From positions 4,977,733-5,041,732 of the forward strand of contig NZ_JALKFS010000005.1 of the NCBI RefSeq assembly GCF_023051145.1: 64,000 nt of DNA, given 5' to 3'. The notes beneath the pieces were generated by a model, which had not been told where the DNA came from, did no database searches, and saw nothing but the letters and a program-made list of their open reading frames with translations. The stretch comes from Williamsia sp. DF01-3 (GTDB lineage Bacteria; Actinomycetota; Actinomycetes; Mycobacteriales; Mycobacteriaceae). Below are positions 1-64,000 of this stretch, piece by piece (within the stretch, counting starts at the first letter, position 1; the number at the start of each line of letters is the position of its first letter). The position numbers were made by a program, and so were the translations under genes.

Positions 1-463
1 CAAATGGACTTTCAAAATCCAGCGCGGCCAATTCGGCCTCATCGCGAACCTGTGCGTACTTCAGGGTGGGCACGCCCAAGGTCTCCAGCAGCACTTGGTA
101 CTCGTATTTGTTGTGCAGCCGGTTTTCGGTCAGGAAATCCGAGAGCAGCAGTCGGCACTCGGGCGGGAACTGGTCCTGCGCCATCGCAAGGATGTCGGTT
201 TCTTCGTGGATCGGTATGACGAGGTCGATCGATTCAGCCCGGACGATGCGAGCAATTTCGTCCACATATTCGCGTGGCTCGAACTTGGGCCGCGGCACGC
301 GGAACACTTTCTGTACGGAATTCGAGAATCGTGTGATGGGAAATGGAATCGAATCGGCGATGAATACATTGTGCCCGCCGGCATTCATCAATCTGGCGAG
401 ATCGAGGGTGAGGAATGAACGCCCGAAAGTGATGAGAACATTTTTTCCGCTGCGAGTGGTCAT
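1..463 (-). CDS. ATP-grasp family enzyme, N-terminal part (cut by window edge)
   Basis: The reading frame is open from an ATG at 463 down to the left edge, giving the first 154 residues. It starts with a Rossmann-like PreATP-grasp fold: a short strand (NVLITFGRSF) followed by a Leu/Ala-rich helix. A region typical of carboxylate-amine ligases follows (PREYVDEIARIV, then DLVIPIHEETDILA). The nucleotide-binding ATP-grasp core and the catalytic half lie outside the window, so the substrate cannot be named. The gene is divergent from the membrane protein at 582. Family assignment rests on the N-terminal domain pattern only; a carbamoyl-phosphate-synthase-like or peptide-ligase-like enzyme is possible. 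Confidence 0.65.
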   Translation of the reverse strand, partial: MTTRSGKNVLITFGRSFLTLDLARLMNAGGHNVFIADSIPFPITRFSNSVQKVFRVPRPKFEPREYVDEIARIVRAESIDLVIPIHEETDILAMAQDQFPPECRLLLSDFLTENRLHNKYEYQVLLETLGVPTLKYAQVRDEAELAALDFESPF

Positions 464-581
464 AGCGCCTCGCTGCCGAACCGAAGAATGGCTTTCACCA
501 GCGACATGGTAGCTTATATTCGCCGTCGGACAGGCGCCGGGTGGGCCTCGAATATTCCGGGCGGCGACGGAGGGTGTCGGG

Positions 582-1679
582 GTGTTCCTGATCGGTGTCT
601 TGTTCGCCAGTGCGGCGGCCGTGGCCTACGGTCTGTCGACCGTGCTGCGCGCCCTCGGGGCCCGCAAGGCGGCAGTTGCGGCTCGCGAGCACGATCGAGA
701 ACACCAGCTGACCACCGAAGGTGGCCCGTCGGTCTCTTCGACGGTCGACACATTCAAGACCCGCGAGTTCATCCTCGGCACGTCGCTGGTGGTGATCGGC
801 TTCGGCGCCGGCGCGGTGGCCGCCCGGTTCCTTCCTCTCTTCTTGTCGCAGACGATCGTCTCGGCCAACCTCATCGTCACCGCCCTCGTCGGCACCGCTG
901 TGCTGGGCATCCGGCTGCACGGTCGCGACTGGGTCGCGATGTGCGTGGTGGTGGCGTCACTGTGTGCGCTCGGGTTGTCGTCGTCGCATGAAGGCGGCGG
1001 CGGCGAACAGCGCAGCTTCCACTACGGCCTGCTCTTCGCCACCTGCGTTCTGGCCGGACTGGCGCTACTCGCGGTCTACAAGCTCGGCAAGCGTGGCGCG
1101 ATTGTCGGCGGTGCTGCCGCCGGCCTGCTGTTCGGTGTCATCGCGATCTCGGTCCGCATCCTCCGCGGTATCGATCCGTTCGACATCGTCACCCTGCTCA
1201 CCGACCCTGCGGCGTGGACCATCGCCATCGCCGGTGCAGTCGGCTTCTACGTGCACACCGTCGCCTTGCAGCTCGGGCAGGTCAACGGCGTCACCGCAGT
1301 GCTTGTGGTCGGCGAGACGGCCGGCCCCGGCATCATCGGCGTGGTCTTCCTCAACGACAGCGCAAAGCCCGGCCTGGGCTGGCTTGCCGTCATCGGGTTC
1401 ATCGGCGCCGTGGTGGGTGCAGTCCTGGTTGCGTTGTACAGCTCCGTGGACGCCGACCACTTCGGCGAATCCGACACCGACAACGGCGGCTGGCGGCTGC
1501 GCAAACGTGGCAACGCGAACAGCCTCAGCACCGGGGACAACTTGGGCAAGGGCGACTCCCACACCTCGCCGACGACCGCTCCAACGGACAGACCAGATCA
1601 ACGCAACCCGCCGGATCAGCCAAATCGGCCAGAGCCGACAGATCGGTCGCACAGTCAACGCAGCCGACGGACGACCTGA
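582..1679 (+). CDS. DMT/EamA-like multi-spanning membrane protein
   Basis: The 365-residue protein has about nine hydrophobic segments between residues 1 and 285, then a hydrophilic, Ser/Thr/Pro/Asn-rich tail of about 75 residues that is probably cytoplasmic. The first helix is followed by a charged loop (residues 27-60) and then paired helices, as in DMT-type carriers. The start is GTG at 582, with a GGAGG-like ribosome site about 9 bases upstream. A transport role is plausible from the fold, but no substrate motif is visible. It stands alone, divergent from the ATP-grasp gene. It could equally be an uncharacterised integral membrane protein of the same fold. Confidence 0.6.
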   Translation: MFLIGVLFASAAAVAYGLSTVLRALGARKAAVAAREHDREHQLTTEGGPSVSSTVDTFKTREFILGTSLVVIGFGAGAVAARFLPLFLSQTIVSANLIVTALVGTAVLGIRLHGRDWVAMCVVVASLCALGLSSSHEGGGGEQRSFHYGLLFATCVLAGLALLAVYKLGKRGAIVGGAAAGLLFGVIAISVRILRGIDPFDIVTLLTDPAAWTIAIAGAVGFYVHTVALQLGQVNGVTAVLVVGETAGPGIIGVVFLNDSAKPGLGWLAVIGFIGAVVGAVLVALYSSVDADHFGESDTDNGGWRLRKRGNANSLSTGDNLGKGDSHTSPTTAPTDRPDQRNPPDQPNRPEPTDRSHSQRSRRTT

Positions 1680-1907
1680 CCCCCTCCCGATCGGTCCGCT
1701 CTGAACACGGCCGCCCTTCCCATAGCCCGACGTCTCCACGGCAGACCATCTCCACGGCCAGATCTTCTCCACGGCTCGACCAGGAGTTCGGCCCGGCCCC
1801 TTCACACGACGGTCGGTCACACTATGGAGTTGTCAGGGTGCGTCCGCGGTCCCGTCGATGTGGCGGGTGCGGTGTTGTGCTGGTTTGCGTGAGTCACGCA
1901 ACCTGAG

Positions 1908-3122
1908 TCAGGCTGCGAGAGTACGGGTTCGGCGGTTGTAGGCCGGTCGTGGTTGTCGGGTGGGGTCGATGTCGGCGGGTGGGATCAGCCAAGGGTGTCC
2001 GTCGGTGCCCATGGTGATGTCCCAGTCGGCGTGGTGCACGGCCCGATGACACGTCCGGCACAGCAAGCACCCATTGCCCAGGGTGGTCGGCCCTCCGTCA
2101 GCCCAGTGCACGATGTGATGACAGTCCGACCAGGTCGCCGGCGCCCCGCACTTGATGCAGCAGGTATCGCGAACCAGGATCGCTTTGCGCACAGCTCCGG
2201 TGAACAAACGCTTGGGTGGACTCAAATCGATCGGCACCTGCTGCCCGTCGAGAGTGATCGAGGTGATCACCGCATCACACGCCGCAGCTGCCGCGGTCGC
2301 TTCGGTGACCGGACCCATCCACCGCAACACAGCCCGATCAGGATGATCAGCCGGAACCGTCACCATGACCTCGGTTCTCGGCGCCGATATCAGCGACTGC
2401 CCACCGCCACCACAATCAAGCAGTTGTTGCAGGGCATCAGCGCGTCGTTGGGTCGGTGTGCGGGTATCGGCGCTCCCGTCCGGTTCGGGACGCGGCCTGG
2501 ACCACGCGTCCAGTGCGGACATCATCTTTTCTCCGGTCACCGCATCAACATCAAAGCGGCCTGCCAGTCGACCGTCTGGGGTGACCGCATAGTCCAGCGT
2601 GTTCATCGAAGTGTCTTCGGCGGCCGGCACCCCACCCTGCTCTCCGGCGACCTCATTACCCACCGTCCGGGCGATCCGGCCGATCTCTGCGGGTGGTGCA
2701 CCAGAGAACGCATGAGCCAGGAGTCTTCCCTCGACCTCACACCGGAAGTCGTCACTCACCTCACCGGGGATGCGGCTGCGAACATGGCCGACACCCCGGA
2801 CTATTGCGTCGACGTGCTCGGCGGACAGGAATCCGTCCCGAAAGTATCCGGCCGTACGATCCAACCCCGCCAGGCCGGTGCCGATGCGTAGCCACCGTGC
2901 CGCCGCGCCCGGTGCGGCACCGTTGGCCTGCACCACCTTCGAGGGTGTCGATCCCAGACGTTTGGCGACACCGAGGCGGTCGATGATCGCTGCGCCGGCC
3001 GCCAACCGAGACTCCACAGCATTACGCACGGTGATCAGATCTTTCACCACCGCCAGCACCCCGGCCGGATCATCCGGAAACTCCACCCCGATGACCTCAT
3101 CAACCAGATCAACAACAGCCAT
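1908..3122 (-). CDS. DUF222 / 13E12-type HNH endonuclease-like protein
   Basis: This 404-residue protein has an Ala/Val-rich DUF222 region over the first 250 residues and a C-terminal HNH module. The HNH part shows a CxxC pair (CIKCGA), the DCHHIVHW core, an Asn in LGNGCLLC and a final CHRAVHH, which together form the zinc/metal site of HNH nucleases. I chose ATG 3122 because a GGAGGG ribosome site lies 8 bases upstream; a longer reading to 3179 has no such site. The family is a large paralogous group in Mycobacteriales (the 13E12 repeat proteins of M. tuberculosis). Its cellular role is unknown. Confidence 0.8.
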   Translation of the reverse strand: MAVVDLVDEVIGVEFPDDPAGVLAVVKDLITVRNAVESRLAAGAAIIDRLGVAKRLGSTPSKVVQANGAAPGAAARWLRIGTGLAGLDRTAGYFRDGFLSAEHVDAIVRGVGHVRSRIPGEVSDDFRCEVEGRLLAHAFSGAPPAEIGRIARTVGNEVAGEQGGVPAAEDTSMNTLDYAVTPDGRLAGRFDVDAVTGEKMMSALDAWSRPRPEPDGSADTRTPTQRRADALQQLLDCGGGGQSLISAPRTEVMVTVPADHPDRAVLRWMGPVTEATAAAAACDAVITSITLDGQQVPIDLSPPKRLFTGAVRKAILVRDTCCIKCGAPATWSDCHHIVHWADGGPTTLGNGCLLCRTCHRAVHHADWDITMGTDGHPWLIPPADIDPTRQPRPAYNRRTRTLAA

Positions 3123-3379
3123 CACCACACCCCTCCAAGACAACAACACTGGGACAACAGAATTGGGACAGCCGATCACAATGGTGGCGTAGTCACACGT
3201 ATCTCAGAATCAGGTCATGCGGACGATCAGCTGCCACCAACTTACCGAATCGAACACATGTTCGTATGTAGATCGTTTGGGTGAATCCTTTCGACACCCG
3301 ACCGCGTCCAACCTTCATGTGGGTGAAAGTCAATCTCCAGGGCCGTTCGGGCGTGCTGACCAGCCGCTCCGGGCGGGCA

Positions 3380-3985
3380 TCACAACGGCTGGTCGGTCGC
3401 CATCAGACAGGCAATGATGGCGGAGCACAATCGTTCTCGATCGTCGGCAGTGTTGACGGTCGCGATCAGCTGATGCACTTGCCCGTCGATGGAGGCCGCA
3501 AGCAGGCGGGCTTGCAGAGGGGCGTCCGCAGATGGCGTGCCGGTACGGATGAGGTGCGGCACGAGTCGCGCGGTCATATCAGCGGTGAGGGCGGTGAACG
3601 CCTCGACCAACTCGGGAGTTCGCGGTGCGTGTTCACGCAGGACCGCAAAGGTGCGGGGATGACTGCCGTTGAGCCGCACCACCATCTCCACCATTGTGGT
3701 CACCATCTCGACGCGATTCGGCGCCGTCGTGTCGAAGCGGTCGCACAGCTTCGACAGGGCTGCCTGCGACTCCTCGAGATGCCTCCGCGCCAGCGCGGCC
3801 ATGATCGCGTGCTTGTTCGGGAAGTACTGGTACAGCGATCCGATCGACACTCCGGCCACATCGGCGATGCGGTTGGTCGTCCCGACTGCACCTTCGTTGT
3901 CGAAAACGCGAGTAGCTGCCTCCAGGATCACGTCGACCATGAAGCGAGATCGGTCCTGAACAGGCGTTTTCCGGGCACGGCTCAT
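3380..3985 (-). CDS. TetR/AcrR family transcriptional regulator
   Basis: The 201-residue protein has a classical TetR N-terminal DNA-binding domain. Helix 1 (ILEAATRVF) is followed by the turn-recognition segment IADVAGVSIGSLYQYFPNKHA at about residues 40-60. The remaining residues form an all-helical ligand-binding domain without a recognisable ligand signature. It is transcribed divergently from the alpha/beta hydrolase, with only about 9 bases between the two start codons. The simplest inference is that it represses its own gene and the hydrolase gene. No clear inverted-repeat operator could be picked out in so short a gap. Confidence 0.88.
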   Translation of the reverse strand: MSRARKTPVQDRSRFMVDVILEAATRVFDNEGAVGTTNRIADVAGVSIGSLYQYFPNKHAIMAALARRHLEESQAALSKLCDRFDTTAPNRVEMVTTMVEMVVRLNGSHPRTFAVLREHAPRTPELVEAFTALTADMTARLVPHLIRTGTPSADAPLQARLLAASIDGQVHQLIATVNTADDRERLCSAIIACLMATDQPL

Positions 3986-3994
3986 GACACCTCA

Positions 3995-4963
3995 ATGCGA
4001 GTTGCCATGCCCTCGACCTCCGTTGATGCTCAAAAGGTGAACGAAGTCGAATATAGCGACGTCTCCGAATACGCCCGATTCCTTCCGCAGCGCTATCGAA
4101 CGGCGATGCAGACACCGGTCGCCACCTGGTGGCCGTGGCGTCGTCACCGCGTTCACGTGGCAAGGGCCGAGAATCCGTCTGCGCCGGCGCGAGTGCTGAT
4201 CATCCACGGAGCCGGCGGCCATTCGGGTGCGCTGTGGCCATTCACCGCAGTAGCGACCCCCGGCGACGCAGACGTACTGGCACTTGATCTACCGCTGTAC
4301 GGACGCACCGTGACCGTCGACCCGGCGAAGGTCCGCTACCGCGACTGGGTTGATCTGCTGTGCGACTTCGTGACGGAGGAGACCCGGGCCGATCCGAGAC
4401 CCCTGGTTTTGTTCGGCGCAAGCATGGGCGGCATGCTGGCCTACGAAACGGCCAGTCGCACAGGCACTGCCGCAGCTGTGGTTGCAACCTGTCTGCTCGA
4501 CCCGACGGACCGCTCCGCTCGAGGAGCCGCATCCCGCTGGGCGCCTCTCGGCATGAGCGCTCCACACACTCTCCCTCTGTTGTCACGATGGGCGGGTGAC
4601 GTGATGGTGCCGATTCGATGGCCGGCCCGGATGAGCGCCATGAGCAACAACCGTGAACTGACCCGGCTGTGCGCGGCAGACCCCCGAGGAGGTGGTGGTC
4701 GCGTACCGCTCGGATTCCTTTCGGACTGGTTCACCTACCGACACACTGCACCGGCGCAGTACCGCGGCCCCGCGATCACCCTGGTACACCCGGGAGCCGA
4801 CCGCTGGACCCCGGTGGAGCTCAGCGAACGGTTCTTGGAGAAAGTGCCGGGCCCGAACACCGTTGTCCGGCTGGCCAATTGCGGGCACTATCCCATCGAG
4901 GAACCCGGATTGACCCAACTCGAAGAGGCCGTGCGCGCGGTGATCGATTCAGCGTCCACATGA
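3995..4963 (+). CDS. alpha/beta hydrolase
   Basis: The protein has about 322 residues and the alpha/beta hydrolase order of elements: an oxyanion-type HGAGG loop (LIIHGAGGHS), the nucleophile elbow GASMGG, an acid in GADRW, and a late His in NCGHYP. A Ser-Asp-His triad is therefore present. The start is uncertain between ATG 3995 and ATG 4007; the reading frame extends much further upstream only as antisense overlap with the TetR gene. The substrate is unknown; esterase, lactonase or epoxide-hydrolase-like activity would fit. Divergent pairing with the TetR gene suggests induction by a small hydrophobic compound. Confidence 0.75.
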   Translation: MRVAMPSTSVDAQKVNEVEYSDVSEYARFLPQRYRTAMQTPVATWWPWRRHRVHVARAENPSAPARVLIIHGAGGHSGALWPFTAVATPGDADVLALDLPLYGRTVTVDPAKVRYRDWVDLLCDFVTEETRADPRPLVLFGASMGGMLAYETASRTGTAAAVVATCLLDPTDRSARGAASRWAPLGMSAPHTLPLLSRWAGDVMVPIRWPARMSAMSNNRELTRLCAADPRGGGGRVPLGFLSDWFTYRHTAPAQYRGPAITLVHPGADRWTPVELSERFLEKVPGPNTVVRLANCGHYPIEEPGLTQLEEAVRAVIDSAST

Positions 4964-4998
4964 GGCCGCCGCCCCGAGCTGTCGAACAGCCAAGCCAG

Positions 4999-6078
4999 TC
5001 ACACCGACTGCGGGACCGGCGATCGATTCCTTCGGGCGATCAACCGCTTGTCCGCAACATCGACGCCCACCACCACAACAGCGGCGAGCCCCCATCCGAG
5101 GAGGATGTCGAGCACATAGTGTTCGGCCGTGTAGACCAACGTGAAGGCCATCGCAACGGCGTAGCCGAGGAACAGTGTTCGCCCGAGTGCACGCACGCGG
5201 GGCCACATGAACAGCGCCAGGAACATCGTCAACCCCGCATGCAACGACGGGATCGCGGCAACAAGATTGGCTTTCGCCTGACCCAACTGGAGCAGGTTGG
5301 ACGCGGCGTGGATGTCGAGCACTTCCCACCCGCGCGCGGAGATGCGTTCAACGTAGGGCTGGGCGCCCGCATTCTGCGGCTCCAGCTCCCCCAGCAGCCC
5401 GCCATCGTCGGCGTAGAGCTGATTCATGCATTCGGGTGCCCGCGGATAGTCCGCGACCTGTTCCGAGGTGCACCGGGCGGCGGCCCACGGCGGCGCAGCG
5501 GGCAGCAGGGTGTACCCCACCAAGGCCACAAACGTCATGATCAGGAAGCCGGCTGCGTACCGTCGCCACGCGTGGCGATTGCGCAGCCACAAGACTGCGG
5601 CAGCCGCATAAGGGATGATGAAGTACGACATGTAGACGACGCTGGTGAAGACCTCCCACCAAGGCGTGTCGGGTTGCTTCAGACGTTCTTGCAACCACAC
5701 CGTCGGATTCACCCCGAACAACATGTGGTCGAAGTCTGCGGCGAGCGCCCAGTGCGTCGGCATCCCCATCCACTGGGCGATGTTCCGGGTGAAGTCGTAG
5801 AGCAGGAGTATCCCGGCGAACGGCAGCCAATCGATGATCACCGTGGTGACCCGTCGCCGTCCGATACTCGCTGCGGCCAGGCCCAGGCACATCAGCAAGA
5901 TCAAGCGGGTCCGGTCGAACGCGAGGCCGAGGAAGATCAGATGCGCCACGACGACGCCCAACCACAGGATTGTCGCAACCCAGCGCCACACCCGCAGATT
6001 GCGCCACCAAGGCATCGGCGACCGGTCCACGGTCCGCTCGGACGCCACGTCGGACCGCTCGACCTCCTGTGTGCTCAT
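4999..6078 (-). CDS. PAP2 / inositol-phosphorylceramide-synthase-like membrane phosphatase or transferase
   Basis: The 359-residue polytopic membrane protein has about seven hydrophobic segments. Two PAP2 catalytic motifs are visible: AIPSLHAG (SxxxH, motif C2) and TAEHYVLDI (HxxxD, motif C3). The loop before C2 contains Cys and Trp residues (PPWAAARC, CMNQLY), typical of the extracytoplasmic loop in the actinobacterial PAP2/AUR1-like subgroup. Such enzymes move phosphate or phosphoalcohol groups on lipids. The start is the ATG at 6078. The gene is convergent with the hydrolase, only 35 bases apart. Phosphatase and phosphotransferase roles cannot be separated from sequence. Confidence 0.75.
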   Translation of the reverse strand: MSTQEVERSDVASERTVDRSPMPWWRNLRVWRWVATILWLGVVVAHLIFLGLAFDRTRLILLMCLGLAAASIGRRRVTTVIIDWLPFAGILLLYDFTRNIAQWMGMPTHWALAADFDHMLFGVNPTVWLQERLKQPDTPWWEVFTSVVYMSYFIIPYAAAAVLWLRNRHAWRRYAAGFLIMTFVALVGYTLLPAAPPWAAARCTSEQVADYPRAPECMNQLYADDGGLLGELEPQNAGAQPYVERISARGWEVLDIHAASNLLQLGQAKANLVAAIPSLHAGLTMFLALFMWPRVRALGRTLFLGYAVAMAFTLVYTAEHYVLDILLGWGLAAVVVVGVDVADKRLIARRNRSPVPQSV

Positions 6079-6258
6079 CGTCGAGGCCCCCGCATACGCA
6101 TTCGATACCCGCTGTTCGCCCAGAATTCGCAGAATGTTCCCACCAACAACCTAGGCGAAGTCTGCCGGATCTTGCCGGATGAAACCGGTGAACGCATTTC
6201 GTGGTCTGAGTCACACTGAACGTGGACGGAACAGATCAAGCCGGTGGAGGTTACCCGC

Positions 6259-6474
6259 GTGCCCAACAAGTATCTGCGATACGGCGACCAGCGCTACATC
6301 ATCAACAACGAGGCCGAGGCGCGACTCAATCGCACGCTCGAGGCGGTCTATGCCGACGGCAGCCGTGGGCACCAGTGGCTGAACCTCTACCGCGACTCCG
6401 AGGCCCCCTGCCGACTGCTCATCGCCACGGGCGTACCCATCAGCATCGAAACCGAACTCTGCCTCGACGACTGA
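6259..6474 (+). CDS. small conserved-looking protein of unknown function
   Basis: This is a 71-residue protein starting at a GTG (PNKYLRYGDQRYI). A GGTGGAGG ribosome site sits just upstream at about 6243-6250, which is why I prefer this start to the in-frame GTG at 6244. The product is soluble, with one Cys and no recognised motif. It lies directly upstream of the DNA methylase on the same strand, separated by about 60 bases, and the two may be co-transcribed. No function is assigned. Confidence 0.5.
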   Translation: MPNKYLRYGDQRYIINNEAEARLNRTLEAVYADGSRGHQWLNLYRDSEAPCRLLIATGVPISIETELCLDD

Positions 6475-6536
6475 CACGCCGGCAAACCCAAACACCAAGA
6501 CACCGCCACATCGAGACACTCCCGGAGCCCCCACAG

Positions 6537-7673
6537 GTGAGCGATAGGCTTCGAGCTGTGTCCGTGGCCCCTTCTGCAGATGACGAGGTCATCTACCGGA
6601 CCACCCAGCTGATCACCTACCTCGGCAACAAACGTCAGCTGCTCGGCATGGTCGATGACGCCCTGGCGTCCGTACAACAACGGCTCGGCCGACCGTTGGT
6701 GACACTCGACGCGTTCTCGGGTAGCGGCGTGGTGTCCCGGCTCGCGAAAGCCCGGTCGAACGTCGTGATCAGCAACGACCTCGAGAGCTACGCGCGCGTC
6801 ATCAGCGAATGTTATTTGACCAACACGAGCGAGGTCGACAACGGGGCGGTCCGTTCCGCCGTCGCCGAGATCAACGCCGAGGTCGAATCAGGTTTTCGCA
6901 CAGATGGTTTCATCGCCCGTCACTATGCACCCGCCGACGACAGCCGAATTGCGCAGGGTGAGCGGGTCTTCTACACCACGGACAACGCCCGTCGACTCGA
7001 CGCGTACGTCGCGCTGATCCATACCCGGCCGCAGCCGATGCGGTCGCTGCTCCTCGGACCGCTGCTCTCGGCTGCGTCGGTGCACGCCAACACTTCCGGG
7101 GTGTTCAAGGGCTTCTACAAAGACCGCGGAACGGGCATCGGGAGGTTCGGCGGCACCGCTGCCGACGCTTTGGGTCGAATCACCCGACAGATCGTCCTGA
7201 CCCCGCCGGTCTTGAGTGCTCACCAGGCCGAACGCCAGATCCTGCAGGCCGACGCCGCCGATCTGCCCGACCTCATCGGGCCGGTGGACGTGGCCTATCT
7301 CGATCCCCCGTACAACCAGCACCCATACGGTTCCAACTACTTCATGCTCAACCTGATCGCCGAGAACCGGGAGCCCGCGCAGATGAGCCGCGTATCGGGC
7401 ATCCCCCGCGACTGGAATCGCTCGGGGTACAACGTCCGGTCCACCGCCGGCCCGTTGCTGGCGCGTCTCGTCGACGACCTCGACACCAAGTTCGTCCTGA
7501 TCTCCTACAACGACGAGGGATACATCTCGCCGGAACAGATGCGTGAGATCCTCGCAGACGTCGGTCCCGTCACCGAGATCACGCAGCGCTACAACACTTT
7601 CCGTGGTAGCCGAAACCTCGGCGGACGGAACACTCACGTCACCGAGCACCTGTATCTGGTCGAGAAGACCTGA
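6537..7673 (+). CDS. DNA adenine-type methyltransferase (orphan)
   Basis: The protein of about 378 residues has the Dam/D12 class layout. An N-terminal ITYLGNKRQLL segment precedes the SAM-binding motif I DAFSGSGVVS. The target-base pocket motif IV DPPYNQHPYG lies at about residue 255, followed by VLISYNDEG. DPPY indicates N6-adenine (or N4-cytosine) methylation, with adenine more likely from the Dam-like N-terminus. I chose GTG 6537 because a CGGAG site lies about 10 bases upstream; GTG 6558 is an alternative. No restriction endonuclease is adjacent, so this looks like an orphan modification enzyme. The recognition sequence cannot be inferred. Confidence 0.8.
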   Translation: MSDRLRAVSVAPSADDEVIYRTTQLITYLGNKRQLLGMVDDALASVQQRLGRPLVTLDAFSGSGVVSRLAKARSNVVISNDLESYARVISECYLTNTSEVDNGAVRSAVAEINAEVESGFRTDGFIARHYAPADDSRIAQGERVFYTTDNARRLDAYVALIHTRPQPMRSLLLGPLLSAASVHANTSGVFKGFYKDRGTGIGRFGGTAADALGRITRQIVLTPPVLSAHQAERQILQADAADLPDLIGPVDVAYLDPPYNQHPYGSNYFMLNLIAENREPAQMSRVSGIPRDWNRSGYNVRSTAGPLLARLVDDLDTKFVLISYNDEGYISPEQMREILADVGPVTEITQRYNTFRGSRNLGGRNTHVTEHLYLVEKT

Positions 7674-7684
7674 CCAGCCGACTG

Positions 7685-8617
7685 ATGCGATCGATTTCCC
7701 GTAACGTCGGTGCGGTGCGAAATGTGCTGCAGTCGGTCCGCAATCAGGTCCTGTCGCGCGTCGACAGGATGATCGAGCCGTACCCCGTGCAGGACCTCCC
7801 GCACGGCCACATGATTCACCTACCGGGGCGTGGCTCCACCTTTGTCACCGACTCCGGCCCGAGGGATGCGCCGACCATCTTCCTGCTGCACTCGGTGCTC
7901 ACCACCGGCTTGCTGTGCTGGTATCCGCTGATCCCACAGCTCAATCGGGAGTTCCGGGTTGTCACCCTCGATCAGCGCGGACACGGTCGCGGTATTCGTA
8001 ACAAGCCATTTGACCTCGACGACTGCGCCGACGACGTGGCCGCCCTCGCCGATGTGCTCGGGATCGACACGTTTGCCGTCGCCGGGTTCTCGATGGGCGG
8101 CGGTATCGCCCAACTCGTCTGGCGCCGCCACCCGGGCCGGGTCACCGCGATGATCCTGTGTTCCACAGGCCCCTATTTCGGTAGCCGGGATCCGCAGCGG
8201 CAGACGAACATGAAGCACATCGGCAAGCTGATGAAGCTCATCCATCCGCCACACGTCCAGCCCCAGGCGGCCAAACTGGACGACCGGTCGGTCCCTGACA
8301 GTCTCTGGGCTTTCCGCCAATTTCTCTCGACCCCGGTGTCGCGGCTGGGCACTCTCGGGGACGGCATGAGCTTCTTCGACTCCCAGCCGTGGCTGGCCGA
8401 GATCGATGTGCCGACCGCGGTTCTGGTGTCGCTCAAGGACCGGGTGATCCCCGTGGAACGGCAGCGCCTGCTGACCGACAACATCCCCGGCGTCCTCACC
8501 GTCGAGGTGAACGGCGGGCACGCGTGCTGTGTCCTGGAAGCCGAGGAGTTCATTCCCAAGTTCATTGACGCGGCACGACAGATGACCGCACGCGCCCAGG
8601 ACGTCGCCCCGGTTTAG
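7685..8617 (+). CDS. alpha/beta hydrolase
   Basis: The 310-residue enzyme has the nucleophile elbow GFSMGG, an acidic residue in LKDRVIP and a catalytic His in NGGHACC. The DQRGHGRG strand-loop is typical of the 3-oxoadipate enol-lactonase / non-haem haloperoxidase-like group. The N-terminal 45 residues precede the fold and lack a signal peptide. It begins about 10 bases after the methylase stop on the same strand and may be read through from it. It overlaps the 3' end of the convergent WS/DGAT gene by 4 bases. The substrate is unknown. Confidence 0.75.
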   Translation: MRSISRNVGAVRNVLQSVRNQVLSRVDRMIEPYPVQDLPHGHMIHLPGRGSTFVTDSGPRDAPTIFLLHSVLTTGLLCWYPLIPQLNREFRVVTLDQRGHGRGIRNKPFDLDDCADDVAALADVLGIDTFAVAGFSMGGGIAQLVWRRHPGRVTAMILCSTGPYFGSRDPQRQTNMKHIGKLMKLIHPPHVQPQAAKLDDRSVPDSLWAFRQFLSTPVSRLGTLGDGMSFFDSQPWLAEIDVPTAVLVSLKDRVIPVERQRLLTDNIPGVLTVEVNGGHACCVLEAEEFIPKFIDAARQMTARAQDVAPV

Positions 8618-10014
8618 GGATCGCAGGCTTCGAGCAGCGCCTTCACCTCGTGTTCGAATGCGCGCATGAGCGGCCAGGGGTCGGGCACGTGCTCTTTGCA
8701 GGCGATGGCTCCGATGTTGAGGTGCCCGTTCTGCGAAAAGACGGTGATGTTGACGCCCGACCCGTGGAACACCGGTCCGAGCGGGTACATCGCGTCGATC
8801 TTGGCACCGAGGTAGTACAGCGGGAAGTCGGGCCCGGGAACGTTGGAGATGACCAGGTTGAAGACCGGCGGATGATGTTCGGCCAATTCGTTCGACGAGT
8901 ACAGCTTCATCGCCAGACCCATCGTGGCAGGAGGGATGAACTGGGCCCAGCCACGCAGCAGGTTGGAGTCCATCGAGCCGTGATGGTCCTTGGCCTTGCG
9001 CACCTGCTCACCGATCGTCGTGATGCGCTCCACCGGATCGGCCACGTCGGTGGCCAACTTGGTGAACATGCCGGTCACCTTGTTGGTTCCCTGCGTGACC
9101 AGGTCATCGTCGTTGTCGCCGTGCACCGACACCGGGACCATCGCCACCAGCGGCTGCTCTGGCAGTTCACCTCGGTCATCGAGATAGTTGCGCAGCGCAC
9201 CGGCGCACACGCTGAGCACCACGTCGTTGAGTTTGACCCCGAAGTGATCCTTGATGCGTTTGAGGTCGGTGAGCGACACCTGCGTGTAGGCGATGCTCCG
9301 GTGCGGGGTGATCGACTTGTTGAACGGTGTTCGTGGAGCCCGGAATGGGGCGGGCATTGCCTCACCGCGCAACGCTCGCGACACCCACTCGAAAGGCACC
9401 TGCGCGGTCTTGGGCAACAGTCGCGCGAAACTGAGTGGCCGTCTGGCGATCTGGAGAGCGCCGTCGGCGGCAAGGCCGATCAGCGACGAGTCGCCTGCGG
9501 TGTGGGACAGGGAGACTTCGTCGAGTTCCGGTGGTTCCGGTGTGAGAGTGCACAATTGAGCCAGCAGGTCCGAGGCGGTGACGCCGTCGACACCGGCGTG
9601 GTGCATCCGGAGCAACACCGCGATTTTGCCGTCGGCCAGTCCTTCGATGACCCACATCTCCCACAACGGCTTGCTGCGGTCGAGCGGAACCCCGGCGATA
9701 TGCGCGCAGAAATCGGCGAGCTCCTGCTGACCACCGGGCGCAGGCACTGCCACCCGGTGCACATGCCGCTCGATGTCGAAGTTGCGGTCCTCGACCCACA
9801 CCGGGTGGTCGAGATTGAGGATCGAGTCCCGGACCTTTCGACGGAACGTCGGCAACGCCCCGATCCGTCGTTCCAGCTCGTCACGCATCTTCGCGAACGA
9901 ATAACCCCCTTGCACCGTCTCGGGATCCAGCTCGATCAACCCGATGATGTGCATCAACTGCGACCGCGTCTCCAGATACAGGAAGGACGCATCAAGACCA
10001 CTCAACCGTTCCAC
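8614..10014 (-). CDS. wax ester synthase / diacylglycerol acyltransferase (WS/DGAT)
   Basis: The 466-residue acyltransferase begins with the family signature ERLSGLDASFLYLE. It has the catalytic HHxxxDG motif (MHHAGVDGVT) at about residue 140 and the C-terminal signature NLVISNVPGP. These enzymes condense acyl-CoA with diacylglycerol or a fatty alcohol to make storage lipid, and are abundant in mycolic-acid bacteria. I chose the GTG at 10014, which gives the canonical N-terminus and has an AAAGG site about 7 bases upstream; the frame itself extends to 10119. It acts at the cytoplasmic membrane or lipid-body surface. Confidence 0.9.
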   Translation of the reverse strand: MERLSGLDASFLYLETRSQLMHIIGLIELDPETVQGGYSFAKMRDELERRIGALPTFRRKVRDSILNLDHPVWVEDRNFDIERHVHRVAVPAPGGQQELADFCAHIAGVPLDRSKPLWEMWVIEGLADGKIAVLLRMHHAGVDGVTASDLLAQLCTLTPEPPELDEVSLSHTAGDSSLIGLAADGALQIARRPLSFARLLPKTAQVPFEWVSRALRGEAMPAPFRAPRTPFNKSITPHRSIAYTQVSLTDLKRIKDHFGVKLNDVVLSVCAGALRNYLDDRGELPEQPLVAMVPVSVHGDNDDDLVTQGTNKVTGMFTKLATDVADPVERITTIGEQVRKAKDHHGSMDSNLLRGWAQFIPPATMGLAMKLYSSNELAEHHPPVFNLVISNVPGPDFPLYYLGAKIDAMYPLGPVFHGSGVNITVFSQNGHLNIGAIACKEHVPDPWPLMRAFEHEVKALLEACDP

Positions 10015-10130
10015 GTCTAACACCTTTCGAAGAAAAGTTGCTCCACCCCATTGACCAGTCCCACTCTGCTCGCCCCGGCAGAGAAATACCTGTGGTTCAG
10101 CGATAAGGGCTGACGCCATAAGGTGGACGC

Positions 10131-10904
10131 ATGCGCATTGGTGCCCACGTACGACAAGACAGCGATCCCATCGGCAGAGCCGAAGAACTCGGCGCCGAGG
10201 TGTTGCAGATGTTCGTCACCGATCCACAAGAGTGGGGTAAGCCGCAGCCGCACCCCCTGGCCCAGCAGATCCGGGACTCCCCGATCGACGTCGTGGTGCA
10301 CAGTTCGTACCGCATCAACGTCGCCAGCCTCAACAACAGGCTGCGGATGCCGTCGCGGCAGGCGGTCATCAATCAGGCCCAGGCGGCGGCCGACCTCGGC
10401 GCCTTCGGGCTGGTCGTGCACGGTGGGCACCTCCGCGACGACGAAGACGCGGCAACCGGATACGAGAACTGGCGCAAGCTCTTTGAGCGGGCCGCCGACA
10501 AAGGCGGCTTCCCCGTACCCATCCTGATCGAGAACACCGCGGGCGGCGACCACGCGATGGCCCGCACTCTCGAGAACATCGAGCGCCTGTGGGAGGCGGT
10601 CGGCGATTTCGACAACGCCGGCTTCTGCCTCGACACCTGCCACGCATGGGCCGGGGGCGAAGACCTCGTCGACATCGTCGAACGGGTCAGGGCGATCACC
10701 GGCCGCATCGACCTGCTCCATCTGAACAATTCCCGCGACGAGTTCGACTCGGCCCGCGACCGGCACGCCAACCTCACGTCCGGTCACATCGACCCCGACG
10801 TTCTGGTGGCCGTCGCCAGGGCCGCTGATGCACCGGTGATCTTGGAAACCCCGGAGGAAGGTCTCGCCGACGACGTGCAATACCTGCGCGAAGCCCTCAA
10901 CTGA
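10131..10904 (+). CDS. nfo: endonuclease IV-like AP endonuclease
   Basis: The 257-residue TIM-barrel protein has the endonuclease IV pattern of metal ligands: VVHSSY, VHGGH, LIENTAGG, CLDTCHAWAGG, HLNNSRDE with a following DRHANL, and ILETPEE. Together these supply the His/Glu/Asp ligands of the three-zinc centre that cleaves at abasic sites. It begins IGAHVR and is slightly shorter than the E. coli enzyme (about 285 residues), as is usual in actinobacteria. It is a stand-alone gene, convergent with the (p)ppGpp synthetase and separated from it by a few bases. Confidence 0.87.
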   Translation: MRIGAHVRQDSDPIGRAEELGAEVLQMFVTDPQEWGKPQPHPLAQQIRDSPIDVVVHSSYRINVASLNNRLRMPSRQAVINQAQAAADLGAFGLVVHGGHLRDDEDAATGYENWRKLFERAADKGGFPVPILIENTAGGDHAMARTLENIERLWEAVGDFDNAGFCLDTCHAWAGGEDLVDIVERVRAITGRIDLLHLNNSRDEFDSARDRHANLTSGHIDPDVLVAVARAADAPVILETPEEGLADDVQYLREALN

Positions 10905-10908
10905 GGAC

Positions 10909-11649
10909 CTACCGCTCACCCGTCACACCGTGGATCTCGTTGCGGATGGCCTGCATCCGCTGATCGAGCACGTTGGCGGTACCGGCCGCGACGGTCAGTT
11001 CGTCGAGCAGATGAGCCGGCACGGTGCGGTCGTACTTGTAGTAGATCTTGTGCTCGAGGCTCGCCCAGAAATCCATGGCGATGGTCCGCACCTGTAGTTC
11101 CACCTTCACCGGCAGCTGGCCGGTGCTGAGGTTCACCGGCGTCTCGACGATGGTGTGCAGGCCGCGGTAACCATTCGGCTTGGGCTCTGCGATGTAGTCC
11201 TTGGTCTGTAGCGTCCGCACGTCGGGCTGCGCGCAGAGCAGCTCGGTGAGCCGGTACGCATCGGAGATGAAGCTGCAGGTCACACGCACGCCGGCGATGT
11301 CGTCGAGACGGTTTGCCAGCGATTCGGGGTCTACCGGGATGTCGCGACGTCGGGCCTTGGCCAACAGGCTCTCGGGGGTCTTGACCCGCGAGCTGATGTG
11401 CTCGATCGGGTTGTAGTCGTTGAGGTAGGCGAACTCATCACGCAGGATCTCGATCTTCGTGACGATCTCGTTGATCGCAAACTGGAACGGCAGCATGAAC
11501 TTTCGCAGACCGTGACCGATCTCGATGAGATCAGCCGGCGCCAGATCGCGCTCGACGCCTTCGGCGGTGAGCCATCGGACCAGCGGCGTGTTCGCGTGGC
11601 CTGGCTCATCTCGTCCGGGCAGATCAGTGCGGTCGGTCAGGTCGGTCAT
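10909..11649 (-). CDS. RelA/SpoT-domain (p)ppGpp synthetase without hydrolase domain
   Basis: The 246-residue protein carries a single RelA_SpoT nucleotidyltransferase domain. Visible motifs are RLDDIAGVRV (Mg/ATP region), EPKPNGYRGLHTI (the G-loop that holds the pyrophosphate acceptor), VELQVRTIAMDFWASLEHKIYY and Y-rich segments after it. There is no HD hydrolase domain and no TGS/ACT regulatory region, so it belongs with small alarmone synthetases. The start at ATG 11649 is preferred because the longer frame would overlap the divergent permease promoter. An alarmone-producing role is an inference from family. Confidence 0.8.
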   Translation of the reverse strand: MTDLTDRTDLPGRDEPGHANTPLVRWLTAEGVERDLAPADLIEIGHGLRKFMLPFQFAINEIVTKIEILRDEFAYLNDYNPIEHISSRVKTPESLLAKARRRDIPVDPESLANRLDDIAGVRVTCSFISDAYRLTELLCAQPDVRTLQTKDYIAEPKPNGYRGLHTIVETPVNLSTGQLPVKVELQVRTIAMDFWASLEHKIYYKYDRTVPAHLLDELTVAAGTANVLDQRMQAIRNEIHGVTGER

Positions 11650-11714
11650 GTGTCCATCGTGCCTGAGCCGTGCGGCATACTGACCCACATGCGGCTCGGG
11701 GAGGATCCGGCATC

Positions 11715-12983
11715 ATGACCGTCACACCGCGATCTCCGGAATTACGTCGCGAACTCGGACTCGGCGACGCGGTTGCCACAGGACTCGGCGCGATGCTCGG
11801 CGCGGGTGTCTTCGTCACCCTCGCCCCAACCGCGGGTGCTGCCGGATCCGGCCTGCTGATTGCGCTGGCCATCGCCGCCGTTGTCGCCTACTGCAATGCG
11901 AACTCGTCGGCGCGACTGGCTGCCAAGTACCCGTCGGCAGGCGGGACCTACGTGTACGGCCGTGAGCGCCTCGGCATGTTCTGGGGCTACCTCGCGGGCT
12001 GGGGTTTTGTCGTCGGTAAGACCGCCTCGTGCGCGGCGATGGCACTGACCGCCGGTTTCTATCTGTGGCCCGAGCACGCACACGCCGTTGCGGTCGCGGT
12101 GACGCTGGCACTGACCGCGGTCAACTACGTCGGAATCCAGAAGTCGGCGTGGGTGATCCGGCTACTCGTTGCGGTTGTGCTGATTGTGCTCGTGTCCGTG
12201 GTGGTCGCAGTCGCGGCCTCACCCGATGTCGACGCCGCACGCCTCGATCCCGTGTCCGGCTTGTCTGCGACCGGGCTCCTCGAGGCCGCGGGATTGTGGT
12301 TCTTCGCGTTCGCCGGTTACGCCCGCATCGCCACCCTTGGCGAGGAGGTGCGCAATCCGGTCCGCACCATCTCGAGGGCGATCACGATCGCGCTGGCGGT
12401 GATCGTGGTGATCTATGCGCTCGTGGCGGTGGGGGCGCTGGCCGTCATGGGCGCCGATGGGCTCAGCGACTCGAACGCCCCGCTTGTGGACGTGGTGCGC
12501 GCTGCGGGTGCGCCGGCCCTGGTCCCGGTGGTCACCATCGGCGCGGCCCTGGCTGCGCTCGGCGCGTTGCTAACCTTGATCCTCGGGGTCTCGCGGACCA
12601 CGCTCGCGATGGCTCGCGACGGCCATCTGCCCCGTGCCCTCGCCGCGGTCCATCCCCGCTTTCACGTCCCTCATCGCGCCGAGGTGGTCGTCGGGATCGT
12701 CGTCGCGCTGCTGGCCGCAACGTTCGACGTACGCGACGCCATCGGATTCTCCGCGTTCGCCGTCCTCATCTACTACGCCATCGCAAATCTGAGCGCTCTC
12801 ACTCTCGGGGAGCCACGGGAGTGGTGGCGTAAAGCTGTTCCGGTGGTCGGGCTGATCGGCTGCCTCGTGCTCGGATTCAGCCTGCCACTCACCTCGGTGA
12901 TCGCGGGGGTGGGCGTTCTCGCCATCGGCGCTGCGCTCTATGGGCTGCGGTTGCTCCGCCGCCGGTCAACCGCAGATCACTGA
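11715..12983 (+). CDS. APC-superfamily amino acid permease
   Basis: The 422-residue integral membrane protein has about 12 hydrophobic segments. TM1 carries the unwound Gly-rich substrate loop GLGAMLGAGVFV, typical of APC transporters, and ARLAAKYPSAGGTYVYGRE follows TM2. The TM6 region reads WFFAFAGYARIATLGEEVRNP, which is the usual APC signature. The start is ATG 11715, with GGGGAGG about 10 bases upstream. The amino acid transported cannot be told from sequence. It is divergent from the alarmone synthetase gene with a 65-base gap. Confidence 0.85.
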   Translation: MTVTPRSPELRRELGLGDAVATGLGAMLGAGVFVTLAPTAGAAGSGLLIALAIAAVVAYCNANSSARLAAKYPSAGGTYVYGRERLGMFWGYLAGWGFVVGKTASCAAMALTAGFYLWPEHAHAVAVAVTLALTAVNYVGIQKSAWVIRLLVAVVLIVLVSVVVAVAASPDVDAARLDPVSGLSATGLLEAAGLWFFAFAGYARIATLGEEVRNPVRTISRAITIALAVIVVIYALVAVGALAVMGADGLSDSNAPLVDVVRAAGAPALVPVVTIGAALAALGALLTLILGVSRTTLAMARDGHLPRALAAVHPRFHVPHRAEVVVGIVVALLAATFDVRDAIGFSAFAVLIYYAIANLSALTLGEPREWWRKAVPVVGLIGCLVLGFSLPLTSVIAGVGVLAIGAALYGLRLLRRRSTADH

Positions 12984-13065
12984 TCGCCCGCGTAGTGGCG
13001 CAAATCATCTTTTTCTCTTCGACACAGCGTTTGTGTGTCGTGGTATGCGGATGTATATTTGAGTT

Positions 13066-13081
13066 GTTACTGGTGAGTAAC
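13066..13081. promoter_or_regulatory. palindromic operator candidate upstream of fadE5
   Basis: A perfect inverted repeat, GTTACT-GGTG-AGTAAC, lies 75 bases upstream of the acyl-CoA dehydrogenase start. Its size and 6-4-6 layout suit a TetR-like dimer site. No candidate regulator is adjacent. Confidence 0.4.
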
Positions 13082-13155
13082 TTAGCGTGCAACGAGCCCA
13101 TGGGCGCTCACTCGCCACTCTCAACGGCAGTTTTACGATTGCAAAGGATTCTGCA

Positions 13156-14988
13156 ATGGGGCATTACAAGAGCAATCTCCGCGACCTCCAGTTCAATCTC
13201 TTCGAGATGTTGAAACTCGATGAGGTCCTCGCGAGTGGCGAGTTCGGCGATCTCGATCGCGAGACCGCCATCGACATGCTGCGGGAGGTGAACAACCTCG
13301 CACAAGGTCCGCTGGCCGACTCGTTCACCGAGTCCGACCGCAACCCGCCGGTCTTCGATCCCGAGACCCACTCGGTCACCGTTCCAGAGGCCTTCAAGAA
13401 GTCGTACAAGGCCCTGACCGACGGCGGCTGGGACAAGCTCGGCATCGACGAAGAACTCGGCGGACTGCCGACCCCACGGTCGCTGTACTGGGCCATCGGC
13501 GAACTGATCCTCGGCGCCAACCCGGCCACGTTCATGTACGCCGCCGGCGCCGGCTTCTCCAACATCTTCTACAACAACGGCACCGAAGAGCAGAAGAAGT
13601 GGGCTGCCATCAGCTCCGAGCGCGGCTGGGGCGCCACCATGGTGCTGACCGAGCCCGACGCCGGTTCCGATGTCGGCGCTGCTCGCACCAAGGCCGTCAA
13701 GCAGGACGACGGCACCTGGCACATCGACGGCGTGAAGCGCTTCATCACCTCCGCCGACCAGGACATGACCGAGAACATCATCCACCTGGTGCTGGCCCGC
13801 CCCGAAGGCGCACGGCCCGGCACCAAGGGACTCTCACTGTTCTTCGTGCCCAAGTTCCACTTCGACCACGAGACCGGCGAACTGGGCGAACGCAACGGCG
13901 TCTACGTCACCAACGTCGAGCACAAGATGGGCCTCAAGGTATCGGCCACCTGTGAACTCACCTTCGGTCAGCACGGCGTCCCCGCCAAGGGCTGGCTCGT
14001 CGGCGAGGTGCACGACGGCATCGCGCAGATGTTCGACGTCATCGAGCACGCACGAATGATGGTTGGCACCAAGGCAATCGCGACCCTGTCCACCGGTTAC
14101 CTGAACGCACTCGAATACGCCAAGGAGCGTATCCAGGGCGCCGACATGACCCAGATGACCGACAAGGCAGCACCACGCGTAGCCATCACGCACCACCCGG
14201 ATGTCCGCCGGTCGCTGATGCTGCAGAAGGCCTACTCCGAAGGCCTGCGCGCGGTGTACCTCTACACCGCATCGCACCAGGATGTGGTTGCCGCACAGCT
14301 CGTCTCAGGTGCCGACAAAGAGATGGCATTCCGCGTCAACGACCTCCTGCTGCCGATCGTCAAGGGCGTCGGCTCCGAGAAGGCATCCGAGCAGCTCATC
14401 GGATCGCTGCAGACCCTCGGTGGCTCCGGCTTCCTGCAGGACTACCCGATCGAGCAGTACATCCGCGACGCCAAGATCGACTCGCTCTACGAAGGCACCA
14501 CCGCCATCCAGGCGCAGGACTTCTTCTTCCGCAAGATCATCCGCGACAAAGGCCAGGCACTGGCCCACGTCGCCGGACAGATCAGCTCGTTCATCGAGTC
14601 CGAAGCGGGTAACGGCCGGCTCAAGGCCGAGCGCGCTCTGCTCAAGACCGCACTCGACGACGTCCAGAGCATGGCCGCCACCCTCACCGGCTTCCTCATG
14701 GGAGCCCAGGAGCAGCCGACCGAGCTGTACAAGGTCGGACTGGGCAGCGTTCGCTTCCTCATGGCCGTCGGTGACCTCATGATCGGCTGGCTGCTGCTGC
14801 GCCAGGCCGAGGTCGCCCTCGCCGCACTCGACAACGGTGCATCCGAAGCAGACACCGCGTTCTACAACGGCAAGATCGGCGTCGCCAGCTTCTTCGCCAA
14901 GAACGTCCTGCCCGAACTGACCGCCGCACGCGGCATCATCGAGAACATCGACAACGACGTGATGGAGCTCGACGAAGCCTCCTTCTAG
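13156..14988 (+). CDS. fadE5: acyl-CoA dehydrogenase, FadE5 type
   Basis: The 610-residue enzyme matches mycobacterial FadE5 closely along its length. It begins HYKSN and carries [10 protein letters not shown], the FAD-contact segment [52 protein letters not shown] with [12 protein letters not shown], and ends [10 protein letters not shown]. The length is that of the long FadE group (about 600 residues, with an extra C-terminal helical domain). The start is ATG 13156, with AAAGGA about 7 bases upstream. FadE5 catalyses the first oxidation of acyl-CoA beta-oxidation with broad chain-length range. A strong terminator follows the gene. Confidence 0.95.
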
Positions 14989-15000
14989 TCCGAAGCGTTG

Positions 15001-15041
15001 AAAAGAGTGGGCCGCACCGTCAGGGGGCGGCCCACTCTTTT
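15001..15041 (+). terminator. rho-independent terminator after fadE5
   Basis: A perfect 15-base stem, AAAAGAGTGGGCCGC paired with GCGGCCCACTCTTTT, encloses an 11-base loop starting 12 bases after the fadE5 stop. The A- and T-runs flank the stem, so it can work in both directions. Confidence 0.9.
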
Positions 15042-15110
15042 GATTGTTCGCGGGTGAACGTAATGAACTCAAAGGGCGCCCGCTTCTGCGGCTGGCCGCA
15101 CACTAGGGGC

Positions 15111-15935
15111 ATGCCCTCTACGATCGCCCGATCCGTCACTCCCGAACTGTCCCGCTCGTGGATGTTGGTCAACGCCGCCCAGGGCGACTTCGACGCCGCC
15201 GCCAGATCGGACGCCGACCAGGTGGTCCTCGATCTCGAAGACGCCGTCGACCCGCGAGGGAAGGGCGCAGCGCGCGAACGGGTGTGTACCTGGCTCGATG
15301 CCGCGACGGCCTGGGTACGGATCAACGACCGGACCACCCGGTTCTGGTCCGACGACATCGACCGGCTACGCGGGGCACCCGGTCTGGCCGGTGTGATGCT
15401 GGCAAAGGCCGAGACTGCCGCGCAGGTGAGCGAGACATTCGACCGCCTCGGCGGCCACACCCCCGTCATTGCACTCATCGAGTCGGCGGTCGGGGTGGAG
15501 AACGCCGTCGAGATCGCCCGCGCCCGCGGCGTCCTGCGCCTCGCGTTCGGCAGCGGCGATTACCGCCACGACACCGGCACCGCTGCAGACGACGCCGTGA
15601 TGGCGTACCCGCGGTCGCGACTGGTGGTGGCCAGCCGGGTCGCCGACTTGCCAGGCCCCATCGACGGTCCGGCGGTCACCGACGACGTCGCCGTCCTGGA
15701 GGCGAAGACGGCAACTTCGGTCGCGTTCGGACTCACCGGAAAGCTGTGTCTCAACGCCTCGCAGCCGGCGGTCATCAACCGCGTCGCCAGCCCCAGCTCG
15801 GAAGACACCGCTTGGGCCACCGACTTCCTGTCGGAGTTCGAGGCCCGCGGCCGCGTGGTTCGCGATGGCAGCGATCCGCCCCGCCTCAAGCGGGCCGAGA
15901 AGATCGCGCGACTCGCCGCCGAATACACCAGCTGA
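15111..15935 (+). CDS. HpcH/HpaI-CitE family CoA-ester lyase
   Basis: The 274-residue TIM-barrel protein resembles the CitE/MCL group. It has VLDLEDAVDP near the N-terminus (acidic metal-site strand), an Arg in AWVRIND, IALIESAVGVENA (metal-binding Glu), and FGSGDYRHD (Asp ligand). The usual KxxIHPxQ segment is KLCLNASQPAVIN here. Members cleave or form C-C bonds in CoA esters such as malyl- or citramalyl-CoA. The start is ATG 15111. The actual substrate is not predictable; the neighbouring FadE5 and SDR suggest acyl-CoA metabolism. Confidence 0.75.
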   Translation: MPSTIARSVTPELSRSWMLVNAAQGDFDAAARSDADQVVLDLEDAVDPRGKGAARERVCTWLDAATAWVRINDRTTRFWSDDIDRLRGAPGLAGVMLAKAETAAQVSETFDRLGGHTPVIALIESAVGVENAVEIARARGVLRLAFGSGDYRHDTGTAADDAVMAYPRSRLVVASRVADLPGPIDGPAVTDDVAVLEAKTATSVAFGLTGKLCLNASQPAVINRVASPSSEDTAWATDFLSEFEARGRVVRDGSDPPRLKRAEKIARLAAEYTS

Positions 15936-15937
15936 CA

Positions 15938-16021
15938 GACAGAAATCGTCCCCCTGACAACCTCTCGAGGGGGTAATTCCCTCGATGGCCGTCCAGGGGG
16001 ACGAAGTTGACCGCTTCTGTC
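15938..16021. terminator. nested hairpin between convergent genes
   Basis: Three nested stems can be drawn. An outer GACAGAA/TTCTGTC stem (15938-15944 with 16015-16021) encloses a 10-base perfect stem CGTCCCCCTG/CAGGGGGACG (15947-15956 with 15994-16003). Inside this lies TCGAGGG/CCCTCGA (15965-15971 with 15979-15985). It occupies the gap between the convergent lyase and SDR genes, so a bidirectional terminator is the simplest role. There is no T-run. Confidence 0.5.
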
Positions 16022-16028
16022 GGACGGG

Positions 16029-16805
16029 TTACTTCGGTGGCATCCGGATGCCACCGTCGACGCGGATGACCTCTCCGTTCATGTAGGAGTTGGTGATCAG
16101 TTCGATCACCATCGACGCCAGTTCGTCCGGGGTACCGAGCCGCTTGGGGAACAGGACGTTCTCTCCCAGCTTGGCCTTGAATGCCTCCGATTCGGGACCC
16201 GTTCCGTAGATCGGGGTCTCGATGAGGCCGGGGGCAACGGTGTTGTTCCGGATGCCGGCAGCGGCGAGGTCACGTGCCACGGTGAGGGTCAGGCTAACGA
16301 TGCCGCCCTTGGATGCCGAGTATGCGGCCTGGCCGATCTGGCCGTCGAACGCCGCAACGCTGGCCATCGACACGATCGCGCCCTTGTCACCGGTTTCGGT
16401 GGCCTCATTGCGACTCATCGCGGTCGCGGCCAGGCGGGTCGCGTCGAAACTGCCGATCAGATTGATGTTGATGACCTTTCGGAATGCGTCCAGGTCGTGG
16501 GCCGACGAGAACTCGCCGTCACGCCCGATGGTGCGCTGCGCCGAGCCGATGCCCGCCGAGTTCACCAGTGCCCGAAGCGGTCCCAGCTCGGTCGCCTTGT
16601 TCACGGCGGCCTCGATCTGCTCGGTCTTGGTGACGTCGACACTGACGAACACCCCGTCGATCTCCTTGGCGAGGGCCTCACCCTTGTCCGCCTGAAGGTC
16701 GGCGATGACAACCTTGGCTCCCAGTCCGGCGAGCTGGCGCGCGACTGCGGCGCCGATCCCCGATGCGCCACCGGTAACTACTGCACTTGCTCCATTGATA
16801 TCCAC
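16029..16805 (-). CDS. short-chain dehydrogenase/reductase, 3-hydroxyacyl-CoA dehydrogenase type 2-like
   Basis: The 258-residue SDR has the cofactor loop TGGASGIG, the structural NSAGIG motif, an active-site Ser in SMASVAAF and the catalytic YSASK. The acidic residue after the second strand (VIADLQ) points to NAD rather than NADP. The overall pattern (DINGASAVVTGG start, GLIETPIY, RLGTPDELA, GEVIRVDGGIRM) resembles HSD10/type-2 3-hydroxyacyl-CoA dehydrogenases, which act in beta-oxidation of branched or short chains. It fits beside FadE5 and the CitE-like lyase. The substrate remains an inference. Confidence 0.85.
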   Translation of the reverse strand: MDINGASAVVTGGASGIGAAVARQLAGLGAKVVIADLQADKGEALAKEIDGVFVSVDVTKTEQIEAAVNKATELGPLRALVNSAGIGSAQRTIGRDGEFSSAHDLDAFRKVININLIGSFDATRLAATAMSRNEATETGDKGAIVSMASVAAFDGQIGQAAYSASKGGIVSLTLTVARDLAAAGIRNNTVAPGLIETPIYGTGPESEAFKAKLGENVLFPKRLGTPDELASMVIELITNSYMNGEVIRVDGGIRMPPK

Positions 16806-16911
16806 GGACGCAGCCTACGACCGAGCGCTTGATCGGTTCAAGTGTTTGCCGAAGGCCGCGCCGGACGGTCTCTTCCCCAGGCGCTCGGCCCCTTGCTGAG
16901 CCTCGCTAAGC

Positions 16912-16930
16912 GTAGGCTAGCCTCATCTCA
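16912..16930 (+). promoter_or_regulatory. IdeR/DtxR-like iron box before the first binding lipoprotein
   Basis: By hand alignment, 14 of 19 positions match the IdeR consensus TTAGGTTAGSCTAACCTAA. The core TAGGCTAGCCT is intact. The box ends on the first base of the start codon, so repression would directly occlude the promoter or a near-leaderless start. Confidence 0.6.
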
Positions 16931-17910
16931 TGTTTCGCCGTGTCCTAGCTGTGTTCAGCATTCTCGCCCTTCTGTTCGTGGCCGCCTGTTCCGATGACAG
17001 CGATCAGGAGCAATCCCCGACATCCGGTACGTCAACCGGCGCGTACCCGGTCACCGTGGCCACCAAGTTCGGACCGGTGACGATCGAGAAGCCGCCGACC
17101 CGGGTGGTCGCTCTCGGATGGGGCGACGCCGAGACCGCGCTTGCCCTCGGGGTGCAGCCGGTGGGAGCAAGCGACTGGCTCGACTTCGGCGGCGAGGGTG
17201 TGGGCCCATGGGCCGACGGACTCTACGACAACCCGCCCGAGATCATCGGAACCCGGGAGCCGTCCTTCGAGCAGATCCTTGCTCTCGAACCGGATCTGAT
17301 CCTCGACACCAAGAGCTCGGGAGACCAGAAGCGGTACGACACGTTGGCCGAGATCGCCCCGACCATCGCGTTGCCCGCCGGCGCCGACAACTACAAGACC
17401 ACCCTCGAACAACAGGTGACGATGGTGTCGCAAGCCCTGGGCGTCCCGGAGAAGGGGACCGAACTGGTCGAGCAGCTGAACGGCCGGTTCACCGAAGTTG
17501 CCGGGCAGAACCCCGAGTTCCGCGGCAAGACGGTCACGGTGGCAGCGCGTTCCGGGACGGGATGGGGCGCGTACTCCCCCGATACCGAACGGGTCGAATT
17601 CCTTGTCAAACTGGGCTTCTCACCCAATCCCGCCATCGATCCTGCTGACGCCAAGGGATTCTCGGTCCCCATTGCAGACGAGAACCTGCGGTTACTCGAT
17701 GCCGACATGGTGGTGGTCTTCCCGATCCAGCGCACGGCCGCCGAGGTGGAAGGCGACCCGTTGTTCAAGTCGGTGCCCGCCGTCGCCGCCGGCCGCTACC
17801 TCGTCTTCGACGACCTCACGATCTCGCGGGCCTACTCGACGAACTCGGTGCTGTCGATCCAGTACGCGCTCGACACGGTCGTGCCCCTGATCGCCGAGCG
17901 CGTGCAGTGA
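16930..17910 (+). CDS. ferric-siderophore-binding lipoprotein (FecB/FepB type)
   Basis: The 326-residue lipoprotein has a basic N-terminus, a hydrophobic stretch and the lipobox FVAAC with Cys at residue 20, so it should be lipid-anchored on the outer face of the membrane. The periplasmic-binding-protein fold of the FecB class is visible in PPTRVVALGWGDAETALALG, EPSFEQILALEPDLIL and a C-terminal VPAVAAGRYLVF. It would bind ferric siderophore and hand it to the FecCD-type permeases encoded nearby on the other strand. It has its own IdeR-like box, implying expression under iron starvation. Confidence 0.9.
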   Translation: MFRRVLAVFSILALLFVAACSDDSDQEQSPTSGTSTGAYPVTVATKFGPVTIEKPPTRVVALGWGDAETALALGVQPVGASDWLDFGGEGVGPWADGLYDNPPEIIGTREPSFEQILALEPDLILDTKSSGDQKRYDTLAEIAPTIALPAGADNYKTTLEQQVTMVSQALGVPEKGTELVEQLNGRFTEVAGQNPEFRGKTVTVAARSGTGWGAYSPDTERVEFLVKLGFSPNPAIDPADAKGFSVPIADENLRLLDADMVVVFPIQRTAAEVEGDPLFKSVPAVAAGRYLVFDDLTISRAYSTNSVLSIQYALDTVVPLIAERVQ

Positions 17911-17941
17911 CGCACCGCTCGGCCGTCCTTTCCTGCGACAG

Positions 17942-18796
17942 CTAGCGTCTGACGAGCGGGATCACAAGGGGTGTATGCGATTCCGGGTCGTCGATGATCC
18001 GGCATGGGAGGCCGAACACGTCACGGACAAGATCGGCCGTGATGATGTCGGCCGGTCGGCCCTCCGCCACGATGGCACCGGCCTTCATGGCGATGATGTG
18101 GTCGGCGTAGCGGCACGCATGGTTGAGGTCGTGCAACACCGCGACAAGCGTGCGACCGCCCGTCTTGTTGAGCTCGGCACACAACTCGAGCAGGTCGATC
18201 TGGTAGGCGATGTCCAGGAAAGTGGTCGGCTCGTCGAGCAGCATCAGCGGAGTCTGCTGCGCCAACACCATTGCCACCCATACTCTTTGACGCTGTCCGC
18301 CGGAGAGTTCATCGACCAATCGCCCCGACAGCTCGGTCACGCCGGTCGCCGTCATCGCCTCGATCACGGCAGATTCGTCGTCGGCCGACCACTGCCGGAT
18401 CAACTTCTGGTGGGGATAACGTCCACGGGCGACGAGGTCGGCGACCCTGATGCCGTCGGGAGCGATGGATGACTGCGGCAGGAGACCGAGTCTGCGCGCC
18501 ACCTCTTTGGCCGGATAAGAACTGATCGCCTTACCGTCCAGCAGCACCGAGCCCTTGGTGGGAGCCAGAAGTCGCGAAAGTGCGCGCAGCAGAGTCGACT
18601 TGCCGCAGGCGTTGGGTCCGACGATCACGGTGAAGGCACCGTCTGGGATGTCGACGCTCAACGATTCGCTGATCACCCGCTTGTCGTAGCCGATGGTAAC
18701 GTCCTGAGCCTGTAACCGGGTGTGCACCCCGTCGCCGCCATGCGACGCGGACAGTACTTCTTGGTCCGCAAATTTGCTCATGTCCACTGTTCGCAC
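17942..18796 (-). CDS. ferric-siderophore ABC importer ATPase (FepC/FecE type)
   Basis: The 284-residue ATPase has a Walker A GPNACGKST (about residues 60-68), a Q-loop at LLPQSS, the signature LSGGQRQR, Walker B LMLLDEPTT and the H-loop LHDLNHACRYAD. The last is characteristic of FepC/FecE iron-chelate importers. The start is GTG 18796, with ATG 18781 as an alternative. It lies 30 bases after the second permease in a three-gene minus-strand operon led by an IdeR-like box at 21053. It would power uptake through the two permeases. Confidence 0.93.
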   Translation of the reverse strand: MRTVDMSKFADQEVLSASHGGDGVHTRLQAQDVTIGYDKRVISESLSVDIPDGAFTVIVGPNACGKSTLLRALSRLLAPTKGSVLLDGKAISSYPAKEVARRLGLLPQSSIAPDGIRVADLVARGRYPHQKLIRQWSADDESAVIEAMTATGVTELSGRLVDELSGGQRQRVWVAMVLAQQTPLMLLDEPTTFLDIAYQIDLLELCAELNKTGGRTLVAVLHDLNHACRYADHIIAMKAGAIVAEGRPADIITADLVRDVFGLPCRIIDDPESHTPLVIPLVRR

Positions 18797-18826
18797 CTCG
18801 TCATCGGACGTCTCGAGATTGTTGGG

Positions 18827-19921
18827 TCATTGGCGACGTGCCTCTCGGGCGAGCAGCCACACCAGGTAGAGGCCGCCCACCGACACCGTGACAACTCCCA
18901 CCGGAAGCTGAGTGGGTGTGAAGGCGCGCTGGGCGATGAGGTCGCTGGCCACCAACAGCAACGCGCCCATGGCGGCCGCCGGGAGCATGGCCACGCCCGG
19001 CGTGCGGGTCAGCCTCCGGGCCAATTGTGGTGCGGCCAGAGACACGAAGGCGATGGGACCCGCAGCTGCGGTCGCAACGGCGGTGAGTGCGACACCGAGG
19101 ACGATCAGCATCAATCGCGTCGGTTCTGCGCGGATGCCCAACGCCTTGGCGGCGTCATCGCCCAGATCGAGCATCGGCATCCGGTAGGACGCCAGAACCA
19201 GCAGCGGGGTGAGGACCGCCAACAGGATGAGGGCAGGGCGGGCCTGCGTCCAACCCAGTCCGTTGAGCGAACCGGCGCCCCACACCGCTGCGGACATCGC
19301 ATCCTCCAGGTCGGCTCGCAGGATCAGCCAGGCGTTCACCGACGACAGGACCGCGCTGACGGCGATTCCCACGATGATGAGCCGAAATCCCTGAACACCA
19401 CGCTTGAAAGCCAGCAGGTACACCAGGAGCGCGGTGATCATGCCTCCGACCAGTGCGCCCACCGCGGTGTCGTAATAACCGCCGCCACCGATGATCAGCA
19501 AGACCACCAGTGCGCCCGTATAGGCGCCCGTGTTGAAGCCGATGATGTCGGGGCTGCCCAGCGGATTTCGGGTGATCGACTGGAACACCGCGCCGCTGAC
19601 GCCGAGCGCAGCCCCGAGGATCAGGGCCAGCAGCACCCTCGGCATCCGCCATTCCATGACCACGAGTTCTTCGATCCGGGACCCATTGCCGAAGATCGCC
19701 TGAACCACCCGGTCGGGGGACACCGGGTAGTCCCCGGTGCCGAGCGCAAAGACCGCAACCACCAGCGCAGCGGCCACCAGCATGACGATCACGGCCACGG
19801 CGCGAACGTCGATCCGCCCCGACAGCGTGCCGCCCTGCACGCGCAGCACCGCGACCTTACGTCCGAAGTCGATATCCCCAGGAAGCGCCGGCTTGTCCTG
19901 CTTCTGCGCGTCGACGCTCAC
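18827..19921 (-). CDS. FecCD-family ferric-siderophore permease, subunit 2
   Basis: The 364-residue integral membrane protein has about nine transmembrane segments after a 40-residue cytoplasmic N-terminus. Family motifs are WRMPRVLLALILGAALGVSG, QSITRNPLGSPDIIGFNTGA and the ATPase-contact loop in the segment LDLGDDAAKALGI. Its GTG start overlaps the stop of the upstream permease (GTGA), so the two are translationally coupled and probably form a heterodimeric channel. With the ATPase and lipoprotein it makes a complete iron-chelate importer. Confidence 0.93.
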   Translation of the reverse strand: MSVDAQKQDKPALPGDIDFGRKVAVLRVQGGTLSGRIDVRAVAVIVMLVAAALVVAVFALGTGDYPVSPDRVVQAIFGNGSRIEELVVMEWRMPRVLLALILGAALGVSGAVFQSITRNPLGSPDIIGFNTGAYTGALVVLLIIGGGGYYDTAVGALVGGMITALLVYLLAFKRGVQGFRLIIVGIAVSAVLSSVNAWLILRADLEDAMSAAVWGAGSLNGLGWTQARPALILLAVLTPLLVLASYRMPMLDLGDDAAKALGIRAEPTRLMLIVLGVALTAVATAAAGPIAFVSLAAPQLARRLTRTPGVAMLPAAAMGALLLVASDLIAQRAFTPTQLPVGVVTVSVGGLYLVWLLAREARRQ

Positions 19922-21021
19922 AGGCCGCTCGCCTTGCCTCGTCGAACCAGGAAGATCAGGACGGGTGCACCGACAAACGCGGTGACGATCCCGACCTGCA
20001 TCTCACCCGGCCGGATGACCACACGCCCGATCACGTCGGACAGCAGGAGCACGATAGGCCCACCCACCAGCGTGTACGCCAGGATCCAGCGTTGATCGGG
20101 CCCGACGATCCAACGGGCCACATGCGGAACCATCAGTCCCAGAAAGCTGATCGGGCCGGCGGCCGCGGTGGCGGCGCCGCAGAGCAACGTCACCGCGATG
20201 ACTCCGATGACACGGGTACGGGCCACGTTCGCCCCGAGTGACCGCGCGAGGTCGTCACCCATGGCGACAGCGTTGAGCGGACGGGCGATGACAAACGCGA
20301 GCACCAGCCCGACCACAACAAACGGCGCGACCGCACCCGACACCTCGAGTCCGCGTCCGGCGATCGACCCCGCATTCCAGAAACGCATCTGATCGAAGGC
20401 TTCCGGGTCGAGCAGGATGAGTCCCGACGTGATGCCGGTGAGTACGGCACCGATGGCAACACCGGCCAACGTGAGACGGATCGGGGTGGCGCCCCCTCTG
20501 CCGATCGATCCCAGCGCGTACACGAAGACCATCACCACCACCGCACCGGCGAATGCGAACCAGATGTACGACCAGATACTCGCCATTCCGAACACCCCGA
20601 CGGCGAGCGCGACGGCGAATGCGGCGCCGGCGTTGACGCCGAGAATTCCGGGATCAGCCAACGGGTTTCGGGTGACCGCCTGGATGAGCGCTCCACCGAT
20701 CCCCAACGCGACCCCGACGATCAGGCCGAGGATGGTGCGCGGGATACGCAGGTCGCGAACGATGATGTGGTCGCCGGAGTTGTCGTACGACCACAGCGCA
20801 TCCCACACCGTCGAGAACGGCACGTCCTTGGCGCCGATGGCGATGCTGAGCATGCAGACCGCAGCGAGGATGACGACCCCGACAATCCAGCCGAGCATCC
20901 GCCTGGTGTTGGTCTGCGCCAATCCCTGAGCACTACGGCGCGCCGCCGAACCATCTGCGCTCTTTGTCAGGTCCACCCGGAGGCCGGGGTCGGCACCGAC
21001 AGTCACGTCCGAGCCCGGCAC
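19918..21021 (-). CDS. FecCD-family ferric-siderophore permease, subunit 1
   Basis: The 367-residue membrane protein is the paralogue of the downstream permease. It has LRIPRTILGLIVGVALGIGGALIQ, TRNPLADPGILGVNAGA and a coupling loop in AMGDDLARSLGAN, plus about nine hydrophobic segments. The first 40 residues are hydrophilic. The start is GTG 21021. It is the first gene of the importer operon, and an IdeR-like box sits 32 bases upstream at 21053-21071, so iron-dependent repression is likely. Confidence 0.93.
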   Translation of the reverse strand: MPGSDVTVGADPGLRVDLTKSADGSAARRSAQGLAQTNTRRMLGWIVGVVILAAVCMLSIAIGAKDVPFSTVWDALWSYDNSGDHIIVRDLRIPRTILGLIVGVALGIGGALIQAVTRNPLADPGILGVNAGAAFAVALAVGVFGMASIWSYIWFAFAGAVVVMVFVYALGSIGRGGATPIRLTLAGVAIGAVLTGITSGLILLDPEAFDQMRFWNAGSIAGRGLEVSGAVAPFVVVGLVLAFVIARPLNAVAMGDDLARSLGANVARTRVIGVIAVTLLCGAATAAAGPISFLGLMVPHVARWIVGPDQRWILAYTLVGGPIVLLLSDVIGRVVIRPGEMQVGIVTAFVGAPVLIFLVRRGKASGL

Positions 21022-21052
21022 GCGTTGTCCTGCATCTCAGCCCCATCTATCA

Positions 21053-21071
21053 GTAGGTAACCCTCACCTTA
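21053..21071 (-). promoter_or_regulatory. IdeR/DtxR-like iron box before the importer operon
   Basis: The sequence GTAGGTAACCCTCACCTTA (read on the plus strand) matches the IdeR consensus at 14 of 19 positions by hand alignment. It lies 32 bases upstream of the first permease start. Confidence 0.65.
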
Positions 21072-21193
21072 GTGCCAACAGCGGGGTCCCATACCGCAGC
21101 CCGCCCGTTGTCGGCATAGTCGCAGTTCGGGCGGCTTTTGACGCGTCGCGCCGGAGCCTCCCGTTCGGCAACTTTGCGGCAACTAACCAGGTT

Positions 21194-21212
21194 TACAGAT
21201 AGGCTAATCTTC
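21194..21212 (+). promoter_or_regulatory. weak IdeR-like box before the sigma/alpha-CTD-like gene
   Basis: Twelve of 19 positions match the IdeR consensus, with the core ATAGGCTAA intact. It is centred about 75 bases upstream of the ATG at 21278. With this score alone it is only suggestive. Confidence 0.35.
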
Positions 21213-21277
21213 CGTTACCGCCCATCTCGACCGGCCACTTCGTGCCGTGACCGCAGCCCACGAAAGGCCCACTGCTG

Positions 21278-23212
21278 ATGCCCGACTCGAACACGGCGCG
21301 GCCGTTCTCGAAGACGGCTTGGCCCATGCTCCTGCCGTGGCTCGAGGAGTACCGGTCTGGGCCATCGATCCTCGCCAGCGACGAGCTGATCCCCAACGCC
21401 TGGCTGGACGGGAGCCCAGCAGAGGCACTGAACGCCAACAACTTCCGTCGCTTCTGCGAACTCGTTGCGCAGCGGCATGTGACCGACCGCGCGGACATCA
21501 CGCTTGCCGACGACTTCCCGACTGTTTCCGGAAGCACGCCCGTGACCGCGCTCGAGTTGGAGCCTCACGCCGTCACAGCGTTGCACGACAACAGCATTCG
21601 AGACGTTTCGAATGTCCTTACACACTCGGCCGACCGGCTGTTGCACTTGCCTGGGGTCGGCCGTGCCACCGTCATCGACGTCGTCGCAGCCCTGGTGGCC
21701 GAGGCGACCCGGGCACCGCACGGCGAGGACGACCGGAGCGGCGGCCGGGTACTGGCGGATCCCCACCTGCTCACGTTCATCGAGTCTGTCGATGAACGCG
21801 ACCGGGTGATCCTCCACGAGCGCATATTCGCGGCCAAGCCCCGCACACAGGCCGACCTGGCCAAGGAACTCGGGTTGTCGCGCGAGCGGGTGAACCAGCT
21901 CGACCGGACTCTGCGGGTGCAGCTGTCGGACACCGTGGAGAGTTCGGTGGACCTGCGCCGGCTTCTCGCCGAAACGGTGGCACTGGCCGATCCGGTGGCG
22001 GACTCTGCCCGGGTGGCCGAGACCCTGCCACTCTTCGCCACTGCGATACCGGCGCTCGGGGTCTCCGTGGGACAGCTGCTCATCGCCGGATCGAACGACC
22101 TTGCCGGCGTAGACGGATGGATCATCAGCCGCACCCCCGCGCAGATCGCCGACCTCGTCGAAGACGTCCTCGATGCGCACGCGGGTGAGGAGGCGCTGGT
22201 GCCGGTCGGCATCGTGGCCGCGAAACTGAACCTGTCGGAGTCCGAGGCGATGAGATGGTTGAACAGCAGCGGATTCACCGTGCTCGACGACCATGTGATC
22301 AAAGGCTCGACGTCCACTGCGGATCTGGTGTGCGCGGTCTTGTCGATCGCCGGAGCGCCCCGCACATTCGAGGAGATCGTGACCGGGCTCGCCGGAAAGC
22401 CACGCTCCCGATCGAGCGTCCGCAATGCGTTGGTCACCGACGATCGGATCGTCAAGACCGATCGCACCACCTATGGGCTGCGGCGTTGGGGAGGTGATCA
22501 ATACCAGCCGGTCCATCGGCAGATCGGTCACATCCTCGACGCTGCGGGCGGCAGTATCGGCATCGAGGATCTGGTGTCACAGATCAGCGAGAAGTACGAC
22601 GTCACCGAATCGAGCATCCGCGCGTACGCGGGGGCCGGAGAGTTCGTGACGCGAGATGATGTGGTGACCCGGCGCAGCGAACGCTACGTCCACAGGAAGT
22701 CGCCCGCAAAGACCCGGTGTCTCTATTGCGAGGGTGACGTCATCCGTTGGGCCACAACGGTGTCCGGTGCGCACCTCAAAGGGTCGGCGTTCAACATCCC
22801 GTCAGCTCTCGCGGGTCTGGTCGGTGTAGGCCCGGGGAATCCGTTGAAGCTGCCGTCGCGACTGGGACCACAGTCGCTGATGTGGGTGTCCGTGCAGGCT
22901 CGAGTGGGGACCATCAAACGCTTCGTCAGCGACCTGGGCCTGGCCCTGGGCGACGAGATCTTCCTCGAGTTCTCACCGGATGGGTTCGACGTCGCACGTC
23001 GCTCGGTAAGCAAGTCGGCTGAGCCGATCGATCAGATCTTTGCGCTGCTGGGCCACCGGAACCCTGCGCCGGCTGATCGCGACGACCTCATCGCGGCAAT
23101 TGCCACGTCGCTCTTCCTGCCCGACGACTCGGATGTGGCAACCGTCGTCTCCACACTGGAGCACCGCAAAGAGGTCGAACTGGCCGCACTCGTCACCGCA
23201 GCTATCAGCTGA
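21278..23212 (+). CDS. protein with RNAP alpha-CTD-like and sigma-70 region 4-like domains
   Basis: This 644-residue protein matches no full-length family I recognise. Residues 100-142 (SIRDVSNVL...LLHLPGVGRATVIDVV) follow the helix-hairpin-helix pattern of the RNA polymerase alpha C-terminal domain. Residues 170-213 (ERDRVILHERIF...TQADLAKELGLSRERVNQLD) look like the sigma-70 region 4 helix-turn-helix. No sigma region 2 is seen, so it is not an ordinary sigma factor. Residues 330-475 contain two segments that could be winged helices. A CLYCEG Cys pair lies near 485, and the last 140 residues are unassigned. It sits between the importer operon and the siderophore genes, with a weak iron box upstream. 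A DNA-binding regulatory role is inferred. Confidence 0.6.
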   Translation: MPDSNTARPFSKTAWPMLLPWLEEYRSGPSILASDELIPNAWLDGSPAEALNANNFRRFCELVAQRHVTDRADITLADDFPTVSGSTPVTALELEPHAVTALHDNSIRDVSNVLTHSADRLLHLPGVGRATVIDVVAALVAEATRAPHGEDDRSGGRVLADPHLLTFIESVDERDRVILHERIFAAKPRTQADLAKELGLSRERVNQLDRTLRVQLSDTVESSVDLRRLLAETVALADPVADSARVAETLPLFATAIPALGVSVGQLLIAGSNDLAGVDGWIISRTPAQIADLVEDVLDAHAGEEALVPVGIVAAKLNLSESEAMRWLNSSGFTVLDDHVIKGSTSTADLVCAVLSIAGAPRTFEEIVTGLAGKPRSRSSVRNALVTDDRIVKTDRTTYGLRRWGGDQYQPVHRQIGHILDAAGGSIGIEDLVSQISEKYDVTESSIRAYAGAGEFVTRDDVVTRRSERYVHRKSPAKTRCLYCEGDVIRWATTVSGAHLKGSAFNIPSALAGLVGVGPGNPLKLPSRLGPQSLMWVSVQARVGTIKRFVSDLGLALGDEIFLEFSPDGFDVARRSVSKSAEPIDQIFALLGHRNPAPADRDDLIAAIATSLFLPDDSDVATVVSTLEHRKEVELAALVTAAIS

Positions 23213-23262
23213 CGATTCCGCGGGGTCGACGATTCGGGCGGGGTTGAGGTTCGGCGGGGTCT

Positions 23263-24213
23263 TCAGGAGACCGGACGCAATTCGGCTGATCTCCGGCCGT
23301 AGTCGGCATGAGCCGCAGGATGGCGGTCGGCAAGACCAAACCGGTAGACCGGCGGGTCATCGCAGGTCTGGCGGGTCAGACCCCGGCGACGCAGCAGCAC
23401 ATCTGGAAGCACCTCACCGTCGGGCAGGACCATCCGCGGGCGCCCCGGACCCCAGGTCCAGGGGTCTGCTGCACGCATCAGGTCGTGCATGACCAGCGGC
23501 GGGGCGAAGACCACCGAAACGTCACCCTCACCCAGCGCATCGTGCACCGTCACGGAGTCATGCACGTGGTCGACAACATGCACGCAGGAACCCGATGCTG
23601 CGCAGGCGAGCACCAGCATCACAGCGGAGGGGCAACTCCACGGGCCACAGATCACGGCACGAGCGTCCGCATCCAGGTCGAGATCCGTTTGCAGGCCCCC
23701 GATACGTTCAGCCACTTCTCCGTTATCCCAGAATCGGAACCCCAGGTTGTTGAGGATCAGACCGCCTTCGGCCTGCAGCGGCGACCGCGGCGAAATTGCG
23801 ATCAAACGGAACTCTTCTGCCACATCAAATGTCGGGGGTATTCGGTCCCCGCACATGAGCCCGACATTCTCCTCGTGAAGAAAGTCCTCGGCGCAATGCG
23901 TGAGAACAAAATGCAGGTCCAGTCCGGCAGCAGCGGTCACCGCCGTTTCGTCATAGGGATCGATCGGCACCACCACGGCGTTCAATCGCACCAATGCGTG
24001 GAATGCGAGCAGGAACTCCCATCCGCCGCCTACACAGACACCAACCCTTTGACGTGCGCCGATACCCCGCGACGCCAGGTCTTCGCCGAGCCACTGCACT
24101 GATTCATCAAAACGCTCGAAGTCGGTTTCCTGTTCACCGCACGCCACGGCCGGGCGGCCGAAATGGCGATCAACGGTGTTGTCGAGAAATGTGTTCAGCT
24201 GCGCCGCACCCAT
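23263..24213 (-). CDS. truncated adenylate-forming (ANL) domain protein, probably inactive
   Basis: The protein has about 316 residues and resembles only the N-terminal half of an NRPS-type adenylation domain. Recognisable parts are FLDNTVDRHFGRPAVACG, the A2-like FHALVRLNAVVVPIDPYDE and a later ANL-fold strand pattern. The phosphate-binding A3 loop (TSGTTGxPKG) is missing; the equivalent position reads ILNNLGFRF. The A5-A10 motifs and the lysine-bearing C-terminal domain are absent. The start at ATG 24213 is chosen because a GAGGGG site lies 8 bases upstream. An IdeR-like box at 24315 suggests its own iron-controlled promoter. Amino acid adenylation seems impossible; a decayed gene or a repurposed non-catalytic partner are the alternatives. 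Confidence 0.6.
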   Translation of the reverse strand: MGAAQLNTFLDNTVDRHFGRPAVACGEQETDFERFDESVQWLGEDLASRGIGARQRVGVCVGGGWEFLLAFHALVRLNAVVVPIDPYDETAVTAAAGLDLHFVLTHCAEDFLHEENVGLMCGDRIPPTFDVAEEFRLIAISPRSPLQAEGGLILNNLGFRFWDNGEVAERIGGLQTDLDLDADARAVICGPWSCPSAVMLVLACAASGSCVHVVDHVHDSVTVHDALGEGDVSVVFAPPLVMHDLMRAADPWTWGPGRPRMVLPDGEVLPDVLLRRRGLTRQTCDDPPVYRFGLADRHPAAHADYGRRSAELRPVS

Positions 24214-24314
24214 TGGATACACCCCTCTTCCAAGTAGCTTCGCAAAGCTCAATTCGAAGCCGAGGCAGAAATGGCCTGCATTCACCCGGCTTCCGTAGGC
24301 CTCCACCCACCAAT

Positions 24315-24333
24315 TGAGGTAAGGCTAGCCTTG
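24315..24333 (-). promoter_or_regulatory. IdeR/DtxR-like iron box before the truncated ANL gene
   Basis: TGAGGTAAGGCTAGCCTTG matches the IdeR consensus at 14 of 19 positions. It lies between the stop of the reductase/methyltransferase fusion and the start of the ANL-like gene, about 100 bases upstream of the latter. Confidence 0.55.
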
Positions 24334-24357
24334 GGAGAGTTCAAAAGTCTAGACGGG

Positions 24358-26196
24358 TTATCCATTCGCTCGGTATTCGACGACGTACGCGCCCCACCCC
24401 AGTGGCCCGACGTGCAGTGCGCCGACGCCGACCGAGTTGATGAGGGCGCGCATTTCGGCCTCCGTGCGAGAGCCCGACCCGAACACACACATCCGGAGAA
24501 GATCTTCTTCCGTCTCGTAGTCGTTTGTCGTCTCCGGGTCCATCAGCCGAGTCGGGATCACCACCCGGCCGGCAGACTCCGCGTACGCCGTCAGTGCAAC
24601 CGCCGCGTCACCGTCGGGCAGTGTCTCCACGACGCCTGCCGCCACGAGGAGGTCGACCTTCGTCTGCAGCGGCGCGACGTGACTGCCCGCAACGCGCCCG
24701 ACCAGGGGTCGCCTCTCGGCGGTCACATCCCCGAGCATGCGCTCGGTGAGCGACGGCATGCCCACAACACTGATCTCGAGCGACGGATACGCGCGCAGCA
24801 TCGCGTCCACGTAGGGTCCACCGCCTTCGCCGACGACTGCGACAGTGCGCACACCGTCGAGCGAGATGGCCTCGGTCAACGCCGGCGCGAGATACGTCGG
24901 CCATTCGACCATCTCACCGTGAAAGCCATCGGCCCGGTCGGCGTCATCCGTCCAATCCTCGACCGACAAACCCCCGATTCCGACCGGGTCACCGGTTCGC
25001 ACCACGTCGAGGAGTCGGAGGAACGACAGCTGCATCTGCGTCTCGGCGGAGTCCATCCGCAATCCCTCGACCCACGGGGTGTCGGGGTCGGCCAGCACCG
25101 CGCCCACCTCGCTGAGTGAGTAGATGTTTCCCTCCCGGACCAGCAGACCCATCACCACGAGGTGACGCACCAGCTTGTGCAGCGGGCCGGGGCGTGCCCC
25201 GCATGCAGCGGCAATCTCCTGCACAGTGGCCGCACCCGCGTCGATTTCTGCGAACACCCCCAGCGTCACCGCTGCGCGTAACGCACACGCGGGCAACAGC
25301 TCCGAATACTCGTGGACGCGTTCGAAGGGGTCGGGCGCCTGCGTGGCGACGTCGATGACCTCGGGATCGCCCGCGACGGTGGCGACCGCGCGCTCACGCC
25401 AGTAGCCGGCGATGTCGGTGAACTCCTTCGGTATCCCCTTCTCTCGCTTGGCCCATCTGCGGAGCGGCTTGACCACCATGGCTTCCCCCGCGACCCACAG
25501 GTATGGCTGACCGTCACGCCACGGGACCGACTGGAGCGTCTCGGCCAACCGCGACCTGCCCTCGGCCTCACTGCGATACAGCCAGGTGATGTGAACCTCT
25601 GCGGCGCTGGGCAATTCCTGGTGATGTGAAGGGTCGGCCACTTCGATCACCACCGTCGCCGGTAGCGATGGCGGCAGCATCTCGAGGCAGTGCCCGATCG
25701 CCGGCAACGCCGTCTCGTCCCCTCCGATCAGCATCCAACCGGCTGCTGTCGGCAGTCCGGCCGAGTGCTTGGGGCCGGCCACCAGGATCTTCTCCCCCGG
25801 CATCACACGACGGGCCCACGTCGAGGCGAGTCCCGTCTCGTGGAGGGCGAAGTCGATGGTCAACTCGCCTGCACCGGCGTCGAAGGCACGCACCGTGTAG
25901 GTACGGGTGTACTCGAAACTGCCCGGCGTCCAGTCGATCAGGCCCGCACCGGTGTTACGGGGCACCTCGAAGGGAAACCCTCCGGTGACCGGATCGGGAG
26001 GCATGATCTTCACGTCGTCGTCGAATCCGCTGGTCTGCACCGGGGGCAGGACAACGCCGTCACGTGTGTGCTCGCCGATGGCCGGACCTCCGAGAACCAC
26101 ACGTCGCATCCCCGGCGTCACGTCCCACACACGCAGGACATCGAACTCGCGCAAACAGATCGGGCTCACTGTCAGATCGCGCACCGAACCGGCCAC
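24358..26196 (-). CDS. siderophore-interacting reductase fused to a methyltransferase-like domain
   Basis: The 612-residue protein has two parts. Residues 1 to about 275 form a siderophore-interacting protein (FAD-binding ferric-siderophore reductase). They include the flavin-binding segment TRTYTVRAFD, LGLASTWA-like helix residues, VAGPKHSAG, LIGGDETALPAIGHCLE and LWVAGEAMVVKPLRRW, followed by GYWRER. Residues about 290-612 resemble a plant/actinobacterial-type O-methyltransferase: a helical dimerization/winged-helix part (VTLGVFAEID, VQEIAAACGARPGPLHKLVRHLV) and a Rossmann part whose SAM loop reads VVGEGGGPYVDAML. Start is GTG 26196 after a GGAGG site, 28 bases after the NRPS stop, so it is co-transcribed. 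Reduction would release iron from the imported siderophore; the second domain could modify the siderophore or be non-catalytic. Confidence 0.8.
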   Translation of the reverse strand: MAGSVRDLTVSPICLREFDVLRVWDVTPGMRRVVLGGPAIGEHTRDGVVLPPVQTSGFDDDVKIMPPDPVTGGFPFEVPRNTGAGLIDWTPGSFEYTRTYTVRAFDAGAGELTIDFALHETGLASTWARRVMPGEKILVAGPKHSAGLPTAAGWMLIGGDETALPAIGHCLEMLPPSLPATVVIEVADPSHHQELPSAAEVHITWLYRSEAEGRSRLAETLQSVPWRDGQPYLWVAGEAMVVKPLRRWAKREKGIPKEFTDIAGYWRERAVATVAGDPEVIDVATQAPDPFERVHEYSELLPACALRAAVTLGVFAEIDAGAATVQEIAAACGARPGPLHKLVRHLVVMGLLVREGNIYSLSEVGAVLADPDTPWVEGLRMDSAETQMQLSFLRLLDVVRTGDPVGIGGLSVEDWTDDADRADGFHGEMVEWPTYLAPALTEAISLDGVRTVAVVGEGGGPYVDAMLRAYPSLEISVVGMPSLTERMLGDVTAERRPLVGRVAGSHVAPLQTKVDLLVAAGVVETLPDGDAAVALTAYAESAGRVVIPTRLMDPETTNDYETEEDLLRMCVFGSGSRTEAEMRALINSVGVGALHVGPLGWGAYVVEYRANG

Positions 26197-26224
26197 GGCT
26201 CCTCCTTCGTCGGTCGTGCCACAC

Positions 26225-29200
26225 TCACGGGTTCAGGGCGGCGGCCCAACGGTCCGCCATGGCGGCGGCGTCCAGGCCCAGAACATGTAATTCCACGCGA
26301 TCCCCGTGGATCGCATACCGGCCGACCACCCCGTAGAGCGTCTCGAAACCCTCCCGGCGAGCGGGATCGGCGAGCGGACCGAAGACTCGGGTCAGCAGCA
26401 CTCCTGCAGTGGGTGCCCGCCGCAACTTCTTGCGGCCGACGCTGTGCTGGAAGCGCCACAAGTCGTACCAGGGCGCATACGGTGGCCGTTCGAACCCGTT
26501 GACCCCCGGCCGCACCGGGTACACGGCGGTGAACGCACCCGGTACGCCGTCGTGCGCTCCGGGATGAACGTCGTTCACGCACAATTGGTTTCGCATGTTC
26601 CACTCGAGGTCAACCGTGCGTACGGCCGACGATCCATGCGCGATGGCCGCGACGAAGGCGGCCTCCACTGCTTCGGCAGACCTGTCCATGTGATCGGACA
26701 GCTTCTCGACACGTACGACGAGTCCGGCGTCGCCGTCCTCGAGTCCGTCCGCCTCGTCGGCCGAGGGCATGGTGAGCAGCAGATCGATGGAATCAGCCAG
26801 TGCGGCATCGGCATCGGCCGACTGCGCACGTTCGGCCAACGCGGCCGTTGCGTCCGCGGTGGACCCCACGGTCGGCGCACCGGAGTCGGATCCGTCCAGC
26901 AGTGCGGTCAAGCGCTTCGTCACCTGGTGGACGGTGTACCGGTCTGCGACCACCCCGTGTACGGCCACGATGAGGTGGATGCCCTGCGAGGACCGGAGGA
27001 GGGCGACATGCAGTGGCCGTCCTGCCGTGATGTCCACCCGTTCGACCACCTGGTCACGCGCTGTTCTGACAGCGCTTTCGGCATCCGTATCGGACTGATC
27101 CACTGTTACATAGCTTTCCGATGCCAGACGGTCTGCGTACGGGAGTACGTCGGTGTTCCACAGCAATCGGTGACGTGGGTTCACCCGCCACCGCAGGCAC
27201 TCGAACTCGCGGAGCACCGTATCGACCGCCGACGCCAACTGCGCGGGCTCCACAGGGTGCGGCAGATCGACGACCTCGGTGAAAACATGCTGCTCGATGT
27301 CGAGACCGGACTGACGGAGCCGATGTTGCTCAACCGGGGGAATTACCGGCACGGGCTCTGGTCCCGCGGACGACTCGGTCGAATCGTCGGGCGCCACGGT
27401 TCGACCCTCTGCCAATCGCGCCGGCGCACGCAGCGCGAACACGTCCTGGATGGTGAGGTCCAGACCGTGCTGCCCAGCCCGCCGAACCACCGCGATCGAG
27501 GAGATGCTGTCGCCTCCCAGGTCGAAGAAGTCGTCGTCGACACCGACCGCGGGCAGCCCCAGCGCCTCTGCGAATGCCGACACCAAGATTTCCTCGGCGG
27601 CGCCACGGGGCTCGCGCGATGCTGTGGTCAGTGAACTGAAATCGGGTTTTGGCAGCGCCTTTCGGTCGACCTTCCCGGTAGGCGTGAGAGGTAGGGCGTC
27701 GACGACGAGCACGATCGGTACAACGTGCACGGGCAGAACAGCGGTCACCGCGTCGCGAACCGTCCGGCCGTCCAGGTGCGCGCCCTCTGACGCCGTCACA
27801 TACCCCACCAGCCGACTGGACCCGCCAGATCGGTGAACCGTGGCAGCGGCCGCGGCCACACCGGGTACGGCGGCGAGCGCGGCCTCGACCTCCTCGAGTT
27901 CGACGCGGACGCCGTTCACCTTCACCTGGAAGTCCCGGCGGCCCAGATACTGCAGCGAGCCGTCTGTGGTCCAGCGGGCCAGATCGCCGGTTCGGTACAG
28001 ACGGGTGCCTGCCGGGCCGAAAGGGTCTGCCACGAAAGTGGCAGCAGTCAGGGCCCGCCGATCGGCATAGCCTCGGGCCACCTGCGCCCCGCCGACGTAC
28101 AACTCCCCGGCGACTCCAGGTGACACCGGACGTAGCCAGGGGTCGAGCAGATAGATCTGGCTTCCAGGCACAGGTGCGCCGATGGTGATGGGTTCGGCGA
28201 CCGCAGCGGATCGCGAGGAGAACGCGACGTCACCGGCCACCTCGGAGGAACCGTAGGAGTTGATCACCGTTGCACCCGGTGATGCCCGGTTTATCTCGTC
28301 GACGACAGCCGAGGACAGCGGCTCGCCACTACAGATCCATTGCCGGACAACACCGACCCGTTCCGCTCCCACTTCGGCGACGGCGCGGAGCAGGGTCGGC
28401 ACCCCGGTGAGTTGGGTGATGCCGTGACTCTGCACCAGGTCCGCCAGACGATCCGCGTCGTTCAACTCGGATTCGTCGGCGATCACCAATCGACATCCGG
28501 CCAACAGTGCACCCAAGATCTCCGTGGACCCGTCGATGAAGCCGATTGAACTCTTGGCGAGCCGGACACCACCGAGGGGACTGTTGCCGTCGGCCCAACT
28601 CGCAGTGGACCATTCGAGGCGATTGACCAGCCCGGTGTGAGATCCCACCACTGCCTTGGCGTTACCGGTCGACCCCGAGGTGTAGATGACGTAGGCGGCG
28701 TGATCCCCGCGCAGCTCGGTCTGCCTCTCGGCGGCGCCGACTGGCCCTGCCGGCAATGCTGACATCCGGCCGTTGACCGCGGCATCGTCCAGACAGATCA
28801 GCTCGCCCGGGACGTCGACGCCGGCCCTCCGGAGCGTTACCGCAATTGCCTCGGTGGCCAGGACCACGGTCGGGGACGAGTCGGACAGGTGGTGGCTGAT
28901 CCGCTCGGTCGGATGACGTGGATCGATCGGGACATACGCGCCACCGGCAACGATCACGGCGAGCAGTGCGGTGACCAGATCGGGCGAGCGCGGGAGGAGC
29001 AACGCCACCCGGGCCTCCGGGCCGACGCCCGACTCGATCAGCAAGCGGGCCAATCGATTGACCCGCTCTCCCAGTTGACCGTAGGTCACGGTGACGTCAC
29101 CCTGAACCAGGGCCGCCAGCTCTGTCGATTCGGCGATCCGACGTTCGATGAGCTCAGCCACCGAGTCGGGCAGTTCCGCAGTCTTCGACGGCGGGTTCCA

Positions 29201-32200
29201 GGTGTCCACCACGGTGCGATGGTCAACCGGGGACGTCACGGTGATCGCGCGAAAGGCGTTGGTACCCCGATCGGATCCGGTGACGATCAGCTCCACGACG
29301 CCGAGGTAGAGATCCGCGAGCCGGTCTGCCACCGCGTCGTCGATTGCCGCCCGGTCGTTGGTCAACGCCACCGACACCGACTCGTGCAGTGTGACCAGCG
29401 CAGTCAGCCGGTAGTGAGGGGCCTGGATGTATTCGATGGCCCCGAGTCGCAGATCGCCGACATCTTCGGGACGTTCGAGGTTCTCGATCGAGAAGAGGGT
29501 GTCGAACAACTCGCGAACACCCAACGCCGAATGGAGATCCAGGAGCGGAACATGTTGGTGGTCGAGCACTTCGGTCTCCGCGCGGACGAAGTTCTGGACC
29601 ACGTCGTCCATGGTGTCGCGCTGGGTCCAGCTCACCCTGGTGGGCACGGTGTTCAGCAGCATCCCGACGATCCGGTCGATGCCGTCCACATCCTCGCCAC
29701 GACCCGCTGTGGTGGAACCGAACACCACATCGGTCCGACCCATGACGCAGCCCAGCAGAACACCCCATGCCGCGGTCATCACGGCACCCTCGCTGACCGA
29801 TCGCGATCGGGCGTACGCCGTCAGGGCCTGCCGGTGATCGGTCCCCAGCGTACGACGGCGCCGACCGATGCCATTGCCCGCACTGCGCGGCAGGTGGTCG
29901 GAGATCAGTGTCGGATCCCCGATGTCGGCGAGGTGGTTCTTCCACGCTTCCACCTCGCTCTGTGGCGTTCGCCCCTGCGTCCACCACCTCAGGAAGTCGC
30001 TGAATTGCGGTGCGCTGGAGTCGAACAGATCGCCGCGATACGCAGCCATGATGTCGTTCCAGATCAGCGCCACCGACCAACCGTCGGCGATCAGATGGTG
30101 CACCGTCTGGATGAGCCGGTACCGCTCCTCCCCGATGGTGATCAGGGTGTAGCGCATCAGCGGCGGCCGAGTGAGATCGAACGTGCGGCTGCGTTCCTCA
30201 GACGCAACTCTGTTCACGAATTGCGCTGCCTCCAGCGTCGATTCATCAACAAAACTCAACGTCCGGAACTCTGGTGCGGGCGTCGACCCGACGGTCGAGA
30301 CGACCCGGCCCGACCGCGTGGTGCGAAAACCCGCCGCCAGTGCCGTATGTCGGCGGATCACCACGTCTGCGGCCTCGGCGAGCCTGTCGACATCGAGTGG
30401 CCCGGACAACTCGACGATCTGCTGAACCATGTAGGGGTCGTGGTCATCCACCGCGATCGAATGGAAATAGATGCCGGATTGGACGGCTGTCAGTGGCAGC
30501 ACCTCACGCAAACCATCAACCTGGGAACGTATCTCGTCCGACTCGTCGTCCTCGAGTTCGACAAGAGGCGCGTCGGTTGTCGGGGCTGTCGTCGCCGGAC
30601 CCGACGCTGCGAGTGCCGTGGCCAGATGTTCGGGCGTGCGGTGAGAGACGATGTCCTGTGAGCGGAGCCTGAATCCCTCCGGCCGCAGCGCCAGGGCAAC
30701 CTTGACCGCCACGATGCTGTCTCCGCCCAGAGCGAAGAAGTCGTCGTCGACGCTGACCTTCTCCACCCCGAGAATCGTCGCGAAGATGTCGCACAGAAGC
30801 TGTTCGTGCGGTGTACGCGGCGCGATGAACGCGCCTTGCCGGGTGGGGGTCATCGCAGGCAGCCCGCGGCGGTCCACCTTGCCGTTGGCGGTGATGGGGA
30901 AAGCGTCCAGGACCATCAGGTTCGACGGCACCATGTAGTCGGGAAGATTGTCGACGCACCAGGACTGTAGGTTCTCCACATCCACCGTGGCGCCCGGGTT
31001 CTCGGTCACATAGGCCGACAGACTGTCGGCGCCGGCGGTATTGCCCGTCAGTGTCACCACCGCTTGTCGCACCTGCGGGTGGCCGGAGATGATCACCTCG
31101 ATCTCTTCGAGTTCGACCCGCCTCCCGCGGATCTTCACCTGGTTGTCCGCCCGGCCGAGGAACTCCAGCGAACCGTTGTCGCACCAGCGGGCGAGGTCGC
31201 CCGTGCGGTACATCCGTGAGCCGTCGGGGTCGAACGGATTGGATACGAACTTCGACGCAGTCATCGCGGCGTTGCCGACATATCCACGGCCGAGCAGGAA
31301 TCCGGCAGCATAGAGCTCACCGCCCACGCCCACCGGAACCGGCTCGAGCTGCTCGTCCAGCACGTACAACTGGGTGTGCGGATTGGGACGACCGATCGAC
31401 GTGGCGATTCTCTCGGCCTCGTCGCGGTAGATGACGTGCGATACGCCGATCGTCGCTTCAGCCGGTCCGTAGCCGTGATAGAGCGTGGTGGACAACTGCT
31501 GCCGGAATCGCATGAAGAGATCAGGTGTCAGAACCTCTCCGCCACACCAGATGTGCCGGACCGACGCCAGCGCAGACCCCGACCTGGCCGACCGATCGCG
31601 ATCCAGTGCCAGCAGGGTGTCGAGCATCGAGGACACCAGATACAGGTAGGTGACCCGTTCCGAGGCAATCAGATCCAGTAGGTAGTCAGGATCCTTCTCA
31701 CTTCCGGGAGCCGCCACCACCACGTACCCACCCGAGACGAGGGGCAACAGTATCTCGTTGATCGAGATGTCGAACGCCAGAGGCGCTTTGAACAGTGAGG
31801 CATCGTCTCGTCCGAACATCAGTATCTGATCACGTTGCCACACAAGTCGTTCGCAGATCGCCTCGTGCCGGATCATCGCCCCCTTGGGAGTCCCGGTGGA
31901 CCCGGAGGTGAAGATCACGTAGGCCAACTGGTTCCCCTGCACGCGCAGCGGGGACGCGTCCGGCACACAATCACCGAACCGCCAGTCGGCGAGGCTCACC
32001 GAGATCGTCTCGGTGCCCCAGTCAGTGCGGTCGTCCGCAGCTGTCAGTGCGATGTGCACCGATGCGTCGGCGCTCACCTGTCGCCGACGGGTCTCGGGCC
32101 AGTGCGGGTCGACAGGAACGAACGCGCCGCCGGCTGCCATCGTGGCCAGTACGGAAACGACCATCTCGGCCGAGCGAGACATACCGATGGCGACCACACC

Positions 32201-32452
32201 TTCGGCGGGTAGCCCCGACTGACGTAGACGTTGCGCCAATTCGCCCACCTTGACCGACAATTCGCGGTACGTGAGTCGGGTAGGCCCATCGACGAGAGCA
32301 AGGGCATCGGGCGTCGATCGGGCTGCAGCAGCGAACAACTCCGGAACGGTTGCCGTGGTCGTTGGTGTCGTCCGGTCATTCCATCGCTCGTGCAGCTCCG
32401 AAATGTCCACCTGGATCGTGGCCGAGTCCCCGGGGTGCCCGAAAGTCGTCAT
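26225..32452 (-). CDS. bimodular NRPS: A(formyl-hydroxyornithine-like)-T-C-A(beta-Ala-like)-T-E*
   Basis: The 2075-residue protein contains, in order: an A domain (about 25-540, core [13 protein letters not shown]), a carrier (Ser near 578 in GGDSIVAV), a C domain (HHLIADGW near 790), a second A domain (about 1100-1600, TSGSTGNAK), a carrier (GGDSISSI near 1648), and a terminal E-like domain (about 1690-2075) with a broken active site. In the last domain HHxxxDG is replaced by VHGVVADR. By hand alignment the first pocket reads DINYWGGIGK, the code known for N5-hydroxy/formyl-hydroxy-ornithine in coelichelin synthetase. The second reads IDTTISSGDK, lacking Asp235 as beta-alanine domains do. 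There is no leading C domain and no thioesterase, so it must work with the giant NRPS. It is divergent from the formyltransferase, sharing one iron box. Confidence 0.92.
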
Positions 32453-32457
32453 GAAGT

Positions 32458-32476
32458 TTAGGCTACCCTAGGTTCG
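32458..32476. promoter_or_regulatory. IdeR-like iron box in the divergent NRPS/formyltransferase promoter
   Basis: TTAGGCTACCCTAGGTTCG matches the IdeR consensus at 12 of 19 positions, with the left half nearly intact. It lies in the 60-base gap between the divergent start codons at 32452 and 32513 and could control both genes. Confidence 0.5.
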
Positions 32477-32512
32477 ACTCGGTTCGAAGACCGCGGGCGA
32501 AGGGAAGTTCTC

Positions 32513-33202
32513 GTGATTCTGGTCGGCTCGGGAGCTCTGCTGTGGCGTGCCGCAGGCCATGCCGCCTCGGTGGGCACACCGGTCGACGTTGTCATCCACC
32601 CTGAAGGCGAAGCGGTCCCCACGTGGGCGTCCGATCTCGAATGCGCCGGCACCGGCGACGTCAACGAGTTGGCTGACGGCATCGACGAGTTCTGTACGGA
32701 CGGACTGGTGTGTTCGACCGGTAATCCCTTCATCTTTCGTGAGCCGATCCTGGAACTCGGCGTGACCATCGTGAACATTCACGGCGGGCCGCTGCCGCAG
32801 TATCGGGGCCTGCCCATTGCCGCCGCAGTATTCGCAATCCTGAACGGTGAGAACGAATTCGGTGTCACCCTCCATCGTGTAGACGCGGGGATCGACACCG
32901 GCGACGTCATCGACAGACGGGCTATCGCACTCGCCGAGTCCGTGACGCTGGAGGAACTGTCGATGGAGGTGACGCAGGCTTGTCACGACATCTTCGTCGA
33001 CAACATCGACTCCCTCGATCGAAGTCCGGTGCCGACCTCTGTGAATCACTCCTGCGCTCCCGCAGGCTATTACGGGATGAAGCAACTCGCCGACATCGGC
33101 AAGTACCGGGACCATCCGAACTTCGTCCGGGCCACGGAACTCGGCGTACTGGAAGACCACTACCCGGCGTACCGGGATCTGTTCGCGTCCTACCGGGCCT
33201 GA
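32513..33202 (+). CDS. hydroxyornithine N-formyltransferase (FxbA/CchA type)
   Basis: The 229-residue protein has the formyl-tetrahydrofolate transferase fold. The catalytic triad is visible: Asn and His in VNIHGGPLPQYRG, and Asp in GIDTGDVID. The segment resembles methionyl-tRNA formyltransferase but the tRNA-binding C-terminal domain is absent, as in siderophore formyltransferases such as FxbA (exochelin) and CchA (coelichelin). The expected reaction is formylation of N5-hydroxyornithine, giving a formyl-hydroxamate ligand. Start is GTG 32513. Its divergent partner encodes an NRPS whose first A domain fits the product, supporting the assignment. Confidence 0.88.
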   Translation: MILVGSGALLWRAAGHAASVGTPVDVVIHPEGEAVPTWASDLECAGTGDVNELADGIDEFCTDGLVCSTGNPFIFREPILELGVTIVNIHGGPLPQYRGLPIAAAVFAILNGENEFGVTLHRVDAGIDTGDVIDRRAIALAESVTLEELSMEVTQACHDIFVDNIDSLDRSPVPTSVNHSCAPAGYYGMKQLADIGKYRDHPNFVRATELGVLEDHYPAYRDLFASYRA

Positions 33203-33250
33203 CCGTCTCCCGCACCGCTGTTTCCGACGATGGCAAGGCCCGCTACGCAA

Positions 33251-33280
33251 TGATGGCGCCGGCAAACGCCGGCGCCATCA
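33251..33280. terminator. bidirectional hairpin terminator
   Basis: A perfect 13-base stem, TGATGGCGCCGGC with GCCGGCGCCATCA, has a four-base AAAC loop and extends by one more A-T pair. It sits between the convergent stops of the formyltransferase (33202) and the second binding lipoprotein (33299). Confidence 0.75.
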
Positions 33281-33298
33281 TCGATCTGAGTCAGGTAC

Positions 33299-34267
33299 TC
33301 ACTTCTGCGGGAGCTTTTCCAACTGCGCTTCCAGGCTGTCCAGGCTGGCCATTCCGGATGCGTAGGTGAACGGATCCGTGTATGCCACAGCCAGAACCCG
33401 TCCGGCCTGTACTGCGGGCAGACTCTTGAAGAGCTCGGAGTCGAGCATCGCCTGCACCTCAGGTGTGGTGGTTCCGTCTGCGCGTGTCGGGTAGACGATC
33501 ACGTCGTAGTCGGCGAGCATTCCCAGCTGCTCATACGAACGTTCCTGTCCCTCGCCCGTGGGGAAGGTCAGACCCGCCGCCTCGAGCTTGTGTGGCACAT
33601 ACGTTCCGGCGTTCTGATCCCAGAAAGTGCCCGGTGACCACGACGCAACCGCGACGAACTTGGTGCCGTCGATCTTGTCGGCGTACTTCTGGTGGATCTC
33701 GTCGGCGCGTGCGTGGAACTGCTGCTTCTGCTCCTCGGCCTCGGTCTTCATGCCCGCGATGTCGGCCGCCTCGTCGAAGGTCTCGTACCAGTCGGTGACC
33801 AGCAATGACCCGCCCTCGAGGTTCACGACCGGCGCGATGGCCTTCAGCTTCTCCTTGTCGATTGCTTCCCAATGCTTTTCGAGAACATTGCCGACGATGA
33901 GGTCGGGCTCGAGCGCAAGAATCGCCTCATAGTCCGGTTGCGCGATGGTGCCGACCTTGGGCAGGCTCTGGTACTTCTCCCAAGCGGCCGTGTCGTTGCC
34001 GAAGTAGTCGGCCGTGTAGAGATCCGGTACGCCGACGACCTTGTCGCTACCGAGGCTGAGCAGCGCTTCTGCCGAGCCACGCAACGCCACGATGCGCTGA
34101 GGGTCGGTCGGGATCTCGACAGGACCGTCGACGGATTCCACCGTGCGGGTCTCGCCCGAGGCCGAATCTTTGTCGGAATCGTCCGAGCATCCGGTCAGCA
34201 GCACCACAAAAAGCAGTGGCAGCGCGGCCAACAACGACCACAGCCGCAGTCTTCGAGATTTCTTCAT
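33299..34267 (-). CDS. second siderophore-binding lipoprotein (FecB type)
   Basis: The 322-residue lipoprotein has a Lys/Arg-rich start, a hydrophobic core and the lipobox LLTGC (Cys27). The FecB-type pattern is clear: PTDPQRIVALRGSAEALLSLG, YEAILALEPDLIVGN and SLPAVQAGRVLAV. I chose ATG 34267 because a GGAG site lies 9 bases upstream; the longer frame to 34315 adds an unlikely extension. It follows the giant NRPS by 56 bases in the same direction, so it is the last gene of the biosynthetic operon. It is sequence-divergent from the lipoprotein at 16930, and may bind the same ferric siderophore or a different chelate. Confidence 0.9.
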   Translation of the reverse strand: MKKSRRLRLWSLLAALPLLFVVLLTGCSDDSDKDSASGETRTVESVDGPVEIPTDPQRIVALRGSAEALLSLGSDKVVGVPDLYTADYFGNDTAAWEKYQSLPKVGTIAQPDYEAILALEPDLIVGNVLEKHWEAIDKEKLKAIAPVVNLEGGSLLVTDWYETFDEAADIAGMKTEAEEQKQQFHARADEIHQKYADKIDGTKFVAVASWSPGTFWDQNAGTYVPHKLEAAGLTFPTGEGQERSYEQLGMLADYDVIVYPTRADGTTTPEVQAMLDSELFKSLPAVQAGRVLAVAYTDPFTYASGMASLDSLEAQLEKLPQK

Positions 34268-34323
34268 TGTCAGTTCTCCAATCTTGCTCCGGAGATGTTC
34301 CGGAGTGTTCATCAAAAGGTCTT

Positions 34324-37300
34324 TCAGCTTCGGGTATCAGAGATGAACCGGCGCAACCGATCTCCCCAATCCGCAACGACGTCGTCGTCAAGCATCTCGC
34401 GATGCCCCTTTATGGTCGATGAATATTCCACCTTTCCAACGATGTGATGACGCCAGTTAAAGGTGTCTAGATTGCCGTCCACCCCTGCCTGCAACAGCAA
34501 AGCATCCGCGTGTACCTGTCCTTGCGTCGGCCTCGCCAGATGCTCGGTGGCGGTCGCGCCCGACTTCAACATGCCTCGTACGTCGGACTTTTGGATCCCC
34601 GGCCACAGTGGCGCCACCTCGACGGCGTGATCGACGAGCTCTTCCACCGTCGAGAAACCCCCAGGGTGGTCGATGCTGAATGCGTAGCAGAAGTCATCGA
34701 TGGACTCCTGGAGCGACATCGCTCCCGTGATGTAACCCGGTTCCGGGGTCGGGCCCGAGTCGAGCAGCGTCAGGCTGATCAGTCTCGAGTCGCTCTGCTT
34801 CTCGATCAGTTTGGCGAGCGCAAACGCCAAGTGCGCGCCGTACGACCAGCCGAGCAGATGGATGTCGCCACCATCTGCCACACGGTCGATGAGGTCGAAG
34901 TACCAGCGCGCCGTCGCATCGAGATCGCCCATGTCCATCTCGGGATCGAACAGCGAGACGTTCTGCAGCCCATACACGGCCACGCCGTCCGGTACGTGGG
35001 CCACCAAGCGGTCGTACATCACGGCTGACCCCGACGCGGGATAGGCACAGAACAGGTGCTCGGTGTACGCGGCCTCGGCCGTCGGAGAAAGCCTCAGCAG
35101 CACAGAGTCCCGCAGATGATCGGTATCCGAGTGATCGGTGGACCGGTCGATCAGGTTCGCTATCGTCGAGACCACCGGGCTCTCGAAGATGTTGCGAACA
35201 CCCACCTTCACACCGAACTCCGCAGCTATTCGGGATGCCAGCCGCACGGCGGTGAACGAATGCCCGCCGAGATCGAAGAAGTTGTCGTCGGCCGACAGTT
35301 CGACGTCGCCGAGCCCCAGCACCTGCGCCACCAGTTCGCCGACGGCCCTTTCGGTTCCGGGTGACAGAGCTCGCCCGTCACGGCCGTGTCCGCTCACCTC
35401 CACCGCGGGAAGAGCCGACCGGTCGAGCTTTCCGTTGGCCGTCACCGGCAACACGTCGAGCACGGTGAACGCCGTGGGCACCATGTGAGCCGGCAGTCGA
35501 GAACCGCACCAGTCGCGCAGATCATCGTCGAACGCAGCCGGGTCGTCAGTGACCTCGCCCGTTGTGTAGTACGCGGCCAGAGTCTTTCCCGACGATGGGT
35601 GGTCGACTGCGATCACCGCGGCCGACGACACCCGAGGGTGGCCGTCCAGGACTGCAGCGACCTCGCCGGGTTCGACACGCTGGCCTCGGATCTTCACCTG
35701 GTCGTCCACGCGTCCGACATACTCCAGCACACCATTGCCGTCGGCTCGCACCAGATCCCCTGTGCGATAGAGGCGTCCACCGCTTCCTGCCGGATCTGCG
35801 ATGAACCGCGATGCAGTCAGCCCGAAACGATCGTGGTAACCACGGGCCAACTGCGCGCCTGACAAGTACAGTTCGCCCACCACACCTGCCGGGACCCGTC
35901 GTAGCCACGGATCGAGGACCAGCACACCGCAATTGGCCACCGGCCGTCCGATCGGGACAAATCCTTCACGTTGTTCACCGGGTACCGCTCCACAGTCGAA
36001 GTACATCACCTCGCCCGATTCCGTCGGCCCGTAGATGTTGAGGACGTTGGCGCCCAGCGACGACTCGACCGAGTCGGCCAGGCTCCAGCGAAGTGCCTCA
36101 CCGGCGAGCAGTACCTCGGCCACCTGGGCCCCGGAGTCCGCGTTGACGTTCTCCACGAGGGTGTCGGCCATCGACGGCACGAAGTTCACGCGTTCGATGT
36201 CGTGGCGGGTCACCGCGTCGACAATCTTCCACGGATCGCGATGATCGCCTGCCGCGAGAACCACCACGGCGTGACCCTCCACCAACGGCGAGAGCAGTTC
36301 GGGCAGCGACACATCGAACCCGATCGGTGTCTTGACAAGAATCGGCCCGGTCAACGGGTACCGCCGGCGACCCCATTGCAACCGGTTGGCCAGCGCCCTG
36401 TGCGAGACCACAACGCCTTTGGGCTGCCCGGTTGTCCCCGAGGTGTAGATCAGATAGGCGGCGTCATCGGCGAAAAGAGCTCGGCTCCGGTCGTCGTCCG
36501 TGATCGGCGCATCCGATTCCCCGGCACCGCTGCCGATTGCCAGGACGTCGATCACCGGGATGTCGCCGGTACCGGCCGAACCGTTCCCGTCCGGCAAGTT
36601 GGTCACCACCACAGTCGGCGAAGAGTCCTCGAGCAGATAGGTGATCCGCTCTTCGGGATAGGAGGGATCGATAGGCAGGTAGACGCCGCCTGCGCGCAAC
36701 ACCGCAGCCATCATCACCGGCAGCCACTCGTCCCGTTGCGCGACCACGGCGACGTGGTCACCGACGTGTACGCCCGCTCCGATCAGATGGCGGGCCAACC
36801 GGTTCACCCGGCCGTCGACCTCTGCGAACGACCACTCGATCGCGCCATGTACAACTGCGACGCTCGACGCGAAGTCAGCAGCAGCGCTTCGCAACAACCC
36901 GTCGACCGTGATCTCCTCGTGCACGGTCGTTGCCCCAGGGGCCTGAACGGATCGGGTGATGTCGACGTACTCGACAGGAACCAACTGCGCAGCAGCGAGC
37001 GAGGTGTCGAGATCCTCGGCCACCACTTCGAGTACCTGCACCAGTGTCTCGATGAAACGCCTGATCGTCGATTCCTCATAGAGGTCGACCGCGTACGCCA
37101 GGTTCGCATCGATCCGCTCGCCGTCGTCGACGAAGAAGACGTCGAGGTCGGCCTTGACCACTCCGAGACTGCCACCCAGCGGATCGAGCAGGCCCAGGCC
37201 GGCTTTCGCAAGAAGGTCACGCTCGTGCGATCCGCTGGACTGGGCGACATAGCTCACCAGCACCTGCACCAATGGGTTCGCGCCGGCGACGTGAGCGCCG

Positions 37301-40300
37301 TTCCCCGCGGCGACGATCTGGTCGAACGGTACCCGTTGATGCTCGAACGCGGTCAGCACATTATTCCGGGTGCGCTGCAACACGGTTCGGAAGCTGTCCT
37401 GCGGAAGCAGGCGATGCCGTATCGGCACCGTGTTGACGAGATAGCCGACCGTATCGGCGACGGTCTCCTCTGATCGGCCGCCCGTCGGCGATCCCAGCAC
37501 GAGGTCGGTGCCCGAACCCAGCCGGTTCATCGCCACGGCGACCGCCGCGTGCAGGGTCATGAACATCGAGACGTCCAGCCTGGCCGCCGTCTCGCGGACG
37601 CGCGACACCAGTCCGTCGTCCAGCGAGATCTCGAGATCGATCCCCTTAAAGCTCTGTCTGCTCGGCCGGCTGCGATCCGGAGGCAGGGTGGACAGTTCCG
37701 GTGCACCGGCCAACTGGTCGTTCCAGTAGCGCACCGACTCGTCGAATCGACCCTGGTCGAACAGCGATCGCTGCCACACCGCATAGTCGGCGAATTGCAC
37801 TGCGAGAGGCTCGAAGACGGGTGCCTCACCGCTTCGACGTGCGCAGTAGGCATTCCAGAGATCCCCGGACACCGAGCCGATGGATCCCTCGTCGACAAAA
37901 GCATGATGCAACGCCATGCCCACAACGAACTGGTCGTCGCTGCGGCGCATGACCACACCTCGCAAGGTCGAGTCCGCAGCAACGGACAGTGGCCTGCTGC
38001 CCCATTGCTCGATGAGCGAGACAGTCTCGTCGTCGCTGCATCCGACCGCGTCGACGTGGTCGATCTGCAACCACCGCTCGACCGAATCCGGAGGCGTGAT
38101 GACCTGCACGATCGAGCCGTCGTCGGCCTCTGACAGTCGGGTCCGCAGCGGCTCGTGGCGGACGACGAGGTCACGCAGGGCGGCGGTCCACGCGATGGGT
38201 TCGAGGCGGCCGGAGACGTGCCACAGGATTGTCACCGTGTAGGTCGACCCCGCACCTGCCATCTCGTCGATCACCCACAGTGCCTGCTGCCCATAGGAAG
38301 CCGGGATCTGGTCTGGCCGCTCGATCTCGCCGATCCGTGGAAGTCCGGGTGCCTTCTTGACGTCGCCAGGACTGTCGTCGCCGTCGATGGCGGCCGCCAT
38401 CTCCGCCACTGTCGGGTGATCGAAGATCGCACGCACGGAGATCGGTTGACCCAGTGTGTTGCTCAATCGTCCGGCCAGACGCATCGCGAGCAACGAATGA
38501 CCACCCATGTTGAAGAAGTCCGCATCAATCGACACCTGAGAGATTCCGAGGGTGTCTGCGACGGCGGCGGCGATCGTCTTCTCCAACTCGCTCCGGGGCT
38601 CCCGCGCAACCTCTTCTGCCAGTTCGATCTCGGGTAGAGCGCGTACGTCGACCTTGCCGTTCACCGTCAGCGGGATGTTCTCGACCACCCCGATCGCCGA
38701 GGGAACCATGTAGTCGGGCAGCCGGGCCGCGAGATGATCACGCAGGTCGGAGACCTCGATCGTCGCCTCCCCCGCAGCAACGACGTAGGCGTGCAACGCC
38801 TTACCGGACGAACTCTTACGGACCACAACCGTGGCGCGCGACACGTCCTCACGATCGACGAGGGCACTGGCGATCTCCGCCGGTTCGATGCGGAACCCGC
38901 GGATCTTGATCTGATCGTCCGAGCGCCCCAGGTACTCCAGCGACCCATCGGGCTGACGCCTCATCAGGTCGCCGGTGCGGTACATCCGTTCGCCCGACCG
39001 CCACGGGTGGGCGATGAACGACGCGGCCGTCAGATCAGGCCTTCCCTGGTAGCCCCGGCCCATTCCGGCACCGCTGAGATACAACTCGCCCGCCACGCCG
39101 TCCAGCACCGGGGTGAGCGACCGGTCGAGCAACAGTGCCATCGTGTTGAAGATCGGCTCGCCGACATTCGGGCGGTCACTGTCGGCGAGATTCGCGCCGA
39201 GAGCATTGATCGTGTATTCCGTTGGGCCGTAGAGGTTGTACGACCACAGACCGGGTCGCTCACGCAGCGTCGCCCACAACGTCTCCGGGACCGCCTCTCC
39301 TCCGAGCGAGAAGAACGAGATGCCGTCGTAACCGGGTTCGGTATGGGTGAACAGGCCGGATTCGACCAGCAGTTCACCGTAGGAGGGCGTGACGTCGAAT
39401 CCGTCGATGCGGTTCTGCGCGTAGTAGGACAGCAGCGACGCAGGATCTTTGCGCATGCTCTCACCGATGATGTACACCGAATGTCCGTCCAGCAGCCAGA
39501 ACAACTGCTCCCACGAGGCATCGAACGAGAACGACGTGGTGTGCGCGATCTTCATCGGCGCGCCGCCCCGGCCTTCGGTGGCCGGACGGAAGATGCGCTC
39601 GACGTGGTTGTAGAACATGTTGATCAATCCGCCGTACGGGACCGCAACACCTTTCGGCGTACCGGTGGAACCCGACGTGTAGATGATGTACGCCAGGCCG
39701 GCTGGATCGACAGCGCGCTTCACCGTCTCAGGCACCGGTGTATCGGCCACGGACAAGGTCTCACCCACGAGCAGCAGTTCGGGCGCGGTCTCGGGAAGGG
39801 ATGACGCCAGCATCGCCGAGGTGCACACGATCGAGGACTCCGAGTCATCGAGGATGTATCCCACCCGGGCAGGAGGCAATTCGGGGTCGATCGGCACGTA
39901 GGCAGCGCCGATCTCGAAGACGGCGAACATCGCGATGGCCATGTTGTGGTCGCGCTCGAGGTACAGGGCCACCCGGTCCTCCAAACCGATACCCCGTCGG
40001 ACCAATTCGGCCGCCAACGTGCGGACGTGCGCCGACATCTCCTCGAACGTGAGGCGTGTCCGGCCCGACACCAGCGCAGTCCGGTCGGGATGTGCCTGCA
40101 CCTGACGGGCCAGCAGCGACGCTATGGACTCCGTCGGGATGTCCCGACGCACCAGGCCGGCGGTGACACCGGCAAGAGACTCGTCCTCGGACAGAACCGA
40201 GATCCTGGCCATCGGCGCATCCACATCGTCGACGAATCCGCGCACCACTCGCACGAACCGCGCCATCAGGGTGACGACCTCGTCTGGGGTGAGAAGGTCA

Positions 40301-43300
40301 CTGCGATAAGCACATCGGAGATGGATGGTTCGGCCGGGGTGACAAGCGATCGACACCGGGTAGTGCGTCGCGTCCTGCAGCGACACATCGTCCACCGAGA
40401 CCGAACCGTCCGGACCGATCTGCGACCACTGCGCGTCGGTGTCGATCCACTGGTGGTTCTGCATCACGAACAGCGTGTCGAACAGCTGGTCCACCCCCAC
40501 CGTGCTGTGCAGTTGCGACAGCTGCACATAGGGGTGTTCGATCGTCTCGAGCTGGCTGTGCTGCTGAGCGCGTAGGTGTTCACGGACCGTGTTTCCCGGC
40601 CGCACCGTGGTGCGCACCGGAACAGTGTTGAACAGCAGACCGATGATCTGGTCGGAGTCCTGCAGATCCGGGCTGCGGCCTGAGGCCACCGTGCCGAACA
40701 CCACGTCGTTCTGGCCCACGAGCTTGCTCAGCAGCACACCCCACGCTGTATAGAGCAGTGTCGCAACGGTGACGCCCGCATCAGCTGCCACGGCGCGTAT
40801 CGAAGCCGACAGCGTCTCGTCGAGATCCATCTCGTGGTCCCGCGCATGCGAGGCGCGGGCGGGCTCGGTGATCCCTGGACGGATCAAGGTCGGCGATTCG
40901 ATGCCGCCCAGTTCGCGGGCCCACACTGCGTAACCTGTTGAAGTGTCACGGGTCTGGAGCCATTGCAGATAGTCCCGGAACGACGGCTCTGCGGGGGTGA
41001 TCCTGTCGGGCACCACATCGACGGCGACGTCGATCTCGTTGTACAGCCTGAACAACGCCTCCAACATCAGGCCGCTCGACCAGCCGTCCATGAGCAGATG
41101 CTCGAAGACGACGGACAACGTCCACTTCTCGGAGTCGTTCTGCAACAGGGCGAACCGCATCAGAGGCGGAGCGTCCGCGGCAAACGGCCGACGACGTTCT
41201 TGCTGCAGGATCGAGTCGCGCCCGAGCCGGGCGGTATCTGCCTGCCGATACCACGTCCAGGGCACCTCCACCTTGGCCTGGACGACCTGGAAGGTGGATT
41301 CACCGTGCACATGGAATCCGGCCCGCAGGTTCGGGTAGCGGTACAGCAATGCCGTGACCGCGGCATGGAACCGGTCCGGATCGACTGCGCCGGCGAAGTC
41401 GATGACGAACTGTGACGAATAGACGTCCGTCGAGTCGGCAGCCTCCGCCGTCAGCAGGTGGAAGAGCAGACCCTCCTGGAGTGGACTGACCGGAAGGATC
41501 TCGGCGACCTGGCCGAACGTGGCCGACAGTTCTCCGGCGAGGTTCGCGCCGACCTCCACCAGTTGTGGGGCCGCGATCTGTTCGTACACAACACCGTCGA
41601 CCCACGGATCGGGTGAGGTCAGAAGGCCGGCCGCCGATCCGGTTGCGGCCAGGGCGGCGGCAACTCGTTCTGCCAGGCCCACCGCATCGACCGCCAACGT
41701 TGTCACGACGTCCACGGCCACGGCCACCCCGGAACTCTCCGTACCGGCCACGACCACATCGAGCACCAGCGGGTGGTCGCCCGGTGACGCGGTGATGTCC
41801 GGCGCCACAGGAGAACCCGCGTGATGGAGCCGTATTGCGATCTGCGCCTCGGGAAGGTCATCGAAGACGCCGGCGGTCGCAGGGCTGTGGTCGCGCAGAA
41901 TCACGTAGCCCTCGGCCTCGGCGGCGGTCATCGCCAGGGCGTCGCGGGTCTCGTCGGCGAGGCCACCTGTTTCCGAAGCCCACCTGACCAACACGGGGAA
42001 CGTCCGCCGCGCTCGCCCGATGATGTACTGCCGCATGTCTTCGCGCGACGGTTCTTCGATGTCGATGATGACACCATCGGAGACGAGGTCCGCAGGGGTC
42101 AGTACATCGATGGCGGTCAGGGCGCGCACCGTCGACGACACCACCGACGCACGCAGGTCTGCCAGGGCAACCGGTCCGGTTGCGGCATCAGCATTCACGA
42201 CACTGCGTCCGATGCGCCGATCTCGGCCCGCCACGGCCAGGGTGATCGGATCGGCGATGTCGACATCATCTGCGAAGGCCAGCCATCGGTCACTGTGGTC
42301 GTCGACGCGGTCGCCCGCGGCGTCACGCTCGGCTCCGATCAGGTCGGCCGCTGGCAGAGCGATCTGCAACCGATCCGCATCAGGGGCTTGCAGTACCGCA
42401 AACAGAAGGGTCTTGATCACGCCGACCGATTCGAGGTCGAAGCGGCCGTCACCGGGCACGCGGATCTCGAAATCGTCGACGTGCACGCCGTCGGAGGTCG
42501 AACACACGATCAGCGGCGTTGTCGCTGTCGGTAGCGATCCGTCCCGATCCATGGCGAGCGGCATCTGCACCACGCCGGTCCCGGTCAGGCCCCACCCGAG
42601 GACCCGTAACGCGGCCTCGCGTACGTCGGTAATGCTGAACCGGGAGGCGGGCAGGCGGACACTCTCAGAGAGAACAGCTTCCGCTGCTCGGTCACCGGTT
42701 GGCATCCCGCCGGATCGCGACCGCTCGGGTGCGATGTACTCCGAGCACAGTTGCTGCACTGTCGCCGTCGGCGACTGACTGCCGGCGATCAGCAGGAATG
42801 CGGTGGTCGCCATCAGGTTCTCGATGGTTGCGGGCTCGAACAGGGCCGATGCGTAGCTGAACCACAGAGTCCAGGCGCCGTCGTTGTCGATGATGGCAAC
42901 GGTGAGATCGAACTTCGCAACCGACTCGGAGCGCCCGGCATCGAGGACATCGATCGCGCGACTGAGATATCGGTGGGACTCATCAGGCGCCGCTGCGCGG
43001 TACGCGGTCAACACCTGAAAGACCGGCGATGTGCTCTCGGCACTCACGCGCAGACTGGGTGACGATGCCACGAACTCGAACGGCACGTCTCGGGCGTCGA
43101 GGGATTCGAGCAGGAGTCGACGCGATTCGGCGACGTTGTCGGAAAAGCTCGCGGATGGTTCGGTCGACACCGGCACCGGAACGGTGTTGAGGTAGTACCC
43201 GATCGACTGGTCGGCATCAGGCCCCTGGCGCAGGGTCGCCGGCGTGCCGAAGACGGACCTGTTCGCGGCGCCGTGCGATGCCAACGCCGCAGACAGTGCG

Positions 43301-46300
43301 GCGTTGAGGAGCATCAGCGGCGTGACACGACTCCGGGCGGCGAATTGTTGTACCTGTTCGACGAGTTTTTTCGGCACAACACATTCGGCTTCCGCCGCCG
43401 CCGATGCCGCAGGCCGGCCAGGGCCCGCGTGGTCGTAGGGCAGGTACGGGTACACCACGTGGTCCGCAAGCCGCGTCGTTATCCGTTCGAGGAGGGCGGA
43501 GCGCCCGCCCGGTGCCGAGTCGAGCACGGACCGTTCCTGGATCGCCCAGTCGGCGAACTGCCGCAGACGTCCCTGACCGTCGGCAAGCTGTTGTCGCGCA
43601 GGGCCATCGCCACTCTCAGCCCGCAGAGCGAGGTCGAGATCGGCCAGGAAGACGTCGAACGACGTCTCGTCGAACACGATGTGGTGCCCCGCCACCAGCA
43701 GCCACTGACGACCGGCACTGCGCAGGTGCACGAACTCGACAAGCCACTCCTCCGAGCCGTCACGTGGCCGCCCGAGGCGCTCACCGGCCGTGCGCGCAAC
43801 GTCAGCCTCCGCTACGTCGACGACGTCGTACGGAACACCGTCGGCGTCGCGTGCGTCACGAATGACCTGGACCAGATCTCCCGCACGCCAGTCGAAGTGA
43901 GTTCTCAGCGCTTCGTGGCGCCGCACAACCGACACCACCGCCCGTCGCAGGGTCTCTGCATCAAGACCCGGGTCGACCTGTAACGCATCACCGATGACGT
44001 ACTGGCTGCTCGGCCCGGTTGCCTGGCCGATCGCCCAGAGCGCCTGCTGGCCATATGAAGCCGGGATATTCGACGGCCGTTCGATCTTGCCTGGCTGCGG
44101 ATGCACGGCCGGTGCGGCGGTCTTCATCGCTGCGTCCACGGCGGCGCTGAGCTCGGCAATGGTCGGGTGATCGAACACCGACCGCAACGTCAGATCAGAT
44201 CCACACCGGTCGTTGAGCAGCGCGACCAAGCGTGTTGCCGTCAGCGAGTGCCCACCGAGGGCGAAGAAGTCGTCGCCGGCGGCCATCACGACGTCGTCGT
44301 CCACCCCGAGAACCCCGGCGACCGTTGTCGCGACCACACGTTCTGTATCGGTTTCCAGCTCGCGTCCCCGGCCGCTCGAGACACCCACGTCCACGGCAGG
44401 AAGGGACCTGCGGTCCACCTTGCCGTTGGCAGTCGTCGGTAGCACGTCCAGACGCATGAAGACCGACGGGACCATGTGTGCCGGTAACTTGGCGCCGACC
44501 CACTCGCGTAGTTGTTCCGCGAACAGGTCGTCGGACAGATGTGCACCATCGCCGAGTGCGGTCACGTACCCCGCCAAAGTCACTCCGGCGACCGGATGTT
44601 CGACCGGCACCACTGCGGCGGATCCGACCCAGTGGTGGCCGCCCACCACCGCGGCAACCTCACCGGGTTCCACCCGCTGGCCCCGAATCTTCACCTGATC
44701 GTCGACGCGTCCCAGATACTCCAGAAGGCCATCGGCATTCCATCGGGCCAGATCGCCCGTCCGGTACATGCGACCACCAGACCCCCGTGGGTCGGCGACA
44801 AAGCTCCCGGCCGTCAACCCGGGGCGGCGGTGGTAACCGCGCGCCAATTGCACGCCCGACACGTACAGTTCGCCGACGACACCTGCCGGTACTCTCCGCA
44901 ACCACGAATCCAGCACCACGGCAGTGGTGTTGGTGAGCGGACGCCCGATCGGAAGGGTCCCGTCCGAGTAGTCGGCGCCGGGGTCGAACTGGCCGAGTAC
45001 GACCTCGATCGTCGCTTCGGCCGGTCCGTAGATGTTCCATGCCCGCACACCGAATCTCGTGTGGAGGTCACGGGCAAGCGACACCGGCACCGCTTCGCCA
45101 CCCAGCGACAGAACATTGGGCGCCAGCTCCGTCAGGGTGCCCTGCCGCAGCACCTCCTCCATGAGCGACGGGGTGAAGTCGATCCAGGCGAAGTGATTGT
45201 TGTTCAACAGCTCAGCGATGTACGCCGGGGCGGCGAACTGGGTGTCATCCAGATAGTGCACAACACCACCGAAGGCCAGCGGCCAGAACAACTCTGCCGC
45301 CGCCGGATCGAAACCGATTGCGGTTCTCGCCATCACGACATCACCGGGAGCCAGTTCGCAGAGTTCCTGGCGACGACGGATCAGCTCACCAAACGCCCGG
45401 TGCGTGATGTCGACCCCTTTGGGTCGCCCGGTGGTGCCCGAGGTGTACACCACATAGACCGAGTCGTCGGCATGCAATCGACGCGAGCGTTCGTCATCGC
45501 CGACGGGCGACGGATCCATGATGTCGATCCGCGACGCCACCGCTGGATCAGCCAGATCAAATGTGTTGGTGTGGCCGTACATCGAGCCACCGTCGTCGGG
45601 ACCAGCGGTGATCAACACCGCAGCGCCACTGTCTTCGATCAGGAACCGGATTCGTTCGAGTGGGTAGGCGGGGTCGATGGGAACAAACGCGGCGCCGGCA
45701 CGCACCACCGCGGCCAGTGCAAGGGGCAGCGCCGGGCGCCGGTGGATCAGGACCGCAACACGGTCCCCGACCTCGACCCCGGATCGGATCAGGTGGCGGG
45801 CCAGCCGGTTGACACGCTGATCGAACTGCACCGAGGTGTAGGTCTGTCCTCCGAAGACCAGCGCAGGTTCCGACGGACGCTCACTGGCGGCGGCCTGGAG
45901 CATGGCGTCCACGGTCGGGTGCTCGGCAGCCATCAGGACCTCGCTGCGTCCGGCATCCTGCAGCGGCACGGGGCCGAACTCGACAGCGCTCAGCGGCTTG
46001 TCCGGAGCGTGGACCATCACGTCGAGGACGGCGGTGAACACGTCCACGAAACGGTCGATGGAGGCCGGTGTGTACAGCTCGGCGGCGTACGAGACACCAG
46101 TCGTCAGAACACCGTTCACCACTTGGAACTCGAGTTCGAGGTCGGCCTTGACGGTCTTCAGGACACCGCCGACCCTCTCGAAATGCGACAGGCCGGCGGG
46201 CTGGAGGGTGTCGTCTCTGATCTGTTCGTGCTCGGTCACGAAGTTCAGCAGCACCTGACACAGCGGGTTCGCTCCCGGAACCCGGCCGACGCGTGATGCC

Positions 46301-49300
46301 GCCACAACCCTGTCGAAGGGGATCAACTGGTGGTCGACAGCTCCGAGCACTGTTTCCCGGGTGGCGCTCAAGAACTCTCGCGGCGTCCACATCGGTTGCA
46401 GGCGGTGCCGGACGGCCACGGTGTTGATGAGGTAGCCGACCGTGGACATGACTGCCGCGTCCGGACGTCCCGCGGTCGGCGAGCTGAGCACCATGTCCGA
46501 ATCGGCCCCCAGCCTGTGCAAGGTCAGAGCGACCGCGGCGTGGACGACCACGAACATCGAGGCACCGGTGTCGGCAGAGAGTTGTTGCAGGGCAGCGGTT
46601 GTCGCCTCGTCGATGACAAGTCCGGTGTGGCCGCCTTGGAAGGTGGGTGTTGCCGGTCGCGGCCGATCGGGTGGAAGGGTGGACAACTCGGGCGCCCCAG
46701 CCAGGGTATCGGCCCAGTACTGAGTGCCTCGCTCGAAGGCAACGGTGTCGACGAGCTGCTGCTGCCACACTGCGAAGTCCGCATACTGCAACACAACCGG
46801 CGGCAGAGCCGGTTCCCGATTCTCTCTCAGGGCGCCGTACGCTGCCCAGAGCTCGCTCGCGACCGTGGACATCGACCACTCGTCGACAAACGCATGATGT
46901 ATCGCAACCGCGAGGATGTAGCCGCCATTGTCACGCGGTGCGACGAGCGAGCGGATCGGCATGTCCGTATCGAGGGCGATCGGACTCTGCACCCAGTTCT
47001 CCACCGTGTCCCAGTCGGCACTGTCATCGGACCCGTCCAGGTGCAGATGGTCGGTGGTCAACCACCGGCCCACGGAGTCTGCGGGTTCCACGATCTGGAC
47101 AAGACCGTGTTCCCCGGCCTCCACCAACCGGGTCCTCAGCGCCTCGTGGCGGCGGACGACCACTTCGAGGGCTCGTTCCCAGGTCGCCTGGTCGAAATGC
47201 CCCTCCACGTACCACTTCACCGGCACGACGTACCGGCCGCTCGCTTCCGAGAGGCCTTCGATGGCCCAGAGCGCCTGCTGGCCCGAGGAAGCCGGTATGT
47301 GCGCCGGACGGTTCACGGCCACGAGCCGAGGCAATGCCGAAGCATCACCGGGGCCACCCGCCGCATCCACCGCCCCGGCCAGGCCGGCGACGGTGGGGTG
47401 ATCGAACACCGAGCGCAACGTCAATCCCCGGTCGCATCGCGCGTTGAGCAACGCGATCAGTCGGGTCGCCAGCAGCGAGTGCCCGCCCAGGACGAAGAAG
47501 TCGTCCTCGGCCGACAACTGGACTTCCCCGAGCCCGAGGACGTCGGCCACCAGCCTGGCAACGGTGTGTTCGGTTTCCGTCGACAGTGGACGGCCACGTC
47601 CACCGCCTGCCCCCAGATCGATTGCCGGCAGCGCACTTCGATCAAGCTTCCCGTTCACGGTCACCGGCAGCTCATCGAGCCGGACAAACGCCGAGGGCAC
47701 CATGTGGGCGGGCAGTCGCGACGCTGTCCACTCGCGCAGTTCGTCGTCGAACCCGTCGGTCACCGACGCGGCAGCGTGGTCGTCGGACGTCCCGGTGCCG
47801 GCTTCTGTGTAGTAGGCGGCGAGTACCGTCCCCGACACCGGGTGTTCGACCGCCACCACGGCCGCGGACGAGATGCGTGGGTGCGAGCCGAGTACCGCAG
47901 CGACCTCACCGGGTTCCACACGCTGGCCCCGGATCTTCACCTGGTCGTCGGCACGGCCCGAGTACTCCAGGACACCGGTGGCGGTCCACCGGACGAGATC
48001 GCCTGTCCGATAGATCCTCTCGCCCGAGCCGGCGGGGTCGGCGACAAACCGGGATGCCGTCAGACCGGATTGCCCACGATAGCCGCGAGCCACCTGGACA
48101 CCCGACACGTACAATTCACCGACGACACCGATGGATGTCGGTCGCAACATCGGATCAAGCACCAGCACAGACGAATTGGCCACGGGAAGGCCGATGGGCA
48201 CCGAACCTTGCCCGTTCGGCGACAACAAATGAGTGGTCACGTCACCGGCGACCTCGGTGGAGCCGTAGAAGTTCGTCACCGCCGCATCCGGCCACGCGGA
48301 CGTGAGCTGCTCGACTGTCGGGACATCGAGTCGCTCCCCCGACACCGTCACTCGGCGCAAGCTGTCCGGTGACGCGCCGGACGCCGCCATGTTGCGCGCC
48401 AGGGACGGAACCATCAAGACATCGGTGACACCCGCCCGTGCGCACAGCTTCGACAGTTGTGCGGGGTCTTTCGCCTCGTCTGCGGTCGCGACGATCAGCC
48501 GGCCTCCGACCACAACGATGTGCAGCATCTCGGTGAGTGCGTCGATGAACCCGAGACCGGATTTGGCAACGCCGACCACGTCGTCGCTGTCGCCGATGAG
48601 GTGGGCGCCCCAGGACAGGCGGTTCACCAGGGAGCGGTGCGACACCTCCACGCCCTTGGGTGCACCCGTGGTACCCGAGGTGTAGATCACGTACACCAGG
48701 TCACCGGCCAGCAACGGCCGGTTACGTTCCGACTCCCTGATCGGTTCGCTGGACACCGCAGCGATCGTGTTGAGGGTCAACTCATCCCGGAGGTTCACGA
48801 GTCGCCCGTCGCCGAACAGATCGTCCTCGACACCCGGGAAGTCGGGGCCCAGGGAGCCGGGTCCCGCCGTGCTCAGGATGGCGGTGGGTGTGCACTCGGC
48901 CAGGATGTGGTCCCGGCGTCGCTGGGGATGCTCGGGATCCACCGGGACGTAGACCGCACCCGCGCGGATGATGGCCGCAACGCAGATGGGTAGCCATTCA
49001 TCGCGACCACCGATCAGGGCCACTCGGTCACCGACCTGGACACCGGAGACGAGCATGTACCGGGCCAACCGGTTCACCTGCGCGTCGAACTGCGCGTAGG
49101 TCATCTCCAGAGCCCGGTGGACCACCGCGGTCCGATCGGGATGGGACTGTGCAGACGCGGCCAGCAGCGAATCGACCGTCGTGTCCGGCAGTACCTGCAA
49201 CGCGGGTCCTGCCGAGACCTGCTTGATCACCGAAGCTTCCGAGGCACCCACGGTGTTCAGTCGCGCGATCTGTGTGTCTGTCCCCGCTCCGAATGCCTCG

Positions 49301-51516
49301 AGAACGCGGGTGAAGCTGCCCAGGATTCTGCGGGCAGAATCTGCGTCCACGCCGGCCGGGTGGTAGGACAACTCGACCGCCAATTCGGCGGCGGGAACGA
49401 CGCGCAGCGTGAGCGGATAGTTCGTCGAATCGCGCCACTGCCGTAGCTCAAGAGAGAGTCCGGTTGCGCGTTGCAGGTCACCCAGCACGGTGTCGTCGCT
49501 GACGTAGTTCTCCATCACCACGAGCGTGTCGAACAATGCCGGCATCGCGCTGAGACGGTGGATGTCGGTGAGCGAGACCTGATGACCCTCGAGCACCGCC
49601 ACGTTGAAGGCATGCACGGCGTCGAGCACTGCATGGATTGTCATGTCGGGTGACACGGTCACGACCGTGGGAACGGTGTTGACGAACATTCCGATGGCGG
49701 TGTCGATGCCGTCGACGTCCACGGACCGCCCGGAGACCACAGACCCGAAGACCGTTGTCGCCAAGCGGGTATGGATCTGTAGCGTCAGCGCCCACGCAGC
49801 CTGGACGACGGTGTTCAGTGTGATCGATCTGCGCTTGGCAAGGTTCGCGAGTTCGGCGGTCACGGGCGCGGAGAGAACCGTCTCGGCAGTGTCGGGGAAA
49901 GACGTCTCGTCCGGTTGCCAGCCACCGGCCACCAGGGTCGGCTCGGTGACCGCGGACAGCGGACCCTGCCAGACGTCGATGGCGTGCTGCGCGTCCGACT
50001 CCGCCATCCGGTGCACGAAACGGAAGAACGTGTCGTCCATCTGCGAGGCAACGGCTTCGGGCGCTTTATAGGCCCGCAGCAGCTCCTGGACGAGCAGCGG
50101 AGTTGACCAGCCGTCGAGTACCGCGTGGTGCGATGTGAGGACCAGAACACCCGCTGCGTCGACGGTGAGCAGCAGCGTCAGACGAATGGGTGAGCCATGC
50201 TCAACATCGAAGCCCCGTGCCCGGTCGTCCTCGATGAACGTGGCGGCATCGTGTTCCGGATCCACACTCGCCCGCAGATCGATCACCGTCAACGGTTCAT
50301 CCACAGCCACCGGGATGACGGCGACGGGGGTGCCGTCGTGCGCGGTCCGCACAGCCATCGCCAGCTGCGGATACTTCGTCAACACCGCTCGCCATGCGGC
50401 GTGGAGCCTGTCCGGCTGTACCGCGCCGGCAACGTCGCGAACGTGTTGCGCCGTATACAGATCGACGCCGCCGGACGCATTGAGGGCTGAGTGGAAGAGG
50501 ACACCGCGCTGGGCCGGCGTCAGTGGGTGCACCCCGAGAAGTTCCCCGTGATCGCGCTCCCACGTCGCGATGTCGTCCGTCGACACGTCGACCAGGGGAA
50601 AGTCGCTGGGCGAGTGTGCCACAACCGCTTGCGGTGAGGTGGCGTACTCCGCGAGAGCCGCCAGCGCCGCCGTCCATCGGTCGGCAAGTGCACGCACTGC
50701 GGCTTCGTCGATGACCGACTCGACGTAGGCGAAATCTGCGTGCAGCTCGACTCCGGAATCGGAGACGACTGCCCTGGCGGTGATGTCGACGACCGCCGGG
50801 GCCGGCATCTCGTCGGCCGCATTCAGACCCAATCCCGCTGTCTCCGGGGCGGATTGCCATGGCAATTCGCTGTTGACGCCACCAACACCGGCACCTCGGA
50901 ACTGGCCGAGGTAGTTGAACGCGATCTGCGGGTGGTCCAGGGCGATGAGACCAGTCGCCGGTCCTGTGGCGAGGTGGCGAAGAACTCCGTAACCGATGCC
51001 CTTGTCGGGTATCGAGGAAAGCGTCTCTTTCACGGTCAGGACTGCATCCAGCGCGCGCTTCCCGTGCAACCCATCGGCTTCGGATCGCCCGAACTCGCTG
51101 CGAGGCAGCGGAAGCCGCACCGGGTACCACGATGTGAACCAGCCGACTGTCGTCGACAGATCCGCGCCGTCGACGACTCCCTCTTCGCGGCCGTGACCTT
51201 CCAGCCCGATGACCATCCCGTCGTGCGACAACTCATCACGATCGGAGAACACCTGGGACAGCGCCGCGGACAGCGCGCCGAGCAAGACGTCGTCGACGGT
51301 TCCCGCAGCGATCCGCGGGACGTCGGTCAGAACAGCGGACGCGGTGAGCGCGGGAATCATCACACTCACGCGCCGCACATGCGCACAGGTGTCACGTTGC
51401 GGATCAAGACGCCGGTGCCCGAGAACGCCCTCGGTCTGCCCCGCCATCGCCAGCCACAGCGGTCTCTGATGATCGGAGCGCCTGCGGCGGCCCGGCTTGT
51501 CAGCGCTTGAGCCCAC
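34324..51516 (-). CDS. giant NRPS, C-terminal part: (E)-C-A-T-C-A-T-C-E*-C-A-T-C-A-T-TE
   Basis: The 5730-residue frame starts in the middle of an epimerization domain and is almost certainly the continuation of the gene at 55286 after a frameshift. Domains by approximate residue: rest of E 1-310 (NYLGQF), C1 with HHAVLDGW at 464, A1 810-1300, T1 Ser 1346, C2 with HHAFVDEW at 1542, A2 1880-2390, T2 2424, C3 with HHIVFDET at 2615, decayed E* 2930-3335, C4 with EHLLMDGW at 3475, A3 3800-4300, T3 4340, C5 with HHAFVDEG at 4540, A4 4880-5390, T4 5418, thioesterase 5460-5730 with GWSYG and a late KGHRE His. Hand-read pockets: A1 IDTLTSFGDK (beta-Ala-like), A2 DPADSGIIEK (unknown), A3 DAEDSGLINK (near the DMENLGLINK hydroxyornithine code), A4 DVPNLAIEVK (unknown). 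The thioesterase releases or cyclises the product. Confidence 0.93.
41500..42720 (-). other. decayed epimerization domain inside the giant NRPS, with no A or T domain before it
   Basis: Between condensation domains C3 and C4 lie about 400 residues that are neither A nor T. The stretch [16 protein letters not shown]...LPEAQIAI follows the E-domain pattern in which GYGLLR...TA...LPxPQIxFNYLG is normal, and FPVLVRW precedes it as in E domains. The catalytic HHxxxDG has become a CSTSDG-like segment, and NYLG is lost. The domain should be inactive. Its position directly after a C domain implies that an A-T pair was lost or is supplied in trans. Confidence 0.65.
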
Positions 51517-54500
51517 GCCACCAGCCCGGTGCCTGCGGTGGGCAGGCCGACATCAGGCGAGCGCACATCGGAGGACGACGCGGCAGCCAGGTCGTCGGCG
51601 AGAATCCGCCAGGAGACCCCGTCCACGACGAGGTGATGGATCACCATGACGAGGCGCCCTGTGGCGCTCGCCGAATCGGTGATCCACCGCGCTCGCCACA
51701 CGACGCCTGCCGCCGGATCCAGCGCGCCCGCGAGGTCGGTCGCGACTTCTCTCAGGTGCTGCTGCCACTTCTCGGTGCTCCACCGATTGAACTGTCCATC
51801 AATGCGCTCGTCACGATCGAGCCTGTCTACCGCATTCGCGCCGACGGCGCCGACCTCGAGTTGGCGTGCTTCTCCCGATCCGACGACCCGCGCGCGCAAT
51901 GCCCCGTGTCGTCCGACCACTCGGTCGAGCGCGTCGCGGAGCCGCTCCCACGTCAGATCTTCGGGAGTCACGAACACAAATGTCTGTGCGAAAGAATCGA
52001 ATCCGGGCGCATCGATCAGTCGATGGGCGATCGGCATCAACGGAGCGAGGCCGCCGTGGCCGCCTCTCGCCGCCTGGTCCCGTCCGAAGATCTCACGGCC
52101 ATCAACCGCAGGAACAGCCGAGGCCGCGATCGCCGCAACCGTGCGTTGCTCGAACACCATCTTGGCTGTGGTCACCAGTCCTGCGCGCCTGGCCCGCGAC
52201 ACCACCCGGATGGAGACGATGCTGTCGCCACCGAGGGCAAAGAAGTCATCGTCGGCCGACAGCTGGGCCGCCGGATCAAGGCCGAGTACGTCGAGGAAGA
52301 CCGCCGCGATGATGTGCTCTGCGGCAGTGCTGAGTTCGCGCCCCTGGCCGCTGCGCGCGCCGAGATCTATTGCGGGAAGCGCTCGGCAATCGAGTTTGCC
52401 GTTCGCGGTCATCGGCAATGCGTCCACCCGGACGAACACCGACGGCACCATGTGGGCGGGCAGCGTGCTCTCGGCCCAGACGCGCAGTGCGGCATCAAGT
52501 GGCTGTCCTTCGGAGTCGGACTCGACCGCCGCGCAATAGTAGGCAGCAAGAACTGTTCCTGCTGCGGCATGTGGGTTCGCGGCGCCACTCGATTCGGCAC
52601 CCCGATCGACGGCGACGACAGCAGCTGCCGTCACATCCGGATGCGATTGCACGGCGGCGGCGACCTCACCCGGTTCGATACGGAATCCGCGGATCTCGAC
52701 CTGTTCGTCGATGCGGCCCAGATACTCCAGCTCGCCCGCGACGTTCCACCTCGCAAGATCACCGGTGCGGTACATACGGGTTCCGGACCCGTTCGGGTCG
52801 GCGACGAATCTTGTTGCGGTCAGCGACGGACGACCGCGGTATCCGAGACCGACCTGCGGTCCGGCCACATACAGTTCTCCGACGACGCCGATCGGTGTCG
52901 TCTGCAGATGAGGGGTGAGGACATCGGTACGGAGGCCGGGCAGCGCCCGCCCGATGACCGACGCTCCTGCGACATCGCCGTGCGACGACACCACGGTGTG
53001 CGTGACGTGCACCGTGGTCTCGGTGATCCCGTACATGTTGATCAACGTCGGCGTGGTCGGGTGACGATCCAGCCACGGCGCGAGCCTGGCCGCATTCAAT
53101 GCCTCGCCGCCGAACACGACCGTTCGCAGTGCGAGGTCTGAGCCGTCCGTCCGGTGCTGTTCGGTGTCGATCAACGCATAGAACGCTGACGGTGTCTGAT
53201 TGAGGACGGTGACCCGATGCCTCCGGATCGCATCTCCGATGAGGACCGGATCGCGCAGGACATCCTGGCCGACCACAACAAGCGCAGCCCCGGTGGTCAG
53301 GGGCACCCACTGTTCCCAGACGGAGAAGTCGAAGGCGTACGAGTGCAGCAAGATCCATACGTCGTCGGCGCGGAAGTCGAAGTGTGTGGTGGCGTCGAAC
53401 AATGCGATGACATTGGCGTGAGTGACCATGACGCCCTTCGGACGACCGGTCGTGCCCGAGGTGTAGATCAGATACGCCGCATCTCCGGGGAGCAGTCTGC
53501 GTGTGCGGTCGGCGTCGCCGACCGGTTCCGGCGACACGGTGTCGAGGTCCCGCACCACCGAAGGGTCTGCGACGTCGATGATCGGCGTCCCCACGACTCC
53601 GGCGAACCGCCCGATGTCGAGAGCATCTCCACAGTTGGTCAGCACTGCACTCGGTGCGGCGTCCTGCAGCAGGAATTCGATCCGGTCGTCTGGATAATCC
53701 GGGTCCACCGGAACGTACACAGCGCCCGCGCGCATGACTGCCGCGAGCATGACAGGCAGCCACTCGTCACGCGCGGCCATCACCGCGATGCGGTCGCCGG
53801 TGCGCACACCCGATGAAAGAAGGTGCCGGGCAATGCGGTTCACCCGTGAATCGAACTGTGCATACGTGAGGTGCCGATCGTCGACGGCCACCGCGACCCG
53901 TCCCGGATGCTCCCTGGCTGCAGTCTGCAACAGCTCGTCGATCGTCACCTCGCGACTGACCTCGGGTTGCCCCGACACCCACTCCGACAACAGGTCGGTG
54001 TCGACCGGGTCGGCAGGAGCCAGCGCGCGCAGACGATCGTCGGCCGACAGCGACGACAGCCTGCGGACTGCGCTCTCGATCCGTCGCAGATGCACCCGCA
54101 GTTCTGATTCGTCGTATCGGGTGGGGTCGGCCTTGAGTTCGAGCGCGAACCCCTTCACCTTGTCGTTGTAGACGAACAGATTGAGGTCGTCGGCCGGTCC
54201 GGTGCCGAGTTCCTCGGTGACCGCGACCGTTCCCGCGAAATCGGCGTGGTAGTCGAACACATGTAGATTGATCTGCGAGAGAGCAGGTTTGACGCCGTCG
54301 GACACCTGGGCGAGGCGCTCACCCCGGTAACGCTGATGGCGGCGCACGCCGCCGAGTGCGGCCGCCGCACGGGTGATCCACTCGCCCACGTTGCCGTGTG
54401 GATCGATCTCCAGCGACACGGGCAGAACATTCACCTGCATCATCGGGGTACGCAGGCCCACCCCGCGCCGAGCCATCATCGGGATTCCGATGGTCGCCTT

Positions 54501-55286
54501 GGTACCGCCCGACCGATGCGAGTCGTACCAGGCCCAGAGGGCGATCATCGCCTCACCCCAGGTGGCGCCGACCGATCGAGCCAGTTGGTCGACCCTGTCG
54601 ATGACCTCCCGGTCGATCGACACGGACACACCGATGGGCATGTTCTCGCTCGGCGACGCCGGCACCAGCGACGCTGCGGAGTCTGCCAGCGCTTCGGCGA
54701 AGGCACTCCAGTACTCACCATCACGCTCGGCGACATCGCTGCGCCCGTATTCGTCCTCGGCCGTGATCATCTCGGCCACGGTGCCGAACGTCGACTCCGG
54801 TACGGCCGCGCCCCGCGACAGCGCGGTGTACACCTGTGCCACCCGACGGGTCATCAACGACAGCCCATACGCGTCGAGCAATATGTGGTGCGCCTTGAAC
54901 TCCCAGACGATCTGCCCATCGTCGAGCGACCACACTGTGGCGGCGAACAAGGGACCTTCAGCGAGGGGTAGCGCCTCGGCCATCCGCGTGCGCGCTTGTG
55001 CCCGAAGTGAATCGGCGGTGCCCACGTGGTTGCGCACCTCGATCGACGGCGGGGTAGCCGGCACCTGGATCGACTGCAGCGGCCCCTGCGGCCCGGTGTC
55101 GAAACGGCACCACAGGACGTCGGCGTCGTGAACGGCGATGCCCACTGCGCGAGCCAGGACTTCGCTATCGCACCCCGCGGGCAGCCACAGGAGCTGCCCG
55201 ATCGAGAACACCGGCGACCGAGGCGCCAATTCCTGAGCGAACCACACGCCCCATTGCGCACCCGAGAGCCTCATGCCACGTCCCAT
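51366..55286 (-). CDS. giant NRPS, N-terminal part: EntF-like C - A(Thr) - T - E (5' piece)
   Basis: The 1306-residue frame starts with a C domain that strongly resembles the N-terminal domain of EntF. Shared features are [53 protein letters not shown] and TRYDES. EntF-type C domains accept an aryl group from an aryl carrier protein. The A domain (about 460-970) has [14 protein letters not shown], and its hand-read pocket is DFWNVGMVHK, the Thr code of coelichelin synthetase. A carrier (GGDSIVSI, Ser near 1021) and an E domain with intact [10 protein letters not shown] follow, so D-allo-Thr is likely. The E domain is cut by the frameshift near 51470. The start is ATG 55286; TTG 55292 and ATG 55274 are alternatives. 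It lies 54 bases after PanD. Confidence 0.92.
51440..51500 (-). other. apparent one-base frameshift within the epimerization domain
   Basis: The upstream frame is domain-like up to about SRAAAGAP, then turns into Arg/Gly-rich nonsense ending at 51366. The downstream frame becomes E-domain-like from [15 protein letters not shown]. Joining the two needs a shift of minus one in the reading, i.e. one missing base. No slippery heptamer is visible. It may be a sequencing error, a real inactivating mutation, or less likely a functional split. Confidence 0.8.
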
Positions 55287-55339
55287 CGCCAAACCACATT
55301 CCCTTGCGCTCGCCGATGCGAGACGGTCGTCGATCGTGT

Positions 55340-55747
55340 CTAACGGCTCGACAGCTGATCGGTCGCGCCCGGAACCGGTTGCGCCGGATCATTTCCCAGC
55401 GCCACGATCGCGTTGTCCGAGTCGACGTGGACGACCTTGGGTTCGTGCACGATGACCTCGGCCTCGTCGAGTTGCAGGAACGACATGATGATCACCAGGT
55501 CACCCGGGTTCACCAGATGAGCCGCTGCCCCGTTGATGCAGATGACCCCTGAACCGGCGGCGCCGGTGATCACGTAGGTCTCCAGTCTCGCGCCGTTCGT
55601 GACGTCGACGACCTGAACCTTTTCGCCTTCCACGAGATCGGCGGCCTTCATCAACGTCTCGTCGACCGTGATGGAGCCGACGTAATGCAGGTCGGCCTGA
55701 GTGACTGTGGCGCGGTGGATCTTACCGTTCACCAGAGTGCGGAGCAT
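55340..55747 (-). CDS. panD: aspartate 1-decarboxylase (PanD), siderophore-dedicated copy
   Basis: The 135-residue protein matches PanD from its start: [22 protein letters not shown], with Gly24-Ser25 as the self-cleavage site that creates the pyruvoyl cofactor. Downstream it has [25 protein letters not shown] and GDLVIIMSF. The enzyme makes beta-alanine from aspartate, normally for pantothenate. Here no panB or panC is nearby; it lies between the MbtH-like gene and the NRPS (gaps of 36 and about 50 bases). That location, and two NRPS A domains with beta-alanine-like pockets, suggest a copy devoted to the siderophore. Confidence 0.95.
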
Positions 55748-55783
55748 GTTTCTGTCCTCGGTTCGTCAGATGCTGTGAGTTGT

Positions 55784-56059
55784 TCAGGGAGAAACGCTGT
55801 GGCGTGCCCGCGAATCCGTGGCATCCGAATTCGTGGCGTCCGCGTCCATGGCGTCACGCAGGCTCTTCGGCCGTATGTCCGTCCAATGCTCGTCGACGTA
55901 GTCGAGGCACTCCTGCCGGCCGGCGTGACCGTTCGCTCCGTGGACGATCCGCCAGCCCTGCGGTACCTCCGCGAACGTCGGCCACAGGGAGTACTGTTCT
56001 TCATCGTTCACGAGCACATAGAACGTGCCCTCGTCATCATCAAAGGGGTTGGTAGACAA
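55784..56059 (-). CDS. mbtH: MbtH-like NRPS accessory protein
   Basis: The 91-residue protein has the whole MbtH signature: [47 protein letters not shown]. MbtH-like proteins bind A domains and are needed for the solubility and activity of many actinobacterial NRPSs. A C-terminal tail of about 20 residues rich in Asp, Ala and Ser exceeds the usual length. The start is a TTG at 56059 with GAAGG 5 bases upstream. It overlaps the end of the ornithine hydroxylase gene by 20 bases, showing tight coupling. Confidence 0.95.
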
Positions 56060-57383
56060 AGTCGCCTTCTCTCTGCTCGCTCGATTCAGAAGTGATGTGG
56101 ACGGTGGCCTCCGCCTCGGTTCGCCTGACCGAGGCGACGATCGAGTCCACCAGCTCCCCCGAACGCACTGCCAGGTTCGACAGCAGGGTCGACGTGAGGC
56201 CGTGGGTGTGCTCGGTGTTGCCTTGCAGGTAGATCCCGCCCTTGATGCGCCCGCTGGTGGTCACCCGGTATTGACGGTCGACGACGGGGCGACCCTTGTC
56301 GTCCACATCGCAGGCCGCTGCCAGCGGGCCGAGCAGCTCGGCGAGACTGACCGGTTCGAAACCCGTCGCGAAGATGACTGCGTCGCAGCTGAACTCGTCG
56401 ACGCCCTGCGACGGTCGATGGCGGATCTGCACGGCGACTCCGTCATCCGTCTCGACCAGCGAGCTGACCTCCGACGCACCACGTACGAACAACCTCCGGC
56501 GCCCCGACACCCGCTCCCCGTACTCGCGGCGGTACAGCTCCTCGATCAACGGTGGATCCACTGCCGAATAGTTGGTTCCACGGTGATAGCTGAGCAGTTG
56601 CGCGCGGAGTTCGTCGGACGACTGATGGAAGTCGACAACAGCGTCCGGATCGAAGATCCGGTTGGCGTAGGGACTGTCGTCGGCAGGTGTGTACCCGTAT
56701 TTGCCGAAGACCGCGTGGATCTCGGATTCCGGATACGTCTCGTGGAGATAGGCGGCCACCTCTGCAGCACTCTGTCCGGCACCCACCACGATCAGTCTCT
56801 GGTGGCGCATGCGCGGCAGTTCCCGGAGGTGCTCGAGCAAGCGGTGGTTGTGGAACACACGCGCGCTCTGCGTGACACCCGCGGGCACCTTGGAACGCAG
56901 GCCGCCGGCGAGAACCACGTTGTGCCCGCGCACCGGAACCGAACCCGGCACCTGGACCTCGAACACGTCGCCGGTCCAGTTCACCGAGCTGACCTCCGTC
57001 CCGTAGGCGATGGGCAGCGACACCTTGGCGGCCGCCCACTCGAGGTAGTCGTGGAACTCGAGCCGGGTGGGAAAGAAGCTCTGCTGGTTGATGAAGTCCG
57101 TCAGCCTGCCACGCTCGGACAGGTACTTCAGGAATGAGTAGGGACTACAGACATCCCGTTGGGTGGCAAGGTCTTTGAGGAACGAGATCTGCATCGTGGT
57201 ACCGGGGATCAACATGCCCCGGTGCCAGCCGAACCGCTGCTGTTTCTCCACGAACTTCGCCGTCAGGCAATCTGCCGGACGGGCCCGGTCGTTGTACTCC
57301 TCGATCGCGATCGCCAGCGCGAGGTTCGCCGGCCCGAAGCCGACGCCCACCACATCGAACGGAGCACTCTCATCGGTGGTCAT
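56040..57383 (-). CDS. L-ornithine N5-monooxygenase (PvdA/SidA family)
   Basis: The 447-residue flavoenzyme has the FAD loop [15 protein letters not shown] near the N-terminus, the [21 protein letters not shown] block typical of ornithine/lysine hydroxylases, an NADPH loop [15 protein letters not shown] and the late FATGFEP motif. TxxEHTHGL near the end (NTEHTHGL) is also conserved. It hydroxylates the side-chain amine of ornithine (lysine cannot be excluded by sequence alone) to start a hydroxamate. The formyltransferase and the hydroxyornithine-type NRPS pockets support ornithine. Start is ATG 57383, with GGAGGAG 8 bases upstream. First gene of the main operon, behind the best iron box in the window. 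Confidence 0.94.
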
Positions 57384-57465
57384 GAAGCGACTCCTCCTGC
57401 CGGGCTCCCAGCGGAACCGACAACTCGAACGATCATTGGGAACACGACCTCACATCTCACTTCGG

Positions 57466-57484
57466 TAAGTATAGGCTAACTTAA
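57466..57484 (-). promoter_or_regulatory. IdeR/DtxR-like iron box before the main biosynthetic operon
   Basis: TAAGTATAGGCTAACTTAA matches the IdeR consensus at 15 of 19 positions, the best match I found here. It lies 82 bases upstream of the ornithine hydroxylase start, between it and the stop of the aryl-AMP ligase gene. Confidence 0.7.
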
Positions 57485-57497
57485 GTAGAAGGTGAAG

Positions 57498-59123
57498 TCA
57501 GCGTGCGCGTTGGTGGCGTTTGCTGACCTTGCCCACCGCGGTTCGTTCGAACTCGTCGACCAGTTCCACGACGTCCGGGATCTTGTACGCGGCAAGACCT
57601 TTGTCGGTGAGGAATCTCCTGATGGCCGGGAGCGACAGCGTCGACCTGTCACTTCCCTCCCGGGGGATGACAAACGCTTTGGTGCGCTCCCCCAGCAGCT
57701 CGTCGGGCACTCCGACCACCGACACATCGTGAACAGATTCCGATGTCAGGAGGACGTTTTCGACCTCCTCGGGTGCGATCTTCTCTCCGCCCCGGTTGAT
57801 CTGGTCCTTGGACCGCCCCACCACCGTGAGGTAGCCGCGCTCGTCCGCGCGGACTATGTCGCCCGTTCGATAGAACCCGTCGGCGGTGAAGTTGGCGGCG
57901 TTGTGCTCGGGCGCGCGGTAGTAACCGCGGATGGTCGACGGTCCGCGCGTCAGCAGATGGCCGGAGGTGCCCAGGGGCACCTCATGTCCCTCATCGTCCA
58001 CCACCAGCACCTCATCGGCCTCCAGCGTCGGGCGGCCTTGCCGGGTGGTGATCGTCTCTTCGTCCTCATCGAGCCCGGTGAATGTGGTGAGCCCTTCGGC
58101 CATCCCGAAGCTCTGCTGCACGGTCGCACCGAGCTCCGAACGCACCCGGCGTGCGGCCTCCGCACTGAACTTGGCCCCACCCACCCGTAGGACCTTCAGA
58201 GTGCGCAGGTCATACCGGTGTTTGAGCGACGAATTGAGCCACACGAGCGCGAGCGGTGGGACCACCGACACGTCGGTCACCCCGTGTTGCTCGATCAGAG
58301 GGAACGTGACGTCGGGACTTCCGTTCGGGGCGGGCACCACGGTGCCGCCCTTGTAGAGCACTCCGAGAAACCCCGGCGAACGCATCGCAAAGCTGTGGCA
58401 CATCGGCAGGACCACCAGTTGGACGGTGCCATCGGTGATCCCGCCGATGTCTGCACTGGCCCGGACGGAAGCCAGGTAGTCCTCGTGGGTATGGGGAATC
58501 ACCTTGGGCTGACCGGTGGTACCGCCCGACAACTGCAAGAAGGCGACGTCCGACGGCAGGGATCTGCGTCGGTGTGTCGACAGGCCGCGTGAGAGCAATT
58601 GATCCGCATCGTCACCCGCGCCATCCTCTGACAAGACAACGGTGTGGAGCCGGCCCGCCGACGACTGTCTCAGCTCCCTCGCCAGTGACCCGAAATCGTT
58701 GCCGGCGTGGGAGTCGACGGTGACATAGGCGACCGCCTCGGTGAACCCCACGAAGTACTCGATCTCATGCCTGCGCAGCGCGGCAAGCGCAAGGACGGGA
58801 ACCGCCCCCAGCTCGAACAGCGAGAACAGGATCGGCAGGTAGTCGGGCACGTTCGGCAGGTGCACCACCACACGGTCGCCACGACCGACACCGAGAGCTT
58901 CGAAACCCGCCGCGAACGCCAGCGTCCGCTCCCCGAGCGCGCGATAGGTCATCCGGGTGTCTCCGGCGATGATCGCGATCTGATCGGGCGACCGTTCGAT
59001 CGTCTCGAACAACATCTCGGACAGCGTCTGGTCGGTCCAGTAACCCTCGTCGCGGTACCGGGCGGCAAAGTCGGCAGGATATGGGACAACCCCGTCTAGT
59101 TCCAACGGTCGCAGCCCGCTCAC
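57498..59123 (-). CDS. aryl-AMP ligase (EntE/DhbE/AsbC-like), probably for 3,4-dihydroxybenzoate
   Basis: The 541-residue stand-alone adenylating enzyme resembles EntE. It has WTDQTL near the start, QLSGGTTGQPKVIPHTH (A3), a substrate helix CHSFAMRSPG, GGAKFS, SFGMAEGL (A5), YYRAPEHN, FYRTGDIV and SKDQINRGGEKIAPEE. In 2-hydroxylated aryl substrates the residue after His is usually Asn (HNY in EntE-like enzymes); here it is Ser (HSF). That fits a substrate without a 2-hydroxyl, such as 3,4-dihydroxybenzoate. The GTG start at 59123 overlaps the stop of the AsbF-like gene (GTGA). It would load the aryl carrier protein two genes upstream. Confidence 0.88.
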   Translation of the reverse strand: MSGLRPLELDGVVPYPADFAARYRDEGYWTDQTLSEMLFETIERSPDQIAIIAGDTRMTYRALGERTLAFAAGFEALGVGRGDRVVVHLPNVPDYLPILFSLFELGAVPVLALAALRRHEIEYFVGFTEAVAYVTVDSHAGNDFGSLARELRQSSAGRLHTVVLSEDGAGDDADQLLSRGLSTHRRRSLPSDVAFLQLSGGTTGQPKVIPHTHEDYLASVRASADIGGITDGTVQLVVLPMCHSFAMRSPGFLGVLYKGGTVVPAPNGSPDVTFPLIEQHGVTDVSVVPPLALVWLNSSLKHRYDLRTLKVLRVGGAKFSAEAARRVRSELGATVQQSFGMAEGLTTFTGLDEDEETITTRQGRPTLEADEVLVVDDEGHEVPLGTSGHLLTRGPSTIRGYYRAPEHNAANFTADGFYRTGDIVRADERGYLTVVGRSKDQINRGGEKIAPEEVENVLLTSESVHDVSVVGVPDELLGERTKAFVIPREGSDRSTLSLPAIRRFLTDKGLAAYKIPDVVELVDEFERTAVGKVSKRHQRAR

Positions 59124-60004
59124 AGCGAACCCACCTGCGCCGAAAGGCGTTGCACGCCAGCGTCTGTCCACGTGGAGGACGGGGTGTTCGCCTTTGTCCC
59201 CAGCTCATCGATGAACTCGCCGAGCGCCTTCGCGCCGGCCCTGGCCAGCTCGTGCGTATCGCGTTCGCGATAGCCAGGATTGAAGATCTCGAGCGAGACA
59301 GGCCCGTCATACCCCGATGACAGGACGGTGCCGATCGGGGCGAGGAGATCCATCTGCCCCTCGCCGGGAAAACAGCGATGTCCACGGCTCCAATGCATGA
59401 GGTCCATGGAAAGCAGAGGCGCATCGGCCAGTTGGAGAAATCCCACCGAGCCGGCTGGGAGTTCGGACAAGATGGTGATGTCCTCGCCCCGAGCGATCAG
59501 GTGAAACGTGTCGACCACCAGGGTCAGGTTCGGATGGTCGGCGCGCTGCAGCACTTCCCACGCATCTGCGACCCGGCTGATGTGGGTACCCCACGCCAGA
59601 GCTTCGAACATCACCGTCACGCCGTGCTCGGCGGCCACGTCGCCCAGCGCCGACAGCTGCGCCACCGACAGGTCACGACTGCTGTCGGCGTCATCATCGG
59701 TGTTGGAGACCACGAGTATGGAGTCGGCACCGATCTCCCGCATCACCTCCAGCTCGCGTCGAAAACGAGCTTGCACAGCACCGAATTCGTCGTGCGACAC
59801 GCCTTCGGCTCGCCGGAACGGCTGATACAGGTCGATGGTCAATCCGAGGTCCGCACAGCGGCGAGCACATTCGCCCGGGGACATCGTCGACTCTCGAAGG
59901 TCGGCATCCAGCAGCTCGATACCGTCGAACCCGGCGGCGGCAATCGCATCGATCTTCTCCTCCAGGCCGCCACCGAGAGACACCGTTGCCATGCACATCT
60001 TCAT
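59120..60004 (-). CDS. 3-dehydroshikimate dehydratase (AsbF-like)
   Basis: The 294-residue TIM-barrel protein is of the xylose-isomerase-like/AsbF group. AsbF turns 3-dehydroshikimate into 3,4-dihydroxybenzoate for petrobactin. Matching blocks are GFDGIELLDADL, IDLYQPFRR, MFEALAWGTHI, VVDTFHLIARG, LQLADAP...MHWSRGHRCFPGEG and GPVSLEIFNPGYR. These contain the expected metal ligands (Glu, Asp, His, Glu). It is coupled at both ends, by ATGA to the carrier protein gene and GTGA to the ligase. Neighbours and motif together make catechol supply the likely role; other sugar-isomerase-fold activities are less likely. Confidence 0.87.
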   Translation of the reverse strand: MKMCMATVSLGGGLEEKIDAIAAAGFDGIELLDADLRESTMSPGECARRCADLGLTIDLYQPFRRAEGVSHDEFGAVQARFRRELEVMREIGADSILVVSNTDDDADSSRDLSVAQLSALGDVAAEHGVTVMFEALAWGTHISRVADAWEVLQRADHPNLTLVVDTFHLIARGEDITILSELPAGSVGFLQLADAPLLSMDLMHWSRGHRCFPGEGQMDLLAPIGTVLSSGYDGPVSLEIFNPGYRERDTHELARAGAKALGEFIDELGTKANTPSSTWTDAGVQRLSAQVGSL

Positions 60005-60345
60005 GAGACACCGCCCTGGCCGGCGTCGTCAGCACTCGTCTCGGCTTCCGCCGGCACGAGATCCGACAGCAGGACCTCGATCCACGTGCCGACCACCGGA
60101 TCGGAGGCGAGCACGGGAAAGTCGACGTGGGCCGAGCCCGCGCTGCGCCACTTCTCCACCAACGACATCAGCCGAATCGAATCAAGGCCGGCGTCAAGGA
60201 GATCCAGGTCGTGCGTGACCTCGGCGGGAGCCATGCCGAGAGCTCCCGCGATGTCGGCAACGATCTGCTCCTCCGACAAACTCGTGGACACATCTTGCTG
60301 ACTCAACTGCAGCTCCTCACTCGCGATGTCGGGGCGAAACGCCAC
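60001..60345 (-). CDS. aryl carrier protein (AsbD-like)
   Basis: The 114-residue stand-alone carrier has the phosphopantetheine site LLDAGLDSIRLMSL, with Ser56 as the attachment residue. Around it lies the four-helix pattern of aryl carrier domains (IVADIAGALG, LVEKWRSAG, VDFPVL, VGTWIEVLL). It would carry the 3,4-dihydroxybenzoyl group from the ligase to the EntF-like C domain of the giant NRPS. The start is GTG 60345; GTG 60291 is possible. It leads a three-gene operon, with an iron-box-like site about 90 bases upstream. Confidence 0.85.
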   Translation of the reverse strand: MAFRPDIASEELQLSQQDVSTSLSEEQIVADIAGALGMAPAEVTHDLDLLDAGLDSIRLMSLVEKWRSAGSAHVDFPVLASDPVVGTWIEVLLSDLVPAEAETSADDAGQGGVS

Positions 60346-60431
60346 CGGGACAACGGCATTGCCGCCATGTCAGGCGCGAGAAGTCGCAATCGACTCCGAC
60401 GATGGGGCGACACATCGTACCGCCGCGCTTA

Positions 60432-60450
60432 CAACTAAGCCTATACTTAT
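60432..60450 (-). promoter_or_regulatory. IdeR-like iron box before the aryl operon
   Basis: ACAACTAAGCCTATACTTA matches the IdeR consensus at 12 of 19 positions. It is in the 148-base gap between the aryl carrier gene and the upstream ABC transporter gene, so the aryl operon probably has its own iron-controlled promoter. Confidence 0.45.
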
Positions 60451-60493
60451 CTGGCGAGTTATGGAAGCGTGCGAAGTGTGAGGCGGGCCGAGC

Positions 60494-62308
60494 TCAGCTC
60501 TGCGCGCGGCCCCGAGACCAAGCCCTCCAGAGGTTGCCGTAACGGCCTCCGAGCGAGACGAGTTCGGCGTGTGTACCCACTTCGACGATCCGTCCGCGTT
60601 CCATGAAGACGATGCGGTCGGCGCGAGCCGCCTGGCTCAGGCGATGCGCCACAATGAGTGCCGAGCGTCCACGCAGGGCCGCTTCCGCCGAGGCCTCGAG
60701 GACACCCGCACCTGCGCTGCCGGCGTCGGCGGTCGCCTCGTCGAGTATCGCCATCTCGGGGTCGAGCAGAACGATCCGGGCCAGGGCGAGTTGTTGCGAC
60801 TGCATCGGTGTGAGGTGGTGCCCTTGCTCGCCGACAACCGTCTCGATGCCATCGGGCAGCGCACGTACCCACGGACCTGCATCGACGAGATCCAGCGCGG
60901 CCCAGAGCTGATCATCGTCGGCCTCCGGCGCGGCGATTCGAAGGTCCGAGGCCAGCGTTCCGCTGAAGACGTGCACCTCCTGGGTGACCAGCGCTGTCGA
61001 ACGCGCCAGTTCGGTGCGGTCGATGGACGTGATGTCCCTGCCACCCAACAGCACACGTCCCTCGGACGGCATGTGGATACCGGCGACGATGGTGGCCAGT
61101 GTTGTCTTCCCGGCGCCCGATGATCCCACCACGGCGATGTGTTCTCCCGCCGCGATCGACAGCGAGATGTCGTGCAGCACCTCGTGCTCCGGCGAATACG
61201 AATAGCTGACGTTGCGGATCTCGACCAGTGGCGCCCCCGGCGCAGGCCGGGCCGGCTTGGTGTCGACGGCCGTCGTGGTGGTCGCCGCGCGGTCCGCCTC
61301 CTCGATCACGCCCACGATGCGACCGAGAGCGGCTGCGCCGGACTGCAGGTCGTTCACCAGCAACATGACCCGTCCGATCGGGTCGAACAACAACAGGAAA
61401 TAGAGCATGGCTGCGGTCACTGCGCCGACGGTGAGCGAGTCCGACCCGACCAGCACGAACCCGATGATCAAAATGGTTGTCATGCCGACGAACTCGCCCA
61501 GGTTGATGCGGGCGCCGAGTCGGTTCTGCAGCACGATCGCACGCATGAACCAGCGGACCACCGACCAGGAATGACGCTCGATCCGGCCGTTCAGCGACTG
61601 CGACAACTCGAATGCGTGCACGGTGTCCAACCCGCGGATCGAGCCGAGTACGTGATGGGCCCGCTCGGCGGTGGCAGCCCGTTCCGCGGCAAACATCGCG
61701 GGTGCCTTCTTCAGGAACATCCGCACACCGTTCACATAGACCGGCATGACCACCACGAGAACCAACAGGAAACGCCAATCCAGCAGCGCCAAGCCGACAA
61801 ACGTCACGGCGATGGTGAAAGTGGCTGCGAGAAGGGCGGGTACCACCGATCCGATGGCCTGGCTCACGGTGCTGACATCGTCGGTGGCCCTCGACACCAG
61901 GTCACCACTGCCGGCGGCCTCCACGCGCGCAAGCGGCAGCCGCAGCGAGGCGGCCAGCATGGTCTCTCGCAGATGCGCCAGAATCGTCTCGAAGATCTTC
62001 GCGGACAATCGGACTCCGAGTCCGGCGAGCACCGCGGCACCCACCGCCGAAGCGGCCATGACCCCGGCCAGGCGCCATATCTCGCCGGTGGCGCCACCTT
62101 CGTCGGCGATGTCGACGATCTCCCCGAGGGCTCTCGGCGTGACGAGCCCCAGTGCTGCTGCAGCCGTCATGATTCCGGCGAGCAGCACGAGGGGCCAGAT
62201 CTGTTTACGCACCTCGACGCCCAGGTAGCCCATCGTGGTGCGAAAGTTCGCAATCGCGAGTTTCTCCGTCGAGACCTCTGGTGTGGCATCCCCGGTCTTG
62301 GCGCTCAT
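60494..62308 (-). CDS. ABC half-transporter (type IV exporter fold), subunit with intact Walker A
   Basis: The 604-residue protein has six transmembrane helices (about residues 30-320) and an ATPase domain (about 360-600). Walker A is GSSGAGKTT and Walker B ILDEATAD with the catalytic Glu; the H-loop VAHRLS is normal. The signature LSGGQ is replaced by LTPMQ. The gene overlaps the partner by 4 bases (ATGA). In such heterodimers one of the two ATP sites is degenerate. Beside siderophore genes it may export the new siderophore or, as with IrtAB, import the loaded one; direction cannot be told from sequence. Confidence 0.85.
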   Translation of the reverse strand: MSAKTGDATPEVSTEKLAIANFRTTMGYLGVEVRKQIWPLVLLAGIMTAAAALGLVTPRALGEIVDIADEGGATGEIWRLAGVMAASAVGAAVLAGLGVRLSAKIFETILAHLRETMLAASLRLPLARVEAAGSGDLVSRATDDVSTVSQAIGSVVPALLAATFTIAVTFVGLALLDWRFLLVLVVVMPVYVNGVRMFLKKAPAMFAAERAATAERAHHVLGSIRGLDTVHAFELSQSLNGRIERHSWSVVRWFMRAIVLQNRLGARINLGEFVGMTTILIIGFVLVGSDSLTVGAVTAAMLYFLLLFDPIGRVMLLVNDLQSGAAALGRIVGVIEEADRAATTTTAVDTKPARPAPGAPLVEIRNVSYSYSPEHEVLHDISLSIAAGEHIAVVGSSGAGKTTLATIVAGIHMPSEGRVLLGGRDITSIDRTELARSTALVTQEVHVFSGTLASDLRIAAPEADDDQLWAALDLVDAGPWVRALPDGIETVVGEQGHHLTPMQSQQLALARIVLLDPEMAILDEATADAGSAGAGVLEASAEAALRGRSALIVAHRLSQAARADRIVFMERGRIVEVGTHAELVSLGGRYGNLWRAWSRGRAQS

Positions 62309-64000
62309 CGGCCGGCCCCGGTCGATCCGGCGGGCAGCAGGCCCGCGCCGGCCAGATCGCCCTGGTAGACCAGTGACCCGCCGGAGATGATCACCACGTG
62401 TTCGGCCGCTTCGAGGAACGCCGGTGAGTTGGTGAACACCACCGTGCTCAGACCCTCACGGGTGAGGTGGAGCCGCCGCGCGACGGTGGCCTCGGTGACC
62501 GAATCCACTGCTGTGGTGGGGTCGTTGAGGATCAGTACCTTCGACTCTGCAGCCAGCGCGCGGGCAAGACCAACACGTTGGCGCTGCCCGCCCGAGAGCA
62601 TGCGGCCGGCCTCGCCCACCGGTGTGTCGAGGCCCGCGGGCAACACCTCGACGACGTCGTCGCAGGCGGCCGCGAAGATCGCGCGGGTGACGCGGGAATC
62701 ACGGTCAGCGGCATCGTCGTCCACACCGGCCTCGATGTTGTCGAGCACCGAACCCTCGAAGAGATCCGCAGAGTGCGGCACTGCTCGCACCAGCTGATGT
62801 ACGACGTCGTGGCCGAGGTCGAACAGGTCCACATCACCGAGCCTCACGACGCCGGACTCGGGTGCCTTCTTGCGCGCGAGAACGGCGACGAGCGCTTCGG
62901 TTTCCTCGGGGGCGCAGACAATCGCGACCAATCCCGCCGGGGGCAGTTCGAGGGTCAATCCGGCGACCGGCCCGGCCGTCATGTCGTCGAAGGACAACGG
63001 ACCTTCGGCGTTCCGGACGGACCCGGACTCGATCGCCGATTCGGCCTGCAACACCGACAGCACACGTTTGGCACAGGGAACCGCACTGTTCCAGAGAGCG
63101 CCGAAGTTGGTACCCAGTGCGTTCAGTGGCCCCATCACGAATTGGGTGAGTCCGACGACCGTGATCAATTCGCCGAAGCTGATCTGCCCTTCGACTGCCA
63201 TCAGACCCGCCGCGATTCCCACTCCCACAACAAACAACGCGGAGACCATCTGCATCACGCCGATGTAGGTGCCCTGCGATCCGGCAGCGCGGATTGCACC
63301 GACGCGCGCCCGACTGCTGGCCATCCGGTATCGCCGGCCGGCCTCGGGTTCGGCACCCAGTCCCTTGACGATCCGCAATCCGGCGACCAGATCTGCGGCC
63401 GTGCCCGCTGCGTCGCCGGCGAGTTCTTGTTCGTGCTCGGTCCGCGCCCGCAGTGGTCCACCCGCCAGGTCGAGAATCCACAGGAGCGTCGGCGCCCCGA
63501 GAAGGATCGCCAGCCCGAGCGGCCACGAGATGAACAGCAGGACGGCGCCCGCCACGATGACCGCGGCGAGTTCCCCGACGGGGAAGACGGCGATGAACAC
63601 GGCGCTCGACAGTCGCATCACGTCGGAGGTGGCGATGTTGAGGGAGACGCCCGGCAGTCGTGCCGGGCCGGCCATCCCCCGAGGGTCGAGAAGACGATCG
63701 GTGACCCGCATCCGGAACTGGTGCTCCACCAGACCGTGCGCGTACATCGTCAGACGCTCACCGAACCGCCAGGTGTGCGACAGCAGGAGGAAGACAGCGG
63801 CCAGTGCGACAACCCAGGCGATGAGCGACCCGACATCGCCGGTGGACACCGCGCGGTCGATCGCCATTCCCATGACCACCGGTACCAGCGCTTCCCCGAC
63901 GAAGTGCCCGACCATCAGGATCATGCCCGGCAGCGTGTACTTTCCGGCTCCGAAGATGGTGCGGATGACCAAGGATTTCGGTGTGGTGTAGGCATCGACC
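62305..64000 (-). CDS. ABC half-transporter, partner subunit with degenerate Walker A (5' end outside window)
   Basis: At least 565 residues are visible and the frame is open to the right edge. The first in-window candidate start (TTG 63972) is preceded by in-frame codons that look coding (DAYTTPKSL), so the true start is probably outside. Six transmembrane helices are followed by an ATPase domain with intact LSGGQRQR but a degenerate Walker A (CAPEETEAL), Walker B reading ILNDPTT and Asn in place of the H-loop His. These defects complement those of the downstream subunit, so the pair should form one working ATP site. It is the first gene of the pair seen here. Confidence 0.83.
   Translation of the reverse strand, partial: VDAYTTPKSLVIRTIFGAGKYTLPGMILMVGHFVGEALVPVVMGMAIDRAVSTGDVGSLIAWVVALAAVFLLLSHTWRFGERLTMYAHGLVEHQFRMRVTDRLLDPRGMAGPARLPGVSLNIATSDVMRLSSAVFIAVFPVGELAAVIVAGAVLLFISWPLGLAILLGAPTLLWILDLAGGPLRARTEHEQELAGDAAGTAADLVAGLRIVKGLGAEPEAGRRYRMASSRARVGAIRAAGSQGTYIGVMQMVSALFVVGVGIAAGLMAVEGQISFGELITVVGLTQFVMGPLNALGTNFGALWNSAVPCAKRVLSVLQAESAIESGSVRNAEGPLSFDDMTAGPVAGLTLELPPAGLVAIVCAPEETEALVAVLARKKAPESGVVRLGDVDLFDLGHDVVHQLVRAVPHSADLFEGSVLDNIEAGVDDDAADRDSRVTRAIFAAACDDVVEVLPAGLDTPVGEAGRMLSGGQRQRVGLARALAAESKVLILNDPTTAVDSVTEATVARRLHLTREGLSTVVFTNSPAFLEAAEHVVIISGGSLVYQGDLAGAGLLPAGSTGAGR

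Follow-up and report, generated by a model that had tools for sequence, protein, structure and literature searches.

The window analysed here, a stretch of 64,000 nucleotides from Williamsia sp. DF01-3, carries a giant NRPS and a separate bimodular NRPS, both on the minus strand. According to profile annotation, the giant NRPS has the domain order C(starter)-A1-T-E1-C-A2-T-C-A3-T-C3-X-C4-A4-T-C5-A5-T-TE. In this genome it is divided between two frames (51366-55292 and 34324-51516), with one base missing near 51475, inside E1 (50767-52058); the base is present in aligned relatives, where the gene is one open frame, and the frameshift may be either a real mutation or a sequencing error. Since the gene is split in this way, the carrier preceding C3, numbered T2 in an earlier sequence-only reading of this DNA, is in fact the third one when the protein is intact.

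The substrates given below are predictions from adenylation codes and gene content. The starter-type C domain (54036-55271, motif HHILLDA, found by HMM annotation) probably takes 3,4-dihydroxybenzoate, as suggested by the aryl supply genes in the cluster. A1 (52347-53936, code DFWNVGMVHK) is predicted to load Thr and A2 (47599-49167, code IDTLTSFGDK) has a β-Ala-like code, with a PanD-type gene in the cluster, while the code of A3 (44371-45903, DPADSGIIVK) gives no substrate prediction. The carrier that follows A3 (44134-44352, residues 2389-2461 of the 5730-residue frame) is the in-cis donor carrier for C3 (42802-44064, residues 2485-2905, motif HHIVFDE). After C3 comes X (41494-42801), a stretch of 436 residues with no C, A or T match, and then C4 (40216-41493, residues 3342-3767 of the same frame), with the motif EHLLMDG, A4 (38605-40116, code DAWDSGLINK) and T4 (38383-38595), the carrier of the proposed branch-point residue. 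The last module and the release domain, C5-A5-T-TE, lie at 34327-38304, and A5 (code DVPNLAIDCK) is again without a substrate prediction. All of these domains are on the minus strand. No A or T domain was found by profile annotation between C3 and C4 in this genome, and the same gap in five relatives bears out the earlier description of two C domains separated only by an E-like region.

The bimodular NRPS (26225-32452, minus strand) has the order A(fhOrn)-T-C-A(β-Ala)-T-EB in profile annotation, and it lacks a first C domain and a TE, as had been read from the sequence. Its first A-T (30611-32338) has the code DINYWGGIGK, predicted for formyl-hydroxyornithine (fhOrn), and is followed by C (HHLIADG), A (code IDTTISS.GK, β-Ala) and T (27404-30496), and finally by EB (26228-27379), a degenerate E-like domain of about 385 residues with weak C/E-like sequence. 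A formyltransferase-like gene (32513-33202, plus strand) adjoins this NRPS. Genes on the minus strand for a PanD-type aspartate decarboxylase (55340-55747), which would supply β-Ala, an MbtH-like protein (55784-56059), an ornithine/lysine N-monooxygenase (56040-57383), and a group comprising a dihydroxybenzoyl-AMP ligase, a 3-dehydroshikimate dehydratase-like gene and a free aryl carrier (57498-60345, the carrier at 60001-60345) all lie upstream of the giant NRPS.

The domain order around C3-X-C4 is kept in the five relatives, where the giant protein is a single frame of 6985-7027 residues, so the arrangement cannot be put down to chance or to an assembly artefact. C3-X-C4 and the bimodular partner are present together in six of the nine Williamsia genomes, and at the thresholds used neither was found in the other three. 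The order C-X-C-A(DAWDxxLIN)-T is also seen in several genera outside Williamsia. In trees built with FastTree from one alignment, which may shift with sampling, the C3 domains form one clade (20 of 20, support 0.988) that occurs solely before X and C4; they group with ordinary LCL-type C domains acting from T to A, stand mostly behind a loaded carrier and have an intact HHxxxD motif in the genomes examined. The motif EHxxxDG replaces HHxxxDG in 25 of the 168 collected C domains, all of which are C4 domains preceding A(DAWDxxLIN). The C4 domains also form one clade (26 of 26, support 0.973), whose sister (support 0.909) consists of eleven C domains of exochelin-type lines that load hydroxyornithine with the code DMWNLGLI; C4 lies outside this clade itself and carries EHxxxDG, compared with HFxxxDG or similar in its members. 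In the same manner, the 27 DAWD A domains fall into a single clade (support 0.997), sister (0.989) to the hydroxyornithine A domains with the code DMWNLGLI, from which the code of A4 differs. With C3, C4 and A4 each forming one clade, the three share common descent across genera and travel as one inherited block. The dN/dS values are 0.14-0.17 for C3 and C4 and 0.33-0.39 for X and EB; thus C3 is well kept, under strong purifying selection, and X and EB are fast-evolving but constrained. Local decay after deletion of an A-T pair was rejected as the main account of the gap in view of the cross-genus clades of C3, C4 and A4 and the purifying selection on C3.

X and EB had both been described as decayed E domains and proposed to act as a pair. 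The E-like, degenerate character of X stands, but X is not merely decaying, since the domain recurs in a constant position, between the C3-type position and C4. The HHxxxDG motif is absent from both X and EB, and X fails both the C and E profiles. Profile comparison with hhalign relates EB to E domains (97.9), and places X closest to EB (62), followed by E (44) and C (4). Fifteen residues are invariant in EB across nine diverse members. Searched by sequence against the PDB, EB matches E/C-type domains of tyrocidine synthetases (8e-8 to 4e-6), and X reaches E = 0.039 at best. Structure models had a mean pLDDT of 36 for EB (from a single sequence) and 34 for X (from four near-identical sequences) and were not used. 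A role as an interface domain for siderophore β-hydroxylases was rejected, as no Fe(II)/α-ketoglutarate hydroxylase family of Pfam was found among the window ORFs scanned.

Among 401 genomes of the family, with presence cut-offs set by eye (for EB at a score gap), X and EB occur together in 21, X alone in five (G023, G201, G214, G343 and G204) and EB alone in one (G232), which corresponds to a Fisher p of 2.7e-29 if the relatedness of the genomes is ignored. EB usually sits behind a carrier at the end of an NRPS without TE. In a class-wide search, two strong EB matches were found outside the family, both in one other genus, and one of them shares a 13.6-kb contig with A(DAWDSGLIN). Both distributions uphold the earlier proposals that the two E-like domains form a pair and that the bimodular NRPS belongs to the junction between C3 and C4. 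Because X and EB co-occur, they look like a matched pair, and the partner probably plugs in at the C3-X-C4 junction. In the homologous clusters that the sequence-only reading had proposed to compare, X and EB are mostly found together; the case that it had named as a refutation, a gap where an EB-ended partner is missing, also occurs, in G343 and, less strongly, in G023.

Comparison across the genomes favours a two-donor module, C3-X-C4-A4-T4, in which an in-cis chain and a partner chain would be joined to the two nitrogens of one hydroxyornithine, yielding a branched siderophore, a reading that we consider rather probable. In such a module, A4 would load N5-hydroxyornithine, with its two acylatable nitrogens, onto T4. 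C3 would transfer the in-cis chain, 3,4-DHB-D-aThr-β-Ala-X3, from the carrier that precedes it to one nitrogen of the residue on T4, and C4 would transfer the partner chain, fhOrn-β-Ala, from the carrier preceding EB to the other. X, on the acceptor side in the giant NRPS, and EB, on the donor side at the end of the partner, would together place the partner's carrier at C4. Module 5 and the TE would then receive the branched product, and the siderophore, with one catechol and two hydroxamates, would offer six donor atoms. There is, in our estimate, an even chance that X and EB are a dedicated docking pair derived from E domains, through which one NRPS takes another's finished chain in mid-line and which, combined with an EHxxxDG C domain, makes up a two-donor branching module in several actinobacterial genera.

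Variants of the block in other genomes are consistent with two separate donors. The EB-ended partner of G423 and G328 has a starter-type C domain of its own with an intact HH (HHIVADV or HHIVADF), and the NRPS bearing X also has a starter-type C domain, so that two chains begin independently and a chain coming from C3 would find no vacant position on the partner. The X protein of G338 and G363 starts with X-C4, with nothing upstream in cis and with C3 absent, as would be expected if C3 serves solely the in-cis chain. In G007, G201 and G214, a formyltransferase replaces the N-lobe of C3, giving the order formyltransferase, C-lobe remnant, X-C4-A(DAW); the remnant compares with C domains at 98.0 and with C3 at 96.1 in hhalign, and the formyltransferase is 54-55% identical to the product of the formyltransferase-like gene next to the partner NRPS in the window. 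Because the formyltransferase occupies the place of C3, its formyl group seems to substitute, on the same residue, for the chain that C3 would deliver.

From the last variant it is also clear that a small acyl group can be handled at this site, and it could be argued that C3-X modifies the residue loaded by A4, for example by acylation from a small donor or by ring closure, while the EB-ended partner contributes to some other product. The lack of an EB partner in G343 would agree with such a role. We nevertheless regard it as unlikely, since C3 is a full relative of C domains, placed among the LCL domains by the tree and standing mostly after a loaded carrier, and since X and EB co-occur tightly.

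The sequence-only reading had proposed a handover out of the giant NRPS and back into it, in which C3 passes the chain to fhOrn on the first carrier of the partner, β-Ala is added and C4 takes the chain back, giving a linear product. The Williamsia partner, without first C and TE, and the module count suit this scheme, partner and gap are always together in Williamsia (6/6), and the return step would fit the pairing of X with EB. However, C3 would be redundant in G423 and G328, whose partners have intact starter C domains, and exochelin-type lines normally begin with a fhOrn A-T that has no C domain, their fhOrn-β-Ala unit being N-terminal; the partner has the same start. The scheme also leaves both the loss of C3 in G338 and G363 and its replacement by a formyltransferase without explanation, and we therefore consider it quite improbable. 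About as improbable is a bypassed or purely structural C3, with C4 taking either the partner's chain only or the in-cis chain only and a linear product with fewer residues than the modules would predict. Some NRPSs, such as that of locillomycin, can indeed skip tandem C domains that lack A-T (PMC8949500), but C3 keeps HHxxxD in the genomes examined and a dN/dS as low as that of C4, and is lost where no in-cis chain exists.

Several observations do not fit the two-donor module. C3-X-C4 with a strong X is accompanied by no EB match in G343, and the partners in G023 and G214 end in a bare T, without EB. In G272 and G204, the C3-type domain stands N-terminally and no carrier precedes it. The partners in G095, G357, G007 and G286 are cut by contig ends, and their architecture is incomplete. 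In the fetched surroundings of X, no ornithine monooxygenase was found in G338, G363, G095, G423, G175 and G328, for which reason plain ornithine may be the substrate of A(DAW) in these six, although each of the genomes encodes an ornithine monooxygenase. The hints on regiochemistry also disagree, which counts against the two-donor module. Mass spectrometry of exochelin reportedly shows acylation of the δ-nitrogen, and the sister clade of C4 suggests the hydroxylamine nitrogen as the target of C4, whereas the formyltransferase fusion may point to the same nitrogen for C3, given that such an enzyme could have its own preference for it.

If the two-donor module is correct, a domain order that is ordinarily taken for a gap or a defective module would become a recognisable code for branching. 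Genome miners could then use it to predict branched siderophores and to trace the partner NRPS through its EB end, and engineers would gain a natural way of merging two assembly lines. It would also become testable whether worn-down E domains act as docking surfaces, and why the C domains of hydroxyornithine modules changed their active-site motif from HH to EH or HF.

Among known systems, the exochelin-type NRPS (FxbB/FxbC of Mycobacterium smegmatis) is similar in having an fhOrn A-T start, β-Ala as the second residue and then a hydroxyornithine module, whose C and A domains are sister clades of C4 and A4. The exochelin-type lines collected here differ in building one chain, in lacking X, EB and a second C domain before hydroxyornithine, and in the motif of the C domain at that place. 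In the vibriobactin system, extra C domains of VibF and VibH acylate several nitrogens of one acceptor, which is a free polyamine there, as opposed to the carrier-bound amino acid proposed here. FxbB and FxbC have also been found fused into one frame (PMC5550956). In a literature search, mostly without subscription papers, neither an X/EB pair nor EHxxxDG C domains nor the C3-X-C4 block was found described, and no structure of a Williamsia siderophore came up.

Branched and non-linear NRPSs are known (PMC8949500). In the icosalide synthetase, a single NRPS contains two starter C domains (PMC8949500), and this synthetase resembles the present system in its excess of C domains (five for four A domains) and in the entry of two acyl chains into one product. 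There, an embedded starter C lies within one protein; in our tree, no starter C was found in the C3/C4 tandem, C3 grouping with LCL-type domains, and here the C domains have an E-like domain between them and another NRPS would provide the second chain. Amonabactin and other type C non-linear NRPSs also give a branched siderophore with an acylated side-chain nitrogen, but this is explained by optional and iterative use of domains, with no X/EB pair described (PMC8949500). The trans A-T modules of albicidin and ramoplanin are alike in that the missing part of a main-line module comes from a separate protein (PMC8949500); they supply one aminoacyl unit, whereas here an NRPS without TE would supply a chain.

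C domains located upstream of hydroxyornithine A domains carry the motif HFxxxDG, HLxxxDG, or QFxxxDG (loci L073–L082 and L087–L088, genomes G385, G360, G133, G062, G088, and G130), with the second His, usually regarded as catalytic, absent. In three other genomes (G007, G201, and G214; loci L116, L118, and L129), the N terminus of the NRPS is a fusion of a formyltransferase, a C-lobe remnant, the degenerate E-like domain X, and C4, the C domain that follows X.

The giant NRPS, the minus-strand siderophore synthetase, occupies a single frame in the relatives, whereas in Williamsia sp. DF01-3 it is found in two, with an apparent one-base deletion in its first epimerization domain (window ~51475) that is either a real mutation or a sequencing error. 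A near-identical Williamsia cluster is also present in NZ_JNYV01000011.1 (L034), titled Kitasatospora arboriphila; since this record also groups within the genus Williamsia, it is probably mislabelled.

A 3-dehydroshikimate dehydratase-like gene accompanies a free aryl carrier (window 59120–60345, minus strand), which suggests that the aryl unit is 3,4- rather than 2,3-dihydroxybenzoate. On the same strand, a 612-aa single frame (24358–26196) joins siderophore-interacting protein domains with an O-methyltransferase, an unusual fusion, and a 347-aa frame (23263–24306) contains no more of an AMP-binding enzyme than its N-terminal portion.

Follow-up and report, generated by a model that had tools for sequence, protein, structure and literature searches.

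The locus raises a simple question: has Williamsia sp. DF01-3 lost a giant NRPS to a frameshift in an epimerization (E) domain, or does the frameshift exist only in the assembled sequence? In the window, by which we mean the whole analysed stretch of 64,000 nucleotides, two minus-strand frames overlap by exactly 151 bases (51366-51516), as the earlier note had reported. The upstream frame (51366-55292; 1308 aa) encodes a C-A-PCP unit and the N-terminal half of the E domain, and the downstream frame (34324-51516; 5730 aa) encodes the C-terminal half of that domain and the remaining NRPS modules. Separate Pfam Condensation matches cover the two halves on the minus strand: one at 51582-51995 (window coordinates converted from those of the genome), with HHLVVDG at residue 1219 of the 1308-aa frame (base 51638), and one at 50626-51303, with NYLG at residue 201 of the 5730-aa frame (base 50916). 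The reported separation of an HHxxxDG half from an NYLG half is therefore borne out by the open reading frames (ORFs), by Pfam and by the positions of the motifs. The frame switch lies at about 51470-51480 (minus strand), where DF01-3 has, on balance, one base fewer than each of the five relatives aligned to it, in agreement with the proposal of one missing base; the alignment also shows that the base run at the break is short and that a substitution adjoins it. Judged by sequence, both halves are clear pieces of a single E domain, unbroken in five of five relatives, and more than a chance resemblance.

The relatives were drawn from a DNA search over nine genomes of the genus, DF01-3 among them, which gave full-length matches at 95-96% identity in G003, G004 and G006, and near full-length matches at 66-67% identity in G008 and G005. 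By protein scan of contigs, the named strains with the locus are Williamsia muralis NBRC 105860, W. muralis BULT 1.1, W. sp. 1138, W. soli C17 and a record labelled Kitasatospora arboriphila NRRL B-24581. This last record (NZ_JNYV01000011.1) contains the Williamsia cluster (94-95% identity) and was placed in the Williamsia genus group; from its sequence, it is a mislabelled or contaminated strain.

In each of the five Williamsia relatives with the locus, one continuous frame crosses the break site (3621-3694 codons stay open within the 13 kb compared), and the break is private to DF01-3. The G003 ortholog is a single ORF of 20,958 bp that aligns to window positions 34312-55292, confirming the suggested extent of one gene from 55286 to 34324, and the G004 ortholog is a single ORF of 21,084 bp. 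The earlier note had asked for this alignment and had named confirmatory high-quality reads together with relatives split at the same point as the observation that would count against a broken single gene; since all five keep one gene, that objection falls away. The same alignment bears on whether both frames could be used as they stand, joined by programmed frameshifting or translated as two subunits divided within the E domain. A candidate GTG start for the downstream frame at 51516 is compatible with such an arrangement, but the resulting subunit would begin with about 25 out-of-frame residues, ahead of any E-domain match, followed by half a domain, and because five of five relatives have one frame, there is nothing conserved that needs recoding. 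The single frame in relatives rules out both versions of this proposal, to which we assign a negligible probability.

The neighbourhood indicates what the synthetase probably makes. The A domain in the same module as the split E domain (52839-53927, minus strand) has the Thr-like motifs FDFSVWE, LNQTPS and FGGEAL, and the positions that we take to be the specificity-determining ones read DFWNVGMVH, presumably close to the Thr code. The earlier assignment of a Thr module is thus plausible, and given these motifs, the split E domain would yield D-configured Thr; a PDB search confirmed an NRPS A domain and nothing beyond that. Upstream, all on the minus strand, lie genes for an aspartate 1-decarboxylase (PanD; 55340-55747), an MbtH-like protein (55784-56059), an L-ornithine/L-lysine N-monooxygenase for hydroxamate supply (56040-57383), a stand-alone AMP ligase (57498-59171) and an ABC half transporter (60494-62308), with a second half transporter at 62305-63972. 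On the other side, again on the minus strand, are a periplasmic binding protein (33299-34315), the second NRPS of the cluster (26225-32452; 2075 aa, A-PCP-C-A-PCP), which is unbroken, and a siderophore-interacting protein fused to an O-methyltransferase-like domain in one ORF (24358-26196). The same fused ORF is present in G003, and G004 aligns to it without a frame change. A FecCD permease is also among the neighbours, and the periplasmic binding proteins number two.

An NRPS, an ornithine N-monooxygenase, an MbtH-like protein and iron-siderophore uptake genes, the combination that marks a hydroxamate siderophore NRPS cluster, thus occur together, and from these neighbouring genes the broken synthetase is probably the core enzyme of such a cluster. 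That the PanD gene is flanked by those for the MbtH-like protein and the NRPS suggests a dedicated supply of beta-alanine, which, by analogy with kribbellichelin and the madurastatins, is a likely building block. Overall, the locus is plausible as a siderophore cluster and looks functional. A literature search, judged on its listings, found no Williamsia siderophore or NRPS study treating this cluster.

A synthetase disabled for long should have left traces in its evolution. Its dN/dS is 0.188 on the DF01-3 branch as against 0.163 and 0.193 on those of the two relatives, and on the DF01-3 branch it is 0.134 before the break and 0.197 after it, both from small counts. Other ORFs have values of 0.076, 0.076 and 0.078 in DF01-3 and the two relatives; the synthetase protein thus evolves faster than the other compared ORFs, and does so alike in all three genomes. 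Relaxed selection on the DF01-3 branch was not found by dN/dS across three genomes, a result that a very recent loss would leave unchanged. Alignment to G003 showed no second lesion in the synthetase, and no frame change other than this break occurs in DF01-3 across the 29 ORFs of G003 that align to the window. A long-dead pseudogene is ruled out by the dN/dS of the synthetase.

The window lies on a 5.25-Mb contig of a 5.59-Mb genome in six contigs, and the frequency of comparable breaks was determined in two 400-kb stretches of that contig (C5:4090001-4490000 and 4760001-5160000) and in the regions of G003 and G004 syntenic with them. ORFs were picked mechanically in one relative, not taken from annotation, and were kept only if in both other genomes their alignments covered >90% of the length at >85% identity; the count then took in indels present in just one of the three aligned genomes. 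This left 237 of 267 and 228 of 245 ORFs in the two samples with G003 as reference, and 239 of 257 and 230 of 240 with G004. Among the 465 conserved ORFs of the G003 comparison, interior private frame-changing indels numbered 42 in DF01-3, 3 in G003 and 4 in G004, and with G004 as reference they numbered 34, 0 and 0; a slightly different interior rule gave 5 rather than 4 for G004 with reference G003, and 1 rather than 0 for G003 with reference G004. The 42 indels fall in 37 of the 465 ORFs (about 8%). Relative to the share of private substitutions, which are of the same order in all three genomes (10,841 in DF01-3, 8,089 in G003 and 13,533 in G004, reference G003), the excess has p of about 5e-14 and 8e-17 with the two references.

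The interior filter matters for G004. Without it, the two samples gave 26 + 31 events in DF01-3, 3 + 3 in G003 and 4 + 17 in G004 with reference G003, and 23 + 25, 0 + 3 and 8 + 15, respectively, with reference G004, many of the unfiltered G004 events lying <200 bases from a predicted start. A first count of ORFs with a net frame change (29 in DF01-3 versus 10 in G003, reference G004; 28 versus 6 in G004, reference G003) took in events near mechanically chosen start codons and is superseded by the interior counts.

The excess is confined to one kind of event. Single-base deletions make up 38 of the 42 frame-changing indels of DF01-3; 13 of the 38 are in runs of at least 4 bases, which constitute 2.8% of coding bases, and 23 are in runs of no more than two bases. 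Private indels that keep the frame are distributed about evenly, with 17 in DF01-3, 16 in G003 and 23 in G004. Inflation limited to the frame-changing, nearly all single-base class points to indel errors, not to evolution under selection. The interior density is ~1 per 11 kb; extrapolated from the 800 kb sampled, this would come to roughly 500 such breaks if the whole genome is alike.

The identity of the broken genes bears on whether the deletions exist in the cell. An NCBIfam search covered 30 of the 37 hit ORFs (four crossed piece borders and three were omitted), and those scoring above a family cut-off included DnaJ, a SigJ-type sigma factor, GlgX, type III pantothenate kinase, lysine-tRNA ligase, RsgA, an ammonium transporter and ribosomal protein L6. 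For the split lysine-tRNA ligase, an intact second copy exists elsewhere in the genome. The L6 gene, rplF (C5:4222335-4222858), is single-copy, and its product is encoded in two frames, one for residues 1-129 and the other for 129-175; a split between frames also affects type III pantothenate kinase. Since losing L6 should be lethal, the living strain must lack at least some of the breaks.

The same findings dispose of the idea that the strain is a natural indel mutator whose deletions are real. The deletions are certainly many, and they are spread across both 400-kb samples, but in-frame indels are not raised along with them, other ORFs have a dN/dS matching that in both relatives, and a living cell should not survive with its only L6 gene broken. 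The even numbers of in-frame indels and the broken rplF rule this candidate out, and its probability is close to nil. Another giant NRPS elsewhere on the contig (C5, about 4284000-4318000), which in G003 is a single 33,873-bp ORF, has lost one base at three places in DF01-3 alone, and there its C domains lie over several frames; three breaks in a 33.9-kb ORF are as expected if long targets gather errors by length.

Taken together, the break in the synthetase is very probably a single-base indel introduced in sequencing or assembly, a reading supported by the unbroken gene of the relatives and by an essential ribosomal gene broken in the same manner. Such an indel would have been left uncorrected in an assembly probably made from long reads, a platform that we infer from contiguity and the error spectrum. 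In the living strain, the gene would then most likely be a single frame, open over about 6,990 codons, with its first module (C-A-PCP-E, Thr-like) intact. That this particular site belongs to the errors is something that we infer from the class as a whole: when the counts of the relatives are scaled by private substitutions, ~3.5 of the 42 events are expected to be real, an upper value, so the prior for any single event being real is about 8% or less. Two considerations count against the error reading. The run at the break is short and a substitution adjoins it, so that this is not a textbook long-homopolymer error of the kind represented by the 13 of 38 deletions in runs of at least 4, although the 23 deletions in runs of one or two bases show that short runs are common in the class. 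In addition, NRPS genes can be dispensable, and thus may hold more real breaks than average genes.

The alternative is a genuine recent frameshift in this strain, in which case the synthetase would end inside its first E domain, the siderophore would be abolished and the cell would rely on other iron chelators, its own or those of neighbours. In its favour, the sequence shows the break plainly and none of the relatives has it, some settings allow a siderophore synthetase to be dispensed with, and a very recent event is the one kind that dN/dS would not mark. Set against this are the rarity of such events in relatives (3 and 4 versus 42), the normal dN/dS of the synthetase together with its freedom from a second lesion, and the same type of break in an indispensable gene of this assembly; a real frameshift is therefore improbable. 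If it were real, the strain would have just lost a siderophore synthetase of roughly 6,990 residues. Between the truncating mutation and the assembly error that the earlier note had offered side by side, the private excess of single-base deletions and the split rplF point strongly to the error.

An error in the assembly makes the break an ordinary artefact, a caution for annotation rather than a biological finding. Genes called from this assembly are unreliable, very long ones such as NRPS genes being likely targets; without reads, no count of pseudogenes, of truncated synthetases or of split biosynthetic genes taken from it is credible.

Both the cluster and the break have counterparts in known systems. 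Kribbellichelin (PMC9962454) and madurastatin (PMC10951976) are described as hydroxamate siderophores made by NRPSs and containing N-hydroxy-ornithine and beta-alanine, and the account of the kribbellichelin cluster also includes an aspartate 1-decarboxylase gene. With these described systems the present cluster has NRPSs in common, accompanied here by an ornithine N-monooxygenase gene; it differs in its larger module set, which appears to begin with a Thr-like C-A-PCP-E module. For the break, the counterpart lies in the gene-fragmenting indel errors of long-read assemblies, which the reports on Kastor (PMC12007338) and Homopolish (PMC8011154) place mostly in homopolymers. Although the run at this break is short and a long-read platform is only probable, DF01-3 shares with the errors so described the predominance of single-base indels, mostly deletions, their enrichment in homopolymers and the splitting of many genes, conserved ones included.
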